A stretch of DNA of 64,000 nucleotides from a virus, in the IMG/VR virus record IMGVR_UViG_3300043411_001246, positions 1 to 64,000 of that record. The stretch is one strand, 5' to 3'. The notes below the pieces were generated by a model. The model saw nothing but the letters and a program-made list of their open reading frames with translations, was not told the DNA's origin and ran no database searches. A program made the translations under genes and the position numbers. This document shows, in pieces, positions 1-64,000 of this stretch (position 1 is the first letter of the stretch; every line of letters begins with the position of its first letter).

Positions 1-156
1 TACCGGGGTCCACTCGCTGTGCAGCGGGCAGCAGCGGCGGTTGTAGTTCCCGGGGATGAGCGGGTGCTTGCCGGTGTACCCGGTGGACGGCAGGGCACAC
101 CCGGCGGCGGCGCACCGGGGCAGGGTGGCGAGGAGGGAGCGGACGAGGTAGGTCAC
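1..156 (-). CDS. partial small Cys-rich protein (runs off left edge)
   Basis: Only the first 52 codons are in the window. The GTG at 156-154 overlaps the TGA of the upstream gene as GTGA. The visible protein starts VTYLVRSLLATLPRC and has Cys at 15, 20, 42 and 43 and His at 46, a spacing that could bind zinc. It is the last visible member of the leftward operon that begins with the HD-domain gene. I do not recognise the family, and the C-terminus is missing, so no function is assigned. Confidence 0.6.
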   Translation of the reverse strand, partial: MTYLVRSLLATLPRCAAAGCALPSTGYTGKHPLIPGNYNRRCCPLHSEWTPV

Positions 157-452
157 GGCGCGGGCCCGTCCGCATCGAAGTGCAGCAAGAACAGAACGCA
201 GCAACCCGCGTGGGCCAGGTGAGGCAGGCCGCTGTCGGGGTCCAATCGCTCGCCGCCCCACCACGCCCACAGGTGCCGTTGCGCCGCATCGAAGTAGCGC
301 GTCCGGGCGTCCGGCACCTTGACCCAGTTACCCGGCGCGTACTTCCTGGCGCCGTGTTCGAGCGTGGCCACGACGGCCGCCAACGGCCCGGCGGGCAGCA
401 GCGAATAGCGCGGCTTGTCGGTGTCGTCCTTGCGCCCCGTCGGCTCGTTCAC
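153..452 (-). CDS. dATP/dGTP diphosphohydrolase-like protein (DUF5664 type)
   Basis: 99 residues. The pattern resembles the dATP/dGTP diphosphohydrolase N-terminal family (DUF5664) found in phages: YSLLP at 16-20, LEHGARKYAPGNW at 31-43, RYFDAAQRHLWAWW at 52-65, then a C-terminal SGLPHLAHAGCC stretch. Members are small all-helical proteins thought to hydrolyse purine dNTPs to dNMPs in the cytoplasm. The GTG start at 452 overlaps the TGA of the HD phosphohydrolase gene (GTGA), so translation is probably coupled. The neighbouring HD gene supports a role in nucleotide-pool control. The family call comes from recognised motifs, not from a search. Confidence 0.75.
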   Translation of the reverse strand: MNEPTGRKDDTDKPRYSLLPAGPLAAVVATLEHGARKYAPGNWVKVPDARTRYFDAAQRHLWAWWGGERLDPDSGLPHLAHAGCCVLFLLHFDADGPAP

Positions 453-1027
453 AGCGCACCTGTCAGGCGGGCGAAGTAGACCAGGAAGGCGTCGCGCACG
501 TCCTCGCACGGCGGCGCGCTGTCCGACCGTAGCGACTCGGGCCACGGCTCGACCACGTTGCCGGTCCACCCGGACAGACTCGCACCGGGCACGAGGTCGC
601 GCCTCTCGGTCATCAGGGCGCGCTCGTCGTGGTGCTTGACGATGGCGGGCAGCGGGTGAGGTAGGCCAAACTTGGCGGCGATGACCGCCTCGACCCGGGC
701 CTCGGCTTCGCGGTAGGCCGCCATCTCGGGCATCCTCTTGACCGGCCGGGCCACGTCGCACAGGTACGCCTCGCTCGCGTCGTGCAGCAGCCCGCAGAGG
801 GCCAGGGCGCGGTCGCCGGTCTCGGCCTCGACGTGGTGGGCGACGTGGATGCTGTGCTCGGCCACGCTATACATGCGGCTGACATGGCCGGTGAATCGGC
901 AGACCATGCTCAGCGCGTGGGCGATGTCGTGGATGTCGATGTCCTCGGCGCGTGGGTCCAGCGGGTAGAAGCGCCGGCCGGAATGAACCGTGATCCAGTC
1001 GCCGTGGCGTGTCGTGTCGTTGCTCAT
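449..1027 (-). CDS. HD-domain phosphohydrolase (YfbR-like)
   Basis: 192 residues. HD metal-binding signature: H37 (DIAHALS), H58 (AEHS) and the H82-D83 doublet in LLHDASEAY. The opening FYPLDPRAEDIDIHDIAHAL is typical of phage HD phosphohydrolases that act on deoxynucleotides. The ATG at 1027 is chosen because a complete promoter cassette ends 7 nt upstream and no Shine-Dalgarno sequence is present, so the mRNA is predicted to be near-leaderless. It is first in a three-gene run with the diphosphohydrolase-like gene and the partial Cys-rich gene. Likely role: adjusting dNTP or dNMP pools during infection. Substrate cannot be read from sequence. Confidence 0.88.
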   Translation of the reverse strand: MSNDTTRHGDWITVHSGRRFYPLDPRAEDIDIHDIAHALSMVCRFTGHVSRMYSVAEHSIHVAHHVEAETGDRALALCGLLHDASEAYLCDVARPVKRMPEMAAYREAEARVEAVIAAKFGLPHPLPAIVKHHDERALMTERRDLVPGASLSGWTGNVVEPWPESLRSDSAPPCEDVRDAFLVYFARLTGAL

Positions 1028-1061
1028 GTCGGCCACCTTGCCTTGCTTGGGGGAGGGGTCA
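1028..1061 (-). promoter_or_regulatory. leaderless-type promoter cassette for the HD gene
   Basis: On the minus strand TGACCC (1061-1056), 15 nt, CAAGGT (1040-1035), 7 nt, then ATG at 1027. The TGA of TGACCC is also the stop codon of the 33-residue membrane peptide upstream. Confidence 0.65.
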
Positions 1062-1160
1062 GTCGTCGCGACGGTGGCAGCGGTGCCCGCGGGGTAGGGG
1101 TGCCATCGCGAGCCAGAGCATCGCGGCGGCGACAGCGAGGTTGAACAGGGCTTCGGCCAT
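1059..1160 (-). CDS. 33-residue membrane peptide
   Basis: ATG at 1160 with GAGAGGA six bases upstream, a good ribosome binding site, placed in the last codons of the methyltransferase gene. The peptide is MAEALFNLAVAAAMLWLAMA followed by a basic tail (PLPRGHRCHRRDD): one hydrophobic helix and a positive C-terminus, consistent with a small inner-membrane protein with its tail in the cytoplasm. Its TGA is exactly the TGA of the next promoter cassette, the same stop-sharing seen at several undoubted genes, which supports expression. Function unknown. Confidence 0.55.
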   Translation of the reverse strand: MAEALFNLAVAAAMLWLAMAPLPRGHRCHRRDD

Positions 1161-1170
1161 GGCGGTCCTC

Positions 1171-1935
1171 TCAGGCGGATTCGGCGAACAGGTCCAACTG
1201 CGTGGGCGCCACCGCCTGCCCGGTCTGGGCGGCAGCGAAGGCTCGGGCGAAGCCAACGGGCGTGAGGCTGCGGGCGGCCTTGGTGGCCTCGCTGGTGCCG
1301 CCGAGGGATTGCAGCCACGACCCTTGCGAGCTGGTGGCGACCGGGGCCACGGGGCGCCGCACCGGCAGCGCGAACGAGCCCCACAGGAGCGTGCGCTTGG
1401 TGTACGCGCCCACGTCCCTCACCAGCGCCAGGTCGGCCGGCGCGGTCGGGCCGGGGCCACGGGCGCGCAGGGTGTCGAGGCGGGCCAGGGTGGCGGCGTC
1501 CGGGTCGGTCCACCCGGCAAACTCCCACGGGTCGAACGACAGCCGCGCCGGGCCGAGGGCGGGCACCAGCCGGCCGATGCGGCCCACCGGGTTCTCCACC
1601 GCCCAGAAGTCCGGGCGCAGGTAGTCCACGCACCGGAGCACCTGCCGCACGAGGTGGACGCTGGCCTCGGTGCGGCCGTCGGCGTCCTTGTCGGGCCAGT
1701 ACTGCGCGCCGCTGACCGCGAAGTCCGTGCAAGGCGGGGCGGCGATCAGCCCGTCCACAGTGTCGAACCGCTGCAACAGGTCGTCCAGCAACGTGGACGC
1801 GGACCATTGCCCGATGTCGTCGCCGTGCTTCAGGTCGGCTTGCACGACGTTCCAGCCCGCGCGCTCGAACGGATACGCCCACGAGCCGCTGTGGTCGAAC
1901 AGCGACAGCAGCAACCGCGGGCGCGTCCAGGTCAT
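1171..1935 (-). CDS. cytosine-C5 DNA methyltransferase-like protein
   Basis: 254 residues. SAM-binding motif I appears as LLSLFDHSGSWAYPFERAGW at 9-28, the catalytic loop as PPCT at 67-70 (the nucleophile would be C69), motif VI as VENP at 113-116, and KRTLLWGSF at 180-188 resembles the K-T-LWG segment of phage C5 methylases. It is shorter than a full C5 methylase and the target-recognition region is small. ATG at 1935 overlaps the TGA of the gene upstream (ATGA). Probable role: methylating phage DNA against host restriction, or acting as an orphan methylase. Site specificity is not predictable. Confidence 0.75.
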   Translation of the reverse strand: MTWTRPRLLLSLFDHSGSWAYPFERAGWNVVQADLKHGDDIGQWSASTLLDDLLQRFDTVDGLIAAPPCTDFAVSGAQYWPDKDADGRTEASVHLVRQVLRCVDYLRPDFWAVENPVGRIGRLVPALGPARLSFDPWEFAGWTDPDAATLARLDTLRARGPGPTAPADLALVRDVGAYTKRTLLWGSFALPVRRPVAPVATSSQGSWLQSLGGTSEATKAARSLTPVGFARAFAAAQTGQAVAPTQLDLFAESA

Positions 1936-2138
1936 CGGATGCCACCACCGCGGGCCTGCGCGTACCTGTCGGCCAGCATCTTCCCGCCGGCCTTGGTCCT
2001 CGGCTTGACCATGAGCACGACGCTGCCCTTGGTCACCGCCGCGCTGTCGGGGTGGCGCTCGTGCCAGTCGCGGGCGTCGCCCATGTCGGCGGCCTCGTGC
2101 AGCACGGCGCCCGCGTTGTTGCGGCACTGGTAGGCCAT
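1932..2138 (-). CDS. small hypothetical protein, 68 aa
   Basis: 68 residues, starting MAYQCRNNAGAVLHEAADMG, basic and without a recognisable domain. The ATG at 2138 shares its A with the TGA of the upstream zinc-finger gene (TGATG), and the gene ends in an ATGA overlap with the methyltransferase, so it lies inside a translationally coupled string. A longer upstream extension is open but would lie wholly inside the upstream gene in another frame, so it is rejected. Function unknown. Confidence 0.65.
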   Translation of the reverse strand: MAYQCRNNAGAVLHEAADMGDARDWHERHPDSAAVTKGSVVLMVKPRTKAGGKMLADRYAQARGGGIR

Positions 2139-2446
2139 CACGCGGCCCTCTGCTCGGTGGCGCGACCCCGGCGGGCGGCCTTGCTGGTGGCCTTCTGGGC
2201 GGCGCGGTGCCGGGCGTAGCAGGCCGCGCAGGTGGCCGGGCGGTGCCCGCGGGTGCCGCGCGGCTGACGGGCCACGGCGCCGCACGGGCACAGGCGCGGG
2301 GCCTGCGAAGCCTCGCGCACGTCCGGGGCGAGCCAGCCGGTCCAGCGGCCAGCGACGGCGCGCTGGCAGCAGGAGCGGGAGCAGTAGGCGTGCCGTCCGG
2401 CGGGCACCGGGCGGGGGCAGAGCAGGCAGGTTGGTGGTTCGAACAT
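2138..2446 (-). CDS. multi-Cys zinc-finger protein, 102 aa
   Basis: 102 residues beginning MFEPPTCLLCPRPVPAG. Several Cys pairs are visible: CLLC, CSRSCC, CPCG and CAAC, consistent with two or three small zinc ribbons, and the C-terminus is rich in Arg and Lys, so nucleic-acid binding is plausible. ATG at 2446 has AGGAG ten to six bases upstream, one of the few clear Shine-Dalgarno sequences in the leftward block. The promoter cassette at 2485-2511 would give this gene a 38-nt leader, unlike most cassette genes. It heads the run leading to the C5 methylase. Family not recognised. Confidence 0.7.
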   Translation of the reverse strand: MFEPPTCLLCPRPVPAGRHAYCSRSCCQRAVAGRWTGWLAPDVREASQAPRLCPCGAVARQPRGTRGHRPATCAACYARHRAAQKATSKAARRGRATEQRAA

Positions 2447-2484
2447 GGATGTCTCCTGTCGCGTCAGCGGGTGGGCTGCGCGTG

Positions 2485-2511
2485 ATGATGTGTCAGTGCG
2501 GTGAGGGGTCA
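2485..2511 (-). promoter_or_regulatory. promoter cassette with a 38-nt leader
   Basis: Minus strand TGACCC (2511-2506), 15 nt, CATCAT (2490-2485). The TGA is the stop of the 64-residue gene upstream. No ATG follows closely; the next gene starts at 2446 behind an AGGAG site, so this copy would drive a leadered mRNA. Confidence 0.5.
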
Positions 2512-2703
2512 GGTCGTGGCGGGCCGGGTGCGCCACAGCGCGCGGTCGCGGCCACGGTGGACGCGGCGCAGGGTGGCGGCGTCTCGCTCGGCCTGGACCG
2601 CCACGGCGTCGGGGAGGTCGAGGTGCAGGGCGGTCCCGGCCAGCAGCACCACCCGGGCGAGGTAGCGCCGCCGGTCGGGAAAGGCCGGGTTATGGTCGGT
2701 CAC
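2509..2703 (-). CDS. small basic hypothetical protein, 64 aa
   Basis: 64 residues starting VTDHNPAFPDRRRYLARVVL from a GTG at 2703 that overlaps the upstream TGA (GTGA). The protein is rich in Arg and predicted mostly helical (AVAVQAERDAATLRRVHRGR). It ends at the TGA that also belongs to the downstream promoter cassette. No known domain seen. Confidence 0.65.
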   Translation of the reverse strand: MTDHNPAFPDRRRYLARVVLLAGTALHLDLPDAVAVQAERDAATLRRVHRGRDRALWRTRPATT

Positions 2704-3374
2704 GGCGCCTCCGTGGCCAGCCGCCGCGCGTGCTCGGCCACCAGATCCGCACGCCGCTTGCCACTCGGGTCGGTGGCCCGCGCGTAGGCCGCACACGCTG
2801 CCGTGACCGCCTCGTCCGCGTAGCCCTCGGCCATGTACCGCGGCATCCTCACGACCTGCGCCGCATGGCTGGCCGCAACGAGCATCCCGCGCTCCCAGTC
2901 GGGCAGGTGCGCCTCGCTCACCGCGGCCAGGTCCACCAGCGCCAGCGCCGACGCGAACGGCGGCACCTCCGGGTCGCGGGCCCACCCCTCCAGGATCGAC
3001 AGGTGGGTGCCGGCCTCCCTCGCCCGCAGCCGGTCCGGGCACAGGCCCAGCACCGACCGGGCGGCGTGGCAGGCGCGCAGGACCGCGGCACGGTGGGCGG
3101 CGTCGCCCCATTCCGGGCCCGCGGGGGCGGCCGGGGCGGGGATCGGCTGCCCGGGTGCCAGCGGCGCGGACAGGCGGGCCAGCTCGGCCGCAAACGCCTC
3201 CACGAACGCCGCACGCCAGGGCAGGCGGTCCACGGGGCGCACGCTGGTCTGTCGGCGCGCATCCTCGGCCGCGGACGCCACCGACGCCGGGGCAAGCTCC
3301 CGGGCCCACCGGGTCGCGGCCAGCGCCGCGCCGGCCTGCCGGGCGAGGGCGTGGTCGGCGGGGGTCAAGGTCAC
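2700..3374 (-). CDS. hypothetical helical protein, 224 aa
   Basis: 224 residues from GTG 3374, which overlaps the TGA of the DNA methyltransferase gene (GTGA). Ala- and Arg-rich, likely all-helical; recognisable stretches are WRAAFVEAFAAELARL and YADEAVTAACAAYARATDPS. No catalytic motif or zinc pattern is obvious. It is co-translated with the methylase and helicase, so it may assist the modification or DNA-processing group, but this rests on position only. Confidence 0.65.
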   Translation of the reverse strand: MTLTPADHALARQAGAALAATRWARELAPASVASAAEDARRQTSVRPVDRLPWRAAFVEAFAAELARLSAPLAPGQPIPAPAAPAGPEWGDAAHRAAVLRACHAARSVLGLCPDRLRAREAGTHLSILEGWARDPEVPPFASALALVDLAAVSEAHLPDWERGMLVAASHAAQVVRMPRYMAEGYADEAVTAACAAYARATDPSGKRRADLVAEHARRLATEAP

Positions 3375-4267
3375 AGCGTGGCCTCGTCGGCGGCGAACAG
3401 CGCCTGCTGCTCCCCGGAGACCTCGGCGCCGCGCAGGTTGCGGCCGGCTTGCTCGTAGTAGCTCTTCTTCAACTCGGCCCCGACGAACCGGCGGCCGTTC
3501 TTGATGGCCACGTAGCCCTCGCTGCCGATGCCGGTGAAGGGGGACAGCACCACGTCGCCCGGGTTGCTCCACAGCACGATGCCGCGCTTGATGACCTCAA
3601 GCTGAAGCGGGGCAATGTGGCGTTCGTCTTCTTCCTCGCGCGCCGACTGGTACTGCAACGTGTCCGATGGGTTGATGTCCATCCAGACCGGCGAGGCGTA
3701 GTTCTGCCACACCGACACTGGCAGCTCGCGGGCGGTGTGGCTCACGGGCTCCGGGTTGCCGCCTGGCTTGCGCAAGGTCACGAGGTAGTCGGGGATGCCC
3801 TGACGGCTCATGGTCGAGTCCTTGAGCAGTTGCTTGTGCAGCAGCCCCAGCGCCTTGGTCCGCTGCATGGCCGTGACCGGATCTTTCCAGATGGTCACCT
3901 GGCTGTGCAGGATGAACCCGGCGGCCTGCGCGGCGCGGATCAGGATGCCGCGGAAGTCCACGAGGCCGATGTACCCGTCGCGCTCCTTGCTGGTGGGCAG
4001 GTCCATGCAGTGAATCGACACCGACCGGCCGGGCTTGAGCACGCGCAGGATCTCGGGCAGCAGAAACCCGAAGTGCTCGTGAAACTCGCCGTGGGTGCGG
4101 CAGTTGCCCATGTCGCGGTCGCTGTTGCTGTAGGTGTAGAGCGAGGCAAACGGCGGGCTGAAGATGCTGTAACCCACGCTCGCGTCGGGGATGCCGCGGA
4201 GCACGTCGGCGCAGTCGCCGTGATAGAGCGCGAACTTGGAACCAATGGTCTGATTGAGAACGTTCAT
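3371..4267 (-). CDS. DNA methyltransferase (N6-adenine or N4-cytosine, SPPF type)
   Basis: 298 residues. Catalytic motif IV is S-P-P-F at 37-40 (the SPPW/DPPY position), and SAM motif I follows near the C-terminus as FTGIGSEG at 244-251 with VAIKNGRRFVGAEL after it. Motif IV before motif I is the beta-class order. ATG at 4267 is chosen over one eight codons upstream because GAGGTGA lies five bases before it and its A is shared with the helicase stop (TGATG). Expected role: modification of phage DNA in the cytoplasm. No partner restriction enzyme is visible, and target site is unknown. Confidence 0.85.
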   Translation of the reverse strand: MNVLNQTIGSKFALYHGDCADVLRGIPDASVGYSIFSPPFASLYTYSNSDRDMGNCRTHGEFHEHFGFLLPEILRVLKPGRSVSIHCMDLPTSKERDGYIGLVDFRGILIRAAQAAGFILHSQVTIWKDPVTAMQRTKALGLLHKQLLKDSTMSRQGIPDYLVTLRKPGGNPEPVSHTARELPVSVWQNYASPVWMDINPSDTLQYQSAREEEDERHIAPLQLEVIKRGIVLWSNPGDVVLSPFTGIGSEGYVAIKNGRRFVGAELKKSYYEQAGRNLRGAEVSGEQQALFAADEATL

Positions 4268-5724
4268 CACATCACCTCGGAGGCAATCCATGCCGGAAGA
4301 GTCATCTTGACGGAGGGGCGGTAGGGGTCGGTCTCGCGCTGGGCGCCGCGGACGTTGGCGATCTGCACCTGGCGGGCGTGCTCGGCCATCGCGCCAAGCA
4401 TTTTCATGTGCTCGCGCTCCTTGCGGAGCACGTTGTCGATCACGATGCCTTCGGGCTCGCTCGCGACAATGTGGACCTGGACCTCGCGGCCCTGGCCGAA
4501 GCGGTAGCAGCGGCGCACGGCCTGATAAAACGACTCGTACGAGTCATCCATCCCGGCGAAGATCATGCGGGCGCAGTGCTGCCAGTTCATCCCGAACCCG
4601 GCGATCCCGGCCTTGGTCACCAGCACCCGCACGGCGCCGTCCGAGAAGCCCAGCATCCGGGCGGTCTTGTCCTCGGCCGAGTCGGCGCCGGCCACCTGCA
4701 CCGCGTCTGCGATGGCCTTGGTGATGGCGTCGCCCTCGGCGTTGAGACCGCACCAGATCAGCCACGGCTCGCTGGGCTCGGCGGCGACCAGGGCGGCGAC
4801 CTTCGCCACCCGGGCGGCCAGGCTGGCGCGGCGGGCCTCGCGGCGCTCGCTCAGGCCGAAGCCGTCGCCGGTCTCGAACAGCAGGCCGCGGGCGTTGCTG
4901 AACCCGTCCAGCGGCAACAGGTGGCGGTGCATGACCAGCCCCGGCAGGGCGAAGCCGGCGGCCTCGTAGCCGAGATCAGCGGGGCTGCGCAGCGACACGG
5001 CCCACGACGCCACCCACGCCCAGAAGATGCCCTCGGCGTGGCCCTTGAGCCGCCACACCTGCGTCTCGCCGCCGTCGTGGCAGAAGAACGAGGCGAGCAT
5101 CTCGGTGCGCGACATGACCCCCAGGAACTCCGCGTGGTTGCCCAGCTCTTCGTGGTCGTTCGGCGCGGGGGTGGCGGTGCAGGCGAGCTTGTAGGGGGTG
5201 TGGCGGAACGACTCGACGATCTGCGTACGGGTCTTGCCATCGTAGGACTTGAGGATGCTGCTTTCGTCCAGCACGACCCCGCCGAAGTTGGCCGCGTTGA
5301 ACTTGTGCAGCTTCTCGTAGTTGGTGATGTAGACCCGTGCGGCGCCGATGCCGGCGGCGTCCTCGACCACCGCGGCGTCGATGCCAAACCGCGCGGCCTC
5401 GCGTTCGGTCTGAGAGGCGACGGCCAGCGGGGTCAGGATGAGCACGGGCTTGCCGGTGTGGGCGACGACGTGCCGCGCCCATTCAAGCTGTTGCAGCGAC
5501 TTTCCCATGCCGCAGTCCTCGAACAGCGCGGCCCGGCCGCGGCGCAGGGCCCACGCCACCACGTCGCGCTGAAACGGGAACAGGGCGGGGTTGAGGGGCA
5601 ACGACGGCTCGAACCCGGTTGCGGGGGACACGGCGGCTTTGCGCGCCAGGAACGACAGGTAAGCGTCGGTCGGGGCGGGCGGTGTCAGGTGATTGGCGGT
5701 GGCCTTGGTAGTGCGCTTGCTCAT
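4267..5724 (-). CDS. SNF2-like DEAD/DEAH-box helicase
   Basis: 485 residues. Walker A CGMGKS at 71-76, motif II DES at 153-155, motif III TATPAPND at 183-190, and the SNF2-type motif VI QAVRRCYRFGQ at 401-411, with GFGMNWQ (motif V region) at 376-382. It is the compact phage form of the family, about 450-500 residues. It probably translocates on double-stranded DNA, but whether it serves replication, repair or transcription is unknown. Start ATG 5724 follows a promoter cassette by 12 nt containing GAGGAA. The methylase starts in its stop codon, so the two are coupled. Confidence 0.88.
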   Translation of the reverse strand: MSKRTTKATANHLTPPAPTDAYLSFLARKAAVSPATGFEPSLPLNPALFPFQRDVVAWALRRGRAALFEDCGMGKSLQQLEWARHVVAHTGKPVLILTPLAVASQTEREAARFGIDAAVVEDAAGIGAARVYITNYEKLHKFNAANFGGVVLDESSILKSYDGKTRTQIVESFRHTPYKLACTATPAPNDHEELGNHAEFLGVMSRTEMLASFFCHDGGETQVWRLKGHAEGIFWAWVASWAVSLRSPADLGYEAAGFALPGLVMHRHLLPLDGFSNARGLLFETGDGFGLSERREARRASLAARVAKVAALVAAEPSEPWLIWCGLNAEGDAITKAIADAVQVAGADSAEDKTARMLGFSDGAVRVLVTKAGIAGFGMNWQHCARMIFAGMDDSYESFYQAVRRCYRFGQGREVQVHIVASEPEGIVIDNVLRKEREHMKMLGAMAEHARQVQIANVRGAQRETDPYRPSVKMTLPAWIASEVM

Positions 5725-5763
5725 CGGATTCCTCGGATCTTGCTGGACGCGGGAGAGGGGTCA
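5725..5763 (-). promoter_or_regulatory. promoter cassette for the helicase-methylase run
   Basis: Minus strand TGACCC (5763-5758), 15 nt, CAAGAT (5742-5737), then a 12-nt leader containing GAGGAA before ATG 5724. This copy has a very short leader rather than a start on the ATG. Confidence 0.6.
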
Positions 5764-5788
5764 GCGGGGCGGGGACAGGCCGGGGCGG

Positions 5789-6103
5789 TCACGACGCCAC
5801 CCCGTACCGGCCATTGCCCACGCGGGTGGCGCGGGGCGGGTTGCAGCGGCGGGCCAGCCCGTCCAGGGCGTCCCACACAGCCCGGCTCGGGAGGCCGGTC
5901 GCCTGCACCACGTCCCGGGGGCGCATCGGGGCCAGGGCGCCGCGCAGGACCGCCATCACCCGCGCCCGGGTCGGCGGCAGGCGGCAGCGGTCACAGGTCG
6001 CGGCGGCGCGGACCAGGGTGCCACCGCAGCCGGTGCAGGCGGCGAGGCGTACCCCGGCGGCGTCGTCGCCTTCGAGGTGGGCGAGTACGATGGGGGTGCT
6101 CAT
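5789..6103 (-). CDS. zinc-ribbon plus winged-helix protein
   Basis: 104 residues from ATG 6103. The N-terminal third has CTGC and CDRC pairs separated by ten residues, a zinc ribbon. The second half (TRARVMAVLRGALAPMRPRD through RYGVAS) reads as a winged-helix DNA-binding fold with the recognition helix near SRAVWDALDGL. It could be a transcription regulator of the leftward genes. It starts three bases after the upstream stop. Confidence 0.65.
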   Translation of the reverse strand: MSTPIVLAHLEGDDAAGVRLAACTGCGGTLVRAAATCDRCRLPPTRARVMAVLRGALAPMRPRDVVQATGLPSRAVWDALDGLARRCNPPRATRVGNGRYGVAS

Positions 6104-6105
6104 GG

Positions 6106-6324
6106 TCAGTACCGGCTCCCGGGGTAGGTGGTGGCGTTGCGGGTGGCGGCGTCGAGGTCGCGCACCCCGACCGGCGGCGGCTCGCTTTCGAGGGCGGCCC
6201 ACTCGGCGAGCATCCCGGCCGACACGCGGGCGGGGATGACCGAGACCTCACCGGACTCGGGCGGCGCCTCGCACGGCACCGTGTCGCGGGCGGGCGGGGG
6301 CGGGGGCAGGCAGGGCCGGGCCAT
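6106..6324 (-). CDS. small hypothetical protein, 72 aa
   Basis: 72 residues starting MARPCLPPPPPARDTVPCEA, Pro-rich in the first half and acidic in the second. The ATG shares its A with the upstream TGA (TGATG at 6322-6326). It has no recognisable domain. Position in a coupled run is the only argument for expression besides codon use. Confidence 0.55.
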   Translation of the reverse strand: MARPCLPPPPPARDTVPCEAPPESGEVSVIPARVSAGMLAEWAALESEPPPVGVRDLDAATRNATTYPGSRY

Positions 6325-6923
6325 CACCGCCACCCGCCCAGCTCGCGGCGCTGCTCGTCGGCGTCGGCGCCCCTGTCGCACAGGTGCTCGGTGATGTCGG
6401 CGGCGAGGTCCGGGTGAGCGGCAATCCACGCCTCGACCTGGCGGCCGGTCATGTCGGGGCCGGTGTCGTCCTCCCAGACCCGCTCGATGCGGTAGACGGT
6501 CGGCGCCGTGCCGTAGGAGGGGAGCCACGCCGTCACCTCGAGCCCGGCGACGCCGAGGGATTCGGCGGTGCGGCCGTTGATCTCGTGGTCGCTGCCGCTC
6601 AGGTACAAGGCGCCGGGGTGGCGCAGGTGCGGCCCGTCGGCCCCGGGGGGCAGGATGGCGGCGCGGGGGCGGCGCGGGGTCGGGGTGGGGCTGGACGCCC
6701 GGCGCACGGCCCACAGGGCGCCCGCGCCCCCACCGCCCGTGTAGACCTCGCCCACGGCCAGCGCGGCGATGGCGTCGATCTCGTCGTCAGCAAGCCCGTC
6801 GTTGGCGGCCACGAAGGCGTCGAGGGTGCAGGTATCGACGGTGCAGTCACCGTCCAGCACGTCCAGGATCATGGCGGGTCGGGGTGGCGGGGTCGGGGCG
6901 GTGAAGTCGTTGGCGGTAAACAT
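6324..6923 (-). CDS. hypothetical acidic protein, 199 aa
   Basis: 199 residues. The ATG at 6923 has GAGGAG with five bases between, a strong ribosome binding site, preferred over an in-frame ATG further upstream. The N-terminal half is acidic (ILDVLDGDCTVDTCTLDAFV). The C-terminal half contains SDHEINGRTAESLGVAGLEV and YRIERVWEDDTGPDMTGRQV. No family recognised. The 115 bp upstream (6924-7038) are non-coding and hold a CTGTCCG...CGGACAG inverted repeat (6979-7017 region) that might be a weak hairpin. Confidence 0.6.
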   Translation of the reverse strand: MFTANDFTAPTPPPRPAMILDVLDGDCTVDTCTLDAFVAANDGLADDEIDAIAALAVGEVYTGGGGAGALWAVRRASSPTPTPRRPRAAILPPGADGPHLRHPGALYLSGSDHEINGRTAESLGVAGLEVTAWLPSYGTAPTVYRIERVWEDDTGPDMTGRQVEAWIAAHPDLAADITEHLCDRGADADEQRRELGGWR

Positions 6924-7038
6924 GGGGTCTCCTCGGGTGGTGGGCGCCTTGCGGTTGGCCCGGGTCTGCCCCTGTCCGGCTGGAGATACCCACGGCACCA
7001 TGCAGTGAGTCGGACAGAGGCAGGCCCCGGCCGCCCGG

Positions 7039-7470
7039 TCAGGCGGCGCGCTGGTGGGCGGTGGCGACCTGGCCAACCTCGCGCCAGGCGGCGGCGCCGA
7101 TCTGCACGCGGTCCGGGCCCCAGCCGAGGCGCGGGTGGGTGTGGTAGGTGAGGCACGCCAGGGCGAAGCGCAGGACGTTGACGCGGCGGTCGCGGTCCAG
7201 GCCCTCGAACGCGGCGAGGTTGCCGCACAGGGCCTCGACCACGGCGAGGATGGGGGCGTCGTAGGCGCTGGCGCCGGGGACCGTGCTGGTGCGGGTGACG
7301 CCGCCAAGCGCGAAGGCGGCGCTGCTGGACACCGCCATCGGGGCGGCGGCGGTCAGCAGGAACCGCGCGGCGAGGTCAACGTGGTCAACCCCGGGGTGGA
7401 AGGAGCGGCCGGCGAAGTCGGCCACCACCCGCAGGGCGCGGGCGATGCGGGACTCGCGGGAGGCGCTCAC
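7039..7470 (-). CDS. hypothetical protein, 143 aa
   Basis: 143 residues from GTG 7470, overlapping the TGA of the first leftward gene (GTGA). Mostly helical, with two Ala-rich hydrophobic stretches (ARFLLTAAAPMAVSSSAAF and APILAVVEALCGNLAAFEGL). No signal peptide or catalytic motif is apparent. It is the second gene of the leftward transcription unit controlled by the 7797-7832 promoter. Confidence 0.65.
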   Translation of the reverse strand: MSASRESRIARALRVVADFAGRSFHPGVDHVDLAARFLLTAAAPMAVSSSAAFALGGVTRTSTVPGASAYDAPILAVVEALCGNLAAFEGLDRDRRVNVLRFALACLTYHTHPRLGWGPDRVQIGAAAWREVGQVATAHQRAA

Positions 7471-7796
7471 GACGCCACCGCCATCTCAGCGGCCGACCCG
7501 AGGCCGAGGGCGGCGTCGCAGGCGCCGAGCACGTCGGCGGCGGCGCGGAGGTTGCGCAGGGCCCCGGCGAGGGCGCGGTCATCGTCGGCGCCGTCGCAGT
7601 CGAGGACGTGGTGGGCATCGGCGATGGCGTCCACGGCGGCGGCGCGGATCTCGCGGGCGGTGCGCAGGGCGCCGAGGTCACCGGGGTGAGCAAGAACGTC
7701 GTCGGCGGCGTGGCCGTAGTGGTTGGCGCGGTCGAGGGCGTCACGGGCGGCGGCGCGGATCTCGCGGAGGGTCGGGCGGGTCGTCGGCGTCTTCAT
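7467..7796 (-). CDS. first gene of leftward operon; helical hypothetical protein
   Basis: 109 residues starting MKTPTTRPTLREIRAAARDA, all-helical, with two similar halves each opening with a REIRAAA motif (residues 11-17 and about 49-55), which suggests an internal duplication. The ATG at 7796 lies 8 nt after a TTAGAT hexamer that overlaps an operator, so its mRNA should have almost no leader. A longer form using an upstream in-frame start would read through the operator and is rejected. Function unknown; as the first leftward gene it would be repressed together with the following genes. Confidence 0.65.
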   Translation of the reverse strand: MKTPTTRPTLREIRAAARDALDRANHYGHAADDVLAHPGDLGALRTAREIRAAAVDAIADAHHVLDCDGADDDRALAGALRNLRAAADVLGACDAALGLGSAAEMAVAS

Positions 7797-7832
7797 GTCC
7801 AAACATCTAACCCGGGTTAGCGAGGCGCGCAA
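7797..7832 (-). promoter_or_regulatory. leftward promoter (TTGCGC, 16 nt, TTAGAT)
   Basis: Minus strand: TTGCGC (7832-7827), 16-nt spacer, TTAGAT (7810-7805), 8 nt, ATG 7796. The operator at 7807-7820 covers part of the spacer and the first four bases of the -10, so a bound regulator would block polymerase. Confidence 0.6.
7807..7820. promoter_or_regulatory. operator 1, perfect palindrome CTAACCCGGGTTAG
   Basis: A perfect 14-bp palindrome of the form CTAA-N6-TTAG, unusual in such GC-rich DNA. It overlaps the leftward -10 element, the position expected for a repressor site. Confidence 0.65.
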
Positions 7833-7840
7833 GAGACTTG

Positions 7841-7854
7841 CTAACTTTGCTTAG
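7841..7854. promoter_or_regulatory. operator 2, CTAACTTTGCTTAG
   Basis: Second copy of CTAA-N6-TTAG, 34 bp (about three helical turns) from operator 1 centre to centre, a spacing compatible with cooperative binding. Confidence 0.55.
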
Positions 7855-8040
7855 AGATTGGTGGGATCATGTAGGACAAGCCAGGGCAACGCCTGGCCTA
7901 ACCACGGCAGCAGATCACCCCTCGCCACTGTGAATCACCGGGCAATATGCCGCGTCCTGGGCCCATGCGTGGCCCGCGGCAGATCACCCCCCCCCCGCAA
8001 CCCGCCGCCACGGCCCCCACAAGCCTCGCCGGGCAGGCTT

Positions 8041-8076
8041 CCCGACCCCTCACCCGGCCGGTGCCTACCCCTGCCC
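8041..8076. repeat. 36-bp direct repeat, copy A
   Basis: Matches 8903-8938 with one mismatch (A at 8052, G at 8914). It starts CCCGACCCCTC like the promoter cassettes but has CCTACC where the -10 hexamer should be. Both copies lie just upstream of promoters in the immunity-like region. Confidence 0.7.
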
Positions 8077-8108
8077 TCACCGGGCCCGGACTCGGCTAAG
8101 CTATCCCC
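8076..8108 (+). promoter_or_regulatory. rightward promoter variant for 8109
   Basis: CTCACC (8076-8081), 15 nt, TAAGCT (8097-8102), 6 nt, ATG 8109. Spacing is identical to the genome-wide cassette but the upstream box differs. Confidence 0.5.
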
Positions 8109-8594
8109 ATGGCCCAGACCTCCCCCGTCCGCGCACTAGCCTTTGACCGCATGATGCCAGAGCTTCAGGGCGCCGACATGTCACTCGCCGACCGACTGAC
8201 CGCCTACCGGGACGCGGTGCTGTCCCTGGAACTGACCTGCGCGCACCCCAACAACCGGGACGTAAACCCCGCCCTCTTCCGCGCCTACCTGGCCCACGCA
8301 CGGGTCATCCTCGAGACGCTGCGCGGGCTGACATCCATGACGGACACGGGAGCCAGCGAGGCCACGAACGAGCAGCGCGAGGAGATTGCCGACCTGTGCG
8401 ACCGCGCGGGCGAGCTGGTGGACAGCTTCGCCATGGCCTCCAATGCCCACGTCCTGCTGCCAGCTTTCGAGGCTGAACTCCAGGGCGCCTTACCGTGGCC
8501 AACATCACGATCACGCCACCACGGCAGGGTGGCACGTTCGAGCGGGATACGCGACGGCTGGCCAAGTCGTTCCCGTCCGTCGGCGACGATGTGA
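8109..8594 (+). CDS. hypothetical helical protein, 161 aa
   Basis: First rightward gene, 161 residues, starting MAQTSPVRALAFDRMMPELQ. Residues 25-125 look helical (ADRLTAYRDAVLSLEL, EEIADLCDRAGELVDSFAMA). No Shine-Dalgarno; the ATG is 6 nt after a TAAGCT hexamer. The last 33 codons overlap the HigB-like gene in another frame, and the overlapped tail is Arg/Ser-rich and of poor quality, so the protein may once have ended earlier. It could be a partner of the following toxin-like gene or an early regulator; neither is shown. Confidence 0.6.
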   Translation: MAQTSPVRALAFDRMMPELQGADMSLADRLTAYRDAVLSLELTCAHPNNRDVNPALFRAYLAHARVILETLRGLTSMTDTGASEATNEQREEIADLCDRAGELVDSFAMASNAHVLLPAFEAELQGALPWPTSRSRHHGRVARSSGIRDGWPSRSRPSATM

Positions 8595-8902
8595 CCGCAG
8601 CCTACCAGGCCCTCTCCACCGTGAGAGACCGCGGGCCGTACAACCCGCCACAGGTCTCGCTCGTGCCCGGGTTCGGTCGGGAGCTGCTCAAGGTGCGCGT
8701 CGCCTCTTCGGACCAGAAGAAAGGCAAGAGCGGCGGCTTTCGCATGGTGCTCTTGCGCGTCGGGGCAGGCTGGCGCCCGGTGGCCATCTTCGCCAAGGTG
8801 CAGGCCGAAGACTTCGCCCACCACGACCTGCTACGGCGCCTTGCCGAGGAAGATGCCAGCGATGGCGAGCCCTCGCCCTTGCCACCAGCCGCGACCGAGT
8901 AG
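8495..8902 (+). CDS. HigB/RelE-like toxin-family protein (type II TA)
   Basis: 135 residues from GTG 8495. The core KSGGFRMVLLRVGAGWRPVA followed by IFAKVQAED resembles the beta-sheet core of RelE/HigB mRNA interferases, where a basic residue precedes a hydrophobic strand and a K-x-E/D element closes the sheet. Third-position GC is high from the GTG onward, supporting this start despite 100 bp of overlap with the previous gene. The downstream HTH gene (8993) could be its antitoxin in the HigBA order, but it has its own promoter. Toxicity is not established. Confidence 0.6.
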   Translation: MANITITPPRQGGTFERDTRRLAKSFPSVGDDVTAAYQALSTVRDRGPYNPPQVSLVPGFGRELLKVRVASSDQKKGKSGGFRMVLLRVGAGWRPVAIFAKVQAEDFAHHDLLRRLAEEDASDGEPSPLPPAATE

Positions 8903-8938
8903 CCCGACCCCTCGCCCGGCCGGTGCCTACCCCTGCCC
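8903..8938. repeat. 36-bp direct repeat, copy B
   Basis: Second copy of the repeat at 8041-8076 (35 of 36 identical), ending 15 bp before the TTGACC box of the HTH gene promoter. Confidence 0.7.
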
Positions 8939-8953
8939 CAAGATAGAAAGTGG

Positions 8954-8980
8954 TTGACCTGTACCTAAGTTGAGTTAGCT
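8954..8980 (+). promoter_or_regulatory. promoter of the HTH regulator
   Basis: TTGACC (8954-8959), 15 nt, TTAGCT (8975-8980), 12 nt to ATG 8993. The operator at 8965-8978 covers spacer and -10 with the same geometry as at the leftward promoter, which suggests shared control or autoregulation. Confidence 0.55.
8965..8978. promoter_or_regulatory. operator 3, CTAAGTTGAGTTAG
   Basis: Third CTAA-N6-TTAG site. Its right half TTAG is the start of the TTAGCT -10 hexamer, exactly as operator 1 sits on TTAGAT of the leftward promoter. Confidence 0.65.
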
Positions 8981-8992
8981 TCTGTGGCTAGC

Positions 8993-9298
8993 ATGGCCAC
9001 CAAGCGACGAACGAAACAAGCCAAGCCCGCGGCACGCCGGGCCACCCTGACCGAGGGACAACGCCTGTTCGAGGCGTTCGTTGCCCGGTGCGGGCTCACG
9101 CAACTCGCCATCGCCGCCGCCCTCGGCGTCAGCGATGTCACCATTTGGTTCTGGCGTACCGGGGAGAAGCGCCCGGTGGACCACCAGCGCGCCAAGATCG
9201 AGGCGTGGACCGGGGGCAACGTGCCCTCGACCGCGTGGCGCACGGAAGCCGAGCGGGCCGAGGTCGAGGCCATGGCGCCGCTGGCGATGGGGGCTTGA
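8993..9298 (+). CDS. Cro/CI-type HTH regulator
   Basis: 101 residues from ATG 8993 (an in-frame GTG at 8984 would add three residues). A basic N-terminus (ATKRRTKQAKPAARR) precedes a helix-turn-helix: LFEAFVARCGLTQLAIAAAL then GVSDVTIWFWRTGEKRP, the layout of lambda-repressor-like domains. No C-terminal cleavage domain is present, so it resembles Cro or a short repressor, or a HigA antitoxin. The operator overlapping its own promoter and the two in the divergent region make it the natural candidate to bind CTAA-N6-TTAG. That assignment is inference. Confidence 0.8.
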   Translation: MATKRRTKQAKPAARRATLTEGQRLFEAFVARCGLTQLAIAAALGVSDVTIWFWRTGEKRPVDHQRAKIEAWTGGNVPSTAWRTEAERAEVEAMAPLAMGA

Positions 9299-9301
9299 CC
9301 C

Positions 9302-9562
9302 GTGGCCAGCCTGCATCACCTGACCCCGGAGGATGCCGCCGCACTGGACGCCGACGAGCGCGTCCTGCTGCTGGCCCTCGACCGGCGCAACCAGCGCGCC
9401 GCCCGGGTCCGAGGCCGCGGCGCCCCGGTCGCTCTCTTCTTTCCCCTCACGGGCGCCGCCGTGGAGATCGACCCCGCCAGCGGTCGCTTGTCCTCTGGTG
9501 GTCCGGTGGGGCCGAACCCCGCGGCGACCAGCCACGGCAGCGGCGACGGGGAGGCAGTGTGA
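9302..9562 (+). CDS. small hypothetical protein, 86 aa
   Basis: 86 residues from GTG 9302, three bases after the HTH stop. Short helical N-terminus (LTPEDAAALDADERVLLLAL), then a strand-rich piece (GAPVALFFPLTGAAVEIDPA) and a Gly/Ser-rich tail. Probably co-transcribed with the HTH gene. Function unknown. Confidence 0.55.
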   Translation: MASLHHLTPEDAAALDADERVLLLALDRRNQRAARVRGRGAPVALFFPLTGAAVEIDPASGRLSSGGPVGPNPAATSHGSGDGEAV

Positions 9563-10083
9563 TGGGCGCGGCGTTGCGGGTTGCTCATGTGCCCCAGTCT
9601 GCCGACTCGGGGCCGGTGTCGTCAGGTGTGACCGACGAAAGTTTCACACCCCCGACCTCTCGGCTGCGGTCCAAGCGGCTCGTGGACGTGTCCCTCGCGG
9701 GCCGGTCACAGACCGAGGTGGGCGAGGCCGCCGGGGTGTCGCAACAGGTCGTGGCGCGGTGGCGTAGCCCGCAGAGCGATGCCCTGCCGAACGTCGGCCA
9801 CCTCCTGACCGAGGGCGGGACGTGGGCGGTGACCTTCTCCCGGTTGCTGTTGGCCGAGGTCGAGGGCCGCCGGCCGGTGGCGCTGTCCGCGGTGCAGGCG
9901 GCCGAGCTGGCCTTGCAGGTGCTGGAGGCGTCGAACGCGCTGTTGCGTTTCGTCGCGGCCTCGACCCACGGGCGCCTGACCCCGGAACTGGCCCTCGACG
10001 CGGCCAAGGCGTCGCTCCAGATCCACCGCCTCACGGGCGACCTGCACCCCGGTCTCCTGACCCTCGCGCGGGAGGGCCGGTGA
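9562..10083 (+). CDS. HTH DNA-binding protein, 173 aa
   Basis: 173 residues; ATG shares its A with the upstream TGA (TGATG). Residues about 35-70 (RLVDVSLAGRSQTEVGEAAG, VSQQVVARWRSPQS) form a helix-turn-helix like the N-terminal region of phage lambda CII-type or Cro-type regulators. The rest is helical. An activator or repressor of the early operon is plausible by position. Confidence 0.65.
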   Translation: MGAALRVAHVPQSADSGPVSSGVTDESFTPPTSRLRSKRLVDVSLAGRSQTEVGEAAGVSQQVVARWRSPQSDALPNVGHLLTEGGTWAVTFSRLLLAEVEGRRPVALSAVQAAELALQVLEASNALLRFVAASTHGRLTPELALDAAKASLQIHRLTGDLHPGLLTLAREGR

Positions 10084-10463
10084 TGGCCAAGAACGGGAAG
10101 ACCTACCGCGTCGGGCAACACCTGGCGGCCGTCCTGGAAATCTACCTGATCGACGGGCTGCGCGCCGACCTGGACGCATTCGAGGAAGACGCCCCCGCGT
10201 TCCAGCGCGCCCACGAGGTCGCCCTGACCTGGACCGGCGGCAAGAGCCTGTTCGTGCCGGACGCCGTGGCCGCCGACCTGTGCGACGCGGCGACGTGGGC
10301 GAGCAACAGCGCGGACGACGATGCGCGCGCCGAAGAGGTCGAGGTTCGGCATCGGCGTGGAGACGCGGCCCTGCTGAGCGCCACCCGGGCCCAGCGCGAC
10401 GCGGCCGGGGATTTCGCCCTGCGTCTGTCGAGGCAGCACCACGCGAGCAAGGCGGTGGCGTGA
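10083..10463 (+). CDS. hypothetical protein, 126 aa
   Basis: 126 residues, starting MAKNGKTYRVGQHLAAVLEI, acidic to neutral with a charged C-terminal half. TGATG overlaps at both ends place it in a tightly coupled early operon. No recognisable domain. Confidence 0.6.
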   Translation: MAKNGKTYRVGQHLAAVLEIYLIDGLRADLDAFEEDAPAFQRAHEVALTWTGGKSLFVPDAVAADLCDAATWASNSADDDARAEEVEVRHRRGDAALLSATRAQRDAAGDFALRLSRQHHASKAVA

Positions 10464-10855
10464 TGGCGCGCGGGTCTGACAAGGTGCTGCCCGCCGAGAC
10501 CGGCAAGGCCCTGCTGCGGGACGAACGCGCACGCCGGATCGACGGGCTGCGGCAGGCGATCCGCACCCACCGCGACGGCTTGCTGTCGGTGGCGTCGTGC
10601 TGCTGGGCCGACGACGACGATGCGCTGACCGATGCGGTCAAGCGGCTGTCCGATGCGTGCGAAAGCGAGCCCCGCGTCGTCCACGGCGACACGCCGGAGG
10701 TGACCCGGACGGCCCTGCACCTTGACGCCCTGGCGCGGGAGTACGGCTACGCGAGGCCGCGGCTGGTGGCCATCGCCGGACGCGAGGGCCAGCGCGACGA
10801 GGTGGCGTCGGCGCTGCTGCGCTTCGTCGCGGCGGCCGACCGGGAGGCGCCATGA
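10463..10855 (+). CDS. hypothetical helical protein, 130 aa
   Basis: 130 residues, starting MARGSDKVLPAETGKALLRD. Predominantly helical with a Cys pair (VASCCWADDDDALTDAVKRL). TGATG junction upstream and ATGA junction downstream. No family recognised. Confidence 0.6.
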   Translation: MARGSDKVLPAETGKALLRDERARRIDGLRQAIRTHRDGLLSVASCCWADDDDALTDAVKRLSDACESEPRVVHGDTPEVTRTALHLDALAREYGYARPRLVAIAGREGQRDEVASALLRFVAAADREAP

Positions 10856-11307
10856 CCCCGCGCCCGCTACTGCTCGCCCACCTGGCCCACGCCCGCGCCG
10901 CCATCGCGGACGGCGCCAACGTCGGCGACGCCCTCGGCCGCGCCTGCGCCGGCCACCTGGACGCCGGCACCGCGTCCAGGGAGGCCCTGGCGCTGCTGCG
11001 GCGCGAGGCCAAGGAGCGCGGGCTGCGTGACCCGGTGGCGACCATCGACGCCATCTTGACCGAGGCGCTGGCCGACCCGGACGCGCAGACCGCGGCGCGG
11101 GTGCGGGCGGGGCTTCCAATGGCCTGCGGCGCCTGTGGAAAGAAGGTCGGCGACGCCTGCTCGGTCTGTCCGGGTGGGCGCTGCTGGTGGCCACAAAAGA
11201 CTCAACCCGCCGAGGGTAACCGGCGGGTCGAGGACCGAGAACAGCCGGTTCTCAGTCTGCACGACAACGACGCGCCGGGCAAGTCCGCCCCGTCGCGCCT
11301 GACCTGA
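10852..11307 (+). CDS. hypothetical protein with C-terminal zinc ribbon, 151 aa
   Basis: 151 residues. A helical N-terminal half (LLLAHLAHARAAIADGANVG) is followed by a compact Cys cluster MACGACGKKVGDACSVCPGG near residues 90-109 with four or five Cys in CxxC spacing, a zinc ribbon. The last 35 codons contain two tandem hairpins in the DNA (11205-11253), so the C-terminal tail may be dictated by a regulatory element rather than by protein function. Confidence 0.6.
   Translation: MTPRPLLLAHLAHARAAIADGANVGDALGRACAGHLDAGTASREALALLRREAKERGLRDPVATIDAILTEALADPDAQTAARVRAGLPMACGACGKKVGDACSVCPGGRCWWPQKTQPAEGNRRVEDREQPVLSLHDNDAPGKSAPSRLT
11205..11253 (+). promoter_or_regulatory. two tandem inverted repeats before the antirepressor-like gene
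   Basis: ACCCGCCG (11205-11212) pairs with CGGCGGGT (11221-11228), an 8-bp perfect stem. GAGAAC (11237-11242) pairs with GTTCTC (11248-11253) around a 5-base loop. No T-run follows, so an attenuator or an operator is as likely as a terminator. The next gene starts 75 bp downstream. Confidence 0.45.
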
Positions 11308-11328
11308 CTGCCGGACACGAGAAAAGCC

Positions 11329-13746
11329 ATGGATAACCAGAACAACAACGCCACCGTCTCCAAGTCGCTTCAGCCCCCCGCCGTCATCCCCGGCGCCGTC
11401 TATGTCGGACGCACGCAGAGCAAGGAGGGGCGCGTGGCCCGCGTCGAGTTCGTCAACGACGACGGCACCATCATCCTCTCGCACTACGGGCACCGGAACA
11501 AATCGAAGACCACCTACCCGTCGCTGCACTCGTCTTACCGCCTGTTCGACCCCGCCAAGGACGCCCCGGTGGACTGGTCCAGCCCGGCGGCCCGGCCGTC
11601 CGGCGAGAAGACCGACGGCGCCGAGAGCCTGAACTCCGAGAGCACCGCCGGCCACCGCAGCAGCGTCCGCACCATGCGACAGCGCGCCAGCACGCCAGTC
11701 GATGCGCCGACCGTCGTGGAGATGCCAGCGACCGAAAACAAGCCGGATGCGCAGGCCGACCAAGACGCGCCAGGCGAGTCCTTGACGGAAGACCCGGCGC
11801 TGCCCGAAGGTCATCGCGAGTTCCGTTACGCCGGCATCTTGATGGCTCTGCCCGTTGCCGCTGGTGAGCCGCTGGTGTGGGGCGTGTCCATCGCCAACGG
11901 CGTCGGCTACACGAGGCCGCGGCAGATTCGCCGCACTGTCGCCCGCGCCGAGAGCAGCGGTCTATTCGGCAATGTCCTGTGGAACAAGACGATCTTCAAG
12001 TCCGTCATGCACAACGGCGGCGAGCGCACGGCCGTCGCCAATGACCCGTGGCTCACGGAGTTGCAGTCGGTGGCCCTCGTGGGCGGCCGCCAGACGGAGC
12101 TGGCCGAGGTCGGCGCCTTCCTGAACAAGCTCGCCGACGCCTTCAAGGCGGCTCGCGCGGCGATGGGAAATGCAAACGGCAACATGAGCCACTTCGGCCC
12201 CGACATGCTGCCGAAGCCCACGGAGACCGCCACTGTCTTCGGTCGTGAGGTTCCCTGCTACCGGAGCCGCAAGGACTTCTCGGTGTGGGTCGTGGGCAAT
12301 GACACGGCCAAGGCGTTCGGCATCTCCCTCGGGTCGCTCTACAAGAAGTTTGCCAGCGACGGCCCGACTCGTTCCGGCAAGTTTCTCTGCGAGGGCAGCA
12401 GAGCGGGCGGTGAGCACAAGTGGCTTGCTCGCCTCGACCTCGTGGAAGAACTCATGGCGCCGCTGGTCGCCGCCACGGCAGCGCCCCCGCCGGCCGAGGT
12501 CGCGACGCCGCCTGCGCCCGCGCCGGCCCCGCCCGCCGATGACTCGACCATTGAGGAGGAACTGGGCGTTTCGATCCCGGACGGGATGATGCTGGCCAAC
12601 ATCAAGGGCGTCGCCCTGGCTGTGCCCGGCAAGGATGACGGCGAGGCGCTGCTCCGTGACGTGACCTTGGGCGAGCGGTTGGAACTGTCTCAGCCCCGCG
12701 ACATCCGGAAGACCATCAAGGACATGGCTGCGGACGGGGTTTTGGGGGTGGTCGCGATGCGCGTGCGGCAGGCGCGCATCGCGAAAACCGGCGCAGTTTC
12801 GGGTTTCGAGGAGCGCGAGGTCACCGAGTACTGGCTGACCGAGAAACAGGCGCTCAAGGTCATCATGCGCAGCAAGTCCTCGGTGGCTTACCGCATCGTG
12901 GACGAGGTGACCGACGTGTTCCTGGCCTGGCGCCACGGCCGTCTGCCGCCCGCCGCCCCGCCGACCGACCTGGCAGCCGTCATGCAGATGGTCCCGGTCA
13001 TCATCGAAGCGGTGCTGGCGCGGCTCCCGTCGCAGCCGGCGAGCACCAGCCCGGACAGCGACAGGGTGCGCCAGGACGCCGAGACCCTGCGCCGGCAGCG
13101 CGCCAACGCGGCCAAGAAGGCCACGGCGACCAAGGATGTCAACGCCATGCTCGACGCGGTCACCGACGATCTGGCGCCGCTGGTCCACCGCTTCACCAGC
13201 GAGCGCATGACCCGCGCCGACCTGCGCGACGCCAGCGCCGTCAACCGCTGCCTGCGCCCGAGCGAGATGCTTCAGCAGTTCAACGCCTACCTGCGGGCCG
13301 CGTCGTCCAAGCTCTCGGCGGAAGAGCAAGAGGCGCTGACCGGGCTCGGGCCCGAGGGCGAGATGCGCAACCGCGTCCTCTACACGCTGTTCAACCGCAT
13401 CTCGAACAACGTCAAAGCCGAGAAGGAAATCGAGGAGGACGGCGAGCCGCGCATGGTCCCGGTCCTTCCCTGGATTCCCAAGGTCGGCGCTGTGCCCAAC
13501 CCGCGCCAGACCGCCATCCCCGGCACCGGCCGCTTACCGATTCCCCGCACCCCACTGCCGCCGGTCTTGCGATGGGCACCCGGCGGCAGTGGGGCCGCGC
13601 CTGCTGTCACAGGTGCGGTTGTCCCGGTGCCCATCGCCGAAGGACCGCAGATGCAAAGCCGCAGTGATTCAACGACGACGAACAAGGCCACCGTACCGCA
13701 CCGCGGACGGGGGTTCAACCGCAGCAACCCGGATGTGAGCCAGTGA
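11329..13746 (+). CDS. antirepressor-like protein with duplicated N-terminal domain, 805 aa
   Basis: 805 residues. Two regions share one layout: residues about 190-272 (YTRPRQIRRTV ... PWLTELQSVALVGGRQTELA ... ADAFKAAR) and about 450-535 (LSQPRDIRKTI ... YWLTEKQALKVIMRSKSSVA ... TDVFLAWRHG). The second closely resembles phage antirepressor domains in which a P-x-D/N-I-R helix is followed by a Y-x-L-T/N-E-x-Q-A helix. Between them (303-380) is another possible DNA-binding unit (NDTAKAFGISLGSLYKKFAS). Residues 560-700 are helical and basic. Pro/Ala-rich linkers separate the parts. Expected role is countering a repressor or controlling early genes. ATG 11329 follows CACGAGAAAAGCC with a weak ribosome binding site. 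Confidence 0.7.
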   Translation: MDNQNNNATVSKSLQPPAVIPGAVYVGRTQSKEGRVARVEFVNDDGTIILSHYGHRNKSKTTYPSLHSSYRLFDPAKDAPVDWSSPAARPSGEKTDGAESLNSESTAGHRSSVRTMRQRASTPVDAPTVVEMPATENKPDAQADQDAPGESLTEDPALPEGHREFRYAGILMALPVAAGEPLVWGVSIANGVGYTRPRQIRRTVARAESSGLFGNVLWNKTIFKSVMHNGGERTAVANDPWLTELQSVALVGGRQTELAEVGAFLNKLADAFKAARAAMGNANGNMSHFGPDMLPKPTETATVFGREVPCYRSRKDFSVWVVGNDTAKAFGISLGSLYKKFASDGPTRSGKFLCEGSRAGGEHKWLARLDLVEELMAPLVAATAAPPPAEVATPPAPAPAPPADDSTIEEELGVSIPDGMMLANIKGVALAVPGKDDGEALLRDVTLGERLELSQPRDIRKTIKDMAADGVLGVVAMRVRQARIAKTGAVSGFEEREVTEYWLTEKQALKVIMRSKSSVAYRIVDEVTDVFLAWRHGRLPPAAPPTDLAAVMQMVPVIIEAVLARLPSQPASTSPDSDRVRQDAETLRRQRANAAKKATATKDVNAMLDAVTDDLAPLVHRFTSERMTRADLRDASAVNRCLRPSEMLQQFNAYLRAASSKLSAEEQEALTGLGPEGEMRNRVLYTLFNRISNNVKAEKEIEEDGEPRMVPVLPWIPKVGAVPNPRQTAIPGTGRLPIPRTPLPPVLRWAPGGSGAAPAVTGAVVPVPIAEGPQMQSRSDSTTTNKATVPHRGRGFNRSNPDVSQ

Positions 13747-15086
13747 GCCGCCGCATCCGAAGCATCAAGCCCGAGATCCTGGACGACGAGCGCACCGCCG
13801 GCCTCTCTCATGTGGCGTGGCGCCTCTTCGTGTCCGCGCTGGTGTTGGCCGACGACCAGGGCAACCTGCGCGCGGGCGCCACCTACCTCGCCGGCCAGGT
13901 CTTCCACACCGTCGAGGCCACCCGCGCCGAGGTCCGCGCTGCCGTGGTCGAGCTGGTCTCGGCGGACCTCTGGCGGGTCTACGTGGTCCGGGGTCAGGAG
14001 TACGCCCACATCCGGGGGTGGACCAAGCACCAGCGGATCGACAACGCCGGCAAGCCGAAGGTGCCCGGCCCGTCCGAGGCGGACGGCTCCACGGCCCCCA
14101 CATCGGCGCCGACATCCGACACCGCCAAGCCGTCTCGTAATGAGACCACAGCCGTTTCGCCCATTCGCCGCGAGTCGCCGCGAGTCGCCGCGAGTCGCCG
14201 CGGTTCGCCGCTGGAGGTGGAAGGGGAAGCGGAGGTGGAGAGGGAGTGGGAAAATACAGCGGGCCCGCCCGCTGGTGCGTGTGTGCATGCGTACACGCAC
14301 GAGAGCCCCGACGACACCCAGCCCCCCGAGACCTCCCGGTCGGGAGCGGTGGCGTCGGTCATGGTCCAGACCGCCCTGGCTGCCCCTGTGGCGCCGTTCG
14401 CCACCCCGGACGCCCCGGAGGTACCCCCAGCCCCCGCGGCGCCGCGTACGGCCCAACCGGAGGCCGGCGCGGTGGGCCCTGCGCCCGGCGACCTGACCCT
14501 GACCCCGACCGGCACCCCGACGCCACCACCACCCCGGCGGCCGTCGAACCTCGCCCACGTCCGGCCCGACGCCCCCGAGGCGGTGGTGTTTGCCCACTGG
14601 GCCCGGGTGCTCTGCCCGAAGGCCATCTTCACCAAGGACCGCGCCCGGCGCATCGCCGCCCGGCTGGCCGAGGGCTTCACCGCCGAGACCCTGTGCAAGG
14701 CCGTGGACGGGGTTGTCCACAGCGACTGGCACATGGGCCGCGACCCGGGCAGCCACGGCCGGGACTACCGCGGGCTGGAGACCATCTTCCGCGACGCCGG
14801 CCAGGTCGAGAAGTTCGTGGCGTTGGCCGAGCGCCACGACCCGCGCCACCGGCCCCAGGTGACCCGGCGCGTGGACGCTCGCCGCGCCCAGCTCGACGCC
14901 GAGGTGGCGGCCCTCATGGCCACCCCGATGGGCGACGCCGAGGCGCTGGCCCAGATCGCTTACTTCAACGAGACCGGCAAGATCCCGAACGCCGCCCAGA
15001 TGGCCGCGCTGCTCGCCGGCCGCAGCGTGCGCGACGCCATCGCGATGCTCACGACCACGACCGCCGCCGAGGAGGTGACCGCATGA
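13743..15086 (+). CDS. phage replication initiator (replisome organiser-like), 447 aa
   Basis: 447 residues from GTG 13743 (GTGA overlap). The N-terminus RRIRSIKPEILDDERTAGLS followed by a winged-helix segment (WRLFVSALVLADDQGNLRAG, ATYLAGQVFH) is the classic start of phage replication-initiation proteins. Residues about 115-270 are a disordered Pro/Ala/Thr-rich linker. The C-terminal domain (VFAHWARVLCPKAIFTKDRA to FRDAGQVEKFVALAERHDPR) resembles the part that contacts the helicase loader or helicase. It is directly followed by DnaB. Iteron-like repeats lie inside its linker-coding DNA, suggesting the origin is within the gene. Confidence 0.85.
   Translation: MSRRIRSIKPEILDDERTAGLSHVAWRLFVSALVLADDQGNLRAGATYLAGQVFHTVEATRAEVRAAVVELVSADLWRVYVVRGQEYAHIRGWTKHQRIDNAGKPKVPGPSEADGSTAPTSAPTSDTAKPSRNETTAVSPIRRESPRVAASRRGSPLEVEGEAEVEREWENTAGPPAGACVHAYTHESPDDTQPPETSRSGAVASVMVQTALAAPVAPFATPDAPEVPPAPAAPRTAQPEAGAVGPAPGDLTLTPTGTPTPPPPRRPSNLAHVRPDAPEAVVFAHWARVLCPKAIFTKDRARRIAARLAEGFTAETLCKAVDGVVHSDWHMGRDPGSHGRDYRGLETIFRDAGQVEKFVALAERHDPRHRPQVTRRVDARRAQLDAEVAALMATPMGDAEALAQIAYFNETGKIPNAAQMAALLAGRSVRDAIAMLTTTTAAEEVTA
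14161..14210 (+). repeat. 10-bp iterons inside the replication initiator gene (candidate origin)
   Basis: Five consecutive 10-bp units ending TCGCCG: CCATTCGCCG, three identical CGAGTCGCCG copies (14171-14200), then CGGTTCGCCG. A 10-bp period is one helical turn and is not a multiple of three, so protein repetition does not explain it. A purine-rich tract with GGGAAAATAC follows at about 14214-14258. Lambda has its origin iterons and an adjacent purine/AT-rich stretch inside gene O, a close parallel. Confidence 0.65.
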
Positions 15087-16459
15087 ACGCCCACGCCTAC
15101 GCCCCGTTGCACAGCATCCCCGGAGGTCGCGCCACTGTGGACGCCACGCCCGCTCAGACCCGGCCCGCGCTGCCACCACCCGCCCACGACCTGCGCGCCG
15201 AGGAGACCCTGCTCTGCGCCTTGCTCGACGGTACCTGCGTGGTGGACGACGTGATCGGCTACCTCAAGCCAGAACACTTCTACGCGCCTGCCAACCGCTA
15301 CCTGTTCGAGGCCATCCTGGCCGCTGCCGCCGACGGCATGGTGGTGGACGAAACCACCGTGTTCGCCAAGCTCCGCGCGTCGGGCCGCGTCGTGGACGTG
15401 GGCGGCGTCGCCGGCATCGCCCGGGTCATCGACAACAACCCGTCCGATGGTGCGGCGCTGAGCTACGTGCGGATCATCCTCGACTGCTGGGCGCTGCGCG
15501 AGGTCGGGAAGATTTGCCGCGACGTGCAGATCCAATCCCGGCAGCCGGTGGCCAGCGTCGAGGCGCTGCTGACCGACCTGCGGCGCCAGGTCGAGGCGCT
15601 GTCGGATACCTGCAAGGTCAACGCCGCCGCCACCGACCTGTGCGCGGGTCTGGTCGCCGATGCCCGCGAGGACGAGGCGCGGGCGGCGCGGGGCCCGGTG
15701 CTGTTCTGCCCGACCGGCTACCCGAGCCTGGACAACGCCCTCGGCGGCGGCTGGCCGCGCGAGTGGCTGGCGGTGGTCGGGGCGCAGTCCGAGACCGGCA
15801 AGACGGCCTTCGCCATCGAGGCGTGTGTGGCCTGCGCCAGCCACGCCGCGGGCGGTGGCGGTGGGGCGGCGCTCTACCTGTCGGCCGAGTTGACGCAGCG
15901 CCAGGCCCGGCAGCGGTTCACCTCGAACGTGTCCGGGCTGAGCAAGACCGAGGTGGACAAGATGGCCCACCCGGGGCGGCTGGCGCAGGCACAGACCTAC
16001 CTGGCCACCCTGCCGATCTACACCGAAGAGATCCGGAAGTTCAGCGAGGTGCGGCGAGAGGTACGCAAACACCACCGCCTCGCCGAGGCCGCCGGGCGGC
16101 CGCTCAAGCTCGTGGTGATCGACTTCCTGCAATACCTCGAACCGGACGCACCGGACCCGAAGGGCAATCGCGAGACCGAGCTGGCCGGGATGATGCAGGC
16201 CATGAAGAACCTGCGATCGGACTACCCGGAGACGGCGTTCGTGGTCCTGTCGCAGATCAACGCGGCGGGGCAGATGCGCGGGTCCGGGGCCATCGCCCAC
16301 CCGGCCGACCAGACGATCTACCTCAAGCGCCCGGACCCGAAGGACAAGAGCGTGGTCCACCTCGAACTGGACAAGGGCCGCGGCGTCTCGCCCATTGGCG
16401 GGCCCGTCGAGTTGTCCATGGACCCCGTCTCGGGTCGTCTGACCGAGGGGCAGCCATGA
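15083..16459 (+). CDS. dnaB: DnaB-type replicative DNA helicase
   Basis: 458 residues. N-terminal domain with LRAEETLLCALLDGTCVVDD, then a RecA-fold core: Walker A GAQSETGKTAF near residue 232 (GxxxxGKT with Glu in place of the usual Gly/Pro), Walker B LVVIDFLQYLEP near 345, and VVLSQIN. The C-terminal PADQTIYLKRP element is typical of DnaB. ATG 15083 overlaps the initiator stop (ATGA) and has GGAGGTGA just upstream. It forms the replication fork helicase hexamer in the cytoplasm. Length is as expected for the family (about 450). Confidence 0.92.
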   Translation: MNAHAYAPLHSIPGGRATVDATPAQTRPALPPPAHDLRAEETLLCALLDGTCVVDDVIGYLKPEHFYAPANRYLFEAILAAAADGMVVDETTVFAKLRASGRVVDVGGVAGIARVIDNNPSDGAALSYVRIILDCWALREVGKICRDVQIQSRQPVASVEALLTDLRRQVEALSDTCKVNAAATDLCAGLVADAREDEARAARGPVLFCPTGYPSLDNALGGGWPREWLAVVGAQSETGKTAFAIEACVACASHAAGGGGGAALYLSAELTQRQARQRFTSNVSGLSKTEVDKMAHPGRLAQAQTYLATLPIYTEEIRKFSEVRREVRKHHRLAEAAGRPLKLVVIDFLQYLEPDAPDPKGNRETELAGMMQAMKNLRSDYPETAFVVLSQINAAGQMRGSGAIAHPADQTIYLKRPDPKDKSVVHLELDKGRGVSPIGGPVELSMDPVSGRLTEGQP

Positions 16460-17025
16460 GCGCCGCCCGTCACCTCGCCGCCGGCCACGCCGTGACCCTC
16501 GCCCCGACCCCGGGGCTGCCCGGCGGGACGCAACTCGGCCTCTTTCTCGACGTGGCCCCCGCGCCACCACCAGCCCGGCCGGGGCACTACATCCCCCGCG
16601 CCAAGGTGCCGCGTGGCCAGGCCCAGCGGGTGCTGCACCTCACGGTCCTGCCGGACGAGATTGCCGACGACCCGACCGACCCGGATGACCCGCGCCTCGA
16701 CAAGGACGGCACCTTCGACGGCGACGCCATGACGCACGGCGCCTGCGTGCGCGACCAGCAAGCCGACTGCCCGGCGACCGGGTGCCGGCACCGGCTGGCC
16801 GGCGGGACCAAGGTGTTCAGGACGCGCCGCATCGGGTGCGCCCTGGCCGCCGTGCGGATCTTCGGCGCCCTGCCCCCGCAGGATGTGGCCTACCTCGACA
16901 GCCTCACCGACAGCGAGGCGCAGCGGGTCGAGCACGAGGCCCGCGGGCGCATCCGACTGGAGTGCGGGGACGACGAGGATCTGATCGAGGCGCTGGTGGA
17001 CGCCGGTATCCTGCCTGACGACTGA
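16456..17025 (+). CDS. zinc-motif protein with degenerate sigma-region-4-like HTH, 189 aa
   Basis: 189 residues; ATGA overlap with dnaB. Cys97, then CPATGCRH (C105, C110, H112) look like a zinc site. Residues 127-167 (IGCALAAVRIFGALPPQDVA through EARGRIR) resemble the layout of small regulators in which a C-P-x3-C-x-H-x-L element precedes a sigma-70 region-4-like helix-turn-helix (CAL, then V..L, then a T..RV helix). The recognition helix would be TDSEAQRVEHEARGRIR. Similarity is from pattern memory only and the HTH is degenerate. If correct, it is a candidate factor for the genome's special promoters. It closes the replication operon, and the first accessory cassette follows. Confidence 0.55.
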   Translation: MSAARHLAAGHAVTLAPTPGLPGGTQLGLFLDVAPAPPPARPGHYIPRAKVPRGQAQRVLHLTVLPDEIADDPTDPDDPRLDKDGTFDGDAMTHGACVRDQQADCPATGCRHRLAGGTKVFRTRRIGCALAAVRIFGALPPQDVAYLDSLTDSEAQRVEHEARGRIRLECGDDEDLIEALVDAGILPDD

Positions 17026-17032
17026 CCCGCGC

Positions 17033-17065
17033 AGACCCCTCTCCGGGGTGTGAGATGGTCTCGGC
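17033..17065 (+). promoter_or_regulatory. promoter cassette before 17066
   Basis: AGACCC (17033), 15 nt, GATGGT (17054-17059), 6 nt, ATG 17066. The least canonical copy of the leaderless set. Confidence 0.5.
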
Positions 17066-17680
17066 ATGAGCGACGAGTTTCAGGCCGAGGCCAGGTACGA
17101 GCACGAGTCCACGGTGATGGTCTGGAGGGAGAGCGACGTGGCGCCGCCGTCACCCATTCCGCCCAACGACGATGTGGGGTGGATGCTCTTGAGCACCATC
17201 GAGTCCAAGGTGCTGCGCGATGGCGTGCGTGCCGAGGTCTTGTGTACGTGGCGCCGTCGGCTGACCGCGCCGCGTCCCGGTGCCAAGCCGGTCAAACCGG
17301 CCAAGTCCAAGAGCAAAAAGAAGGCCGATGAACCTGTCGAGCCTGAAGACCCGTGGGCTCAAAGCGTCTGCCGCGGTGAGCCTCCGGTTCGAGAGCGTGG
17401 AACCCCTTGCCCGTCCAGTTCCAGAAGCAGCCTGACCATCGGCGGCCGAGAGGTCTCGGCGTATCTCGAACACATGGGCGGGATGGCAAGCGTTGTCGTC
17501 GCGCCGCCGGATTCGTCTGGCGTTGTCAGCAAGCCTCCCACGTTCAGCAACATGACGTTCGAGATGGACATGATCGTAAAAGGCGTGGAGCGCCTTGCCG
17601 ATGGGGACATGGTGAAGGTGAGGCTCTACAACGAGAAGCCGACGGAGTGCGGCGTCAGAGGGGTCAACCGGATCTTCTGA
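17066..17680 (+). CDS. hypothetical protein, 204 aa (possible frame disturbance)
   Basis: 204 residues. The N-terminal part (VGWMLLSTIESKVLRDGVRA, EVLCTWRRRL) and the C-terminal part (FSNMTFEMDMIVKGVERLAD, MVKVRLYNEKP) look like good protein. Residues about 88-122 (from ADEPVEP to SSSRSS) have low third-position GC, whereas the next frame over the same DNA reads MNLSSLKTRGLKASAAVSLR with better codon use. Two compensating frameshifts, or two genes with sequence errors, are possible. GC is lower than in neighbours. No domain recognised. Confidence 0.55.
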   Translation: MSDEFQAEARYEHESTVMVWRESDVAPPSPIPPNDDVGWMLLSTIESKVLRDGVRAEVLCTWRRRLTAPRPGAKPVKPAKSKSKKKADEPVEPEDPWAQSVCRGEPPVRERGTPCPSSSRSSLTIGGREVSAYLEHMGGMASVVVAPPDSSGVVSKPPTFSNMTFEMDMIVKGVERLADGDMVKVRLYNEKPTECGVRGVNRIF

Positions 17681-17711
17681 CCCCTCGCCGGCCCGGCGTA
17701 AGGTCGGGCCC
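17678..17711 (+). promoter_or_regulatory. promoter cassette before 17712
   Basis: TGACCC (17678), 15 nt, TAAGGT (17699-17704), 7 nt, ATG. Its TGA is the stop of the preceding gene. Confidence 0.65.
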
Positions 17712-18605
17712 ATGGGCGAGAACAGCGGAATCTCTTGGTGCCATCACACCCTGAACTGGTGGATGGGCTGCACGAAGGTCTCGGCGGGCTGCAAGCACTG
17801 CTACGCCGAGACGCTGGTAACCACCCGGATGCGGCTGCCGGTCTGGGGTGACAAGGCCGAACGGAAGGCCACGAGCGCATCGACGCGCAAGCAGGTCCAC
17901 ACCTGGAACCGCAAGGCCAGGGAGGCCGGCGAGCGGCATCGGGTCTTCTGCTCGTCCCTGTCGGACGTGTTCGAGGACCGGCCCGACCTGGCGCCGATGC
18001 GCGCCGAGTTGTTCGCGGCCATCGTCGCGTGTCCTGACCTGGACTTTCTGTTGCTCACGAAGCGACCGGAAAACATGGTCCGGCTCGCGCGTGACGCCGG
18101 GTGGTCGGGCGCGTGGCCGTCGAACGTCTGGGCGGGTTGCACCGTCGAGAATCAGGCGATGTTCAGGGAGCGGGTGCCGCACTTGCTTGAGGTGCCGGCG
18201 TCGGTGCGGTTCCTGTCGTGTGAACCGCTGCTAGAGAGCATCGACCTGACGCTGGTGCAGGCCGGTGCCTACGGGGTCAATCCTCTGCACGACATCGGAT
18301 GGGTGATCGTCGGTGGCGAGAGCGGGCCGGGGGCGCGCCCATTCGATCTGGAGTGGGCTCGCCAGATCCGGCACCAGTGCAACGCCGCGGGGACGGCGTT
18401 CTTTTTCAAGCAACTCGGGGCCCGCCCCACGACGCGACTGGAGAGGGACGAGGTTTGGCCGGGTCACTCGTTCGGTCAGGGGCCCGTGCAGTTTGATGGC
18501 GACGGCTTTGGCAACTATTCCGTGCGTGGCATCAAGGACCGCGCTGGTGCCGACCCCGCCGAGTGGCCGCTCGATCTGCGGGTGCAGGCGTTCCCCACGC
18601 GCTGA
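17712..18605 (+). CDS. phage Gp37/Gp68 family (DUF5131) radical-SAM-like protein
   Basis: 297 residues starting MGENSGISWCHHTLNWWMGC. Cys20, Cys27 and Cys30 (C-x6-C-x2-C in CTKVSAGCKHCYAE) match the Fe-S cluster motif of the DUF5131/Gp37-Gp68 family. Family hallmarks include FCSSLSDVFED, FLLLTKRPENM, VWAGCTVENQ, RFLSCEPLLE, WVIVGGESGPGARP and FFFKQLG. The family is widespread in phages and mobile elements and predicted to be radical-SAM-like; its substrate is not known. Leaderless start from its own cassette. High confidence in family, none in reaction. Confidence 0.92.
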   Translation: MGENSGISWCHHTLNWWMGCTKVSAGCKHCYAETLVTTRMRLPVWGDKAERKATSASTRKQVHTWNRKAREAGERHRVFCSSLSDVFEDRPDLAPMRAELFAAIVACPDLDFLLLTKRPENMVRLARDAGWSGAWPSNVWAGCTVENQAMFRERVPHLLEVPASVRFLSCEPLLESIDLTLVQAGAYGVNPLHDIGWVIVGGESGPGARPFDLEWARQIRHQCNAAGTAFFFKQLGARPTTRLERDEVWPGHSFGQGPVQFDGDGFGNYSVRGIKDRAGADPAEWPLDLRVQAFPTR

Positions 18606-18635
18606 CCCCTCGCCCGACTCTGGCAAGATCACACC
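18603..18635 (+). promoter_or_regulatory. promoter cassette before 18636
   Basis: TGACCC (18603), 15 nt, CAAGAT (18624-18629), 6 nt, ATG. TGA doubles as the stop of the Gp37/Gp68 gene. Confidence 0.65.
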
Positions 18636-18848
18636 ATGACCAAGCCAGAGCCCGCCCGCCTCATCCGGTCCGATGCGCGGTGGTGGTGCGCCCCCGCCCA
18701 CGAGTGGACCCGCGAACAACGCCTCGCCACCCGCTACCCGACCCGGGACGCCGCCGAGAAGGCGCTGCTGTCGATGCTCAAGAGCAAGACTGCGGCGTTC
18801 GTCGGTAACGCGAGGATCGTCCGGCTGCGGGGCAAGGTGACCGCGTGA
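18636..18848 (+). CDS. small basic hypothetical protein, 70 aa
   Basis: 70 residues, starting MTKPEPARLIRSDARWWCAP, with an HEWTREQRLATRYPTRDAAE segment and a basic end. No family recognised. Cassette start; ends in a GTGA overlap with the next gene. Confidence 0.6.
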   Translation: MTKPEPARLIRSDARWWCAPAHEWTREQRLATRYPTRDAAEKALLSMLKSKTAAFVGNARIVRLRGKVTA

Positions 18849-19273
18849 GGCTCAACGTGCTGCAAGAGATGTTCGCCCGGGTGTCGGTGCCGCCGGGGTG
18901 CTGCGTGGACGTGCGCAAGAATATGGACAACGGCAACGCCTGGCATCGGTTCGAGGTGGGGTACTACTTCACCGACGAGGTGGCCCGGTGCCAGTTGTCG
19001 CCGCGGCAGAAACGCGCAGAGGAACACCGACGCCTCGGACAGTGCGAGCACTTCACCGACGCCTGGAAGTCGAGCGACCTGTGCGGCGGCACACCAAAGC
19101 CGCCGGGTGGTGACCCGGTGAACCGCCGCGTCCTCGCCAAGATCCGCGGCATGACCCCGGACGACGTGTTCGCCCTGTCGGTCCGGGTCGGCGTCCACAA
19201 CCCGGACGGCACCCTGACCCCGGAGTACGGCGGCGCCGACCCCTCGCCAGACGGTGGCAAGGTGGGGCCATGA
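18845..19273 (+). CDS. hypothetical protein, 142 aa
   Basis: 142 residues from GTG 18845. Contains CCVDVRKNMDNGNAWHRFEV followed by GYYFTDEVARC and several further Cys and His. The last residues (ADPSPDGGKVGP) are encoded by the next promoter cassette, so they are probably not under selection as protein. ATGA overlap downstream. Function unknown. Confidence 0.6.
   Translation: MRLNVLQEMFARVSVPPGCCVDVRKNMDNGNAWHRFEVGYYFTDEVARCQLSPRQKRAEEHRRLGQCEHFTDAWKSSDLCGGTPKPPGGDPVNRRVLAKIRGMTPDDVFALSVRVGVHNPDGTLTPEYGGADPSPDGGKVGP
19237..19269 (+). promoter_or_regulatory. promoter cassette before 19270
   Basis: CGACCC (19237), 15 nt, CAAGGT (19258-19263), 6 nt, ATG. Lies wholly inside the 3' end of the preceding gene. 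Confidence 0.62.
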
Positions 19274-19563
19274 AAGTCTATCGCGTGGAGATCCGGTACG
19301 AGGTGTTCGTCTGCGCCCCGGACGAGTCCGACGCCGAGAAAGAGGTCCAGGACAACCGCCGGGAGATCGTGACCAGCGAGACGCCGCAGATCACGACCCT
19401 CGGCCCGCTCGAGCAGGTCGCCGCTGACGAGGGCCGGCAGATCCCGTGGGGCTGGCGTGACGAGGCCAACCCCGACCGCACCGTGGGCGAGTGGGTGGCG
19501 CTGGCGAAGGCCACCCCGCCCGCCGACTTGCGCCAGGTCACGCTGCCGGGGGTGGAGTCGTGA
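19270..19563 (+). CDS. small hypothetical protein, 97 aa
   Basis: 97 residues. Starts MKVYRVEIRYEVFVCAPDES: alternating strand pattern followed by an acidic helix (DAEKEVQDNRREIV), like a small ferredoxin-fold domain. Cassette-driven start; downstream gene begins in a GTGA overlap. No specific family identified. Confidence 0.62.
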   Translation: MKVYRVEIRYEVFVCAPDESDAEKEVQDNRREIVTSETPQITTLGPLEQVAADEGRQIPWGWRDEANPDRTVGEWVALAKATPPADLRQVTLPGVES

Positions 19564-20309
19564 TCGGCGCCGTCCTGCACCTGTGGCAGCGCGCCGTGGA
19601 CCGGCTGGGCGACGCCTTGGAGGGGCCCGAGATGGCGAGCCTCCGGGTCACGCTGGCGGCCCTGTCGGCCCGGGTGGCGGCGGCCGAGGGGGAGGCGGCG
19701 AGGCTGCTGGGCGAGTTGGCCAACGCCCACCGCGCGTGCGGCCATGCGCTCACAGTCGAGGCTGCGGCGACCGCGGAGGCGGTGATGGGGCGTGGTGCGG
19801 CGCAGGCCGAGGCCGAGAACCTGCGATGCGAGTGCGACGAGTTGCGGGCCGAGGTCGAGCGACTGCGCGCCGACGCAGAGGCGACGGCGGCCCAGTCGAT
19901 TGCGGAATGGGGGCGACTCAAGGGGCGTGTGAACGAGGCCATGGATGCCTGCGATCAGATGGCCAAGGAGCGCGACGAGGCGCGGGCTGACGTTGCGACC
20001 GTCGTGGACGATTGCACCGAGGCTCTCAAGTTGCTGGCGGCGGTGCGCAAGGAGCGAGACGAGGCCCTGCAATGGCGCGGGGTGGCGGCCAGCGTCGAGC
20101 GAGAGGTGGCCGAGGACCGTGCGCGGTTGGAGGAGGCCATCCGGGAGCGGGACGACCTGCGCCGGCTGGTCCGCGCGTTCAAGGTGGCCGAGGACGCCTA
20201 CTTCGAGGCCGAGGGGAACGTGGCGATTCTGGGCGCGGACAATGCCATGTGTATAGCCAAAGCCGACCTCTTCGCCGCTCTGCTTGCCGAGGGTGCCGGC
20301 GATGGCTGA
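19560..20309 (+). CDS. coiled-coil protein, 249 aa
   Basis: 249 residues from GTG 19560 (GTGA). Almost entirely heptad-like coiled coil, for example ECDELRAEVERLRADAEATA and EDRARLEEAIRERDDLRRLV, rich in Glu, Arg, Ala and Leu. A short hydrophobic start (MIGAVLHLWQRAVDRLGDAL) could be an amphipathic helix. Likely a structural or scaffolding-type cytoplasmic protein; no enzymatic motif. Confidence 0.65.
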   Translation: MIGAVLHLWQRAVDRLGDALEGPEMASLRVTLAALSARVAAAEGEAARLLGELANAHRACGHALTVEAAATAEAVMGRGAAQAEAENLRCECDELRAEVERLRADAEATAAQSIAEWGRLKGRVNEAMDACDQMAKERDEARADVATVVDDCTEALKLLAAVRKERDEALQWRGVAASVEREVAEDRARLEEAIRERDDLRRLVRAFKVAEDAYFEAEGNVAILGADNAMCIAKADLFAALLAEGAGDG

Positions 20310-20481
20310 CTGCTTCGGCCTGCGCTTCGCCCGCTGCCGCCGCTTCCCGGCCGGGCTGTGCGAGGATTGGCGCTATCGTGCCGATGCCCATGCCTTCCGG
20401 CTGTCCGCGGACGGCTACCGCTGCCGGTGGGCCCGGGTGCGCCTGCGCGCGGTGGCGTGCGCTGACCCCTCGCCGCGGTGA
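20302..20481 (+). CDS. small Cys/Arg-rich protein, 59 aa
   Basis: 59 residues, ATG inside the last codons of the coiled-coil gene. Sequence MADCFGLRFARCRRFPAGLC continues with more Arg and Cys, and ends CADPSPR, the last five residues being encoded by the next promoter cassette. Could bind nucleic acid or metal. Unknown. Confidence 0.5.
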   Translation: MADCFGLRFARCRRFPAGLCEDWRYRADAHAFRLSADGYRCRWARVRLRAVACADPSPR

Positions 20482-20496
20482 GGCAAGGTGGCGGGC
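20463..20496 (+). promoter_or_regulatory. promoter cassette before 20497
   Basis: TGACCC (20463), 15 nt, CAAGGT (20484-20489), 7 nt, ATG. Encodes the DPSPR tail and stop of the preceding gene. Confidence 0.65.
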
Positions 20497-20751
20497 ATGG
20501 ATCGACCACGCCGCCTGACCCACCACGAGCGACAGACGCTCATCAACGCCCGAGACGCCATGCGCCACGCCGCCGCCCAGCGCCGCCTCGACGGCCACGA
20601 GCTGCGCGCCCGGGACGCCGACCAGATCGCTGATGCCATCGACCGCGAGCTGGCCACCGACCGTGAGGTACAGGAGCCGCCCGCGCCCCGCCCGAGCCCC
20701 AGCGGGGCCGAGGTGTGGATCGGTGACGACGACGATGGGGAGGTGGCGTGA
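20497..20751 (+). CDS. small hypothetical protein, 84 aa
   Basis: 84 residues starting MDRPRRLTHHERQTLINARD, a basic helical N-terminal half and an acidic, Pro-rich tail ending DDDDGEVA. Leaderless start; TGATG junction with the next gene. No domain recognised. Confidence 0.6.
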   Translation: MDRPRRLTHHERQTLINARDAMRHAAAQRRLDGHELRARDADQIADAIDRELATDREVQEPPAPRPSPSGAEVWIGDDDDGEVA

Positions 20752-21056
20752 TGGCGCGGGGGTTGGCGCTGTTGAACGACGTGGGCATATTCGCCGCGAC
20801 GGCCCATGCCGTCCACACGAAGGACCGCGCCAGGCGAATCGGCATTGCCGCCGCCGGGCTTCGTGAATGCGCCGGTCGGATGCGGAACGGGCCGATCCTG
20901 TTGCCGGCGGTGTGGCAGCGCGAGGCCACGGCAGCGATGGGCCAATACGACCACGGCTCGCCGCTCTGGCGTCTGCTGGTGTGCATCGCGTCCGGCAAGG
21001 TCACCCGGGAGGACTTGCGGATCTTGGCCGAGGTCGTGGAGGCGCTGAATGGCTGA
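20751..21056 (+). CDS. small hypothetical protein, 101 aa
   Basis: 101 residues from ATG 20751, which shares its A with the upstream TGA; a GTG one codon earlier is an alternative. Begins MARGLALLNDVGIFAATAHA and is helical. Part of it (HTKDRARRIGIAA) weakly resembles the C-terminal segment FTKDRARRIAARL of the replication initiator, possibly by chance. Unknown function. Confidence 0.55.
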   Translation: MARGLALLNDVGIFAATAHAVHTKDRARRIGIAAAGLRECAGRMRNGPILLPAVWQREATAAMGQYDHGSPLWRLLVCIASGKVTREDLRILAEVVEALNG

Positions 21057-21195
21057 CCTCTGCGTGACCCCCTCGCCTCGCCCTTGGGTCTACCGCTGGC
21101 GGGTGCTGCTGCTCGAAATCTGCTGCTTCCCGGGCCCCGTCATGTACGTCACGCTCCAGAGCGTCAGCGTCTCGCAGGTGCCGACAGATGGCTAG
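21049..21195 (+). CDS. 48-residue hydrophobic peptide
   Basis: ATG 21049 to TAG 21193-21195, overlapping eight bases with each neighbour as true genes here do. The peptide (MADLCVTPSPRPWVYRWRVL then LLEICCFPGPVMYVTL) has a hydrophobic centre with two adjacent Cys and could be membrane-associated. TAG stops are rare in the window, and the short length leaves doubt. Confidence 0.4.
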   Translation: MADLCVTPSPRPWVYRWRVLLLEICCFPGPVMYVTLQSVSVSQVPTDG

Positions 21196-21691
21196 CGCCC
21201 TGCTGGTCTGTGGCAGCCGCAGCCTCACCCGCGACCCGGAGGCGACCGCGTGGGCAAAGGGCGAGATCGAGGCGAGGGTGCGGGCCGAGGCGCCCGATCT
21301 GCTCATGCACGGCGCCGCCTACGGTCCTGACCAGTGGGCCGGTCAGTGCGCGAACGTGCTGGCCAACGAGGGGCGGCCGGTGCCGTTCGTCCACGCGGTC
21401 TACCCGCACGGGATCACGGTCGTGTGGGCCCGCGACCCGGACGGGCGCGGCCTGTGGTCCGGGCGGCACCCGTGGTCTGACCGCTTGCTCCAGTACGATA
21501 CCGGCCCGTTTATCCGCAACGCCTACATGGTCAACGCCGTGGCCTACCTCGCCGCGCTCGGGTGCCGCGTGCTGGTCCTGGGCCTCGTGGACGCCACCAG
21601 CGCGACCCGAGGCACCGACCACACCCTGCGCCTCGCACGGGCCGCCGGGCTGACGGTGGAGCGGCTGGTGTGGGAGGGGCGGGCGCGCTGA
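21188..21691 (+). CDS. SLOG-family (YspA/DUF2493-like) nucleotide-binding protein
   Basis: 167 residues. Opens MASALLVCGSRSLTRD, the strand-loop of the Rossmann-like YspA/SLOG fold in which GSR contacts a nucleotide ligand. MHGAAYGPDQWAGQCANVLA matches the second signature (H-G-x2-x-G-D/P-x-A). Members of this superfamily bind NAD derivatives or nucleotides and often occur in phages and defence-linked loci. Probable cytoplasmic ligand-binding protein; ligand unknown. Confidence 0.75.
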   Translation: MASALLVCGSRSLTRDPEATAWAKGEIEARVRAEAPDLLMHGAAYGPDQWAGQCANVLANEGRPVPFVHAVYPHGITVVWARDPDGRGLWSGRHPWSDRLLQYDTGPFIRNAYMVNAVAYLAALGCRVLVLGLVDATSATRGTDHTLRLARAAGLTVERLVWEGRAR

Positions 21692-21721
21692 CCCCTCTGC
21701 AGGTGGGCGCAGAGTGGCGGC
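21689..21721 (+). promoter_or_regulatory. promoter cassette before 21722
   Basis: TGACCC (21689), 15 nt, CAGAGT (21710-21715), 6 nt, ATG. TGA is the stop of the SLOG gene. Confidence 0.65.
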
Positions 21722-22384
21722 ATGGCTGAAGAGACATCCTTGCTGGACACCATCCGGGCGTTGAACACCATTGGCGTGTTTACCGAAAATGCCAGCCCCA
21801 AGGCGATGAAGGTGCGGGCTAGGACCATCGTGGAGCAACTCAAGCCCATTGCGCGGTGGGCCACGGATCAGGTGCATGGTTACTGGATAGATGGCGAAGA
21901 TGACTCCGACTACTGTCGCAAGCACGCCATCGCTGAGCTGAACAAGCTGCGAAGGATGGGGGGTCGCAACCTGCGCCTTGGCGGTGGCTACGGCGGTGGT
22001 GAGAGCGACTCGCCGCGATTCTGCGAGACGTGTGGCGCGCCTCTCACATGGAGCCCCACAGACAGTGGCGTTGGGCAAGAGATGGAGCACTTTGCCAGTC
22101 GCCAGCCAAAGCTCCTGGACCCGGATAGCGCCCAAGAAATTGTCGATATTCTTGAACTTGCTGCCGAGTGCGACGACGTAGAGCCCGAAGAGTTCGAGGC
22201 GGTCTGCATCTGGCTAGAACAGAGCCTGCGCGATGGGGCCATTGAGATGCCTCGGTCGCGCGGTCGGTGCCGGATGACCCTCGTGGTTGCGCGAGACCGC
22301 AAGCGCCGCTGTCGTCGCCGTCGCATCGTCCGTGTCACCTGCCCGGCCCCTGATGCACGATGCGCTGACCCCTCTCCCGGCTGA
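21722..22384 (+). CDS. hypothetical protein with CxxC, 220 aa
   Basis: 220 residues. Central FCETCGAPLTWSPTD suggests a zinc site. The C-terminal 40 residues are very Arg-rich and end CADPSPG from the next cassette. The gene has visibly lower GC and more relaxed codon use than its neighbours, suggesting recent transfer. No family recognised; leaderless start. Confidence 0.6.
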   Translation: MAEETSLLDTIRALNTIGVFTENASPKAMKVRARTIVEQLKPIARWATDQVHGYWIDGEDDSDYCRKHAIAELNKLRRMGGRNLRLGGGYGGGESDSPRFCETCGAPLTWSPTDSGVGQEMEHFASRQPKLLDPDSAQEIVDILELAAECDDVEPEEFEAVCIWLEQSLRDGAIEMPRSRGRCRMTLVVARDRKRRCRRRRIVRVTCPAPDARCADPSPG

Positions 22385-22398
22385 GGCACTGTGCCGCC
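22366..22398 (+). promoter_or_regulatory. promoter cassette before 22399
   Basis: TGACCC (22366), 15 nt, CACTGT (22387-22392), 6 nt, ATG. Supplies DPSPG and the stop of the previous gene. Confidence 0.62.
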
Positions 22399-23223
22399 AT
22401 GGCCAAAGCCCCCGACCTCTCCCCGCGCGCCCTGTCCCTCGTGGACAAGCTCCTTGCCCGCCTGCCCGCCAGCGTGTCCGACCTGGAGACGTGGTGGGAG
22501 CGACAGGGTAAGGTGACCCGCCTCGAACTGCGCCGCCTGTTGCGCCAGCTCGACGGCGACCGCCTGCTGTACGACCGCGACGCCGGGACGGTGCGGCCGA
22601 TGGGGGCCAAGTCCGCCGCGGTGCCGCCGACGACGATGCGCGACGTGGAGACCGCCGCCAAGGCTGTTCACACCATGAGGGCCCCGCCATTTGCCCCGCC
22701 ACGATTCGTGCTCTCACCCAAGGCAAACCGGGCACCGTCCGCGCCTGCTACCACCGTGGCCGAGGCCCCGACCCCAGACCCGGCGGCCCCGGCGTCGGTG
22801 CCCGCGTTCACCATGCCGCCGATCCCCGCCCAGACGCTGCCGTCGTCGGTGCTGGACGCCGGCATCCTCACCATCGGTCGCACGGACAAGCCAGCGGGCC
22901 CCGTCACGGCGATGGTCGGCGGCGTCACCATGTCCGGGTCGGCCGCCGCGGTGAAGGCCGCGACCGAAGCCTATCAGCGCGCCCTGCTGTCCCCACCCAC
23001 GACACCGCGCCCGCCCGCCAAGCCTCGCCAGTCCAGGCCGGTCACCGGGTCCGTGTCCGAGCGGGTCAGAGCGTCGGTGTGCCGCAAGCCCGGCACCGTG
23101 GGCGAGGTGATCGCGCGCTTCCCCGACGTGAACGAGAACACCATTCGCGGCGCCCTCGGCACCCTCAAGGCCAAGGGGCTGGTCGGTCACACGGGCGGCA
23201 AGTACGGGGCGCCTCGTGGCTGA
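22399..23223 (+). CDS. winged-helix protein with disordered centre, 274 aa
   Basis: 274 residues. N-terminal domain (ALSLVDKLLARLPASVSDLE, RLELRRLLRQLDGDRLLYDR) looks like a winged helix. The middle is Pro/Ala-rich. The C-terminal domain (VCRKPGTVGEVIARFPDVNE, NTIRGALGTLKAKGLVG) is a second winged helix with a clear recognition helix. Probable DNA-binding protein. It overlaps the RuvC-like gene by eight bases, so they may act together on DNA junctions or transcription. Confidence 0.65.
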   Translation: MAKAPDLSPRALSLVDKLLARLPASVSDLETWWERQGKVTRLELRRLLRQLDGDRLLYDRDAGTVRPMGAKSAAVPPTTMRDVETAAKAVHTMRAPPFAPPRFVLSPKANRAPSAPATTVAEAPTPDPAAPASVPAFTMPPIPAQTLPSSVLDAGILTIGRTDKPAGPVTAMVGGVTMSGSAAAVKAATEAYQRALLSPPTTPRPPAKPRQSRPVTGSVSERVRASVCRKPGTVGEVIARFPDVNENTIRGALGTLKAKGLVGHTGGKYGAPRG

Positions 23224-23707
23224 CCGCATCGTCCTTGGCGTGGACCCCGGCAGCAGCGACCCGCGCAAGGTCGGCCGCCACGGGTGGGCGTTGCTGCTGT
23301 GCCGCCCCGGTCGGCGCCCGGTCTTCCGAGGGTGCGGTCGCGACAAGGTGGAGCCGCTGGATCTGCTGCGGCAACATGGTTACCTGGACTTGCTCGCCGT
23401 CGAGGTGCCGCAGGTCGTCCACCGGATCGAGGCCGTGCGCGGCGTGCTGGATACGCGCGGATCGGCGGGGACATTCGCGGGCGCCGCATCGGGCATCGGC
23501 CTGCCTCTTGTCGAGATGTCGCCGGGGGATTGGCGCTACCGTGTCTGCAAGGCCCGCAGCCCGAGCGACGCCATGGTCAAAGAGGCAATCCTGGCCATGA
23601 TCGAGGGGTGGCCGCAGATCAGCAACAACCACGAGCGCGACGCCGCCGGGGTGGCGCTGGCCGCGTCGATGGTCCCGCCGGTCTTGATCGGGATGGCGAA
23701 GCGATGA
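23216..23707 (+). CDS. RuvC-like Holliday-junction resolvase
   Basis: 163 residues from GTG 23216. RNase H-fold catalytic pattern: D10 in VLGVDPGSS, E63 in LAVEVPQ, and the C-terminal NNHERDAAGVALAA at 137-150 with D142. SPGDWR at 102-107 is also typical of phage RuvC-like nucleases. Expected to resolve branched DNA before packaging in a phage with theta or rolling replication. All acidic residues needed seem present. Confidence 0.82.
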   Translation: MADRIVLGVDPGSSDPRKVGRHGWALLLCRPGRRPVFRGCGRDKVEPLDLLRQHGYLDLLAVEVPQVVHRIEAVRGVLDTRGSAGTFAGAASGIGLPLVEMSPGDWRYRVCKARSPSDAMVKEAILAMIEGWPQISNNHERDAAGVALAASMVPPVLIGMAKR

Positions 23708-24069
23708 CCTTGCAGGTCCACACCGCCCGGATGGGCCTGCGCGACCCGGACATCTTGCCGGTGACCCGCAAGATCGTCGTGGACCCGGCCGGCGTCCTCT
23801 TCGCCCCGTCGGCCGCCATCCTCGACCGCGCCCTTGCCGAACGCCGCGCCGGTCGGTTGGAGGCCCACTGGCCCGCCTACGTGGCCGCGTACGAGGCTGA
23901 GATGCGCGCCTGCTACCGGGCACACCGGGCCGCGTGGGATGCGCTGCTGGCGCGGTCCCGCGTGGTGCTGCTGTGCTTCTGCACCGACGCCACCCGCTGC
24001 CACCGCACCCTCCTCGCGGGGCTGCTGGCGAGGTGTGGCGCCGACAACCGCGGGGAGGTGACGCCGTGA
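23704..24069 (+). CDS. DUF488-like small protein, 121 aa
   Basis: 121 residues, ATGA overlap with the resolvase. The signature VVLLCFCTDATRCHRTLLAG, a hydrophobic strand ending in Cys, then CHR, resembles the LLCxE...CHR motif of DUF488 proteins. Function of that family is unknown. The basic N-terminal half (RMGLRDPDILPVTRK) is not diagnostic. Confidence 0.6.
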   Translation: MTLQVHTARMGLRDPDILPVTRKIVVDPAGVLFAPSAAILDRALAERRAGRLEAHWPAYVAAYEAEMRACYRAHRAAWDALLARSRVVLLCFCTDATRCHRTLLAGLLARCGADNRGEVTP

Positions 24070-24572
24070 AGCCCGATCAATACTTTGCGCTGGTCGTGGG
24101 AGGATTCCAACCTTCCCCGCTGCTGATCGAGGTGAGCCGACCGGACGCGGACCCGGAGCGCCTGAGCGCCGTACTTCTCTCGTTCGAGACCGGCGACCTT
24201 GCCCGAGAGCGTGGCCAGGCCGAGGCCGAGCGCATCCGGTCGGCCGTCCTGCGCAACCCGAACCTGCCGCGCGCCGAGTTCTGGGACTACATGGCCAGCG
24301 GCTCCCCGGACATCTGGGTCAACCCGGCCATGGACCTGTTTCTGCTGGAAAACCCGCGCCCGTTCGATGTGCTGTTGCCGTACCTGTGCCGCGCCGCCAT
24401 GCGCCTGGTTGACCCACCAATGGCCCGGATGAGCGCGGACTGGTGGCCGAAGTTGGCCGCCGAGCACCTGCGCGCCCACCGCGTCGGCGGTCACCCGTTC
24501 TGGACCAAGTGGGAGGCGACGTTGCGGGACCGGATCGACGCGCCGACCCCCTCACTGGAGGCGTCAAGATGA
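24066..24572 (+). CDS. hypothetical protein, 168 aa
   Basis: 168 residues from GTG 24066 (GTGA). Contains FWDYMASGSPDIWVNPAMDL and FDVLLPYLCRAAMRLVDPPM. Apparently soluble, mixed alpha/beta. Its last residues (DAPTPSLEASR) are encoded by the following cassette. No family recognised. Confidence 0.6.
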   Translation: MKPDQYFALVVGGFQPSPLLIEVSRPDADPERLSAVLLSFETGDLARERGQAEAERIRSAVLRNPNLPRAEFWDYMASGSPDIWVNPAMDLFLLENPRPFDVLLPYLCRAAMRLVDPPMARMSADWWPKLAAEHLRAHRVGGHPFWTKWEATLRDRIDAPTPSLEASR

Positions 24573-24577
24573 GAGCC
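24544..24577 (+). promoter_or_regulatory. promoter cassette before 24578
   Basis: CGACCC (24544), 15 nt, CAAGAT (24565-24570), 7 nt, ATG 24578. A second ATG (24569) overlaps the previous stop, inside the hexamer, giving two possible starts. Confidence 0.6.
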
Positions 24578-24838
24578 ATGAGCGACGACCCCGAACGCCC
24601 GCCCCTCACCCTGATCCGCGGTGGCAAGGCCGGCCCCGGCCCCGCCCGCGCCCGGCTGAACCTGGACGGCGCCCCGGTGCGGGTCCGCGTCGAGATCGCG
24701 CCCGACGGCCGCATGGGCGTCGTGGTGGGGTTCGACCACCCGCGCGCGTTCCTGACCTGGGCCCTGACCCCGGAGGGCGCGCACCAGATGGGCGAGCAGA
24801 TGGTCAGCGCCGCCTACGCCGCCGGGTGGGAGCCATGA
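24578..24838 (+). CDS. small hypothetical protein, 86 aa
   Basis: 86 residues (89 if the coupled ATG at 24569 is used). MSDDPERPPLTLIRGGKAGP is followed by VRVRVEIAPDGRMGVVVGFD and a helix ending AAYAAGWEP. The 24578 start is chosen because it keeps the 7-nt distance to the -10 hexamer; 24569 would be used on read-through mRNA by coupling. Function unknown. Confidence 0.6.
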   Translation: MSDDPERPPLTLIRGGKAGPGPARARLNLDGAPVRVRVEIAPDGRMGVVVGFDHPRAFLTWALTPEGAHQMGEQMVSAAYAAGWEP

Positions 24839-25239
24839 GGGCCGCCACCCTGTCGGCGGGCAGCCTCGCCCGGCTACGCCCGTCCGACCACCCGCACCAC
24901 GTCCACTCGGCCGAGCACCTGGCCGCCCTCGTCGCCGTCAACGCCGCGGCCGTGGCGCTGACCGAGGTGTTCTGGCCAGAGCCCGGCCAGCCCAGTCCGG
25001 ACCCGGCTGCGGCCATGGACCGGCTCATCGACGCCCTGGACACCCTGGACGACCCGGGAGCGTGCGCAGGGTGGCCCCTGCCGGCGCAGCCCGCCGACCG
25101 CGCCGCCTTGTGGGCCATCGTGACCGAGGCGCGCCGGCTGCGTGCGCAGGGGAAGGCCGCCCACGGCGCCGACCGAGCGGAGTGGACCGCGGAGATGTTC
25201 GCGACGATGGCGCGGCTGTTGGAGCTGGTGTCGCCATGA
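24835..25239 (+). CDS. hypothetical helical protein, 134 aa
   Basis: 134 residues, ATGA overlap. HPHHVHSAEHLAALVAVNAA near the start is His-rich, followed by long helices (AMDRLIDALDTLDDPGACAG). No recognisable domain. Coupled to the following nuclease gene by another ATGA. Confidence 0.58.
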   Translation: MRAATLSAGSLARLRPSDHPHHVHSAEHLAALVAVNAAAVALTEVFWPEPGQPSPDPAAAMDRLIDALDTLDDPGACAGWPLPAQPADRAALWAIVTEARRLRAQGKAAHGADRAEWTAEMFATMARLLELVSP

Positions 25240-25730
25240 CGGGGCCGACCCACCGCGACCTGTGCATCCTCGCCGGCAGGTGGCTACGCCGCCGCGGGTG
25301 TTCGGTCGTGCTCGTGGACGTGCGGACCAACCGGACATCGGAGCAACCCGACGCCATCGGCTGGCAGTACGGGTTTCATTCTCTGTTGGTCGAGGCCAAG
25401 ACCTCGCGCGCCGACTTCTTCCACGACGCCAAGAAGTGGCACCGTGTCGAGGGTGGCCACATGGGGCAGCAGCGGTGGTTCCTGGCGCCGCGCGGCCTCG
25501 TCACCGCAGCCGAGGTGCCCGAGGGCTGGGGCCTGTTGGAGGTCCGTGGCTCCAAGGTGTTCGTGGCCAAGGACGCGCCAGAGCGGGACTTTGACCCGAG
25601 GCTGTTGCGCAACGAGATGCCGTTGATGGTGGCGCAGATCGAACGGGTACAGCAGGGGCGCCCCACCCACGTCCTGCCGCTGACCGGCGAGCCTGCCGAC
25701 GTGGACGGTGTGCAAGAGGCGACGCCATGA
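25236..25730 (+). CDS. PD-(D/E)XK nuclease-superfamily protein (MmcB-like fold)
   Basis: 164 residues. The catalytic layout PD at 38-39 (EQPDAIGW) and E53-x-K55 in LLVEAKTSRADFFHDAKKWH is that of the PD-(D/E)XK superfamily, closest in style to small MmcB/VRR-NUC-like nucleases. Probably acts on DNA in repair or recombination. The four-base ATGA overlaps on both sides suggest coupled expression with unknown proteins. The superfamily call is firm; substrate is not. Confidence 0.75.
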   Translation: MTGPTHRDLCILAGRWLRRRGCSVVLVDVRTNRTSEQPDAIGWQYGFHSLLVEAKTSRADFFHDAKKWHRVEGGHMGQQRWFLAPRGLVTAAEVPEGWGLLEVRGSKVFVAKDAPERDFDPRLLRNEMPLMVAQIERVQQGRPTHVLPLTGEPADVDGVQEATP

Positions 25731-26083
25731 CGGGCCGGGTCCACACCCCGAACGGTCTGCCGGTCACCTGCGTCCTGTTCGACGGCACCGAGCTGGAGTG
25801 CGAGCACGGCGACCACCCGGACTACCTGTTCCCGGTCACGGTCGAGTTCACCGGGTCACGCGAGGGGCTGCATGATTTCGAGTGGCAACCGGAGACCCAT
25901 GCGCTGATCTACACCGACGGGCGCATCGCGGTGACGATGCACGAGTGCTGCTATGCGACGTGGTTGCTACCGGAGGGCGAAATGCGCGACGCCGACATAC
26001 GCGGCGAGTGGCGCCTGTCCCTGGCGTCGGTGGCGGCGATAGCGGCGCATGTCGCCCGTCGGCCTGACCCCTCTCCCGGGTGA
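25727..26083 (+). CDS. hypothetical protein, 118 aa
   Basis: 118 residues. Strand-rich, with VTCVLFDGTELECEHGDHPD and TVEFTGSREGLHDFEWQPET, then a CC pair (MHECCYATWLLPEGEMRDAD). Ends RPDPSPG, of which DPSPG is encoded by the next cassette. No family recognised. Confidence 0.6.
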   Translation: MTGRVHTPNGLPVTCVLFDGTELECEHGDHPDYLFPVTVEFTGSREGLHDFEWQPETHALIYTDGRIAVTMHECCYATWLLPEGEMRDADIRGEWRLSLASVAAIAAHVARRPDPSPG

Positions 26084-26097
26084 GGCACCCTCTGGGC
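26065..26097 (+). promoter_or_regulatory. promoter cassette before 26098
   Basis: TGACCC (26065), 15 nt, CACCCT (26086-26091), 6 nt, ATG. Encodes the DPSPG tail and stop upstream. Confidence 0.62.
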
Positions 26098-26847
26098 ATG
26101 ACCCCATCCCCCACCGCTACCCCGCCCGAGGTCTACGCCGTCTGGATTGACGTGGAGACCGACGGCCTTGACGAACAGACCGGCAACCTGTTGGAGGTCG
26201 GCATCGTCCTGACCGACCGCCACCACGTCGAGATCGCCCGCCGGTCGTGGGTGCTGCACTACGCCGGCACCCCGCCCGAGCCGGTCCTGGGCTGGCACAC
26301 CCGCTCCGGTCTGCTGGCCGAGTGCCTGGCCTCACCCCTGACCCGCGAGGCGGCCGAGACCGAGATCGTCGCGTGGCTGTGGGCGCACGGCGGCAAGGAA
26401 CGCGGCTTCGCCGGGCCGCTCCTCGGGGGCCGCAACGCCCACTTTGACCGGCGGTGGCTGCGTGCCCACCTGCCCCGGGTGGTGGCCCTCTTGAGCCACC
26501 GTGGCCTCGACGCCACCACGATGCGCGTGGAGATGCAGGAGGCGGGCATCACCGTGGCCAAGGGCGAGGCCCACCGCGCGCTGGCCGACCTCGACAACGA
26601 CCTGGCCATCGCGCGCCGACACCGGCAGGCGTTGCGTGATGGCGTGGACGGGCTGGCACTGGCGGCGAGCCTGCCGACCTGTGAGACGTGCGGGGCGGTG
26701 GCGACGCATTGGGACAGCGGGACGCTTCGCCTCGGCCGGCTCGTGTACGCCTGCCAGTCTCATCGGTGGGGCGAGTGCAACGACCCGGTGCCGTGGGACG
26801 CCGAGGCCGTCGCGCGCCTGACCCCTCGGCCGGGTAGGGCAGGGTGA
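26098..26847 (+). CDS. oligoribonuclease-like DEDDh 3'-5' exonuclease with C-terminal zinc finger
   Basis: 249 residues. The ExoI motif WIDVETDGLDEQTGNLLEVG (D18, E20) matches oligoribonuclease (Orn). GGRNAHFDRRWLRAHLP is the ExoII region, and EAHRALADLDNDLAIAR is the ExoIII H...D motif. Residues about 198-235 (CETCGAVATHW ... YACQSHRWGEC) add a four-ligand zinc finger not found in normal Orn, which is about 180 residues. Orn degrades two- to five-base RNA or nucleotide dimers. A phage copy could recycle nucleotides or affect small RNAs and pGpG-type signals. Leaderless start. Confidence 0.82.
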   Translation: MTPSPTATPPEVYAVWIDVETDGLDEQTGNLLEVGIVLTDRHHVEIARRSWVLHYAGTPPEPVLGWHTRSGLLAECLASPLTREAAETEIVAWLWAHGGKERGFAGPLLGGRNAHFDRRWLRAHLPRVVALLSHRGLDATTMRVEMQEAGITVAKGEAHRALADLDNDLAIARRHRQALRDGVDGLALAASLPTCETCGAVATHWDSGTLRLGRLVYACQSHRWGECNDPVPWDAEAVARLTPRPGRAG

Positions 26848-26851
26848 GGCC
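26819..26851 (+). promoter_or_regulatory. promoter cassette before 26852
   Basis: TGACCC (26819), 15 nt, CAGGGT (26840-26845), 6 nt, ATG. Encodes LTPRPGRAG at the end of the exonuclease. Confidence 0.65.
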
Positions 26852-27448
26852 ATGAGCAACGACAAGATGCAAGCGTGGCGCACCGTCTCCGACGAGGTGA
26901 TGTCCACGTACGCAGACTCGCCCATGGGCACGACCCACGCCGTCGAGATGGCCGCCGAGAAGGCGTACGACCTCGGCGCGCACCACGGCCGGAAAGAGGC
27001 CCTGGAATCGGGCGAGTCGTGGGCGAAGTTTCGCGCGGACATGGGGCCCGGTGTTGGGCCGGCGTGGCGGGTCAGCGAGATTGACCCGCGCGGCAACGGC
27101 GTGCGCCTCGTTCTCTGGGGTACGGGCGTGAGCGTTTCTTACGAGCGCGGCCTGCGACAACTCTTGAACCAGAGCCTCCCCGTGGACGTGACCGCCTACC
27201 CGGCCGCCCCGTCGCGCCCCGTCGTGGACACCGCCCGCGCCGAGGGCTTCGCCGCCGGCCTCACCCGCGCCCGTGACCTCCTCGCCGCCCACGCCGACGA
27301 GTCCGAGGCCCTGGCGCGCGGGCAGGCCACCGAGGCCGAGCAAGCGCAGACGCGCGCCGCCGCCAGCGCCACCCGGGCCGCCGTGCAGCGGGGCGGGGTG
27401 GACCTGTTGAACCGGGAGATCGCCGACTTGAAAGGGGAGGGGAAGTGA
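26852..27448 (+). CDS. hypothetical protein, 198 aa
   Basis: 198 residues. N-terminal helix (MSNDKMQAWRTVSDEVMSTY), a central strand region (WRVSEIDPRGNGVRLVLWGT) and a long Ala/Glu-rich helical tail (ARGQATEAEQAQTRAAASAT). Heads a five-gene coupled run. No domain recognised. Confidence 0.6.
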   Translation: MSNDKMQAWRTVSDEVMSTYADSPMGTTHAVEMAAEKAYDLGAHHGRKEALESGESWAKFRADMGPGVGPAWRVSEIDPRGNGVRLVLWGTGVSVSYERGLRQLLNQSLPVDVTAYPAAPSRPVVDTARAEGFAAGLTRARDLLAAHADESEALARGQATEAEQAQTRAAASATRAAVQRGGVDLLNREIADLKGEGK

Positions 27449-27762
27449 CCCGCACCGACCTCGCCCTGACCGCCGCCACCGCCGCCCTGTTCCGCGGCAA
27501 GGCCGCCGAGTTGCGCGCCCTGGCCGAGACCCTGACCCCGGCCGACCACACCCGGGCCATCGCCCTCGCGATCCGCGCGGCCCGCCTCGCCTCCCGGGTG
27601 CAGACCGTGGCCGAGCAGGTCGCCGGCTTCCTGGTGATGGCGCCCGCCCGCGCCGGCCGCACCCCAGACGGACCCGGAGACGCGCCCCAGCCCGCCGGCT
27701 TCCCCGCGGTCGAGCGGTGTCCGGTGTGCCAGGCCCGCTACCCGCACCGGGAGGGGATGTGA
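27445..27762 (+). CDS. small helical protein with CxxC, 105 aa
   Basis: 105 residues from GTG 27445 (GTGA). Helical N-terminal part (ALTAATAALFRGKAAELRAL, AETLTPADHTRAIALAIRAA), then Pro-rich linker and ERCPVCQARYPHREG, a CxxC with following His that may bind zinc. Unknown function. Confidence 0.6.
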   Translation: MTRTDLALTAATAALFRGKAAELRALAETLTPADHTRAIALAIRAARLASRVQTVAEQVAGFLVMAPARAGRTPDGPGDAPQPAGFPAVERCPVCQARYPHREGM

Positions 27763-28157
27763 TGGAATCCGGGGAACGCAAGGCACTCGCCGACGCGGCG
27801 CACTTCCGCCTCTTGGCCGCGACCACCTACGTCAAGGGGCACATCAAACACGCGGGTTGTCTGGCGGTAGCGGCGCGCCTTGAAGAGATCGCCGTCGAGT
27901 GCGCTCTCAAGGGCCTCGGCCTGTCCGACCTGTACGCGCCCACGCCCGGTGACGCGGTGGCGCTGCGGGGCGGGGCGCTGGCCGAGGCCGAGGCGTGGGA
28001 TCTGCTGGCCTTCGATGAGGCCAAGTTCGATGCGGCCGAGCGGAACGCGCAGCGCATCGCCATGCGTGACCCGACCCGCGCCGCGCGCATCCGTGACCTT
28101 GTGGGCCGGATGCGGGCCAAGACGGTGGCACACGTCGAGCGGGAGGCGGGGCTGTGA
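27762..28157 (+). CDS. hypothetical helical protein, 131 aa
   Basis: 131 residues, TGATG start. Helical throughout: YVKGHIKHAGCLAVAARLEE, RALSDLYAPT-like centre and ERNAQRIAMRDPTRAARIRD. Not recognised. GTGA overlap with the next gene. Confidence 0.58.
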   Translation: MESGERKALADAAHFRLLAATTYVKGHIKHAGCLAVAARLEEIAVECALKGLGLSDLYAPTPGDAVALRGGALAEAEAWDLLAFDEAKFDAAERNAQRIAMRDPTRAARIRDLVGRMRAKTVAHVEREAGL

Positions 28158-28387
28158 CCCCCACCGACCCCGACGCCCCGCCCGCGTCCGCGGTGGCCCT
28201 GACGCTGGCCGCGGTGCTGGACGCCGCCGCCATCGCCGAGAGGTGGGCGCGCGAGCACGACGAGACCGCCAGGACCGACCCGAGCGTCCGGGCCCGCGTG
28301 GACGCCACCCGCCACGCCAGCGACCTGCGCCGGGCCGCGTCCACCCTGCGCGACGAGGCGACGCGGCGCCGCCGGGGGTCGCCGTGA
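28154..28387 (+). CDS. small helical protein, 77 aa
   Basis: 77 residues from GTG 28154. Ala- and Arg-rich helices (VALTLAAVLDAAAIAERWAR, TRHASDLRRAASTLRDEATR). Coupled on both sides by GTGA overlaps. Unknown. Confidence 0.58.
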   Translation: MTPTDPDAPPASAVALTLAAVLDAAAIAERWAREHDETARTDPSVRARVDATRHASDLRRAASTLRDEATRRRRGSP

Positions 28388-29196
28388 GGCTCATCGTCAC
28401 GCAGCACGCCCTCGCCCGGTTCGTCGAGCGGGTGGCGCCCGGCATGACCCTGGACGAGGCCCAGTCCTGGCTCGACGCCCACGCCCACCACGCCACCCCG
28501 CTGCCGGCCCGTACGCGCCGCGGACAGCGCCAGTGGTACCTGCCCACCCCGTACGGCCGCGACGCGGTCCTGGTGACCAAGGACGACCCCGGCGGGGTGC
28601 TCGTGGTGGTCACCGCCGGGTGGTTCGAGCACGAGGCCGACCCGGACCCGGACGAGGTGCCGCGCCCGACGGTGGCGCTGGTGCCGCCTCCGGTACCCAC
28701 GCCCGCCAAGCCTGCGCCGACCCCGGCCAAGCCCGCCCCCGCGTGGGCCCGCCCGGCGTGGCTGCCGCCGCGCCCCGCCGACCTGCCGGCGCCGCCGGGT
28801 GCGCTGCGGGTGGGGCTCGACGCCGAGGACCAGACGCTTGCCCTCGGGCTGCTGTCTTACGACGACCTGATCGGCTGGCAGACCTACCTGAAAGCCTGCT
28901 TCAGCGCCTACACCCGGCGCGGGCTGCCGGTGCCTGCGGTGGCCGTCGAGGCACGTCGGGCCGTCAAGGAGGCCGCCAAGCAAGCCCTCGACGCCCGCAT
29001 CGGGGCCCGGGAGGCGGCGACCCGGGCCACCGTGGACAGCCATGGTCGGCGGCTACGGTTCGATTTGGACCACCTCGTCGTGGCAGTCGGGGAGGTGCTG
29101 CGCGAACGGCTGGGCGAGCTGGAAAGCGCGGACATCTTCTCCGAGGCCAAGGCGCGCATGGTGGCCGCCTCTGCTGCGAGGAAGGCCGCCGAATGA
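28384..29196 (+). CDS. hypothetical two-domain protein, 270 aa
   Basis: 270 residues from GTG 28384. The first 75 residues (RLIVTQHALARFVERVAPGM ... GRDAVLVTKDDPGGVLVVVT) form a small mixed domain reminiscent of phage proteins with an HALxRFxER motif. A Pro/Lys-rich linker repeats APTPAKP-type units. The C-terminal half is helical and charged. Its stop TGA starts the next cassette. No defined function. Confidence 0.6.
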   Translation: MRLIVTQHALARFVERVAPGMTLDEAQSWLDAHAHHATPLPARTRRGQRQWYLPTPYGRDAVLVTKDDPGGVLVVVTAGWFEHEADPDPDEVPRPTVALVPPPVPTPAKPAPTPAKPAPAWARPAWLPPRPADLPAPPGALRVGLDAEDQTLALGLLSYDDLIGWQTYLKACFSAYTRRGLPVPAVAVEARRAVKEAAKQALDARIGAREAATRATVDSHGRRLRFDLDHLVVAVGEVLRERLGELESADIFSEAKARMVAASAARKAAE

Positions 29197-29227
29197 CCCC
29201 TCGCCGCGGCCGGGTAGGGTGACGGGC
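29194..29227 (+). promoter_or_regulatory. promoter cassette before 29228
   Basis: TGACCC (29194), 15 nt, TAGGGT (29215-29220), 7 nt, ATG. TGA is the upstream stop. Confidence 0.65.
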
Positions 29228-29659
29228 ATGGATGACCTGTTGCGCCTGACAGAAGCCCTGGACGACGCCGCCCGCGCCCGGGAGATCACGGCCCTGCCGA
29301 GCGGGTGGGTGCGGGTGGGGACCGGCCCGTTCCTGTTCGATGGCACGGGCGTGGATGTGTACGTGCGGTTCCTGCCGGACGGTCATGTACGGGTCTCAGA
29401 CATCGGCGCCGCGGAGGACTGGATCGCCACCTGCAACGACGGCCGGATCACCCCGGAGATGCTGGCCGCGCTGGCCGCCGCCTACGGTCTGGCGCTGCCG
29501 GACACGGGCAGCGGCGCCCCGCCCGCCGTCGGCGCCGTCGTGGCGTATGGCGTCTCGGTGCCGTGGTCCGGGGTGGCCGCCGCCGTGGACCGGGTGGCGT
29601 CGTTCCAGGTGGCCGTCGGCGGGCTGGCGCACGGGGTGCCTGACCCCTCTGCGCGGTGA
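29228..29659 (+). CDS. DUF1828-like hypothetical protein, 143 aa
   Basis: 143 residues. DVYVRFLPDGHVRVSDIGAA resembles the strand pattern of DUF1828-like proteins (V.V....DG.VR.SD.G), followed by a helical region with ITPEMLAALAAAYGLALPDT. The tail PDPSAR comes from the following cassette. Function unknown in the family. Confidence 0.55.
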   Translation: MDDLLRLTEALDDAARAREITALPSGWVRVGTGPFLFDGTGVDVYVRFLPDGHVRVSDIGAAEDWIATCNDGRITPEMLAALAAAYGLALPDTGSGAPPAVGAVVAYGVSVPWSGVAAAVDRVASFQVAVGGLAHGVPDPSAR

Positions 29660-29673
29660 GGCAGAGTGAGGGC
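29641..29673 (+). promoter_or_regulatory. promoter cassette before 29674
   Basis: TGACCC (29641), 15 nt, CAGAGT (29662-29667), 6 nt, ATG. Encodes DPSAR and the stop of the gene before. Confidence 0.65.
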
Positions 29674-30069
29674 ATGGCTCTCCACCTGATTCAACAACCC
29701 GACGGGCTCTTCTGCACGTTCGACCCGGCCACCGCGTCGTTTCATGGCACCGGCATGGACCGGGACGACGTTGCCGACGCCGTGACCGAGGCCATGGATG
29801 GGAGCGACCGGGACAGCGTCGCCGCGCGGACGGAATACCTCATTGAAGGCGCCGAGACCGACAGGCTTCGGTGGGCTGCCGCCCGCGAGCGCGTCCTCCA
29901 GGTCCACGGCCCGGACGCCGCCGAGTGGATGCGCGCCCTCGACCGGCAAGCCGCCATCGATGCCTTCAACAACGCCACCCCGGCGCAGGTCGAGGCCGCC
30001 ACCGCCACCCTGTCGCCCGAGGGACAGGCGTGGGCGCGGGCGTTCGAGGCCCAGGGGTCGCCCCGGTGA
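29674..30069 (+). CDS. hypothetical protein, 131 aa
   Basis: 131 residues starting MALHLIQQPDGLFCTFDPAT. N-terminal strands then helices (EYLIEGAETDRLRWAAARER, FNNATPAQVEAATATLSPEG). The start resembles small phage proteins of the 'LIQQPDGLFCIFD' type that I have seen without functional assignment. Leaderless start; GTGA overlap downstream. Confidence 0.58.
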   Translation: MALHLIQQPDGLFCTFDPATASFHGTGMDRDDVADAVTEAMDGSDRDSVAARTEYLIEGAETDRLRWAAARERVLQVHGPDAAEWMRALDRQAAIDAFNNATPAQVEAATATLSPEGQAWARAFEAQGSPR

Positions 30070-30254
30070 CCGGCCCGCTTGCCCTCGCCGCCGCCTACCT
30101 CGATGCCGTGGATCAGTGGGTCTCGGTCGCCGCCCAGGTGGAACACCTGCGGATCATGGGTCACCCGATCCCGCGCGGCCTCGCCCACCACATCAGCAAC
30201 GCCACGGCCCGCCTGGACGCCGCCCGTGCCGCCCTGTGCGGGGTGCCGGCGTGA
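30066..30254 (+). CDS. small helical protein, 62 aa
   Basis: 62 residues from GTG 30066: TGPLALAAAYLDAVDQWVSV and MGHPIPRGLAHHISNATARL. Helical, with no known domain. First of three tiny coupled genes. Confidence 0.52.
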   Translation: MTGPLALAAAYLDAVDQWVSVAAQVEHLRIMGHPIPRGLAHHISNATARLDAARAALCGVPA

Positions 30255-30409
30255 GGCCCCGCGGTGTGCCCCGGCTGGCGGTGTGGCGAGACATCCTGGC
30301 CAACAAGCGCCACCGTCGAATCGCCCGGGTCCAGCTCGCCGCCTGCCGTCGTCTGGTCCACAAGCGCCGCCGCCAGGCCGACCGCTGCGACCTCCGGGGG
30401 TGGGCGTGA
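30251..30409 (+). CDS. 52-residue basic peptide
   Basis: 52 residues from GTG 30251 (GTGA). Very basic: VWRDILANKRHRRIARVQLA, then ACRRLVHKRRRQADRCDLRG. Nucleic-acid binding is plausible. Its first bases, GTGAGGCCCCG, are identical to those of the next gene, hinting at duplication of the start region. Confidence 0.5.
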   Translation: MRPRGVPRLAVWRDILANKRHRRIARVQLAACRRLVHKRRRQADRCDLRGWA

Positions 30410-30594
30410 GGCCCCGGGTAGGCCGCGCCCTGCGCGCCGTGGCGGTGTGGCTGGGCGAGCACGGTGGCCGGTGCGAGGCGGCGTCGGTGCGCCTGTGGTA
30501 CCTGGCGCGGGCGTACGAGACCGGGGGCCTGCGCGGGGTGGTCCGGAGCGGGTGGGCGACCCCTCGGCGGGGCGGGGTAGGGTCGGGGGCATGA
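30406..30594 (+). CDS. 62-residue basic peptide
   Basis: 62 residues from GTG 30406: VRPRVGRALRAVAVWLGEHG then CEAASVRLWYLARAYETGGL. Basic, helical, and with the same VRPR start as its upstream neighbour. The C-terminal TPRRGGVGSGA is encoded by the following cassette. Confidence 0.5.
   Translation: MRPRVGRALRAVAVWLGEHGGRCEAASVRLWYLARAYETGGLRGVVRSGWATPRRGGVGSGA
30557..30590 (+). promoter_or_regulatory. promoter cassette before 30591
   Basis: CGACCC (30557), 15 nt, TAGGGT (30578-30583), 7 nt, ATG. Lies inside the previous coding end. Confidence 0.63.
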
Positions 30595-30947
30595 CCATCG
30601 AAGAACAGATCGCCGCCATGGTTGCCTTGCCCTTCATCGAAAGCGTCACCGTCTCCGGTGATCGGACCATGAGCGCGTCCGGCGGGGTGCGCTACGGTGC
30701 CAAGGTGACCTTTCTGCCCGCATCTCAGACGTGCTCGGCCGTGCGCGGGTACGGCGCCTCGGCCGGTGAGGCTCTGACCGAGGTACGCGACAAGATCGCC
30801 GAGCTGTTCACCAGCCGTGTCACCGCCATGTCCGAGGATGTCGTCGCGCTGAATCAGGTCGTGGCCAGCCTGTACGCCATGCCCGATGTGCGCGCCACGC
30901 TCGCCCCGGTGCCGCCCGTGGTCATGGACCCGGGCGAGGTCGGGTGA
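30591..30947 (+). CDS. hypothetical protein, 118 aa
   Basis: 118 residues: TIEEQIAAMVALPFIESVTV, then strands with GGVRYGAKVTFLPASQTCSA, then helix AGEALTEVRDKIAELFTSRV. Alpha/beta, soluble. Leaderless start. Not recognised. Confidence 0.6.
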   Translation: MTIEEQIAAMVALPFIESVTVSGDRTMSASGGVRYGAKVTFLPASQTCSAVRGYGASAGEALTEVRDKIAELFTSRVTAMSEDVVALNQVVASLYAMPDVRATLAPVPPVVMDPGEVG

Positions 30948-30951
30948 GACC

Positions 30952-31215
30952 GTGACCGACGCCAAGCCGGGTAGGGTCAGGGTCACGGTCGGGTGGGTGG
31001 TGGCCCGGGACTACCCAGCACGCGGTACCACCGTGCGCGAATACCTCACCCTGCGCCCCGCCGCCGACCTCCTTGACCTGCACGGGCTGTGGGGCGAGCG
31101 AGAAGAGGCGGTCCGGCTACCGCAGCACCAGGCCCGCGCCCTCGTCCGGGGGATGCGGCGCCAGGGGGAGGATGTGCGGGTGGTGAGGCTGTGGCGGTGG
31201 GTGGCGACCGGCTGA
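30952..31215 (+). CDS. hypothetical basic protein, 87 aa
   Basis: 87 residues from GTG 30952, four bases after the previous stop. Strand-rich start (GRVRVTVGWVVARDYPARGT), then REEAVRLPQHQARALVRGMR and a Trp/Arg-rich end. Stop TGA belongs to the next cassette. Unknown. Confidence 0.55.
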   Translation: MTDAKPGRVRVTVGWVVARDYPARGTTVREYLTLRPAADLLDLHGLWGEREEAVRLPQHQARALVRGMRRQGEDVRVVRLWRWVATG

Positions 31216-31245
31216 CCCCTCTCCCGGGTGTGAGACGGTCGGGCC
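31213..31245 (+). promoter_or_regulatory. promoter cassette before 31246
   Basis: TGACCC (31213), 15 nt, GACGGT (31234-31239), 6 nt, ATG. TGA is the upstream stop. Confidence 0.62.
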
Positions 31246-31620
31246 ATGATCGACACGACCAGCGCCGCCTTCCTCAATGCCAAGGATGAGCGGTTCACCA
31301 CCGAGCAGAACATCGCCCTGATGACCTTCCTGACCCCGATGCAGCGCGGCACCGGGTGGATGGCCACGCTGACGCCCAACAGAAAGAACGGTGACGTGGT
31401 GGATGCCCTGCTGCGCGCCGAGGGCTATGGCCTCGTCCGGGTGACCCGCAGCGGCAAGGACACCCTGTTCGAGATCACCGACAAGGGCAAAGCCTACGTC
31501 GAGCGGTACCGCCGGCACTGGCGCGGCCTCGGGCTCAAGGAGTCGGGCAAGGGTGGCAAACTTGTCCCGATGCCGTGGCCCGGTCTGCCGCAGCCGTACC
31601 AGCCCGACCCGCAACGCTGA
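31246..31620 (+). CDS. winged-helix-like protein, 124 aa
   Basis: 124 residues. WMATLTPNRKNGDVVDALLR, AEGYGLVRVTRSGKDTLFEI and TDKGKAYVERYRRHWRGLGL read as a winged helix with the wing at the GKDTLFEITDKGK strand pair, as in MarR- or PadR-like regulators. Could regulate accessory genes. No dimer helix or ligand domain. Confidence 0.6.
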   Translation: MIDTTSAAFLNAKDERFTTEQNIALMTFLTPMQRGTGWMATLTPNRKNGDVVDALLRAEGYGLVRVTRSGKDTLFEITDKGKAYVERYRRHWRGLGLKESGKGGKLVPMPWPGLPQPYQPDPQR

Positions 31621-31650
31621 CCCCTCTCCGGGGTCTGGCAGGGTGGGGCC
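31618..31650 (+). promoter_or_regulatory. promoter cassette before 31651
   Basis: TGACCC (31618), 15 nt, CAGGGT (31639-31644), 6 nt, ATG. TGA is the upstream stop. Confidence 0.65.
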
Positions 31651-31929
31651 ATGCCGAACTACCCCGTTGATGCCATCGATGAACTGCGGGACGAGCTGGC
31701 CCGGACCCGCCGCGCCTTGGCCCTGGCCCTGCCCGCGGTGGGCACATGCTCGGCCGGGCAGTGTACGGGCATGGTCACCAACACCGCCAACCTCGGCCCC
31801 ATCACCGTGGACCTGTGCGATGCCTGCCGGCGCCCGGAGTCCGTGGACCGAGACGACGCCGCCGAGTCCCGCGAACTGGACGCCTTGCTCGACGGGCTCG
31901 GGCTGACCCCTCTCCGCACGGGCGCATGA
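31651..31929 (+). CDS. small Cys-containing protein, 92 aa
   Basis: 92 residues. Helix IDELRDELARTRRALALALP, then CSAGQC and LCDAC Cys pairs separated by about 19 residues, a likely zinc-binding turn with strands between (GMVTNTANLGPITVDLC). The tail LTPLRTGA derives from the next cassette. Function unknown. Confidence 0.6.
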   Translation: MPNYPVDAIDELRDELARTRRALALALPAVGTCSAGQCTGMVTNTANLGPITVDLCDACRRPESVDRDDAAESRELDALLDGLGLTPLRTGA

Positions 31930-31936
31930 TTCGGCC
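31904..31936 (+). promoter_or_regulatory. promoter cassette before 31937
   Basis: TGACCC (31904), 15 nt, CATGAT (31925-31930), 6 nt, ATG. Inside the previous gene's 3' end. Confidence 0.63.
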
Positions 31937-32599
31937 ATGCCACCACCTGCCTTTACCCCCGCGCACGCGAGCGCGCTCCGCTGGCGCTACGGGACCGGCG
32001 CCTCGGTCGTCCTCCCGAGCGGGTCGTCCGTGCCCGAGTCCGGCGTCGTCGGCACCGGCAACAGCGCCCATGCCCCCCACGAGCCCGACCCGAATGCCAT
32101 GGTCCGGCTTGGCGCCGTCGAGCGCGCCCTGCACGCCTGTGGCGAGGCCCATGCGTCCCTGCTCGCCGTGGTCTACGGCGCCCCCGGGGACTTCGCCACC
32201 ACCGCCGGCATGTACCCCAGCCGGCTCTGGCGGGCCGCCGCCCCGTTCACCGCCGCCGCTCGAGATGGGGCCGCCGCCCATGAGCGCCGCCGGGCCCGCA
32301 AGGACAAGCCCGCCACCCCGGCCGAGCCCGCGTCTCAGGTGGCCTACGAGCACGACACCCGCCACGACACCCCGGCCGACCCCCTGTGGAAAGGCGACGC
32401 CGGGCCGGTCGTGCTGCGGTGGCTGTCGGCCCTGTTCGACCCGGACGCCGCCAAGAAAGACATGGTCGGGGCAGGGGACCGGGCCTACCTGGCGCAGATC
32501 GAGGAGCAGGCCAGGGCGCAGATCGAGGCGGCCGAGGAAGCCTTTGCCTCGGTCTACCTGACGCCGCCGGACTGGTGTACCCGCCGGGAGGATCGGTGA
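31937..32599 (+). CDS. hypothetical protein, 220 aa
   Basis: 220 residues. RLGAVERALHACGEAHASLL and AVVYGAPGDFATTAGMYPSR in the centre, a basic patch (AAHERRRARKDKP) and an acidic helical C-terminus (YLAQIEEQARAQIEAAEEAF). The centre resembles phage proteins with an 'L..VY..' helical motif seen near late-gene regulators, but I cannot assign a family. Followed by an excisionase-like gene in TGATG overlap. Confidence 0.55.
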   Translation: MPPPAFTPAHASALRWRYGTGASVVLPSGSSVPESGVVGTGNSAHAPHEPDPNAMVRLGAVERALHACGEAHASLLAVVYGAPGDFATTAGMYPSRLWRAAAPFTAAARDGAAAHERRRARKDKPATPAEPASQVAYEHDTRHDTPADPLWKGDAGPVVLRWLSALFDPDAAKKDMVGAGDRAYLAQIEEQARAQIEAAEEAFASVYLTPPDWCTRREDR

Positions 32600-32820
32600 T
32601 GCGCCAGATCCCCGATGACATGAGCGTGGCCGACATGGCCGTGTTGACCAGCATCCCGGAGAGGACGCTTCAGGAGTGGTGCCAGTTGGGCAAGATCCCG
32701 GCGAGGCGCATCGGCCTGATGTGGAGGATCAAGGTGGCGCTGCTGCGCGAGCGCAACGCCGACCTGTTCGAGGAGCTGGCCGAGAAGTGGGCCAAGAAAT
32801 ACGGCGGCGCCGACGAGTGA
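32599..32820 (+). CDS. excisionase/MerR-like HTH protein, 73 aa
   Basis: 73 residues. SVADMAVLTSIPERTLQEWC followed by GKIPARRIGLMWRIKVALLR is the winged HTH_17 layout of excisionase-type and small terminase-associated DNA-binding proteins; the C-terminus is a charged helix (LFEELAEKWAKKYGG). Last DNA-binding gene before the packaging module, so it might regulate late genes or bind the packaging site. Confidence 0.7.
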   Translation: MRQIPDDMSVADMAVLTSIPERTLQEWCQLGKIPARRIGLMWRIKVALLRERNADLFEELAEKWAKKYGGADE

Positions 32821-32906
32821 GACCCCGGGAAAACGAGGTATCCGCGGACTGCGCGGACGCCGCAACCTGCGCGATCTGCGCGACTTGCGCGGCCAAACGC
32901 ACCTGA
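32817..32906 (+). CDS. 29-residue Cys-rich micro-ORF
   Basis: GTG 32817 overlaps the excisionase-like stop (GTGA), then VRPRENEVSADCADAATCAI and CATCAAKRT to TGA 32906. Four Cys, the last three spaced C-x2-C-x2-C by a 9-bp tandem repeat (TGCGCGATC, TGCGCGACT, TGCGCGGCC). Very short, so the repeat may instead be a DNA signal. Confidence 0.35.
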   Translation: MRPRENEVSADCADAATCAICATCAAKRT

Positions 32907-32938
32907 TAGGTAGGTGAACGCGCGCACGCTGGGCAGCC

Positions 32939-33022
32939 TTGACGGGGCCTTGACGGATGCCGCGACGCCCTGACGACCGCTGCGATTTGCCGGATAACAC
33001 GGCCTGACGGTCGCTTTGACAG
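32939..33022 (+). repeat. five YTGACG/YTGACA boxes upstream of terminase
   Basis: TTGACGG at 32939 and 32950, CTGACGA at 32970, CTGACGG at 33004 and TTGACAG at 33016, all on one strand. The 126-bp stretch 32907-33032 has no gene. Clustered same-strand boxes directly before the small terminase gene suit a packaging recognition site or binding sites of a late activator. Confidence 0.45.
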
Positions 33023-33032
33023 GACCAAGCCG

Positions 33033-33596
33033 ATGTCCACGGCCCCATTCGTTCAGTGCCGCGCCTGCAAGAGCGAGCACCGCGAGGGTATCGACAGCCG
33101 ACTGCTCGCCGGGGAATCCCCCCGCCGGGTCAGTGCATGGCTGGAAGAGACCCACGGCGAGCGCATCGCCTTTCAGTCGCTCCACAACCACCGCAACACC
33201 CACCTGCGCCCAGTCGTCGCTGACGAGGTCAAGCGCCGGGTGGCCGAGTCGGTGCCCGAGCCCGAGAGCCCGCCGCAGATGACCGCCGCCATGGGCGCCG
33301 TGGTCTCGCAGCGTATGCACCACCTCGACATGCTGGCGTGGGTAGCCAACCAGGCGCAGACGGTGGCCGAGTCGGTCAACCTGAACCTGGAAAACAAGCC
33401 CAGCATGGGCGCCGTCACCCTGTACCTCGGATGCCTGCGCGAGGTGCGCGAGGTGGCTGGCGCCATTCACGACATCCTTGAGGGCGACCGCCCGGTCGAG
33501 GTCAACGCGCACATCGACTCACTGGGCGACCTGCTCGGCCTGGCGCTGTCCCCGCAGCCGCAACCACCGCCCGCGGACAAGCCGACCGACCCATGA
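33033..33596 (+). CDS. putative terminase small subunit
   Basis: 187 residues from ATG 33033, with AGGACC ten bases upstream. CRACKSEHREGIDSRLLAGE and SPRRVSAWLEETHGERIAFQ form an HTH-like N-terminus with a CxxC, and the rest is helical (SVNLNLENKPSMGAVTLYLG, CLREVREVAGAIHDILEG). Position directly before the large terminase with an ATGA overlap is the main argument. It would bind the packaging site and recruit the ATPase. Confidence 0.65.
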   Translation: MSTAPFVQCRACKSEHREGIDSRLLAGESPRRVSAWLEETHGERIAFQSLHNHRNTHLRPVVADEVKRRVAESVPEPESPPQMTAAMGAVVSQRMHHLDMLAWVANQAQTVAESVNLNLENKPSMGAVTLYLGCLREVREVAGAIHDILEGDRPVEVNAHIDSLGDLLGLALSPQPQPPPADKPTDP

Positions 33597-35092
33597 CCCT
33601 CCCCGGCCTGTACCCGAGCCGACCGCGCAAGCCGCGGCCCTCGGGCAAGGCCAAGGGCGGCGCCACCCCCGCCCCGACCCCGGAGCGCGTGGCCCTCGCC
33701 CAGAAGCTCCTCGACCGCTGGCGCGATGACCCGGTGGCCTTCGCCCGCGAGGCGCTGGGTACCGAGCCGTGGGACCGGCAGGCCGACATCCTGCGCGCCG
33801 TGCCCGAGTCGCCCCGCGTGGCGGTCCGGTCCGGCCACAAGATCGGCAAGAGCCGCGCCGCCGCCATCCTCGCCCACTGGTGGGTGGCCACCCGTCCGGG
33901 TGCGTGGGTGGTGATGACCTCGTCGTCCGCACGGCAGGTCAAGGCGATCCTCTGGCACGAGTTCCGCCTGCTCTACACCAAGAGCCGGGTACGCATCGGA
34001 CCCGAGCCCGCCCTCGACCCCTCGACCGGCTACGCGCTGGCCGACGGTCGCCGGGTGCAGGGGTTCAGCACCGACAAGCCCGAGCGCATGGCCGGCATCT
34101 CCGGCCAGAACGTCCTGTTCATCCTGGACGAGGCGAGCGGCATCCCCGAGCCGATCTTCGAGGCCATCGAAGGCAACCGGGCCGGCGGCGCCCGCATCGT
34201 GATGTTCAGCAACCCGACGCAGACCGTCGGGACGTTCTACGACGCCTTCCACGCCAAGCGTGAGTTCTGGCGCACCTTCAAACTTTCGAGCGAGGACACC
34301 CCGAACGCACGCGCCGGCCGGGTCATCATCCCCGGGCTGGCGACGGCCGAGTGGGTGGACGAGAAGCGGCGCGAGTGGGGCACTGAGTCCCCGATCTACG
34401 CCGTCCGCGTCAAGGGCGACTTCCCGGCACAGGGGTCCGACGTGGTCGTGGCCCTGGCCTGGCTCACTCAGGCGCAGGACATCTGGCCCACCACCCCGGC
34501 CGAGGGTGACCTGGCCTTCGGGGTGGACCCGGCTCGGTATGGCGACGACGACAGCGTGATTGCCGCCCGTCGCGGCAAGAAGATCCTACCGCTGCAAGCC
34601 TTCACCGGCCTGGACGGCATCCAACTCGCCGGCCGGGTGGTCGAGGCCGTGCGCTCCCTGCGTCGCACGGGGGAGCCCAAGCCGCAGGTGAAGATCGACG
34701 TGATCGGCGTGGGCGCGTCCTGCGCCGACCAGCTCAAGCAGCACCGGGACATCCTCGACGTGATCGAGGTCAACGTGTCCGAGGCTGCTACGAGCGAGAA
34801 CTACCACCGGCTGCGCGATCAACTCTGGTTCTCTGCCGCCGACTGGCTCAAGGAAGGCGGCGCCCTGCCGCCAGACGACAAGCTGGCCGGCGAGCTGGTG
34901 GCCCCGCACTACGGCTTCGATGCGCAGGGCCGCTATCAGGTTGAGTCCAAGGACGAGACCAAGAAGCGGCTGAAGCGCAGCCCCAACCACGCCGACGCCG
35001 TGTGTCTGGCGATCTTTCGTGGCCATGGCCCCGCTGTCCCGCCCCCGCCCCTGGCACTGTTCCACCCGGACGATGCCTCGCTCGGCTTCTGA
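33593..35092 (+). CDS. terminase large subunit
   Basis: 499 residues. ATPase motifs: Walker A SGHKIGKS at 80-87 and Walker B VLFILDEAS at 174-182. C-terminal RNase H-fold nuclease: GVDPARYGDDDS at about 309-320 and SPNHADAVCLA near 463. This is the motor that cuts concatemers and pumps DNA into the prohead. Length is normal for the family. ATGA overlap with the small subunit gene. Confidence 0.95.
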   Translation: MTLPGLYPSRPRKPRPSGKAKGGATPAPTPERVALAQKLLDRWRDDPVAFAREALGTEPWDRQADILRAVPESPRVAVRSGHKIGKSRAAAILAHWWVATRPGAWVVMTSSSARQVKAILWHEFRLLYTKSRVRIGPEPALDPSTGYALADGRRVQGFSTDKPERMAGISGQNVLFILDEASGIPEPIFEAIEGNRAGGARIVMFSNPTQTVGTFYDAFHAKREFWRTFKLSSEDTPNARAGRVIIPGLATAEWVDEKRREWGTESPIYAVRVKGDFPAQGSDVVVALAWLTQAQDIWPTTPAEGDLAFGVDPARYGDDDSVIAARRGKKILPLQAFTGLDGIQLAGRVVEAVRSLRRTGEPKPQVKIDVIGVGASCADQLKQHRDILDVIEVNVSEAATSENYHRLRDQLWFSAADWLKEGGALPPDDKLAGELVAPHYGFDAQGRYQVESKDETKKRLKRSPNHADAVCLAIFRGHGPAVPPPPLALFHPDDASLGF

Positions 35093-35114
35093 CCTCTGAC
35101 CGACACCCACCCCC

Positions 35115-36698
35115 ATGGCACGCAAGAAAGGCCGAGGCGCCGCAACCACCGCGCCACCGGCCGCGCCCGCGCTCGCCATGGCGCCGACGCCCACGCCGGA
35201 CCTGCTGGCGCCCGCGCCCCTGATCGACCGCTACCCGGTCGTCCTCGGGTCGGGCCTCACGCTCCAGTACGTGAGCAATGCCCTGCGCATCTGCACCACG
35301 GGCTACCGCCAGAACTACGTTGACCTGTTCAACGAGTTGATCGAGCGGGACGCCCACGCGCAGGCCATGGTGGTCAAGCGGGTGCAGACCATCGCCGGGG
35401 CCCGGCTGAGCATCGGCCCGCCGGACCTGCCGCCGGACCACCCGGAGGCCGACCTCGCCCGCGAGATCGCCGAGACGGTGAGCCAGCGCATCCTCGGCCT
35501 GCCGGACCTGACGCAGCGCCTCGCCAGCCTGGCCCGCGCCGACATCCTCGGCGTCGCGGCGAGCGAGGTGGTGTGGGGCGACGTGGACGGGGGCTTCTGG
35601 CCTCGCCGCCTCACGTTCGTCCACAGCCGCCGCCTGGCCTACCCGGACGCCGGCTCGTGGGATCTGCACCTGTGGGATCAGGGGTCGGTCACCGGCTACG
35701 GCTGGGACGCCCCGACCAACCGCCCCGGGTTCGGCCTGAACATCACCCGGGACATGCCGCCCGGCAAGTTCGTCGTCCACACCCCGCAGTTCCGCGACGA
35801 CTACCCGACCCGCGAGGGATTGGGCCGCGCGCTGGTGTGGTTGATGGCCTTCAAGATCATCGGGATGCGGCAGGGCGCTTCGTTTATCGAGCGCTACACC
35901 AAGATCCTCACCTGGGCCTCGTACGCCACGACCAGCACGGACGTGCCGCGCGCGGCCTCGCCGGACGACATCGCGCAGGCGGACGCCACGGTGAAGGCGC
36001 TCGGCATCGGCACCCTGACCGCGGCGACGCTGGCCGACGCCATCAAGATTCACATGGATGGCCCCGCCCTCAAGGGCAGCGCGTCCACGATGACCGTGCC
36101 CGAGTGGATCGCCATCTGCGACGAGCAGACGACGCGGCTCTTGCTCGGCAACACGTTCACCACCAGCGCCGGCAAGTTCGGGAGCAAGGGCACGAGCGAG
36201 ACCGGCAAGGAGGGCGAGTTGGAGGGCGCACGGCTGTCGGCCGGGATGCTCTGCCAGACGCTCGACCGTGACCTGCTGGTGCCGTGCGTGGACCGCAACT
36301 GGCCCGGCCGGACGCACCTGGCGCCGCGCGCCACACTGCACCTCGACAAGCCCAGCCCCCACGCCGTCCTCGACCTGAACACCAAGGCGGCGGCCAGCGG
36401 CATCCCCGTGGACGCCGACGCCGTGGCCCGCCAGTGCGGCGTGCCGACGCTGGCCCCGGACAACGTGGCCGGACGCCGCATGGTGCCGGTCAGCGCCGGG
36501 GCCCCGCCCCCGCTCGACCCGTCCAGGAAGCCGGACCCCGCGCCCGTCAAGGACGCGCCGCCGACCGAGGTGGCGCCCGAGAAGGACGCGCCGACCCCGG
36601 ACGACATCGACCGCCCGCGCGGTGGTCGTGAGGACGACCCCGACACCGCCGAGGGCGGCGTCACCGATCAGGCCGGCGGCGACGCTGGCGACGACTGA
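35115..36698 (+). CDS. portal protein, DUF935 (Mu gp29-like)
   Basis: 527 residues. DUF935 signatures: NELIERDAHAQAMVVKRVQT, FWPRRLTFVHSRRL, KFVVHTPQFRDDYPTREGLG, RALVWLMAFKIIGMRQGASF and TTRLLLGNTFTTSAGKFGSK. The C-terminal 90 residues are Pro/Asp-rich and disordered. Forms the dodecameric portal at the capsid vertex. In Mu this gene is followed by a gpF-like head protein, which is absent here. Confidence 0.92.
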   Translation: MARKKGRGAATTAPPAAPALAMAPTPTPDLLAPAPLIDRYPVVLGSGLTLQYVSNALRICTTGYRQNYVDLFNELIERDAHAQAMVVKRVQTIAGARLSIGPPDLPPDHPEADLAREIAETVSQRILGLPDLTQRLASLARADILGVAASEVVWGDVDGGFWPRRLTFVHSRRLAYPDAGSWDLHLWDQGSVTGYGWDAPTNRPGFGLNITRDMPPGKFVVHTPQFRDDYPTREGLGRALVWLMAFKIIGMRQGASFIERYTKILTWASYATTSTDVPRAASPDDIAQADATVKALGIGTLTAATLADAIKIHMDGPALKGSASTMTVPEWIAICDEQTTRLLLGNTFTTSAGKFGSKGTSETGKEGELEGARLSAGMLCQTLDRDLLVPCVDRNWPGRTHLAPRATLHLDKPSPHAVLDLNTKAAASGIPVDADAVARQCGVPTLAPDNVAGRRMVPVSAGAPPPLDPSRKPDPAPVKDAPPTEVAPEKDAPTPDDIDRPRGGREDDPDTAEGGVTDQAGGDAGDD

Positions 36699-36720
36699 CT
36701 TACCCCGGAGACCCACCGCC

Positions 36721-37443
36721 ATGCCCAGCACCATCACCGTCCCCACCAAGCCCCAGATGGGCGGCAGCGCGTTTGCCGTCGCCGATGCCCTCGTGACCGT
36801 CGCCACCGCGGCCAAGGCCGACCTGGACAAGGCGCCGAGCCTGGTCCGCGGCGTGGTGTTCGCCAACGTGGCCGACCTCACGGCCTTCACCGTGGCCTCC
36901 AACGACGGCCTCACCTACGTGGCCGGGGAGCGCGTGCTTCTGGCCAACCAGACCACCGCCGCCCAGTGCGGCATTTACGTCGTGGGCACGGTCGGCGGCG
37001 GCACCGCTGCCCTGACCCGCGCCGACGACTTCGCCACCGCCGCCGCCATCAACAACGGCTGCGTCGTGGAGGTCTCCGAGGGCACCCTCTGGGCCGGCTC
37101 CTCGTGGAAGGCCATGTGCACCGGCAGCAAGGTCGTCGGCACGGACGACCCGCTGTTCTATCCCCGCGTGGTCAAGGGCACCCTGACGCTGGTGGCCGGC
37201 ACCATCACCCTCGGCGCGACGCAGGGGCTCTACCTCTTCAGCACCACCCGCAGTTCCGTCGTGGTCACCCGCAACACCGCCGGCACCTCGACCGCCACGA
37301 CCGGCGGCTACGCGGCCCCGGTCGCGTCCCGCACCGCCGGCAAGTCCGGCACCGCGGCGGTCCTGATCCGGGCCGAGGTGGCCGCCGGCACTATCAACAA
37401 CGCCGACGTGAGCACGCTGGACTTCTGCATCACCAACTGGTGA
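36721..37443 (+). CDS. putative head decoration or structural protein, 240 aa
   Basis: 240 residues. ATG 36721 preceded by CGGAGA. LTAFTVASNDGLTYVAGERV and LLANQTTAAQCGIYVVGTVG are a motif common in phage fibre and surface decoration proteins; the rest is Thr/Ala/Gly-rich beta structure. It occupies the place of Mu gpF between portal and protease. Structural role likely; exact role uncertain. Confidence 0.6.
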   Translation: MPSTITVPTKPQMGGSAFAVADALVTVATAAKADLDKAPSLVRGVVFANVADLTAFTVASNDGLTYVAGERVLLANQTTAAQCGIYVVGTVGGGTAALTRADDFATAAAINNGCVVEVSEGTLWAGSSWKAMCTGSKVVGTDDPLFYPRVVKGTLTLVAGTITLGATQGLYLFSTTRSSVVVTRNTAGTSTATTGGYAAPVASRTAGKSGTAAVLIRAEVAAGTINNADVSTLDFCITNW

Positions 37444-37447
37444 CCCG

Positions 37448-39196
37448 GTGAGCACCAACGCCCGCCTGGATCTGGGCGTGGGCGATGTCCACCAGCCCGG
37501 CGCCGTACGCGCCGCCCGCCCCGCCAAAACCAACAAGACCATGGCCGCCCTCGACACCCCGGAGCGCGTCGCGCAAGCCCGCGCGCGCCTCGACAAGAGC
37601 AAGGCCACCCTCACGCCGGAAGCCTACGCCAAGGCCCGCGCCGACCTCGACCGGGCTACACGGGCGCTGAGCCCGGACAAGCCCCGGCGCCGCAAGATGC
37701 ACCTGTCGATCAAGCACCCGGTGCATGGTCGGCTGGAACTGCACCTCGCGGACACCGAGCGCACGGTGCAGGCGCCCAGCCTGTTGCTGGCCGCAGGTGG
37801 CGGCGACGACGGCCCGCGCTGGCAGCAGATCGCCAAGGTCGGGGAGTTCCGCGGCCACCCGGCCGGACCCTTCGCCCTGACCCCGGTGGTGTTCTCGGAC
37901 ATCTGCCGCAACTTCACCGAGGTGGACGGCGGCCAGGTCGCGTTTGATTTTGAGCACGCCTCGGAACTCGAACCGACCGAGGGCAGCATTCCGGCCGAAG
38001 GCGCCCCCGCGCAGGGCTGGATCCGCCAGCTCGACAACCGCGGGATCAGCGGCCTGTGGGCGCTGGTGGAGTGGTTGGAGCCGGCCCGGACCTACATCCG
38101 GCAGGGCAAATACCGCCACGTCAGCCCGGCCATCCGGTTCAACGCCAAGCACCCGGAGACCGGCAAGCCCATCGGGGCCCGGCTCACCAGCGTGGCCCTC
38201 ACCAACAAGCCCTTTTTGCGAGGAATGGTACCCGTCATGGCGACCGACACCACCCCGGCCGGCGACGGGCAGACCGTCACGATGTCGGCCTATTCGAGCC
38301 ACGAGTTCATGCCGCGCCTGCGCGCCTGCCTGAAGCTCGGGGAGCTGGCCTCGCCGGCCGAGTGCAACGACGCCCTCTCGCGCGTCTGCGACCTGTACGA
38401 GGCAGCCGGCGGCAACCCGGGCGCCCTCGTCCACGGCGTCGACCTCGGGACGTACACGCGCCCGATGCGCGACCTCGCCAACCTGCCCACCCACCACACC
38501 TGGGAACAGGTGTTCGAGGCCATGCGCGCGCTGATCCAGGCCGCCATCGCCGAACACGAGGTCGAGCACCACTCGGCCGAAGACGAAGACGAACCGCCGT
38601 CCAGCCGGACAGGCGCGGAGACCCCCGCCATGAGCGACAAGAACCACGCCGAAGAGAATGCCCGGCTGCTGCGCGACAACGCCGAGCAAGCCACCAAGCT
38701 GACCGCCACCGAGACCCGCGCCCTCAAGGCCGAGGCCGACCTGAACGCGGCCACCCTCACCCTGCGCGCCCGCGACGCCGAGGTGGTCACGCTCAACGAG
38801 CAGGCCGCCAAGGTGCAGGCCGAACTCGACGCCCTGCGCGCCGAGCAGGCCACCCGCCTGGCCGCCGACCGCGAGGCCGAGGTGGCCGAAGCCATCGCCG
38901 CGCACGGCAAGGCCAAGGGCATCGCTGCCGGCGACAAGGACGCGCTGCTGGCGCTCCTGACCGCCTCGCCAGACGCCTTCCGCAAGCTCTATCCGAAGGT
39001 GGACCCGGCCAAGCGCCTGCTGTCCATCGAGGTCGTCCCGCCGCGCGCGCCGGACGCGCCGGCCGCCGTGCTCGGCGCCGACGACCCGGCCGCCGTCGTC
39101 ACCGATGTCCGCGGCGCGATCCGCGCGCTCTCCGAGGCCAGGGGCATTTCGCTCGAGGCCGCCCAGAACATCTTCTTCAACCGCAAGGGGGCCTGA
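37448..39196 (+). CDS. head maturation protease with fused scaffold (Mu I-protein type)
   Basis: 582 residues from GTG 37448. Residues about 85-260 match the Mu I-protease: FRGHPAGPFALTPVVFSDIC, QVAFDFEHASELEPTEG, GWIRQLDNRGISGLWALVEW, RQGKYRHVSPAIRFNAKHPE and GARLTSVALTNKPFL. The C-terminal 190 residues are a coiled-coil scaffold that also has its own internal start (38630). The protease cleaves scaffold and itself during prohead maturation. The first 75 residues are a basic helical extension. Confidence 0.88.
   Translation: MSTNARLDLGVGDVHQPGAVRAARPAKTNKTMAALDTPERVAQARARLDKSKATLTPEAYAKARADLDRATRALSPDKPRRRKMHLSIKHPVHGRLELHLADTERTVQAPSLLLAAGGGDDGPRWQQIAKVGEFRGHPAGPFALTPVVFSDICRNFTEVDGGQVAFDFEHASELEPTEGSIPAEGAPAQGWIRQLDNRGISGLWALVEWLEPARTYIRQGKYRHVSPAIRFNAKHPETGKPIGARLTSVALTNKPFLRGMVPVMATDTTPAGDGQTVTMSAYSSHEFMPRLRACLKLGELASPAECNDALSRVCDLYEAAGGNPGALVHGVDLGTYTRPMRDLANLPTHHTWEQVFEAMRALIQAAIAEHEVEHHSAEDEDEPPSSRTGAETPAMSDKNHAEENARLLRDNAEQATKLTATETRALKAEADLNAATLTLRARDAEVVTLNEQAAKVQAELDALRAEQATRLAADREAEVAEAIAAHGKAKGIAAGDKDALLALLTASPDAFRKLYPKVDPAKRLLSIEVVPPRAPDAPAAVLGADDPAAVVTDVRGAIRALSEARGISLEAAQNIFFNRKGA
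38630..39196 (+). CDS. nested scaffold protein (in-frame internal start)
   Basis: 188 residues from ATG 38630 inside the protease gene, same frame. GGAG at 38617-38620 lies nine bases before the ATG, matching the ribosome sites of the neighbouring head genes. The product (MSDKNHAEENARLLRDNAEQ and onward) is a coiled coil with a helical C-terminus (LSEARGISLEAAQNIFFNRK) for capsid binding. Mu gpZ within I and lambda Nu3 within C are precedents. Confidence 0.7.
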   Translation: MSDKNHAEENARLLRDNAEQATKLTATETRALKAEADLNAATLTLRARDAEVVTLNEQAAKVQAELDALRAEQATRLAADREAEVAEAIAAHGKAKGIAAGDKDALLALLTASPDAFRKLYPKVDPAKRLLSIEVVPPRAPDAPAAVLGADDPAAVVTDVRGAIRALSEARGISLEAAQNIFFNRKGA

Positions 39197-39199
39197 GCC

Positions 39200-39628
39200 A
39201 TGGCCGTCTACGAGCAGATCTCTTCCACGCCGTCCCTGGGGGATTTCCCCTTCAAGAACTACGGCGGCTCGACCGTCGCGGCCAACCTGGCCGTGATCAT
39301 CGACACCTCCAACGTCGTCTCGCCCACCGGCACCAACAACGCCGCTGGCATCGCCCTGCCCGGCTCGGCCGGCGTCTCCGTCGTCGGCGTGACCACGGCC
39401 GACATCGCCGCTGGCGCCACCGGCATCGTCCGCACCAGCGGCATCGCGCTGATCAAGTGCGAGGGCACCATCACCGCCGGCACCATGGTGCAGGCCAGCG
39501 CCACCGCCCTCAAGGTCGGCTGGGCCAAGGCCCACTCGGCCGCCGCCGCCCAGATCGGCATGGCCATCACCTCCTCGACCGAGGGCGAGCTGATCGCCGT
39601 CCTCCTCCAGCCCGCCAAGAACGCCTGA
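39200..39628 (+). CDS. capsid decoration-like protein (DUF2190 type), 142 aa
   Basis: 142 residues, beta-rich: FKNYGGSTVAANLAVIIDTS, GIALPGSAGVSVVGVTTADI, IVRTSGIALIKCEGTITAGT and SSTEGELIAVLLQPAKNA. Composition and position between scaffold and capsid match small cement or DUF2190 proteins that stabilise the shell. ATG three bases after the protease stop. Confidence 0.72.
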   Translation: MAVYEQISSTPSLGDFPFKNYGGSTVAANLAVIIDTSNVVSPTGTNNAAGIALPGSAGVSVVGVTTADIAAGATGIVRTSGIALIKCEGTITAGTMVQASATALKVGWAKAHSAAAAQIGMAITSSTEGELIAVLLQPAKNA

Positions 39629-39645
39629 GCCCGGAGCCCCCTACC

Positions 39646-40890
39646 ATGGCGAAATCTCACGTCATCGATTACAAGGACGGCTCGGGCCGCGCCTTCAAAC
39701 TCGACATCAACAACGGCCACGTCTACGACGCCAGCGGCGCCGAGGTCACCAAGCTGTCGGTCATGGACCGCACGCAGGACCAGACCCGCGCGGCCATCCT
39801 CGCCGACTACTGCGCCGAGTTCTCCGCCGCCAACCTGGCCCTGGCCAGCAGCAACGGCGACCGCGAGCAGGCCAAGGCCATCTTCTCGTCGGCGCGCGAG
39901 TCCAGCATCCGCATGGACCTCGGGACCGGCGACGTTCACCAGGCCGCCTCCCTGCCGAACTACGCGGCCGGCTACGCCAACGCGCCCCCCATGGCCGACG
40001 TGGTGAGCCCCGCCCTGCTGGTGCCGAAGCCCAGCGACAAGTTCTACACGTTCGCCAAGGAGGACGCCTTCCAGACGGCCAACCCGTCGGTCGGCGCCCC
40101 TGGCGGGCAGGTGGCCGAGATCAGCCCCCGGCTGAGCAACGCGACCTTCACCACCGTCGAGTACGCGCTCGGCGGCTTCGTGTCCTCGCAGATCGAGGCG
40201 GCGGCCGACGCCCCCCTCAAGATCCGGCAGGCGACCGCGCGCCGCATCATGCAGGCGCTCATGCTCAACCGCGAGCTGCGCGTCTCCACCATGCTGACCA
40301 CCTCGGCCAACTGGGCCAGCGCCAACGTCGGCGACCTGACCGCGGCCGGCGCGGCCTACAAGTGGAACGCGGGCGCGTCGTCCGATCCGGTCAAGGATCT
40401 GATGGACCGCATGGAGGCCTCGTGGGGCGAGTGCAGCGGCATCCTCATGCCGTTCCCCGTCTACAACGCCTTCGTACGCAACAACGCGGTGCGGGCGTTC
40501 TACGCCTACAAGAACAACGCCTCGCCCATCCCGAGCCCCGCCGAGATCTCGGCGCTGCTTCAGCTCCCGCCCATCTACGTCGCCAAGATGCAGGCCATGT
40601 CGTCCTCGACGGCCAAGTCCTACATCTGGGGCAACGACGTGGTGCTGTTCCGGCAGCCCCCGCAGATGCCCCCGGCGTCGCAGGACGACGTGGCCACCAG
40701 CTACACCTTCCGGTGGAGCCAGAGCGGCAGCCAGGACGCGAGCCAGTCGTCCGGCGGGTTCATCGTGCGCGAGTTCTTCAACCAGAACCGCGGCTCGCAG
40801 GGCGGCAACATGATGGTGGTCATCCACCAGGACGTGGAGACCATGACCTCCACCTACGTCGGCGGCGTCATCAAGGGCGCGTACCAGTGA
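39646..40890 (+). CDS. major capsid protein
   Basis: 414 residues; ATG 39646 with GGAG upstream. Contains a predicted N-terminal arm, LPNYAAGYANAPPMADVVSP, QIEAAADAPLKIRQATARRI, MQALMLNRELRVSTMLTTSA, AYKWNAGASSDPVKDLMDRM and KSYIWGNDVVLFRQPPQMPP, a pattern shared by HK97-fold capsid proteins of Mu-like phages. Largest protein of the head cluster after protease and portal; located as expected. Forms the icosahedral shell. Confidence 0.88.
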   Translation: MAKSHVIDYKDGSGRAFKLDINNGHVYDASGAEVTKLSVMDRTQDQTRAAILADYCAEFSAANLALASSNGDREQAKAIFSSARESSIRMDLGTGDVHQAASLPNYAAGYANAPPMADVVSPALLVPKPSDKFYTFAKEDAFQTANPSVGAPGGQVAEISPRLSNATFTTVEYALGGFVSSQIEAAADAPLKIRQATARRIMQALMLNRELRVSTMLTTSANWASANVGDLTAAGAAYKWNAGASSDPVKDLMDRMEASWGECSGILMPFPVYNAFVRNNAVRAFYAYKNNASPIPSPAEISALLQLPPIYVAKMQAMSSSTAKSYIWGNDVVLFRQPPQMPPASQDDVATSYTFRWSQSGSQDASQSSGGFIVREFFNQNRGSQGGNMMVVIHQDVETMTSTYVGGVIKGAYQ

Positions 40891-40899
40891 GCGTGACCG

Positions 40900-41166
40900 A
40901 TGGCCGACAAATTTGACGGGCAGAGTCCCGGCTGGATCGGTCATTGTCGTTACACGGTCGCCGTCACCGCCGCGGACGCCACGACCTACGACCCGCCCCT
41001 GCGCATCCTGCGGTGCGTGACGGCGGGTACCGTGGTCGTGGTGCTGGACGGTGACGACGCCGCCACCACGCACTCCCGGGCGATGGCCGCGGACGACGAG
41101 ATCACCAACCTCGCCGTCAAGATCGTCAAGACCGCCTCGACGGGCACTTACGTCGGGTTTCGTTGA
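40900..41166 (+). CDS. small structural protein, 88 aa
   Basis: 88 residues, beta-rich: GHCRYTVAVTAADATTYDPP and LRILRCVTAGTVVVVLDGDD. Common in Mu-like and siphoviral clusters between capsid and head-completion genes, usually as a structural or decoration protein. TGATG junction with the next gene. Confidence 0.6.
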   Translation: MADKFDGQSPGWIGHCRYTVAVTAADATTYDPPLRILRCVTAGTVVVVLDGDDAATTHSRAMAADDEITNLAVKIVKTASTGTYVGFR

Positions 41167-43013
41167 TGGCCTACCTGACGCAGACCGACCTGGAAAACAG
41201 GCTCGGTGTCCCTCGCGTCCTGGCCCTCTACGACGACGACAACACCGGGACCATCAACGCGGCGGCCATGACGGCCCTGCTGCAAACGGCCTCGGACCTC
41301 GTGGACGGCACCATCGCGCGCAGCTACACCGGCACCTTCCCGATGGCCTCGCCGCCCCCGGCGCTGGCCAAGGAAGCCGCGGTCCTGTACGCGATGGCGC
41401 TGTCGTTCGAGCGCAAGCCTGAGTTCGCGCTGCGTCTCGAGGACAGCTACCTGACGCGGCTGCGCACGCAAGCCGACAAGCTCTGTGAGCGCATCGCGAC
41501 CGGGCTGGCCAAGATGGTCGATGCGCCGCCCCCGGTGGCGTCGTCGGTCGTCACGGGCGGTGTCGTGCAGACCTCCACCACGATGTTCACCGTCGTGGAC
41601 GGCTCCTCTTCGTTCGGCGACTTCTTATGTTCACCGTCGAGATCGACCTCTCCGACCTGCCGCCCCGCGGCAAGGAGATGGCGGAAGACCTGCGCCGCCG
41701 GGCGTCGGATGCCGCCATGGATGAGGCCACCGAGACGATGCGCCGCATCCTGTCCGGGAACTACTGGCAGGACCGCACCGGCAAGACCAAGGCGTCGTTC
41801 AAGGTCACCCCCCTGGGCGAGGACGGCGGCACGGGCGCCCGGGTGTCGTCGGGCCGGGCCATTGCCCGGTTCATCAACGACGGGACCAAGGCGCACGTCA
41901 TCATGCCGCGGCTGCGCGGCGGCGCGTCCGGCCCCGTCCAGCAAGGGCAGGGCAGGGGAGGCAAGGGCCGCAGTCTCCTCCGGTTCGTCGTCAACGGCGC
42001 CAAGGTGTTCGCGCGTCGCGTGCGCCACCCGGGCACCAAGGCCCGCAACTTCATCACCATCGAGTCCTCGGCCGCCGAGCCGCGCTTCCTGGCAACGGGT
42101 GAGCGCGCGGCGCAAGAGGCCATCTTCTCGGCAGGGCTCGGATAATGGCCACCTCGATCCTCACCAACGCCGGCCGCCTGGCCCTGTCCAAGACGGCGAC
42201 GGCGTGGGACGCCGCCACGTTCAAGGTGCTGCTGGCCAGGCCGACGTACACGCCGTCGGTCACCGACGCCACCATCGCCGCGGCCAGCGCCTACGAGATC
42301 AGCGGCACCGGCTACACGGGCGGCTACGGCGGCAGCGGTCGCAAGACCCTGGCGTCCAAGACCGTCGCCCTGGACGCACAGGGCCGCGTGGTGTTCGACG
42401 CCGCGGACCTGACCTGGACGGCGCTCGACGCCGGGGCCGTCGGGTGGGTGTGCGTCGTGGTCGAGACCGGCGGCACCGATGCTACCGGCCTGCTGGTCGC
42501 TGCCCTGTCCTACCCGGTGACCGACCCGGCCGGCGGCGACCTCGCCGTGATCTGGCCCTCCACCGGCCTCTTCTACCTCGCCTGACCCATGACCCAACCC
42601 GCCAGCGCCACCGCGTCGTTTGCGACGCAGGGACCGAGCGCGACCGAGGCCGGCGAGCAACGCCTGCGCATGGGCGGCGCCTTGATCGCGCCCCTGGCGC
42701 CGGTTGCCCAATCCGCCTCCCTGCTGCGCCCCTGCGACCCGTTCGTGGCCGAGGCGCTGCCCTACTTCAAGCACGTCCTCAACCACTACCTCGGCAAACC
42801 GTACGCGGCGGCCCTGGCGTGGGGCGGGGCGCCCGCCGGGACACAGGCGTGCATCGACACGATGACCGTCGACCCGGCGCCGTACCTCGGCAACATCACC
42901 CGGCGTTACCCGCTGCTGGCCCTGTACGCCGTCAACGGCCGGGGTGGCGAGCGCACCCTGTCCCGGTCGATGACCGCGGCCAAGTACCGCCTCGTCTACA
43001 TCCTGCGCGGTGA
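41166..43013 (+). CDS. DUF1320 (Mu gp36-like) head-completion protein; stop codon missing
   Basis: Residues 1-153 (41166-41625) are a clear DUF1320 protein: MAYLTQTDLENRLGVPRVLA, IARSYTGTFPMASPP, AVLYAMALSFERKPEFALRL and a C-terminal SSFGDF. At 41625 the codons read TTA TGT where a TAATG junction with the next gene is expected; T to A at 41626 would restore TAA. As written the frame stays open to 43013 (615 residues), but everything after about 41626 is in the wrong frame over two well-supported genes and looks non-coding. So the true product is probably about 153 residues, or the site is a sequence error or genuine stop loss. Confidence 0.65.
   Translation: MAYLTQTDLENRLGVPRVLALYDDDNTGTINAAAMTALLQTASDLVDGTIARSYTGTFPMASPPPALAKEAAVLYAMALSFERKPEFALRLEDSYLTRLRTQADKLCERIATGLAKMVDAPPPVASSVVTGGVVQTSTTMFTVVDGSSSFGDFLCSPSRSTSPTCRPAARRWRKTCAAGRRMPPWMRPPRRCAASCPGTTGRTAPARPRRRSRSPPWARTAARAPGCRRAGPLPGSSTTGPRRTSSCRGCAAARPAPSSKGRAGEARAAVSSGSSSTAPRCSRVACATRAPRPATSSPSSPRPPSRASWQRVSARRKRPSSRQGSDNGHLDPHQRRPPGPVQDGDGVGRRHVQGAAGQADVHAVGHRRHHRRGQRLRDQRHRLHGRLRRQRSQDPGVQDRRPGRTGPRGVRRRGPDLDGARRRGRRVGVRRGRDRRHRCYRPAGRCPVLPGDRPGRRRPRRDLALHRPLLPRLTHDPTRQRHRVVCDAGTERDRGRRATPAHGRRLDRAPGAGCPIRLPAAPLRPVRGRGAALLQARPQPLPRQTVRGGPGVGRGARRDTGVHRHDDRRPGAVPRQHHPALPAAGPVRRQRPGWRAHPVPVDDRGQVPPRLHPAR
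41627..42145 (+). CDS. HK97 gp10-like head-tail protein
   Basis: 172 residues. Family pattern: MRRILSGNYWQDRTGKTKAS, IARFINDGTKAHVIMPRL, SLLRFVVNGAKVFARRVRHP and GTKARNFITIESSAAEPRFL. HK97 gp10/Mu-like minor proteins join head and tail or cap the connector. Starts ATGTTCACCGTCG, a 13-bp sequence that also occurs 44 bp upstream inside the DUF1320 gene. Confidence 0.75.
   Translation: MFTVEIDLSDLPPRGKEMAEDLRRRASDAAMDEATETMRRILSGNYWQDRTGKTKASFKVTPLGEDGGTGARVSSGRAIARFINDGTKAHVIMPRLRGGASGPVQQGQGRGGKGRSLLRFVVNGAKVFARRVRHPGTKARNFITIESSAAEPRFLATGERAAQEAIFSAGLG
42145..42585 (+). CDS. structural protein, 146 aa
   Basis: 146 residues, beta-rich: ALSKTATAWDAATFKVLLAR, PTYTPSVTDATIAAASAYEI, RVVFDAADLTWTALDAGAVG and WVCVVVETGGTDATGLLVAA. 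Resembles small beta-sandwich virion proteins placed near the head-tail junction. Exact role unknown. Confidence 0.65.
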   Translation: MATSILTNAGRLALSKTATAWDAATFKVLLARPTYTPSVTDATIAAASAYEISGTGYTGGYGGSGRKTLASKTVALDAQGRVVFDAADLTWTALDAGAVGWVCVVVETGGTDATGLLVAALSYPVTDPAGGDLAVIWPSTGLFYLA

Positions 43014-43368
43014 CCTGAACCTCGACCAGCACGAGCGCGTGGCGCCGATGCTGCGCGCCGCGGTGGACCTGCTGACGCTGGCCACCGACCTCGGCGGCCT
43101 CGACCACTACGAGAGCGGCCGGCGCGTCTGGGCTGAGGGTGGCGCCGACCGCGTGGCCCTGACCTCGTGGGAAATCGGGGCGTTTGCGCCGGGCGACGAC
43201 GTGGGCGGGATGTTCCCCGCGCTGCAAGCCGACATCGAGGCTGAACTCTACTCGCGACTCGACAGCGAGGCCGCCCTGCCGCTGTGGAGCCACGACCTGA
43301 CCGTGGCGCTGGGCACCGATGGCGACGCCATCGATGTCGTCACCGCCTACTCGGAAAACGAACCATGA
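42589..43368 (+). CDS. putative tail completion/terminator protein, 259 aa
   Basis: 259 residues. PYFKHVLNHYLGKPYAAALA, CIDTMTVDPAPYLGNITRRY, PLLALYAVNGRGGERTLSRS and YRLVYILRGDLNLDQHERVA. Position between gp10-like and sheath genes is that of Mu gp37 and related tail terminators, but it is longer and I see no diagnostic motif, so the role is from context. Confidence 0.6.
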   Translation: MTQPASATASFATQGPSATEAGEQRLRMGGALIAPLAPVAQSASLLRPCDPFVAEALPYFKHVLNHYLGKPYAAALAWGGAPAGTQACIDTMTVDPAPYLGNITRRYPLLALYAVNGRGGERTLSRSMTAAKYRLVYILRGDLNLDQHERVAPMLRAAVDLLTLATDLGGLDHYESGRRVWAEGGADRVALTSWEIGAFAPGDDVGGMFPALQADIEAELYSRLDSEAALPLWSHDLTVALGTDGDAIDVVTAYSENEP

Positions 43369-43643
43369 CCCTACCCCTCGTCCGCTGGTCGTTTGCCGGC
43401 GTCGATGGCGTCAACGTCCAGTGCCCGCGCGCCCTGGACAACGGCGTCGCCCGCATCCTCGGCAAGCGGTTCGTCGATGGCGCCTACGCGCTGTCCGAGC
43501 CGACCGCCTACACCCTCAGCAAACGCGAGGCCGCCATGCTGCGCGGCCACTTCGCCAAGTGCCTGCGCGCGGGCGAGCTGCTGCCCGCCGACGCCGCCAC
43601 CGCCGCCGCCTTCGGTCTGACCTTCAAGGAGCCCGCACAATGA
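43365..43643 (+). CDS. small tail-region protein, 92 aa
   Basis: 92 residues. MTLPLVRWSFAGVDGVNVQC, RFVDGAYALSEPTAYTLSKR and EAAMLRGHFAKCLRAGELLP. ATGA overlaps on both sides couple it to the sheath gene. Similar small proteins before the sheath in Mu-like phages have no assigned role. Confidence 0.6.
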   Translation: MTLPLVRWSFAGVDGVNVQCPRALDNGVARILGKRFVDGAYALSEPTAYTLSKREAAMLRGHFAKCLRAGELLPADAATAAAFGLTFKEPAQ

Positions 43644-45181
43644 GCACCCTCAGCATGGCCCTGACCGGGCTTGACACCAGCAACCCCGTCCCCGGCATCT
43701 ATGCGGAGGTGCGGTTTGCGCAAGGCCAGACCGCGGGCGACCTCGGGCCCAAGCGCGTCCTGATCCTCGCGCCCAAGACCAGCGCCGGCAGCATCACCGT
43801 GGACACGCAGATCGTCGGGCCCCTGTCCGACGAGGCGGACTTCATCACCTACGCCGGCCCCGGCTCGGTCGCGCACCGCATGGCCCGCGCCTTCCTGGCG
43901 TCGTGCAAGTCCGTCGAGGTCTACCTGCTGTGCCCGACCGCGGCCACCGGGTCGGCCGCCGTGGACCTCATCACCCTGACCACGACCGCCACCGCCAACG
44001 GCGTGCTGACGATCACCTTCGCGGGCGAGGACATCGACGTGCCGATCACCACCGGGGACACCCCGACGGTCATCGGTGACGCCGCGGTGATTGCCTTCAA
44101 CAACCGGACCTGGCTGCCGGCGACGGCGGCCAATGCCTCGGGCGTCGTGACCTTCACCGGCAAGGTGGCCGGGGTGGATCTGAACAGCATCCGGTTCCGC
44201 GCCAAGATCACCGGCACGGGCGTCGGCACCACCGTGGCCCCGACCGCGGACACCGCCTTCGGTGCGTCGGCCGTCGGCGCAGCGGCCATCGGCGTCGGCA
44301 CCATCTCCTACACCGCCGCGCTGGCCACCATGCTGGCGCGGAGCTTCGATTACATCCTGGCCGGCGTGCAGCTCGCCGCCCCCATCGACGCGCTGCTCGA
44401 TCAGGTGTCGATCCAGGCCGAGCCCTCGACCGGGTTCCGGCAGAAGTGCATCTTCGGCGCGGCGCTTACCCCGTCGGCCGCCGTCACCCTCGCCAGCGGC
44501 ACCTCGATGAACCGGCCGCGTGCGCGGCTGGTCAACGCCGAGGAGTGCCCGGTCGAGCACTACGTGCTGTGCGCCACGGTCGGCGCCAGCATGATCAAGG
44601 AAGAGACCGTGGACCCGTCGTTCAACTTCGATAGCTACGGCGCCAAGCCCGGCCAGACGCTCATCCTCTCGGCGCCGTACAACGACAGCGCCCGGCCGAC
44701 GATGACCGAGTTGAAGACCATGCTCAACGGCGGCGTGACCCCCATCGCCTACACCGACGGCGGGCAGCCCTACGTGGTCCGGTCGATCACCACGTACTGC
44801 AAGAACGGTAGCAACTTCGATTACCGCGTCCGCGATTCGCATGTCGTGTGCATTGCCGACAAGTTCGCCAGCGATCAGGTGGCCAAGTTCGCCGCCTCGC
44901 CGTGGACCAAGGTGACCAGCGATCCGGTTGCAGGTGCCCGCGAGCCGGCCCCGGAGTTCGCCACCCCGCGGCGCATCAAGGCCAGCGTCGAGCAGCTCGT
45001 CTCGGACTACGTGGACGCCGGCTGGCTCGACCCGGCCAAACGGCAGGCGACCATCGATGGCATCCAGGTCGGCCAGGATCCGAGCCTGCCCAGCCGGATC
45101 AACATCAGCGTGCCGCTCTACAGCGCCATCCTGCTGCACCAGCACGCGCTGCTGGTCAAAGAGTCCAGCGCCGCCACCTGA
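43640..45181 (+). CDS. contractile tail sheath protein (Mu gpL-like)
   Basis: 513 residues. Typical sheath features: N-terminal NPVPGIYAEVRFAQGQTAGD and RVLILAPKTSAGSITVDTQI, central VGTISYTAALATMLARSFDY, LSAPYNDSARPTMTELKTML, NGGVTPIAYTDGGQPYVVRS, and C-terminal TPRRIKASVEQLVSDYVDAG then SRINISVPLYSAILLHQHAL. This defines the phage as a myovirus. Forms the contractile outer tube. Confidence 0.9.
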   Translation: MSTLSMALTGLDTSNPVPGIYAEVRFAQGQTAGDLGPKRVLILAPKTSAGSITVDTQIVGPLSDEADFITYAGPGSVAHRMARAFLASCKSVEVYLLCPTAATGSAAVDLITLTTTATANGVLTITFAGEDIDVPITTGDTPTVIGDAAVIAFNNRTWLPATAANASGVVTFTGKVAGVDLNSIRFRAKITGTGVGTTVAPTADTAFGASAVGAAAIGVGTISYTAALATMLARSFDYILAGVQLAAPIDALLDQVSIQAEPSTGFRQKCIFGAALTPSAAVTLASGTSMNRPRARLVNAEECPVEHYVLCATVGASMIKEETVDPSFNFDSYGAKPGQTLILSAPYNDSARPTMTELKTMLNGGVTPIAYTDGGQPYVVRSITTYCKNGSNFDYRVRDSHVVCIADKFASDQVAKFAASPWTKVTSDPVAGAREPAPEFATPRRIKASVEQLVSDYVDAGWLDPAKRQATIDGIQVGQDPSLPSRINISVPLYSAILLHQHALLVKESSAAT

Positions 45182-45253
45182 GACCCGGCCCGCCCGCTGT
45201 AGCCCGCCTCCCACATCCCGGCGCCTGACCGCGCCACCCGACCCCGTGACCAC

Positions 45254-45290
45254 GGCCCGACCACGCACAGACACGCGCGTGCGTCGGGCC
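45254..45290 (+). terminator. hairpin between sheath and tube genes
   Basis: GGCCCGA (45254-45260) pairs with TCGGGCC (45284-45290), with CGCA/TGCG inside able to extend it. It is followed by CATTGCCGTTTGAGG, without a good T-run. In the 131-bp gap 45182-45312, the largest gap of the tail operon. Could reduce read-through or protect the sheath mRNA 3' end. Confidence 0.4.
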
Positions 45291-45312
45291 ATTGCCGTTT
45301 GAGGTACCTCCC

Positions 45313-45693
45313 ATGGCCTCCTTGCAGATTTACGACCGTGGCGCCGTCTTCTTCGACGGCAAGCTTCTGGTCGAGTGCGTCAGCTTCACCGTCAAATCGG
45401 ATCCGAAGCTCAACCCCATCAACACCATGCAAAAAGGCTTTGCCGGCGTCAGCCCTGGCGCCGAGCAGACCGACATCGAGGTGACCGAGGCTCTGCCCCG
45501 CGCCGGCTTCGATTACGACGCGCTGACGGCCTTGCAGGGCGTCGAGGTCGTGGAGTTCGTCTGCTACCTCGGCAGCAAGAAGCTCAAGTGCAAGGGCTTC
45601 ATCTCGGGCCTCGACATGGCCACGGGCGTGGACAAGGGGGCCGAGGTGAAGTTCAACTTCATGGGCTCGCCCCTTGAAGCGTCGGCCTTCTGA
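45313..45693 (+). CDS. tail tube protein
   Basis: 126 residues. ATG 45313 with AGGT nine bases upstream. Beta-rich: YDRGAVFFDGKLLVECVSFT, GVSPGAEQTDIEVTEALPRA, VVEFVCYLGSKKLKCKGFIS and KGAEVKFNFMGSPLEASAF. Size and place after the sheath fit the contractile tail tube (Mu gpM). Polymerises inside the sheath. Confidence 0.85.
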   Translation: MASLQIYDRGAVFFDGKLLVECVSFTVKSDPKLNPINTMQKGFAGVSPGAEQTDIEVTEALPRAGFDYDALTALQGVEVVEFVCYLGSKKLKCKGFISGLDMATGVDKGAEVKFNFMGSPLEASAF

Positions 45694-46325
45694 TGCCGCT
45701 GCCCGAGAACAAGCCGAGCAAGATCCCGGCCGACATCGACCCGCGCCACGTCGCGCCGGGCGTGCTGGTCCAGCGCCTCATCTCGCGCGGCAAGCTGCGG
45801 CACGCCGTGGCCGACTATCCGCGCTTCGATGACGCCGGCCTGCCGGTGGCCAAGGTCTACGTACGGTTGCTCACCGTGGCCGAGCAAGACCTCGCCCTGG
45901 CCAACGCGCGGCTCTACGTCGAGCGGCTGCTGGCCAGCAGCAAGAAGGACCAGGCCCTCGACTGGCGGCCAGAAGAACTGGAGCACAACGCCCGCATCAC
46001 GGAGATCCTGGCCGTGGCGTGCCGCGAGCCGGACGACCCGGACAAGGCGTTCTTCCCGCACGGCGTCCACGAGATGCGCGAGCACTGCACCCCGGAAGAA
46101 CTCGGGGGCCTCGCCAACGTCTACGCCAAGATCGCCGCCCAGCACCCGCGCCTCGGTGACCTGACCGATGGTGAGATCGAAGCCTTCTTGCGTGCCGTCA
46201 AGGAGGGCACGCTCGAACACCCTTTCTCCTTTTGCTCGCGAGAGCAACTGGAGACCCTGCTCGATTTTTGCGTGAGGCGGTTGGACGAGACGGGTGCCCT
46301 CTCGACTGGCCTCCCACCGACCTGA
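45693..46325 (+). CDS. tail assembly chaperone, short form
   Basis: 210 residues, start sharing bases with the tube stop (TGATG). ADIDPRHVAPGVLVQRLISR, YVRLLTVAEQDLALANARLY, EILAVACREPDDPDKAFFPH and LTDGEIEAFLRAVKEGTLEH. Placed between tube and tape measure, where phages encode two chaperone forms joined by a -1 frameshift. The -1 frame is open from upstream of the T5 run at 46265 to 46375 and ends with a well-formed extension. The chaperone wraps the tape measure during tail assembly. Confidence 0.78.
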   Translation: MPLPENKPSKIPADIDPRHVAPGVLVQRLISRGKLRHAVADYPRFDDAGLPVAKVYVRLLTVAEQDLALANARLYVERLLASSKKDQALDWRPEELEHNARITEILAVACREPDDPDKAFFPHGVHEMREHCTPEELGGLANVYAKIAAQHPRLGDLTDGEIEAFLRAVKEGTLEHPFSFCSREQLETLLDFCVRRLDETGALSTGLPPT

Positions 46326-46375
46326 TCCTCGCCCTCGGCGTCATGCGCGCCGTGGACGAGTTCAACAAGAAATAA
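46265..46375 (+). other. probable -1 frameshift extension of tail chaperone
   Basis: At codons GAT TTT TGC (46263-46271) a five-T run allows -1 slippage. The -1 frame then reads LREAVGRDGCPLDWPPTDLI, LALGVMRAVDEFNKK and stops at TAA 46373-46375, three bases before the tape measure ATG. DWPPTDLILALGV..AVDEFN is protein-like and resembles the ends of long chaperone forms. A second possible slip is TCC TTT TGC at 46227-46235. Confidence 0.55.
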
Positions 46376-46378
46376 ACC

Positions 46379-48745
46379 ATGGCCGGCGTCGTCAAAATAG
46401 ACTTCAAGATCGGCGGCGCCGACGCCGTGGCACGGGCCATCTCGACCGTCCTGAAGTCGTCGGAACGCGCCATCCGGCAATCGACGCAGAACGAGCAGAA
46501 GGCCAACCGTGAGCGCGTGTCCGGCGCGGCCGGCGCGTCTCGTTCGGTCATCGCCGAACAGCGCAAGGTCGCCGCCGAACAGCGCCGCATGGAGCGCGAG
46601 GCGGTCGCCGTCGTCCGTCAGGCCAACCGCGAGAAGGTCCAGGAAGAACGCCGCGCCTCGGCCGAGGTGGTGGCCGTCGTCCGTCAGGCCAATCGCGAGA
46701 AGATGGCCGAGGAGCGCAAGCTCGAAAACGAGAAGCGCCGCGCCGAAAACCAGGCCAAGAACCGCGCTGAGCAGAACGCCAAGGAGCGCAACCGGCTGCT
46801 GGGCGGCATGGTCGGCGGCGGCGTCTCGGGCGCCGCGCACGGCGTGGCCACCCTGGGTCGCGGTGCCGGTGCCCTGGTCCGTGGCGGCATGGACTTGGCT
46901 GGCTCACTCATGTCCGGGGCCGGAGTCGAGTTCGGACTCAGCCGTTCCATTCAAGTTCGGGCCGAACTTGAAAAGCGCGCCGTCGACCTGAGCAACAGCG
47001 GTTATCAGGAGAACGGCAAGGGTATCCAAACGCAGCGTGTCGATCCTAGGACGCTCATGAAGGAGGCCAGCGCAGTAGGCATGGCTTCGGCCATTGACCC
47101 GAGCCAGGCAATCGAGGGCGTGGCCGGGTTTACCAAGGTGACTGGCGACCTTGCGACCGCTCGCGCGCTCTTGCCTGACATATCCAAGTTTGCCCGCGCC
47201 ACTGGCACCGACCTGGCGCAGGCCGTCGCCGCCGCGGGTGAGATGGGCAAGGCCATGGGCGACGCAGCTACGAATGAGGAAGAGGCCAGGCAGAAGGCCG
47301 CCGCCATCATGCAGGTGATGAAGGGCGTTGCCGGACAGGGCAAACTCGGGTCCATCGAGATGAGCGACTGGGCCAAGGGCGGCGCCCGGTACGCTGCCGC
47401 GGCCCAGCAGTTTGAAGGCAACGCCGGGTCCAATATGTTGAAGGTCGGTATGCTCGGTCAGGAGGCGCGCGGCGGCGGTGGCGCGTGGAACCCTGCGACC
47501 GCGGCGGCCGCCGTCTCTGGCCTCGTGACGACGTTCACCACGCCGTCTCGTAAGAAGGCTTTCGACAGCATGGGTATCAGCCTCAAAGGCGAGGGTGGCA
47601 AGTTGCGCGACCCGGTGGCCATCATCTCGGAGGCCATCGACAAGACCGGCGGCGACATCAACAAGTTGCAGCCGATGTTCGCCAACGTCGTCGGCGCGCG
47701 TGCCATGCGCGGCCTGTCCAACAAGTACCTGGAAGGCAGCGGCGGCGGGACCGATGAGGCGAGCAAGGGCAAGGGGCGCGCGAAGCTACAGGAAGAGATC
47801 GACCGCATGACGAAGGGCGCGGTCATGTCCGACAAGGACATCAACGATAGCAACGCAGCCTCGATGAACAGTCTGGAAGCGAAGGCCCAAATCTTTCAAC
47901 AGCGGCTCGACCAGATCGCCGGGGACATGGCTGACAAGCTCATTCCGGCGATGCTCAAGTTCGCCCCGGTGGCCGAGCAAGGCGCCGCCATCCTGACGAA
48001 GTTCATCGAGGCAGTGGCGCCCAATGCTGACCAACTCGCCAAGGCCCTCGGTCAACTGGCACCTGCCGCTGCACAGGCCGCCACCATGCTGGCCAAACTT
48101 ATCGGCGGAGCGGTGGAGAGTCCCAAGGCCGCCGCGGCGCTGCTCGTCGGCGGCATGGCGGCCAAGGGCGCGCTGGGCGTGGCCGCAGGTAGCAGCCTGG
48201 TCCAGGGGGCCATCGGCTCGGGTGTCGGCGCGCTGGCTGGAAGTGCCAAGGCAGCCGGTGCCGGGCTACTGGCCAAGGGCGGTGGCGCTCTGGCCGCGGG
48301 TGGCACGGTGGCGGCCGTCGTCGGCGCCGCGGTGGCCGGCGGGATGCTGGGCACCATGGTAACCGACTCACAAGACCAGCAATACAAGGACCGCACCAAG
48401 ACCCGCCAGGCTCTCGGGAACGAATCGACGGTACTGCAACAGAAGATGTTTCAGGGCACCGCGTCCGAGAGCGACATCAAGCGCGCCCGCGAACTTACCG
48501 GGCAACTGCGCGCCACCGCCAACGACGGCTCGTTCAGCGGCAAGGTGGACAAGATGCTGGGCGACGACTCGGCCGCACGCGCAGGCGAACAGGCTGCCGC
48601 GTTGGAGGCGGCGCTGTCCAAGGCGATACCCAAGCAAGACCCGGCCGCCATGGGCGCGGCGATGGCCGGACCGATTGCCGAGGCTGTCGGTGCCGCGGTC
48701 GGTGCCGCCAACGCGCAGAACCCCAAGATCCAGCCCCCAGGCTGA
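46379..48745 (+). CDS. tail tape measure protein
   Basis: 788 residues, the second-longest protein here. Coiled-coil N-terminal region (EQRKVAAEQRRMEREAVAVV), then the conserved tape measure core GMASAIDPSQAIEGVAGFTK, LPDISKFARATGTDLAQAVA and ATAAAAVSGLVTTFTTPSRK. Hydrophobic Ala/Gly helices follow at about 610-665 (AAALLVGGMAAKGALGVAAG, AAVVGAAVAGGMLGTMV), as expected for a protein that enters the host membrane. Sets tail length. GC drops in the core, suggesting exchange. Confidence 0.9.
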   Translation: MAGVVKIDFKIGGADAVARAISTVLKSSERAIRQSTQNEQKANRERVSGAAGASRSVIAEQRKVAAEQRRMEREAVAVVRQANREKVQEERRASAEVVAVVRQANREKMAEERKLENEKRRAENQAKNRAEQNAKERNRLLGGMVGGGVSGAAHGVATLGRGAGALVRGGMDLAGSLMSGAGVEFGLSRSIQVRAELEKRAVDLSNSGYQENGKGIQTQRVDPRTLMKEASAVGMASAIDPSQAIEGVAGFTKVTGDLATARALLPDISKFARATGTDLAQAVAAAGEMGKAMGDAATNEEEARQKAAAIMQVMKGVAGQGKLGSIEMSDWAKGGARYAAAAQQFEGNAGSNMLKVGMLGQEARGGGGAWNPATAAAAVSGLVTTFTTPSRKKAFDSMGISLKGEGGKLRDPVAIISEAIDKTGGDINKLQPMFANVVGARAMRGLSNKYLEGSGGGTDEASKGKGRAKLQEEIDRMTKGAVMSDKDINDSNAASMNSLEAKAQIFQQRLDQIAGDMADKLIPAMLKFAPVAEQGAAILTKFIEAVAPNADQLAKALGQLAPAAAQAATMLAKLIGGAVESPKAAAALLVGGMAAKGALGVAAGSSLVQGAIGSGVGALAGSAKAAGAGLLAKGGGALAAGGTVAAVVGAAVAGGMLGTMVTDSQDQQYKDRTKTRQALGNESTVLQQKMFQGTASESDIKRARELTGQLRATANDGSFSGKVDKMLGDDSAARAGEQAAALEAALSKAIPKQDPAAMGAAMAGPIAEAVGAAVGAANAQNPKIQPPG

Positions 48746-48751
48746 ACTACC

Positions 48752-49681
48752 ATGCCCATCGACCCCGTCACCAAGCGTAGCGACCTCGATGCGTTTGCCA
48801 AGATGCCCAAGGCGTCGTGGCGGGACATCGAGTTCGTGTGCGGGCCGATGGATTGGGGGTTCACCCACGCCCACGCGGCCCACCTCTACCCGGATCGAGA
48901 TGCCGGCTACATCGAGAGCACCGGGCGCAACCCGGCGACGTTCTCGTTCCTGGCCATCTTCCGCAACGGCGTCGTGGGCGAGCGGTTGCAGTTCCCGACG
49001 CTCTACCAGGCGTTCACCCGGGCGTGCATGGACCGCACGGCGGGCGACCTGCTGCACCCGGTCCTCGGGGTCATCAAGGTCAAGTGCCAGTCCTACAAGG
49101 CGTCGTTTGACGTGATGCGCCGGGACGGTGCCGATGTGCAGGTTGAGTTCATCGAATCGACCGACGAGGCCGACGAACTTGACGCGCTGCTCGGGCAGAA
49201 CAGCCCGATGGGCAACTGCATCACGGCGGCCCGCAACCTCGACGACGCGCTCGGCAACGTGAGCCCGGCGCCGCCCCCGCTGCCGCAGTCGCTCAAGCCG
49301 TCGCTGCTGGACAGCATCAAGCAACTCAACGGCGCGGTGCAGCAGTACAAGCTCGGCATCGGCAACATCGCCGGGCAGATCGATAGCTACGCCAGCGCCA
49401 TCGACGACCTGACCAACACGCTGCAAGACCTCGACGACCCGAAGAACTACCGGGCGCTGGACGCCTGCGAGCGCATGTTCGCGTCGCTGCTGGCCCTGTC
49501 GGTCGAGGTCACCAAGAAGGCCAAGCCGACCATCCCGGCCATCGTCCCGTTCACCACGTCGCTGGCCGGCGCGGCCGGGTACTTCGGCATGACCGTCGGC
49601 GCCTTCGCCAAACTGAACCCCATCCTCGCCGGGCAGACCACCCTCCTCGTGGGCACGCCCGTCATGATCGCCGCGGTATGA
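48752..49681 (+). CDS. DNA circularisation N-terminal domain protein (Mu gpN-like)
   Basis: 309 residues. The N-terminal 130 residues (ASWRDIEFVCGPMDWGFTHA, YPDRDAGYIESTGRNPATFS, LQFPTLYQAFTRACMDRTAG and HPVLGVIKVKCQSYKASFDV) match the gpN/DNA circularisation domain of Mu-like tails. The C-terminal half is helical. A baseplate-hub component, despite the family name. Confidence 0.85.
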   Translation: MPIDPVTKRSDLDAFAKMPKASWRDIEFVCGPMDWGFTHAHAAHLYPDRDAGYIESTGRNPATFSFLAIFRNGVVGERLQFPTLYQAFTRACMDRTAGDLLHPVLGVIKVKCQSYKASFDVMRRDGADVQVEFIESTDEADELDALLGQNSPMGNCITAARNLDDALGNVSPAPPPLPQSLKPSLLDSIKQLNGAVQQYKLGIGNIAGQIDSYASAIDDLTNTLQDLDDPKNYRALDACERMFASLLALSVEVTKKAKPTIPAIVPFTTSLAGAAGYFGMTVGAFAKLNPILAGQTTLLVGTPVMIAAV

Positions 49682-50964
49682 CCTCCCCCGACCTCGACCG
49701 CCTCACGCTGACCATCGAGGACGGGACGCAGTACGACCTGTGGACCGAGTGCGTCATCACCGACTCGTTCCTGGATCCGTGCCAGACGATGCAACTTTCC
49801 GTGGCCGCGGACGAGACGCGGTTCGGCCTGCTCGGTCGGCTGCGCAAGGGCGCCCAGTTTCTTCTGGAGATCAACGGCAACCCGGTGCTGGGCGGCTTCC
49901 TGGACAAGGTCGGGATGCGGTCGAGCCGGGCCGGGCGGCTGGTCACCATCACCGGGCGGGACGTGCTCTCCCCTGTGGTGGATTCCAACGTCGATCCGCG
50001 GCTGCCGGTCAAGAAGGGCATGTCCTTGATGGACCTGGCCAAGCTCCTGTTTGAAGAGCACTTCCTGCTGCCGGTGAAGGTGTCCGACTCGGACGCCGTG
50101 GTCATCGACGGCCGCAACCGCGCGGTCGGCAAGCCGGTCAAGGCCAAGCCCAAGAAGGGCCGGCGCAAGACGACCGACACGTTGAAAGAGATCTACCCGA
50201 AGGCGAACGAGGGCGGGTTTCAATACTTCACCCGCTTTGCCCACCGCGTCGGCTACCACGCCTGGGCGCTGCCGGACGGGCAGGGGATCGTGATCGGCAC
50301 CCCGACCTACGAGCAAGAACCGGCCGGGGAGATCCGGCTGGTGCGCGGCGCCGCCGGCCTGTCGAACACCATCGAAGAGAGCAGCATCGACAGCGACAAC
50401 ACCCGGGTGCCGTCTCACGTCTTCGTGCGCGGCAAGGGCAGCAAGCCCGGCGACAAGTCCAACCCCATCGGCTGCGCCATCAACCCGGACGCGCCCTTCT
50501 TCAAGCCGTTTTACCTGACGGACGAGGAGAGCGCGACCAAGGACCACGCCGACGCGGTGGCGCGGTTCGTCATGGGCAAGGCCCTGCGCGAGGCGCTGCG
50601 CTACACGGTCAAGGTGCGCGGGTTCACTGACCCGACATCGGGCCGCGTCTGGACCGTGGACACCGTGGTCAACGTCAAGGACGAGGACTGTGGCGTCGAG
50701 GGCTTGATGTGGGTGGAGCAGCGGACCTTTCGCAAGTCGCGGTCCGGCACCTTCACCGAGATGACGCTGATCCCGGCGGATAGCCTCTTGCTCGATTACT
50801 ACGCCAGCGACAGCCCGCCGCCGCCGCCTGAAAACTACAAGGCCGCCGCCGGGCAACTGCCCAAGAAGCCCGTGACCGAGCGGCAGCCGGACGCCACGCA
50901 GCGCACCTACCTCGGGTGGTTCCCCATCGTCGTGGACAACGAGACCAACAAGGACCGCCCATGA
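49678..50964 (+). CDS. baseplate hub protein (Mu gpP / late control D-like)
   Basis: 428 residues. TLTIEDGTQYDLWTECVITD, FLLEINGNPVLGGFLDKVGM, LVTITGRDVLSPVVDSNVDP, LPVKKGMSLMDLAKLLFEEH and GYHAWALPDGQGIVIGTPTY are gpP-family features (a gp27-like hub fold). Central stretch AKPKKGRRKTTD is basic. Forms the hub around which the baseplate assembles. Confidence 0.87.
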   Translation: MTSPDLDRLTLTIEDGTQYDLWTECVITDSFLDPCQTMQLSVAADETRFGLLGRLRKGAQFLLEINGNPVLGGFLDKVGMRSSRAGRLVTITGRDVLSPVVDSNVDPRLPVKKGMSLMDLAKLLFEEHFLLPVKVSDSDAVVIDGRNRAVGKPVKAKPKKGRRKTTDTLKEIYPKANEGGFQYFTRFAHRVGYHAWALPDGQGIVIGTPTYEQEPAGEIRLVRGAAGLSNTIEESSIDSDNTRVPSHVFVRGKGSKPGDKSNPIGCAINPDAPFFKPFYLTDEESATKDHADAVARFVMGKALREALRYTVKVRGFTDPTSGRVWTVDTVVNVKDEDCGVEGLMWVEQRTFRKSRSGTFTEMTLIPADSLLLDYYASDSPPPPPENYKAAAGQLPKKPVTERQPDATQRTYLGWFPIVVDNETNKDRP

Positions 50965-51602
50965 GCACCTGGATCGATTGGGTGGACGTGACCGAGTCCA
51001 CATTTTCCAAGGACGCCAGTGGTGGCGAGGCCCAGGTGGTCACCTGCGCCGTGCGCGACGCCGGGCAAGAGGACGGGCAGACGGGCCGAGATGTCGAGGT
51101 CTGGGGCCTCGGGTGCATTGTCTACCGCCCGGCCCCGCCGGACGATAAGGGCAAGTGCCAGGCGGCCGTCGCCACCGTCGGCGGCTCGCGCGTCATCGTC
51201 GCCACCCGGGACACCCGGGCCGCCACCGCGGTCGGTGACCTCGGGGAAGGGGACGCGGCCTTCTGCGCCCCGACCAGCCCCACCGCACTCATCGGCAAGG
51301 TCGACGGCAGCATGGCTATGCTGCAACAGGGGGCCGACGCCGACGCCATGATCGCGATGGAAAAGGACGGCGCCATCATCCTGCGCAACAAGTGGGGCCA
51401 GATTCAGCTCGATGAAAACGGGTTCGCCGTGGTGCTGACCTCGGGCGAGTCGTTTGAGCTGGCGCCGGCCAGCGCGCAGATCACCGCCGACGTGGTGAAG
51501 ATCGCAGGCGGTGTGGTCTCCCTCGGCGCCGCCGCTGCCGTGCCGCTGACCTTCGCGCCCACGTCCGGCGTGGTGAAGCCCGCGCCCAACATCCTCGTGT
51601 GA
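50961..51602 (+). CDS. baseplate spike/assembly protein V (Mu gp45-like)
   Basis: 213 residues. VVTCAVRDAGQEDGQTGRDV and WGLGCIVYRPAPPDDKGKCQ (OB-fold), DGAIILRNKWGQIQLDENGF, then alternating beta repeats (ITADVVKIAGGVVSLGAAAA) of a beta-helical needle. This matches Mu gp45, the membrane-piercing spike. ATGA overlap with the hub gene. Confidence 0.82.
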   Translation: MSTWIDWVDVTESTFSKDASGGEAQVVTCAVRDAGQEDGQTGRDVEVWGLGCIVYRPAPPDDKGKCQAAVATVGGSRVIVATRDTRAATAVGDLGEGDAAFCAPTSPTALIGKVDGSMAMLQQGADADAMIAMEKDGAIILRNKWGQIQLDENGFAVVLTSGESFELAPASAQITADVVKIAGGVVSLGAAAAVPLTFAPTSGVVKPAPNILV

Positions 51603-51609
51603 CCTCGCC

Positions 51610-51939
51610 ATGACGCGCTGCAAGCTCCCCGGCTTTGACCTGAAACTGCCGGGGCTGCCCAGCCTGCCGCCTGCCATCCCGTTCCCGCGCATCCCGATTC
51701 CGCGGCTGCCGACGTTCGGGCTGCGGCTGCCGGGCTTTGCGCTGAAGCTCCCCGGGTTGCCGTCGCTGCCGCCGCCGATTCCGTTCCCTCGGCTGCCCAT
51801 CCCGCGGTTGCCGACCTTCGGCCTGCGCCTGCCCGGCTTCAACCTGAAGTTGCCCGGGTTGCCCTCGCTGCCGCCGCCGATTCCCCTGCCGCGCATCCCG
51901 ATTCCGCGGCTGCCTGCCTGCCCCCTGGACGCCCTCTGA
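51610..51939 (+). CDS. Pro-rich triple-repeat protein in the baseplate cluster, 109 aa
   Basis: 109 residues made almost only of three copies of a 34-residue unit. Each begins LPGF(D/A/N)LKLPGLPSLPP, continues with IPFPRIPIPRLP or close variants, and ends TFGLR. Repeats start near residues 6, 40 and 74. It alternates Leu/Ile/Phe with Pro and Arg, has no acidic residue except at the ends, and no catalytic site. It lies between the spike (gp45-like) and the gp46-like wedge, where Mu has no gene. A structural tip, sleeve or plug is plausible; function not known. The DNA repeat unit is 102 bp with diverged third positions, so it is not recent slippage. Confidence 0.75.
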   Translation: MTRCKLPGFDLKLPGLPSLPPAIPFPRIPIPRLPTFGLRLPGFALKLPGLPSLPPPIPFPRLPIPRLPTFGLRLPGFNLKLPGLPSLPPPIPLPRIPIPRLPACPLDAL

Positions 51940-52412
51940 TGCCCGGATTTGGACTCACCTCGTTTGGCCTGACCGCCTCGGGTTTTGGCTCGACCGCGGG
52001 CCAGCCGTCGCCCGGGTCCGGCTACGCGCCGACCGTGGACAACGTGCTGGGCCGCAAGGTGGACTTCCCGACCAAGGACTACGTCGTGGACTACGACGCC
52101 ACCGGCTGCCCGCACGAGTCGCAAGACCCGGTGGCGCAGCAGGTGGCGTTCCGTCTGACCACCCGCAAGGGCCGGCTGCCGTACGACCTGGCATTTGGCA
52201 ACGACTGGTTGAACCTCGACAAGATGCCGGCCGACCTCGCCGGCTTTGGCCTGCGCGCGGCCAACCTGGCCCTGCAAGACCTCATCAACGCGGGCGCCGT
52301 CCGCATCGTCTCGGTCGAGGTCGAGCGCGACGGCGGCACCGCGATCCAGGCCGTGACCTGGCTTGACCTGCGCACCCGGCGCGAGCGCACCACCCGGACC
52401 CGGAGAGCCTGA
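51939..52412 (+). CDS. baseplate wedge protein (Mu gp46 / T4 gp25-like)
   Basis: 157 residues. A Gly/Ser/Phe-rich start (GFGLTSFGLTASGFGSTAGQ) and then KVDFPTKDYVVDYDATGCPH, PVAQQVAFRLTTRKGRLPYD, LAFGNDWLNLDKMPADLAGF and NAGAVRIVSVEVERDGGTAI, typical of gp46/gpW wedges. The ATG shares the TGA of the repeat gene (TGATG). Confidence 0.82.
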   Translation: MPGFGLTSFGLTASGFGSTAGQPSPGSGYAPTVDNVLGRKVDFPTKDYVVDYDATGCPHESQDPVAQQVAFRLTTRKGRLPYDLAFGNDWLNLDKMPADLAGFGLRAANLALQDLINAGAVRIVSVEVERDGGTAIQAVTWLDLRTRRERTTRTRRA

Positions 52413-52415
52413 CCC

Positions 52416-53936
52416 ATGGCCCAGACCGCCAACGACGTGCCGACCCGCGAGCAAGCGGTCGAGCGCGCTCTCCAGTTTTACCAGCGCGGCCTTGTCCGGC
52501 AGGCTGGCGTCTCCGCGTCCTCGGCCCGCGCCGCCACCGCCAAGGGCACCGAGCGATGGCTCACCGTGCAGGCGTGGGCGCAGGGGTTGGAGGTGGTGTT
52601 TGCCAACGCCATCGCGCTCGAGGACGCCGCCCTGCCCGACACCGCCATCGGCGACGACCTCGTGCGGATCTGCGCCATCTACGGCGTCAGCCCGAGCGGG
52701 GGCGCAGGCGCGCAGGGCCCGGTCACCGTGACCTGCACCGGCAGCGTCACCTACCCGGAGAGCCGGGAACTCACCAGCAACACCACCGGCAAGCGCTACC
52801 GGGTCGTGGCCTCGACCGTGGCCAGCGACGGCGACAGCGTCAACATCGTCGGCATCGACGTGGGCGTGGCGTCCAACCTCGCCGCGGGGGAGGTGCTGAC
52901 CTGGACCTCGCCCCCCATCGGCAGCGGGTCCACCTGCGTGGTCGCCTCCGGGGGACTGGTCGATGGCAAGGACGCCGACAACGACGGGCGGCTGCGCGAG
53001 CGACTGCTGAAGCTCCTGCGCGAGCCCCAGAACGGCGGCTCGTGGGCGCACTACCGGCAATGGGCGGAAGACGCCTCCGCGTCGGTCGAGGCGGCCTACG
53101 TGTACCCGGCGGCACAGGGGCCCGGCACGGTCCACCTGGCCTACACGGTCGAGGGCACCGCGGACAACGCCTACGCCCGCACCGGCACCACCGCCCTGAC
53201 GACGCTGGTGGCGCAGGCGGTCGTGGACGAACAACCCGAGTTTGCCGACGTGACCGTGACGACCGTGGCCCACCAGGACATCGGGCTGGCGTTCAAGCTG
53301 TCGCTGCCCGAGCCGCTGATCGGCGGCGGGGCCGGCGGGGGCTGGATCGATGAGGTCGGGGACCGCTGGGCGATTGCCAAGATCGGCGCCGGCAACGTCG
53401 ACGGGACCGTCAAGGTCACCGTGGCCTCGTCGTCGCTGACGTTCACCACCAACGCCTACAACGAGCCGGTGGATGACTCGTGGGTCTATCTCTTCTCCGT
53501 CGCTGACCGCGTGCCGTACCTGGCGCAGGTGGCCAGCCACAGCGGCAGCGCCGGGGCGTGGGCGGTGACCCTGGACCGCAGCCTGCCGACCGTCGCCGTG
53601 GGCGATTACGTCTGGCCGGCGTGTGAGCAGGGCGAGGACTACTGCGCCACGATCCAGGCCGAGGTGGCCAAGCTCGCCCCGGGTGAGAAGACCGCCGACG
53701 CCGACGTGCTGCCCCGCGCCTACCGCCACCCGCGCGCCATCGATGGCAGCCCGTCGGACCTCACCACCACGCAGCTCGTCGCCTTGCAGGTGGCGCATCG
53801 CGAGGTGACCAACGCCGCGTATTTCGAGGCCGACGAGTCCACGGTGACGCTGCCGCTGGCGCCGGACGCGCCGGGTGCGGTGACCGACCCGCCGAACGTG
53901 TTCCGCGTCGCCACCCTGGCCTTCTACCCCACCTGA
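52416..53936 (+). CDS. baseplate protein J-like (Mu gp47)
   Basis: 506 residues. RWLTVQAWAQGLEVVFANAI, GPVTVTCTGSVTYPESRELT, YRVVASTVASDGDSVNIVGI, GKDADNDGRLRERLLKLLRE and PQNGGSWAHYRQWAEDASAS are J-family hallmarks. C-terminal beta region is longer than usual. Forms the outer baseplate wedge. Confidence 0.88.
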   Translation: MAQTANDVPTREQAVERALQFYQRGLVRQAGVSASSARAATAKGTERWLTVQAWAQGLEVVFANAIALEDAALPDTAIGDDLVRICAIYGVSPSGGAGAQGPVTVTCTGSVTYPESRELTSNTTGKRYRVVASTVASDGDSVNIVGIDVGVASNLAAGEVLTWTSPPIGSGSTCVVASGGLVDGKDADNDGRLRERLLKLLREPQNGGSWAHYRQWAEDASASVEAAYVYPAAQGPGTVHLAYTVEGTADNAYARTGTTALTTLVAQAVVDEQPEFADVTVTTVAHQDIGLAFKLSLPEPLIGGGAGGGWIDEVGDRWAIAKIGAGNVDGTVKVTVASSSLTFTTNAYNEPVDDSWVYLFSVADRVPYLAQVASHSGSAGAWAVTLDRSLPTVAVGDYVWPACEQGEDYCATIQAEVAKLAPGEKTADADVLPRAYRHPRAIDGSPSDLTTTQLVALQVAHREVTNAAYFEADESTVTLPLAPDAPGAVTDPPNVFRVATLAFYPT

Positions 53937-53946
53937 GACCGCCACG

Positions 53947-54435
53947 ATGTCGACCCCTATTGCCCCCGAGACCCCGGACCTCAGCACCTTCGGTGCGCCC
54001 TACCTGGACGCGGACGCCGTGGTGGACCCCGAGACCGAGATGGCCGCTGCGGCCATGAACTTGCTGGCCACGCAGGTCGTGGCCACCGGCCACACCGCGC
54101 CGCGTGCCTGGGCCCTCTGCACCATCTCCGGCGGGGTCATCACCCTGGCCGACCATGACGCCGTGTGGGGCTCGGGCGCGGGCGTGGCGCCTGTCGCGGC
54201 CCGGTCCGGCGCCGGGGTCTACACGGTGACGTGGGCCTCCGCGTACGACGACCTGCAAGATGTGCCCGAGTCGCACTCCACCATCCTGCGCGCCGCGGTC
54301 GCCTCCGGGTACGCCGCCGCTGCCGCCCGCATCGTCAACGGCTACCTGTCCTCGGCCATCGTCGCCACGGTCAAGGCGTACGACGCGGCCGGCGTCGCCG
54401 CCGACGTGGACACCTTCACCGTGACGGTGTGGTGA
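53947..54435 (+). CDS. tail/baseplate-associated protein, 162 aa
   Basis: 162 residues. LSTFGAPYLDADAVVDPETE, MAAAAMNLLATQVVATGHTA, RSGAGVYTVTWASAYDDLQD and VATVKAYDAAGVAADVDTFT. Apparently a beta-rich virion protein inserted between gp47-like and gp48-like genes. No family recognised. Confidence 0.6.
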   Translation: MSTPIAPETPDLSTFGAPYLDADAVVDPETEMAAAAMNLLATQVVATGHTAPRAWALCTISGGVITLADHDAVWGSGAGVAPVAARSGAGVYTVTWASAYDDLQDVPESHSTILRAAVASGYAAAAARIVNGYLSSAIVATVKAYDAAGVAADVDTFTVTVW

Positions 54436-55247
54436 TGGGGGCCTTTGGCGACTGGCGGGCCCCGTTCCCGCTGCGCTTCGGGGGCCGCCCTCACGCGGTG
54501 GCCGACATGCTCTACCAGACCGTCAAGGGCGCCCGCCCGGACGCACTGGCCGGCGGGGCAGGCACCGAGGTGGACCTGGAAAACAAGGTGATGGCCCGGC
54601 TCCTGTGGATGGGCTGGCGGGCGACGGCGCGGCGCGTGGCGCAGCGCGACCCGGCCAAGCTCACCGCGGACGTGCGGCCGGTCACCCTACCGGACACCGG
54701 CACCACCAAGACGACCTCGACCCTGGCCCGGTGGGAGGCGCTGCTCTACCTGACGCCGGCCCCCGGTGCCTCGGCCCGGACCCGGCGCGCGGCGGTCAAG
54801 GCGGCGCTGGTCTCTACCTCGTCGGCGCGGCGTGTGGCCGTCGAGGACGCCATGCGCGCCATCTTCGGGTCGTGGCTGGTGGGCCTGGCCGAGAACCGCG
54901 CGACCGACGTGGACTACCCGGGCCGGGCCACCGTGGGCGATGTCCACGCCTACTGGCCGACCACGCAGACACCGCCCACCCCGGACGCCTTTCACGACGC
55001 AGACAAGCCGGGCGAGTTTTCGGCCACCTACCCGTGGCGGTCGGCGCTCTGCCTCGTGTGCGTGCAGATCCAGCCGCCGGCCTCGACCTCGCAAGACGAG
55101 ATCGACGCCAAGGTGGGCAAGGCCGTCGCGCAGCTCGACGACATGCTTCCGGCGTGGATGAGCGCCACCCTTTCGCAGTTCCCCCCAGACCAGACCGTCG
55201 GCGGCTTTTACGCCGGGGTGTCTCTGGTCGGCCTGACGGCGGTGTAA
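54435..55247 (+). CDS. tail protein (Mu gp48-like position)
   Basis: 270 residues, ATG sharing the upstream TGA. ADMLYQTVKGARPDALAGGA, RWEALLYLTPAPGASARTRR, VEDAMRAIFGSWLVGLAENR and WRSALCLVCVQIQPPASTSQ. Position directly after the J-like and 162-residue genes and before the fibres corresponds to gp48 (tail protein I/DUF2313). Similarity beyond position is limited. Confidence 0.65.
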   Translation: MGAFGDWRAPFPLRFGGRPHAVADMLYQTVKGARPDALAGGAGTEVDLENKVMARLLWMGWRATARRVAQRDPAKLTADVRPVTLPDTGTTKTTSTLARWEALLYLTPAPGASARTRRAAVKAALVSTSSARRVAVEDAMRAIFGSWLVGLAENRATDVDYPGRATVGDVHAYWPTTQTPPTPDAFHDADKPGEFSATYPWRSALCLVCVQIQPPASTSQDEIDAKVGKAVAQLDDMLPAWMSATLSQFPPDQTVGGFYAGVSLVGLTAV

Positions 55248-55250
55248 CCC

Positions 55251-56792
55251 ATGTCCTCCACCAAAGTGTTCATCCCGGCCATCTCCACCGGGGAGCGGCT
55301 GACCGCGGCCAAGATCAACGGGCTCGACACCGCGCAGTACAACAGCCTGACGCGCAATGAAAACGTGGCGCTGCTGGACGACGCGGGGTTTGACCTCGGC
55401 GCATTCGACTTCCTGATCCTCGGCAGCGGGGCAGGGAAGTTCAAGCCGGACGGGGCTTACACCGAGTTCCAGGGGTACCCAACGGTGGACTCGTCCTCGC
55501 GGGCGGTCACCGGCTACGCGCCGCCGTCGGTGCCGATCTACGACAAGGTCAGCGCCGTCGGGTTCTCCGAAGGCATCCAGCGCATCCAGCAAGTCGTCGT
55601 CTCAAGCACGCTGAACTTCTGGATCACGCTGCCCATCGGCACGGTCATCTCCACCATCTCGGTCGGGCTCAAGAAGGCCGCCGGCACCGTCGGGTTGCCG
55701 GGCGTCATGCCGACGGTGGCCCTGTACTACTACGACATGACGACCGACAGCACGGCCACCGCGGTCGGCTCGGCCGCCGCGGACACGTCGGCCAACATCG
55801 CCGCGTACCGGACATTTCACCTCGTCACCACCGCCAGCCTGAACCACACCGTCGCCGCCAGCCGTAACTACATCGTCTCGGTCACTGGCGACGATGACTC
55901 GTCCAGCAGCGGCACCGGCCTGAACATCTACCGCCCTTACATGACCGTGACCGCCTCGACGATCCGGGCGATGTTACGGGCACACGCCGGGCGCATCGGT
56001 CGGCGCGCACGAGCCGGACAGTACGGCGGCCATGTAGCGGCGCATGGCGTCGGCCGCACCGCTCACCAACCGCGCCTTGACGCTGGCCAGAATGGGCTCG
56101 GGCAACAGGGCGCAGTCGGTGTCGCAGGTCACGCACGCCCGGACCTTCTCGGCCGGGATGGTGGGGCAGCCCACCACGGCCGGACCCGTGGGCAGGCACC
56201 CGACGGCGGCGCCCCACGAGTAGCCCGCCACGCTGGCCGGCATCTCCACGACCATGCCGCTGGACAGGTGGCAGCCCTGCGGGTCGAGGGCTTCGCCCGT
56301 CGGCTCCCCAATGGTCGCCTCGACGTGGGCCTTCACGCCCTTGTAATAAACGATGTCAGCGGTCAGCTTGTTGGCCAGAAACTTCATGCCGGTGAACGAG
56401 GTCAAGCAGTCCGCGTGCCGGTGGTAGGACAGCGGGCCGGCGAGCCGGACGCCGCAGGCATAGTCGTCGGCGCCGTCGCAGTAGGTGACCTCATACTCAA
56501 GCCCGAGGCTCTCTTCGTGGGTGCCCGGCACAACGGCATGGGTCAGCGCGGTGTCGTCGCAGGCGTCGCAGATGTGCGCCCCGCCGCCGCCCTCGCCACA
56601 GACCGGGACGCCGCCGCCCTCGCCCCCTTGCCCGGCCTGCCCACCCGGGCCGGCCCCGCCCTGACCCGCACCCCCGGCGAGCTGGCCACCCGCGCCAGCC
56701 ACCCCGGCAGCGCCCGCCCCGCCGGACCCGGCCACCATGCCGCCGGCACCTGCGCCGCCTTGCCCAGCCCCACCCGAGGCCACCCCGCCTGA
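55251..56792 (+). CDS. tail fibre/structural protein; C-terminus disrupted by cargo insertion
   Basis: The first about 240 codons (55251-55970) are a genuine virion-type protein: MSSTKVFIPAISTGERLTAA, IQRIQQVVVSSTLNFWITLP, GVMPTVALYYYDMTTDSTAT and YIVSVTGDDDSSSSGTGLNI, ending YRPYMTVTASTIRAM. From 55974 the frame runs on, without a stop, antisense to the minus-strand lipoprotein gene to 56792 (513 residues in all). That tail is Arg/Gly/His-rich and looks like a shadow. The original stop was therefore probably lost when the cargo pair was inserted, and the present protein may carry a nonsense extension or be non-functional. Confidence 0.6.
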   Translation: MSSTKVFIPAISTGERLTAAKINGLDTAQYNSLTRNENVALLDDAGFDLGAFDFLILGSGAGKFKPDGAYTEFQGYPTVDSSSRAVTGYAPPSVPIYDKVSAVGFSEGIQRIQQVVVSSTLNFWITLPIGTVISTISVGLKKAAGTVGLPGVMPTVALYYYDMTTDSTATAVGSAAADTSANIAAYRTFHLVTTASLNHTVAASRNYIVSVTGDDDSSSSGTGLNIYRPYMTVTASTIRAMLRAHAGRIGRRARAGQYGGHVAAHGVGRTAHQPRLDAGQNGLGQQGAVGVAGHARPDLLGRDGGAAHHGRTRGQAPDGGAPRVARHAGRHLHDHAAGQVAALRVEGFARRLPNGRLDVGLHALVINDVSGQLVGQKLHAGERGQAVRVPVVGQRAGEPDAAGIVVGAVAVGDLILKPEALFVGARHNGMGQRGVVAGVADVRPAAALATDRDAAALAPLPGLPTRAGPALTRTPGELATRASHPGSARPAGPGHHAAGTCAALPSPTRGHPA

Positions 56793-56906
56793 CCCACCGC
56801 CACCGGCCGCAGCGGCCCCGCCCGCGCCCGCAACGGCTGGCGCCGGGCTCTCCCCGGGGTCGGAGCACGCGAGCAGAGCCAGGGGCAACAGGAGCCAGGG
56901 ACGCAT
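55974..56906 (-). CDS. Gly/Ala-linker lipoprotein (cargo gene)
   Basis: 310 residues from ATG 56906. Signal peptide MRPWLLLPLALLAC with the lipobox LLAC and lipidated Cys14, then acidic SDPGESP, which suggests outer-membrane or periplasmic anchoring. Residues about 22-95 are a low-complexity Gly/Ala linker (GGAGQGGAGAGG type). The C-terminal domain of about 210 residues has around 14 Cys, likely disulfide-bonded (CDACDDT, VTYCDGADDYACG, ACVTCDTDCALLPEP). The architecture is characteristic of Myxococcota lipoproteins. Opposite in strand to all surrounding virion genes and lower in GC in the C-terminal half, so a moron for lysogenic conversion is likely. Confidence 0.82.
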   Translation of the reverse strand: MRPWLLLPLALLACSDPGESPAPAVAGAGGAAAAGGGGSGGVASGGAGQGGAGAGGMVAGSGGAGAAGVAGAGGQLAGGAGQGGAGPGGQAGQGGEGGGVPVCGEGGGGAHICDACDDTALTHAVVPGTHEESLGLEYEVTYCDGADDYACGVRLAGPLSYHRHADCLTSFTGMKFLANKLTADIVYYKGVKAHVEATIGEPTGEALDPQGCHLSSGMVVEMPASVAGYSWGAAVGCLPTGPAVVGCPTIPAEKVRACVTCDTDCALLPEPILASVKARLVSGAADAMRRYMAAVLSGSCAPTDAPGVCP

Positions 56907-56947
56907 GGGGACAGGATACGCCGGCCCAGCCCGGGTGCTACCCAGGG

Positions 56948-57682
56948 TCAAAGCGCCCACTCCTTGCCGCCCATGCACTTGACGTGGGTGAAGCCGATGG
57001 TTCGCAGGCTCTCCGCGGTCTCACCCTTGGACCACTGGCTACCCCAGACCATGCAAGAAACCGGGTCGTGAGAGGGGATAAGAACTTCGTCCTGGTCTCC
57101 CCAAGTCTTGCTCTGCCGGTTGAATGTCCTGGCGATGTTGCGGCGCCCGGCGCGCAGGGCCACCGCGGCGACGTGCTGCCGCCTCTCTCCCTCGGGCACG
57201 GCCATGGTGATGACTGTCACCTTGTCGAGCACCTTCCTGAACTCGGCGCCTGTCTGTAGCCCATCCGGTAGCGACTCGTAGGACTTCCACAGGTCGAGAA
57301 TCTTGTCTTCCGGCTCGGGCTCTTTCACGACGGTCGCCGCGGGTCTTGGGTTGGCCTTGCTCATGTCGGCCGCGGTCACGATCTCGGCCGGCTTGGTAAT
57401 GGAGTAGATGGCCACGGCAATCGCGCCGAGGCCGATGGCGACAACGGCAAGGGCTCCCGCTGCACCCGACGACTGCGGCGCCTTGGTCGGCTGCGGCGCC
57501 AGGCCAAGCACGGCCGCGCCAAACTCAGGCACCCTGGTCAGCGGGTACCACTCGTTTGATCCGGCCGCACATACCGTCGCGCCGGGCGGCACCTTGCCGG
57601 CCTGAATACCTCTCACGATCAGATCCGTGGACAGCGGGCCGATGGGCGCATCTGCGCCGGGTGCGTGAACGTACCATTCCAT
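56948..57682 (-). CDS. GYF_2 (DUF4339) single-pass membrane protein (cargo gene)
   Basis: 244 residues from ATG 57682. Residues 1-60 form a GYF_2/DUF4339 domain (MEWYVHAPGADAPIGPLSTD, GNEWYPL-like end SNEWYPLTRVPEF). A transmembrane helix follows at about 75-96 (AGALAVVAIGLGAIAVAIYS). The C-terminal 140 residues (LDKVTVITMAVPEGERRQHV, VSCMVWGSQWSKGETAESLR) are soluble. GYF_2 proteins are frequent in Myxococcota. With the lipoprotein gene it forms a minus-strand pair; GC and codon use are more relaxed than in the tail genes. Role unknown: possibly envelope alteration or superinfection exclusion. Confidence 0.78.
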   Translation of the reverse strand: MEWYVHAPGADAPIGPLSTDLIVRGIQAGKVPPGATVCAAGSNEWYPLTRVPEFGAAVLGLAPQPTKAPQSSGAAGALAVVAIGLGAIAVAIYSITKPAEIVTAADMSKANPRPAATVVKEPEPEDKILDLWKSYESLPDGLQTGAEFRKVLDKVTVITMAVPEGERRQHVAAVALRAGRRNIARTFNRQSKTWGDQDEVLIPSHDPVSCMVWGSQWSKGETAESLRTIGFTHVKCMGGKEWAL

Positions 57683-57790
57683 CCGGCCATGCTCGCTCCA
57701 TGACGCGCCGTGGCGCTAGCGCCCTGACCTCACCAGCGCCCTGCCACCGTGGGGCGTTGTCGTTTTGTCCTCCCGACCTGCCCGAGACCC
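57683..57790. promoter_or_regulatory. intergenic region between cargo pair and fibre gene
   Basis: Contains a 12-bp perfect palindrome GGCGCTAGCGCC (57712-57723) and a CGCCC/GGGCG hairpin followed by TTGTCGTTTTG (about 57738-57766), terminator-like for rightward transcription. The promoter of the leftward cargo genes should lie here, but no convincing -35/-10 pair was found. Confidence 0.4.
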
Positions 57791-59629
57791 ATGGCTATCA
57801 CCTCGATTCGATTCACCCCGGAGACGCCGGGCCCCGGGCAGAGGGTGACGTGCATCCACGTCGGCACCACCACCGGCAACGAGACGCGGTACTACCTGCT
57901 GTCCGCGCCGCCCTCGTCCGCGCTGGTCACGATGGCGACCTACGCCGACCTGGGCAAAACCCTGGCCGACACGCGCATCACCCTCGACGGCAGCGGCCAC
58001 GGGGTCTTCACGCCGGACGTGCCGGGCGATTACGCCGTGGTGGCCCGGGACATCACGACCTACCGCTTTCAGCCGCACTACCAGGGTGACGTGCCAGACG
58101 GCACCGACCCGATGGCGGCCGACAACGAAGAGGCAAGCTTCACCGTCCTCGGCGTGGTGACGCCGGCCGCCACCGACCAGCCCTCGTCCAGCGGCGTGAC
58201 CCTGGCCGTCTGGCAGCAGGTGACCCGGACCATCGGCTTCGGGCCGGACACCGCGAGCCTCCAGATCAAGGCGGCCAACGCCTTCGTGTCGGACCCGGAC
58301 TTCATCACCGATGCGACGCTGTTGAAGAACGGCAGCACCGCGCCGGCCAAACTCGCCATCTACGATCCGCAGGTTCTACAGGTCCTCGACCTCATCCGGA
58401 CCACGGGCAACTCCAGCAACCTGCCCACGAGTCAGGATCTGCTGGCATACCTCGTGGACGGGTTCAACGAACACATCGCGCTCCAGTCGCACAAGGTCCA
58501 CACCGCGGCCGACGTGACCAACACCCTGACCAGCACGGCCAGCGTGACCGGCACGGCGCCGAGCATCAAGACGCGCCTCGACGACATCGTTGCCAAGTAC
58601 AACGCGCACCGCATCCTGACCGCCGGCTCGGTCCACGCCGCCGCCGACGTGACCAACGTGATGACGGCCATGGCGTGTACCGACACCGACACGGCCATCG
58701 CCTACTTCGAGCACGTCTACGAGGAGCTTCTGTCCCACGCGACGGACACCGCGCCGCACGATGTCAGCACGCCGAACGAGGTTGTCGACGGCTACTTCGG
58801 GTGGTTGGCCGAGCCGCCGACCACGCTGGCCGAGGTGGCGCAGGCCATCAACGGGACCGCGGGCAGCCGGTGGGAAAACTACGGGCTCACCAGCCTGTAC
58901 GAGCAGCACCGGCAGCGCGTGTTGGTCTACGCCCACGCCGGCACCGGCCTCGGCCCGGACGCGGTCAACGGCGTGCTCTACCTCGGCGGCAGCCTGACCA
59001 ACCTGATCGTCACCGCCAACGCCCTGGCCGCGGCGCTGCGGCGCCACATCTCCAACCAGGACGCGGCCGGCGCCGACGCCGCCACGCCGTACCACTACAC
59101 CGACGGCAACAAGTCGCGGCTGCCTCGCACCAGCGCCAGCGATATCCGCACGCTGGCCATCCTGATTGAAGAGCTGTGGATCTGCCTCGAATCGCACATG
59201 TGGTCAGCCGGGCCCCCGAGCGGCTACGTCACCGTGTCCACGGCGGGCGCCCGAGGTCAGCACGGTGACCGCGGGTGGGGTCGCATTGCCTTCCAGGGCA
59301 CCTCGGACGGGGTGCGCCCGACGCAGTTGATCCGCCTGCAAAAGGCATTCGACCGGGCCCTGTCCCCCTCCGTCGATCCGCCCCTGGACGTGGGAATCCT
59401 CGCCGCGATTCTGATCCTCCGGTCCGGCTTCTCCTTACCCGCCTCGTCTCCGTCTCCCCCTCGCCCGCGGCCCTGTCGCGCGGGTGCCCCTGCACGCCCT
59501 GAGGTTCCCCCATGGCTTCGGCCCTGTTCAAGCTCTCTTCCAACGGCGGCTCGTCCTACCTCGCGGCCGGCACCGCCATGGCCGACGCCGATGCGCTGGC
59601 CTACGTGTCCAGCGGCACCTATTCGATGA
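57791..59629 (+). CDS. virion/tail fibre-region protein with NAHR-HAAAD repeats
   Basis: 612 residues. N-terminal beta domain (TSIRFTPETPGPGQRVTCIH, GHGVFTPDVPGDYAVVARDI). The centre contains a repeated unit of the type K.N.H..T...VHAAADVTN (HKVHTAADVTNTLT near 235 and YNAHRILTAGSVHAAADVTN near 275), known from phage structural proteins. The last about 75 residues, from SPSVDPPL, are Pro/Ser/Arg-rich and overlap the next gene by 118 bp, so the natural stop may have been lost here too. Probably a large tail or fibre component. Confidence 0.65.
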   Translation: MAITSIRFTPETPGPGQRVTCIHVGTTTGNETRYYLLSAPPSSALVTMATYADLGKTLADTRITLDGSGHGVFTPDVPGDYAVVARDITTYRFQPHYQGDVPDGTDPMAADNEEASFTVLGVVTPAATDQPSSSGVTLAVWQQVTRTIGFGPDTASLQIKAANAFVSDPDFITDATLLKNGSTAPAKLAIYDPQVLQVLDLIRTTGNSSNLPTSQDLLAYLVDGFNEHIALQSHKVHTAADVTNTLTSTASVTGTAPSIKTRLDDIVAKYNAHRILTAGSVHAAADVTNVMTAMACTDTDTAIAYFEHVYEELLSHATDTAPHDVSTPNEVVDGYFGWLAEPPTTLAEVAQAINGTAGSRWENYGLTSLYEQHRQRVLVYAHAGTGLGPDAVNGVLYLGGSLTNLIVTANALAAALRRHISNQDAAGADAATPYHYTDGNKSRLPRTSASDIRTLAILIEELWICLESHMWSAGPPSGYVTVSTAGARGQHGDRGWGRIAFQGTSDGVRPTQLIRLQKAFDRALSPSVDPPLDVGILAAILILRSGFSLPASSPSPPRPRPCRAGAPARPEVPPWLRPCSSSLPTAARPTSRPAPPWPTPMRWPTCPAAPIR

Positions 59630-60924
59630 AGGCCGCCCTCGACTCGACGGCCGGCGTCGGGTCGGTGACGTGGTCGATCACCAGCGCCGACGATACCCAC
59701 GTCGACAGCCTGCCGACGGTCACCCCCAACAGCGGCGACAAGACCTGCACGTTCTCGGTCCCCAAGACGGGCGGGGCGTGGCTGCTGCAATGCCGCGTGA
59801 ACGGCGGCGTCAACCAGGCGACCGGCGAGACGGACACCGCGCTGGTCAAGGCGCTTGCGGTCAAGGTGCTGAACTCGGCGGGTCAGCAAGAGGTGGCCGT
59901 CGGTGAGGTTGACGAGGCCGGGACGCACGGGTGGACCAAGGCGTTCAACGACGTGGCGCGCGCCGTCGGCGGCGGTGGCGCCCCGACCGGCGCGGCCGGC
60001 GGCGACCTCGGCAGCACCTACCCGAACCCCACGGTGGTCAAGCTGCGAGGGCTCGCCCTCGACGCCTCCCTGGCCAGCCTCACCAACCCCGGGGAAATGC
60101 TCACGTTTGACGGCGCCAAGTGGGTCTCCACCGGGGCCGCCACCAACCCGACGCAGCTCATGTTCTGGCGCGACTCGGCCGGGTACGCGTCCTGGGGTGA
60201 CCCGTCGTTCGAGACCGGCGTGGACGCCTCGGCCTACTGGGGCCAGACGACGGGCGGCGGCTTTGCCCTGTCGGCCGCGTCCTACTCGGTCGCCGGGTCC
60301 GGGGCGCTGGCGATGGCGTCGGCGCAGCTCACCGCCCACACCGTGCGCCTGACCGGCGCGCTGACCGGCAACCGGGTCTGCACCCTGCCGGCGGGCACCG
60401 GGCAGGAGCACCTGTTCATCAACGCCACCACGGGCACCTACACCCTCCAGATCGCCGGGCCCTCGGGTGGATCCTGCTACCTGGCACCCGGGCAGAGCAA
60501 GCGCCTCTCGGTCGATGACGCCGGGGTGCTGCGCGGCGAGGGGCTGCGGGTCTGGGAGTACGAGACCACGATCACCAACGTCCGCGGGTCGGCCGGCTCG
60601 GACGACACCACCCTGTGCGCGGTCCCGCTCGGGCTGCGGCTGTCCTGCACCCCGCGGGTCTATCAGGTGGTGGGGGCGACCATCGGCGGCGGCGCCCCGA
60701 CGATCACCATCGGCACCAGCACAGGCGGCACGGACGTGATGGACACGACCGGCGCCGACGGGTCTTCCGATGTCATCATCGCACCGACGGCCGGCAGCGG
60801 CATCGACGCCGACGGCGGCTACCCGATGGCGGCGGCGGCCACCCTGTCGCTGCGCAACACGACGCCCGGGACCGTGACCGTGGGGACCATGCGGATCATC
60901 ATCGTCGGGCTGGTGCTGGCGTGA
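59512..60924 (+). CDS. tail fibre protein, 470 aa
   Basis: 470 residues; ATG 59512 follows GAGGTTCCCCC. Beta-rich: [20 protein letters not shown], a [20 protein letters not shown] motif near residue 165 (the G-D-L-x-G-x-Y-P-N-P linker found in many fibre proteins), then [20 protein letters not shown] and a C-terminal Thr/Gly-rich domain. Likely trimeric fibre for host attachment. Confidence 0.75.
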
Positions 60925-61691
60925 GCGCGGGGTTGCTCGCCGCGATGCCGTGGCGGCGCCCGTCGTCCGCGCCTCCCCCGGTGCCGCCGGGTAGCCTGTC
61001 GGCGCGCTGGCAGTTCAACGACATCGGCGCCCTGTGGACCAACACCGCGCGCACCACGCCGGTCAGCGCCGACGGCGACGAGATCAAAGGGGTCACCGAC
61101 GCCAGCGGCAACGGTCACCACCTGCAACTGACCACCCTGAGCGGCCCGCTCTACAAGACCAACCTGGGCCCGGGTGGCGCGCTGGGCGGTGCGCACTTCG
61201 TCACCACGACGCGGGAGCGCACGTTGCAGACGGTCGACAAGATCAGCAACGGCACCGCCACCACGTACTACTTCATCGGCAAGATCGTCGCCGGCAACGA
61301 CACGGTGTTTCTCGGCCGCACCACGCTGCTCGGCGGGGCGGCGACCGAGTACGCCTTCTACCACCCGACGCCACAGGCGGACGCGCTGGTGGCCCGCGGC
61401 ATCTCGTCCGCTGGCGTCGCCGGGCAGTTCCCGACGGCTTACGGCGTGTTCTGCCTGGTGGTCAACGGCACGTCCGTCACCTCGTACCTGGACAACGTTC
61501 TGAAAAAGACCGGCTCGTGCAGCAGCGCGGCGCTCAATGCCTACCTGATGCTCAACACCTACGTCTCCAACTCGCTCGTCATCTCGGGCGAGCTGGAGGT
61601 GCTGGAAGTGCTTGTTTACGACGTGGCCCACACGACCGAGCGGGCCGACGTGCAGACCTACGCCGCATCCGTCTACGGCACCCCGGCCTGA
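60921..61691 (+). CDS. LamG/concanavalin-like tail protein, 256 aa
   Basis: 256 residues from GTG 60921 (GTGA). [20 protein letters not shown] and [13 protein letters not shown] are the entry motif of LamG-like jelly-roll domains in phage tail proteins, and [20 protein letters not shown] is the matching exit motif. Probably binds sugar on the host surface. Related to the next gene. Confidence 0.7.
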
Positions 61692-61735
61692 CCTTACCGC
61701 CGCGCGCCCCTGCCGCGGCCCCTGTGGAGAGCGAT

Positions 61736-62503
61736 ATGCCTCGAATCGGAATCGGCCTCGGCCTGGGTGTCGGCGGCCGGCGTGTGTGGACCCCGGCCCG
61801 CCTGGCCTCGCTGGCCCTGCAACTTCAGCCAACGGGCAGCGTGTTCACCGACGCCGCGCGCACCACGCCCGCCACCTCCGGTGACCCGGTGGGCGGGTGG
61901 GCCGACCGCAGCACCGCGGTCCATCACCTCAGCCAGGGCACCAGCGCACGGCGGCCCATCTACTACTCGTCCGGCCTCGGCGGCGGGGCACGGCCGCGCG
62001 TGTTCTTTGACGGCACCGACGACGGGTTGCTGATGTCGGGCTGGGGCCTCGGCTCGGGGGCGCAGACCATCGCGCTCGAATTTGTCAGGCGCAGCAATGT
62101 TCCGACCGCCCAGCGGCTCTTTTCGGTGAGGCAGGCCGGGCCGATCTTCAGCGCGATCAGCCTCGTCAACTACGGCGGCTACAACGAGATCACCGTGCTG
62201 TGCGGCTCGGCCGGCGGCACCAGCGTCGGATGCAACCCGACCTTGGGCACCACGAGGCACACGCTGGTGGTCTGCTACAACGGGTCGGGGTCCACGACCC
62301 CGGCCAATTACGTCATCTACGTCGATGGCGTCTCACAGTCCGTCGTGGCCGGCGGGGCCTTCCCGGACAGCGCCGTCATGGGCGCGCTTGGCTCCTACTC
62401 GGACGCCAGCGTGCCGTCATTTGTCGACGTGGGGAGGGTCGCGGCATGGTCCGCGGACCATCGCGCGTCGCGTCTCCTGATCGAGGGGTGGCTCAATGCC
62501 TAG
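61736..62503 (+). CDS. LamG/concanavalin-like tail protein, paralogue, 255 aa
   Basis: 255 residues from ATG 61736 with GGAGAGCGAT upstream. TDAARTTPATSGDPVGGWAD, RSTAVHHLSQGTS and VDVGRVAAWSADHRASRLLI parallel the entry and exit motifs of the preceding protein, so the two are tandem paralogues that have diverged. GIGLGLGVGGRR at the N-terminus is a Gly-rich linker. Host-binding role likely. Confidence 0.7.
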   Translation: MPRIGIGLGLGVGGRRVWTPARLASLALQLQPTGSVFTDAARTTPATSGDPVGGWADRSTAVHHLSQGTSARRPIYYSSGLGGGARPRVFFDGTDDGLLMSGWGLGSGAQTIALEFVRRSNVPTAQRLFSVRQAGPIFSAISLVNYGGYNEITVLCGSAGGTSVGCNPTLGTTRHTLVVCYNGSGSTTPANYVIYVDGVSQSVVAGGAFPDSAVMGALGSYSDASVPSFVDVGRVAAWSADHRASRLLIEGWLNA

Positions 62504-62897
62504 TGCGTATGGTTTCATCTTGGCGGTCGTCGCCGCTGAGGCCCGCGAGACGGTTGAGGCAGCGCTCAACGCGCTTCTGCAACCGCTTCACCCGGGGTTG
62601 CAATTTGTCGGTACGTTCGTCCTCGGTCTGTCCGCGGACGGCAGCGCGCCGGCCACGCACTTCGGGGCCTCGTCGGTGATCCTGGACGAGGATCTGCCCG
62701 CCCTGCTTGCGGCAGCGCCTGCGTTCGGGTCGGCGCTTCAGGTGTGGCTGGGCAGCAAGCCGGACCACGACCCGCCGGGCGCCATCATCATCACCGACCC
62801 AGAGCAGAGCACCGGAGACCCGCTCGAGCGCTGGGCCGACCTGGACACGGCGGCGGCCAGCGCGGGGCTGGTGCGCGTCGTGATCTCGCCGTTCTGA
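62496..62897 (+). CDS. hypothetical protein, 133 aa
   Basis: 133 residues, eight-base overlap with the LamG-like gene. ILAVVAAEARETVEAALNAL, GLQFVGTFVLGLSADGSAPA and ILDEDLPALLAAAPAFGSAL: soluble alpha/beta. After the fibre genes a fibre-assembly chaperone or lysis accessory would be expected; neither is demonstrated. Confidence 0.55.
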   Translation: MPSAYGFILAVVAAEARETVEAALNALLQPLHPGLQFVGTFVLGLSADGSAPATHFGASSVILDEDLPALLAAAPAFGSALQVWLGSKPDHDPPGAIIITDPEQSTGDPLERWADLDTAAASAGLVRVVISPF

Positions 62898-62902
62898 CCG
62901 CC

Positions 62903-63517
62903 ATGGACGCCGACCTCCCCACCCTCACCCCGAGCGAGACCATGACCGACGACCTACCGCCCGATTCTCCCTCGCCCAACTCGATCATGGGTGGCGACGA
63001 GTCCACCCCGGTGCGGGAGTTCGACCGGAAGATGACCGCGCCGCGCACCCATGACGGCCGGATGCGGGTGATGACGGAGCACCTGCGCGCCCTGACCGAG
63101 CAGCAGATCCGCACCCGCAACGAGGTCGGCATGGAACTGCGCCGACAGGCCGGATTGTTCAGCAACTTCGTCCACGAGAGCGTCGGCTTCGCGGTGGAAA
63201 ACGGCAAGCGCCACGACCACAACGACGCCGCGATCAAGGCCCTCACCGCGTCGGTCGGCGCCCTGGCCGAGCAGAACGGGCAGATTGCGCGCGAGCTGGC
63301 CAGCGTCCGCACCGAGGCCGCCGCCGAGCGCACCGCCCGCGTGCAGCAGGACAGCGTGCATGAGGCCGAGATCACGGGCGTCCAGCGCGCCATGACCGCC
63401 ACCGCCTCCGAGGTCGCCATCGTCCGTGCCAAGGCCGTCGGCGCCAAGGGGCTCGGCTGGGCGCTCGGTCTCGGCGCCATCGAAGCCCTCAAGTACCTCC
63501 TCTCCCACCTCGGGTGA
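62903..63517 (+). CDS. coiled-coil protein with C-terminal membrane helix, 204 aa
   Basis: 204 residues. Disordered acidic N-terminus, a long coiled coil (LRALTEQQIRTRNEVGMELR, ALTASVGALAEQNGQIAREL) and a C-terminal hydrophobic stretch (GLGWALGLGAIEALKYLLSH). Tail-anchored membrane proteins of this shape next to a small TM protein occur in lysis cassettes, so a holin- or spanin-related role is possible but unproven. Confidence 0.55.
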   Translation: MDADLPTLTPSETMTDDLPPDSPSPNSIMGGDESTPVREFDRKMTAPRTHDGRMRVMTEHLRALTEQQIRTRNEVGMELRRQAGLFSNFVHESVGFAVENGKRHDHNDAAIKALTASVGALAEQNGQIARELASVRTEAAAERTARVQQDSVHEAEITGVQRAMTATASEVAIVRAKAVGAKGLGWALGLGAIEALKYLLSHLG

Positions 63518-63521
63518 CCCC

Positions 63522-63896
63522 ATGGACGACCTCTCGCTGATCCTGACCCTGGCCGAGCGCCACCCCTACCTCGCCGCGGGTGCCGCCCTCGCCGTGGCCC
63601 TGTGCGCCGCCGTGGTGGCGCTGGCGCAGGTGTACCCGGGCGAGGACTGGTGCCGCGCCCACCCGCGCCTCTTTGCGGTGCTGCGGCTCTGCCGGGCCGT
63701 GGCGCCGTGGTTGCTGAAGGCGGCCGACCGGCTGCGCGAGGCCCGCAGTACACCGCTCGCGCAGGCCGCCATCGCGCGGGCGTTCGACAAGGCCGCGCCG
63801 ACGCCGCCCGCGGTGGACCGCCCGACCGAGCCGCCGACCGGGCCGGACACCGACCCGAGCCCGCCCAGCCTCGGCGGCAACGCGCGCCGGGTCTGA
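63522..63896 (+). CDS. small membrane protein (holin candidate), 124 aa
   Basis: 124 residues. One strong transmembrane helix near residues 17-37 (YLAAGAALAVALCAAVVALA), then a basic amphipathic region (HPRLFAVLRLCRAVAPWLLK) and a Pro-rich acidic tail. Position after the fibres and pairing with another membrane protein suggests lysis, but no endolysin is in the window. Its stop TGA starts the last promoter cassette. Confidence 0.5.
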   Translation: MDDLSLILTLAERHPYLAAGAALAVALCAAVVALAQVYPGEDWCRAHPRLFAVLRLCRAVAPWLLKAADRLREARSTPLAQAAIARAFDKAAPTPPAVDRPTEPPTGPDTDPSPPSLGGNARRV

Positions 63897-63926
63897 CCCC
63901 TCTCCCGCGTGGCGCATCCTCGCACC
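63894..63926 (+). promoter_or_regulatory. promoter cassette before the Dam-like methylase
   Basis: TGACCC (63894), 15 nt, CATCCT (63915-63920), 6 nt, ATG 63927. TGA is the stop of the holin candidate. Marks the return from late to accessory genes. Confidence 0.65.
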
Positions 63927-64000
63927 ATGAACCTGACCGCGCCCTTCCCCTACTTCGGCGGCAAGCGCCGCATTGCCGCCGAGGTCTGGGCTGCACTTGG
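63927..64000 (+). CDS. Dam-type (D12 class) DNA adenine methylase, N-terminal fragment
   Basis: Only 24 codons are in the window: MNLTAPFPYFGGKRRIAAEV then WAALG. PFPYFGGKRRIA is the N-terminal SAM-binding motif (PF.y.GGK..l) of D12-class N6-adenine methylases such as Dam. Starts leaderless from its cassette. If complete, the phage has at least three DNA methyltransferases. Confidence 0.8.
   Translation, partial: MNLTAPFPYFGGKRRIAAEVWAAL

Follow-up and report, generated by a model that had tools for sequence, protein, structure and literature searches.

Lipoprotein genes set flush against tail genes in the fibre cluster of a contractile-tailed phage and its relatives

The fibre cluster of the phage lineage described here repeatedly receives lipoprotein genes, each placed on the opposite strand and flush with the 3' end of a tail gene, and we regard this as the main new result of the analysis. 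The phage in which it was first seen carries an inserted segment of ~1.8 kb with two such opposite-strand genes, one for a lipoprotein and one for a membrane protein with a GYF_2 domain, while two of its relatives carry unrelated lipoproteins of the same build one tail gene further on. The sections below describe the insertion and its two genes, the recurrent slot to which they belong, the evidence on lifestyle and host, and the functions which the genes may serve.

Phage, window and relatives

The window, i.e., the whole stretch of DNA that was analysed, comprises bases 1-64000 of a 71,457-base virus record. The window phage is contractile-tailed, encoding a terminase, portal, head protease, major head protein, tail sheath, baseplate hub and baseplate J, and its rightward tail genes span ~42 kb to 63 kb of the window. 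Relatives (L010, L011, L013, L014, L064 and L065) were obtained via baseplate J and via the tail gene called 86x, and they have their tail-gene order in common with the window phage at 28-70% identity. Two further handles are needed: G001 is IMG/VR record 3300033067_001873, and G002 is the 86.7-kb record behind L010.

Two other loci deserve mention in their own right. A short gene built of repeated LKLPGLPSLPPPIPFPRIPIPRLPTFGLRLPGF units lies at 51610-51939, and relatives have it between the same baseplate genes. Near the point where the early genes diverge, 8495-9298 encodes a weak RelE-like protein followed by a YdaS/HTH-like protein, possibly a toxin-antitoxin or switch pair.

An insertion flush with the end of a fibre gene

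The first-pass annotation had two minus-strand genes breaking the rightward tail operon, and the window bears this out: the lipoprotein and GYF_2 genes lie between a short fibre gene and 86x. The features of the region are as follows.

55251-55973, plus strand: short tail-fibre/baseplate gene, homologous part, 241 codons; homologues end here and the open frame continues to 56792
55974-55976: junction codon, read as TTA in the fibre frame (where relatives have TGA) and, on the minus strand, as the TAA that ends the lipoprotein gene; identical in G001
55974-57790: inserted segment, ~1.8 kb, ends uncertain by about 10 bases; the same boundary is empty in L010, L011, L013, L064 and L014
55974-56906, minus strand: lipoprotein gene, 310 aa, ATG at 56906; supported by codon usage, lipobox and dN/dS
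56906-56868, minus strand: lipoprotein signal peptide with lipobox LLAC, MRPWLLLPLALLA then C
about 56864-56604, minus strand: lipoprotein Gly/Ala/Ser-rich linker, about 90 residues; 85% G/A/S in the best 60 residues
56603-55977, minus strand: lipoprotein Cys-rich head, 209 residues; 14 Cys in the mature part, beyond the lipobox Cys
56948-57682, minus strand: gene of the GYF_2 membrane protein, 244 aa, with its GYF_2 domain, single hydrophobic stretch and C-terminal domain; minus-strand codon usage
57521-57676, minus strand: GYF_2 domain (PF14237), 28.3 bits in the genome scan
56951-57322, minus strand: C-terminal domain of the GYF protein, with the motif DPxxCxxWxSxWxK..SLRxxGF....CxGGxxWxL, common with a one-helix G002 protein
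57791-59434, plus strand: next tail gene, 86x; in relatives it starts 0-2 bp past the fibre stop or overlaps it
59435-59511: 86x/g87 boundary, empty in the window phage; lipoprotein slot in L014 and L065
59512-60924, plus strand: fibre gene g87; N-terminus conserved (46-75%), remainder variable among relatives

The short fibre gene has homologues at 40-45% identity in L010 and L011 and 36-48% in L013/L064. In L010, L011 and L064 the fibre end reads CGG CAG ATC TGA CC, with the 86x start codon immediately after, while the two genes overlap in L013 and abut in L014. The window counterpart of this fibre end reads CGG GCG ATG TTA CGG..., and 86x begins 1.8 kb further on. That the insertion meets the fibre frame exactly at its end and removes its stop, as had been proposed, is therefore what the alignment gives: the relatives' TGA is TTA here, and homology ends at codon 241 (55973). 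Because homology reaches codon 241, the fibre has been kept at full length and only its stop lost, and because the TGA has been replaced by TTA, the fibre frame stays open. Fibre and lipoprotein thus compete over one codon, which is TTA on one strand and TAA on the other.

As in a moron, the segment is absent from five relatives which keep the flanking genes (L010, L011, L013, L064 and L014). This comparison, with the site empty in five distant relatives and occupied in the window phage and G001, identifies the segment as an insertion. G001 aligns with 47876-56922 at about 93% identity, shows the stop-less junction as well and also encodes the lipoprotein, so the insertion is no fresh accident. 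The G001 contig extends to 41 bases upstream of the lipoprotein start, its sequence diverging from ~16 bases upstream, and the GYF-gene region is beyond its reach.

Two other explanations can be rejected. A sequencing error at the fibre stop is ruled out because G001 shows the same junction. An invertible fibre cassette (the Mu G-segment kind) does not fit, since the lipoprotein gene brings a start and a signal peptide of its own, and there are neither long flanking inverted repeats nor a serine recombinase. A search of the segment for promoter-like sites of the sigma-70 type found none, and the segment's one terminator-like site is at chance level.

The lipoprotein

Both products had been taken for envelope proteins, and both look the part. 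For the lipoprotein, a pattern scan found what defines a bacterial lipoprotein, i.e., a signal peptide and a lipobox ending in Cys (MRPWLLLPLALLAC); the GYF_2 protein has one hydrophobic stretch, read by eye at residues ~73-95.

Codon usage per codon favours the minus strand (lipoprotein head +0.295 vs fibre frame -0.186). Between the window phage and G001, the lipoprotein heads are 91% identical, and the linkers differ by indels of 15 and 6 bp, both in frame. The lipoprotein has a dN/dS of 0.52 in this comparison, against 1.11 for the fibre frame over the same stretch, and the lipoprotein frame is therefore the coding one, although purifying selection on that frame alone is marginal (P=0.053). 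Tail genes give 0.06-0.20 (the short fibre gene 0.20), and the N:S ratio of the lipoprotein differs from that of baseplate J (P=0.0002), so the lipoprotein evolves faster than the tail genes.

Database searches place neither protein in a known group. Among 50,697 phage records there were no homologues of the lipoprotein or the GYF protein, so the finding that would have told against host-like cargo (close homologues as conserved virion genes in many phages) did not appear. Searches of PHROGs and NCBIfam families gave nothing above cut-off for either protein, no homologue of known function was found for either, and among IMG/VR records the lipoprotein was found only in G001. The predicted structure of the lipoprotein was unusable (pLDDT 32).

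The GYF_2 membrane protein

The GYF_2 domain was assigned by PF14237 (E 9.4e-6) at 25.8 bits, exactly at the cut-off of 25.8, and the window phage alone has it, the other eight records giving none. A search for plasmid homologues of the protein found none, and a model of its C-terminal domain (pLDDT 61) gave no fold match with an E below 2.5.

The C-terminal part has a relative in one IMG/VR record, G002 (31-33% identity, E 8e-11). That relative is a proline-rich, one-helix protein without GYF, and its gene is convergent with one for a phage-repressor-type HTH regulator. The ORF between them has the look of an ImmA-type peptidase (AHECGH, by eye), with no profile match. The C-domain protein thus sits in a lysogeny-type region of G002, and this is consistent with its acting in an infected or lysogenic cell and not in the virion. 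In the coordinates of G002, 35427-35969 and 54974-56600 hold a tyrosine integrase, the HTH regulator, the possible ImmA-like peptidase and the one-helix C-domain protein.

A recurrent lipoprotein slot

The 86x/g87 boundary has no lipoprotein in the window phage, L010, L011, L013 or L064. In the two remaining relatives it is occupied:

L014:15121-15768, minus strand: second lipoprotein gene, 215 residues, flush and convergent with the 86x end
L065:6524-7240, minus strand: third lipoprotein gene, 238 residues; its stop and that of 86x overlap within the four bases CTAG

The L014 gene repeats the geometry of the window: its TAA stop sits across from a TTA in the 86x frame, at the point where 86x would naturally end, so that 86x in L014 continues without a stop. 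All three lipoproteins share one build: a short lipobox signal, a long Gly/Ala/Ser-rich linker and a Cys-rich head. The heads of the window, L014 and L065 proteins (209, 76 and 124 residues, with 14, 8 and 12 Cys) are not alignable, the best E being 0.17. With lipoproteins next door in L014 and L065, the insertion in the window belongs to a recurrent slot in the fibre cluster and is not a one-off host insertion. The sample behind this slot is small: eight records reach the region, and four of them carry lipoproteins, of three types.

The stop of 86x is also lost in the window, where GFS is followed by TTA (59435-59437), while L011, L013 and L064 have GFS and then a stop; the window 86x frame continues ~190 bases into g87, and there is no lipoprotein there, unlike in L014. 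In L065, no fibre-gene homologue was found between g83 and 86x.

Temperate lifestyle and host

Neither a tyrosine nor a serine integrase was found in the 71.5-kb contig of the window phage. G002, however, encodes a tyrosine integrase between its homologues of g104 and g3, the genes that close off the window phage contig on the right and on the left, respectively. The ends of G002 itself carry a g68 homologue (at its end) and a g69 homologue (at its start), and it looks like a complete genome opened within a single gene. The window phage contig is therefore probably incomplete, missing the stretch that holds the integrase in G002.

The clues to the host are indirect. No tRNAs were found, and one genome scan each for relatives of the lipoprotein and of baseplate J, seeded by short peptides, found none. 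The GYF protein matches Myxococcus xanthus GltJ below threshold (E 0.001), and its 18.2 bits against a cut-off of 450 (NCBIfam equivalog NF033761) do not make it a GltJ gliding-motility protein. A match to the solved chain 7z3c (adventurous gliding motility protein X) is likewise sub-threshold (E 0.018). We take the GYF_2 domain and the Gly/Ala-rich style of the lipoprotein to recall Myxococcota, and a Myxococcota host is a plausible guess.

Proposed function and alternatives

Superinfection exclusion is the leading candidate function, by analogy with known phage proteins. The reading that we favour, at a little less than an even chance, is that the segment is phage cargo (a "moron") in a recurrent fibre-cluster slot, and that its lipoprotein masks the receptor and so excludes superinfection. 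The lipoprotein would be exported and lipidated, and its Cys-rich head held out on the flexible Gly/Ala linker. On the infected or lysogenic cell, the head would bind and block the receptor used by the phage's own fibres (the lipoprotein gene adjoins fibre genes, which are candidate receptor binders), preventing superinfection and wasteful adsorption of progeny. The GYF_2 protein would sit in the cytoplasmic membrane and may there keep DNA from entering, in the manner of SieA or Ltp, or connect to envelope machinery. Since the two genes run against the late operon, their expression would precede late transcription or take place where it is absent.

A broader form of this idea, which we put forward tentatively as less likely than not, is that a lineage of large contractile-tailed phages has a dedicated exchange slot in its fibre cluster for modular receptor masking. 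Signal and Gly/Ala stalk would be constant in style, the Cys-rich head would be swappable and matched to the receptor of the local fibres, and the gene would be convergent with the upstream tail gene and end at its last codon, all without sequence relation to Llp. If the receptor-masking reading is right, the identity of the lipoprotein head would predict the receptor of the neighbouring fibre in phages of uncultured hosts. The flush, stop-sharing geometry would also be a simple search rule for further such cassettes.

The genes could instead be lysogenic conversion cargo with no part in exclusion, expressed from the prophage and altering host surface behaviour (adhesion, predation, motility), with the GYF_2 protein plugging into GltJ-like gliding or polarity machinery. 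The weak matches to GltJ and the gliding-motility chain would suit this, as would the C-domain homologue beside an HTH regulator in the temperate relative G002, and morons are transcribed independently of other phage genes (PMC6469090). We nevertheless consider it unlikely, though a serious candidate: the GltJ match reaches 18 bits where 450 are required, the contig is without an integrase, and the fact that such genes adjoin fibre genes in more than one phage speaks for a connection with adsorption.

Another alternative is that host DNA was taken up recently, is selectively neutral and is heading for loss. Base composition was part of the earlier case for foreign genes, and the relaxed GC ascribed to both holds for one of them. 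The GYF gene has a GC3 of 0.807, with 1 of the 52 genes lower; the lipoprotein gene, at 0.877 with 10 of 52 lower and an overall GC of 74.7%, hardly stands out. The low GC3 of the GYF gene and the marginal selection on the lipoprotein frame are what neutral uptake would produce. It is nonetheless improbable, because the lipoprotein has been kept in two phages that are 7% diverged, with indels that preserve its frame, and because three different lipoproteins of equal architecture each lie flush with tail genes.

It is very unlikely that the lipoprotein or the membrane protein is a virion component, i.e., that it builds or helps to assemble the fibre apparatus and is encoded on the opposite strand by chance. 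The genes do sit inside the tail operon, and the lipoprotein is conserved in G001, but the lipobox signal peptide and the opposite strand speak against it, and most relatives lack them at the fibre/86x boundary.

The long fibre frame antisense to the lipoprotein was correctly noted, being open on the plus strand to 56792, but it is unremarkable. TTA, CTA and TCA codons together make up 0.21% in the window phage genome, where 272 open codons are expected with P=0.57, and an equally open phase-locked antisense frame exists in 32 of 52 genes (those of at least 150 aa), so its length needs no explanation. A functional fibre extension of 270 C-terminal residues can be dismissed as highly improbable: the window phage and G001 do both close the open frame with a TGA at the equivalent place, but a dN/dS of 1.11 marks it as unselected, its codon usage is negative, and such openness is found in 32 of 52 genes anyway.

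Comparison with known systems

The window genes may work like Llp, SieA and Ltp, an analogy that carries neither family membership nor any sequence relation that we found, and in which Ltp is likened by description.

Temperate-phage morons resemble the segment in that they are additional genes set among conserved ones, running against the late operon, at sites that are empty in relatives. The window segment differs in giving no sigma-70-type promoter and a terminator-like site at chance level, and in that the stop of the upstream gene is lost at the junction.

SieA of phage P22 is an inner-membrane exclusion protein expressed from the prophage (PMC10883804) and, as a phage-coded inner-membrane protein, a model for the GYF_2 protein. 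It has three predicted membrane helices, however, where the GYF_2 protein has one and carries a GYF_2 domain as well as its own C-domain. Ltp of Streptococcus thermophilus phage TP-J34 is a membrane-anchored phage lipoprotein for superinfection exclusion (PMC3952083) and serves as a model of a lipoprotein that acts at the cytoplasmic membrane. It is like the window lipoprotein in being phage-coded and membrane-anchored, but ltp lies in a lysogeny module and the host is Gram-positive.

Llp is the closest parallel to the slot itself. The llp gene adjoins the receptor-binding gene (oad/hrs), and the Llp proteins of T5 and BF23 are non-homologous, each blocking its own phage's receptor (PMC4728585; PMC9586334); the lipoproteins of related phages can thus be non-homologous with the slot kept (PMC4728585). 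The likeness is that of a phage lipoprotein gene in a host-recognition cluster, with non-homologous proteins in a kept slot. Llp is small, however, whereas the slot lipoproteins range over 215-310 aa, join a Cys-rich head to a long Gly/Ala linker, lie flush and convergent with tail genes and, in the window, are paired with a GYF_2 membrane protein. The window phage is also contractile-tailed. If the proposed function is right, the Llp principle, known from T5-like siphoviruses, would extend to contractile-tailed phages by way of unrelated proteins.
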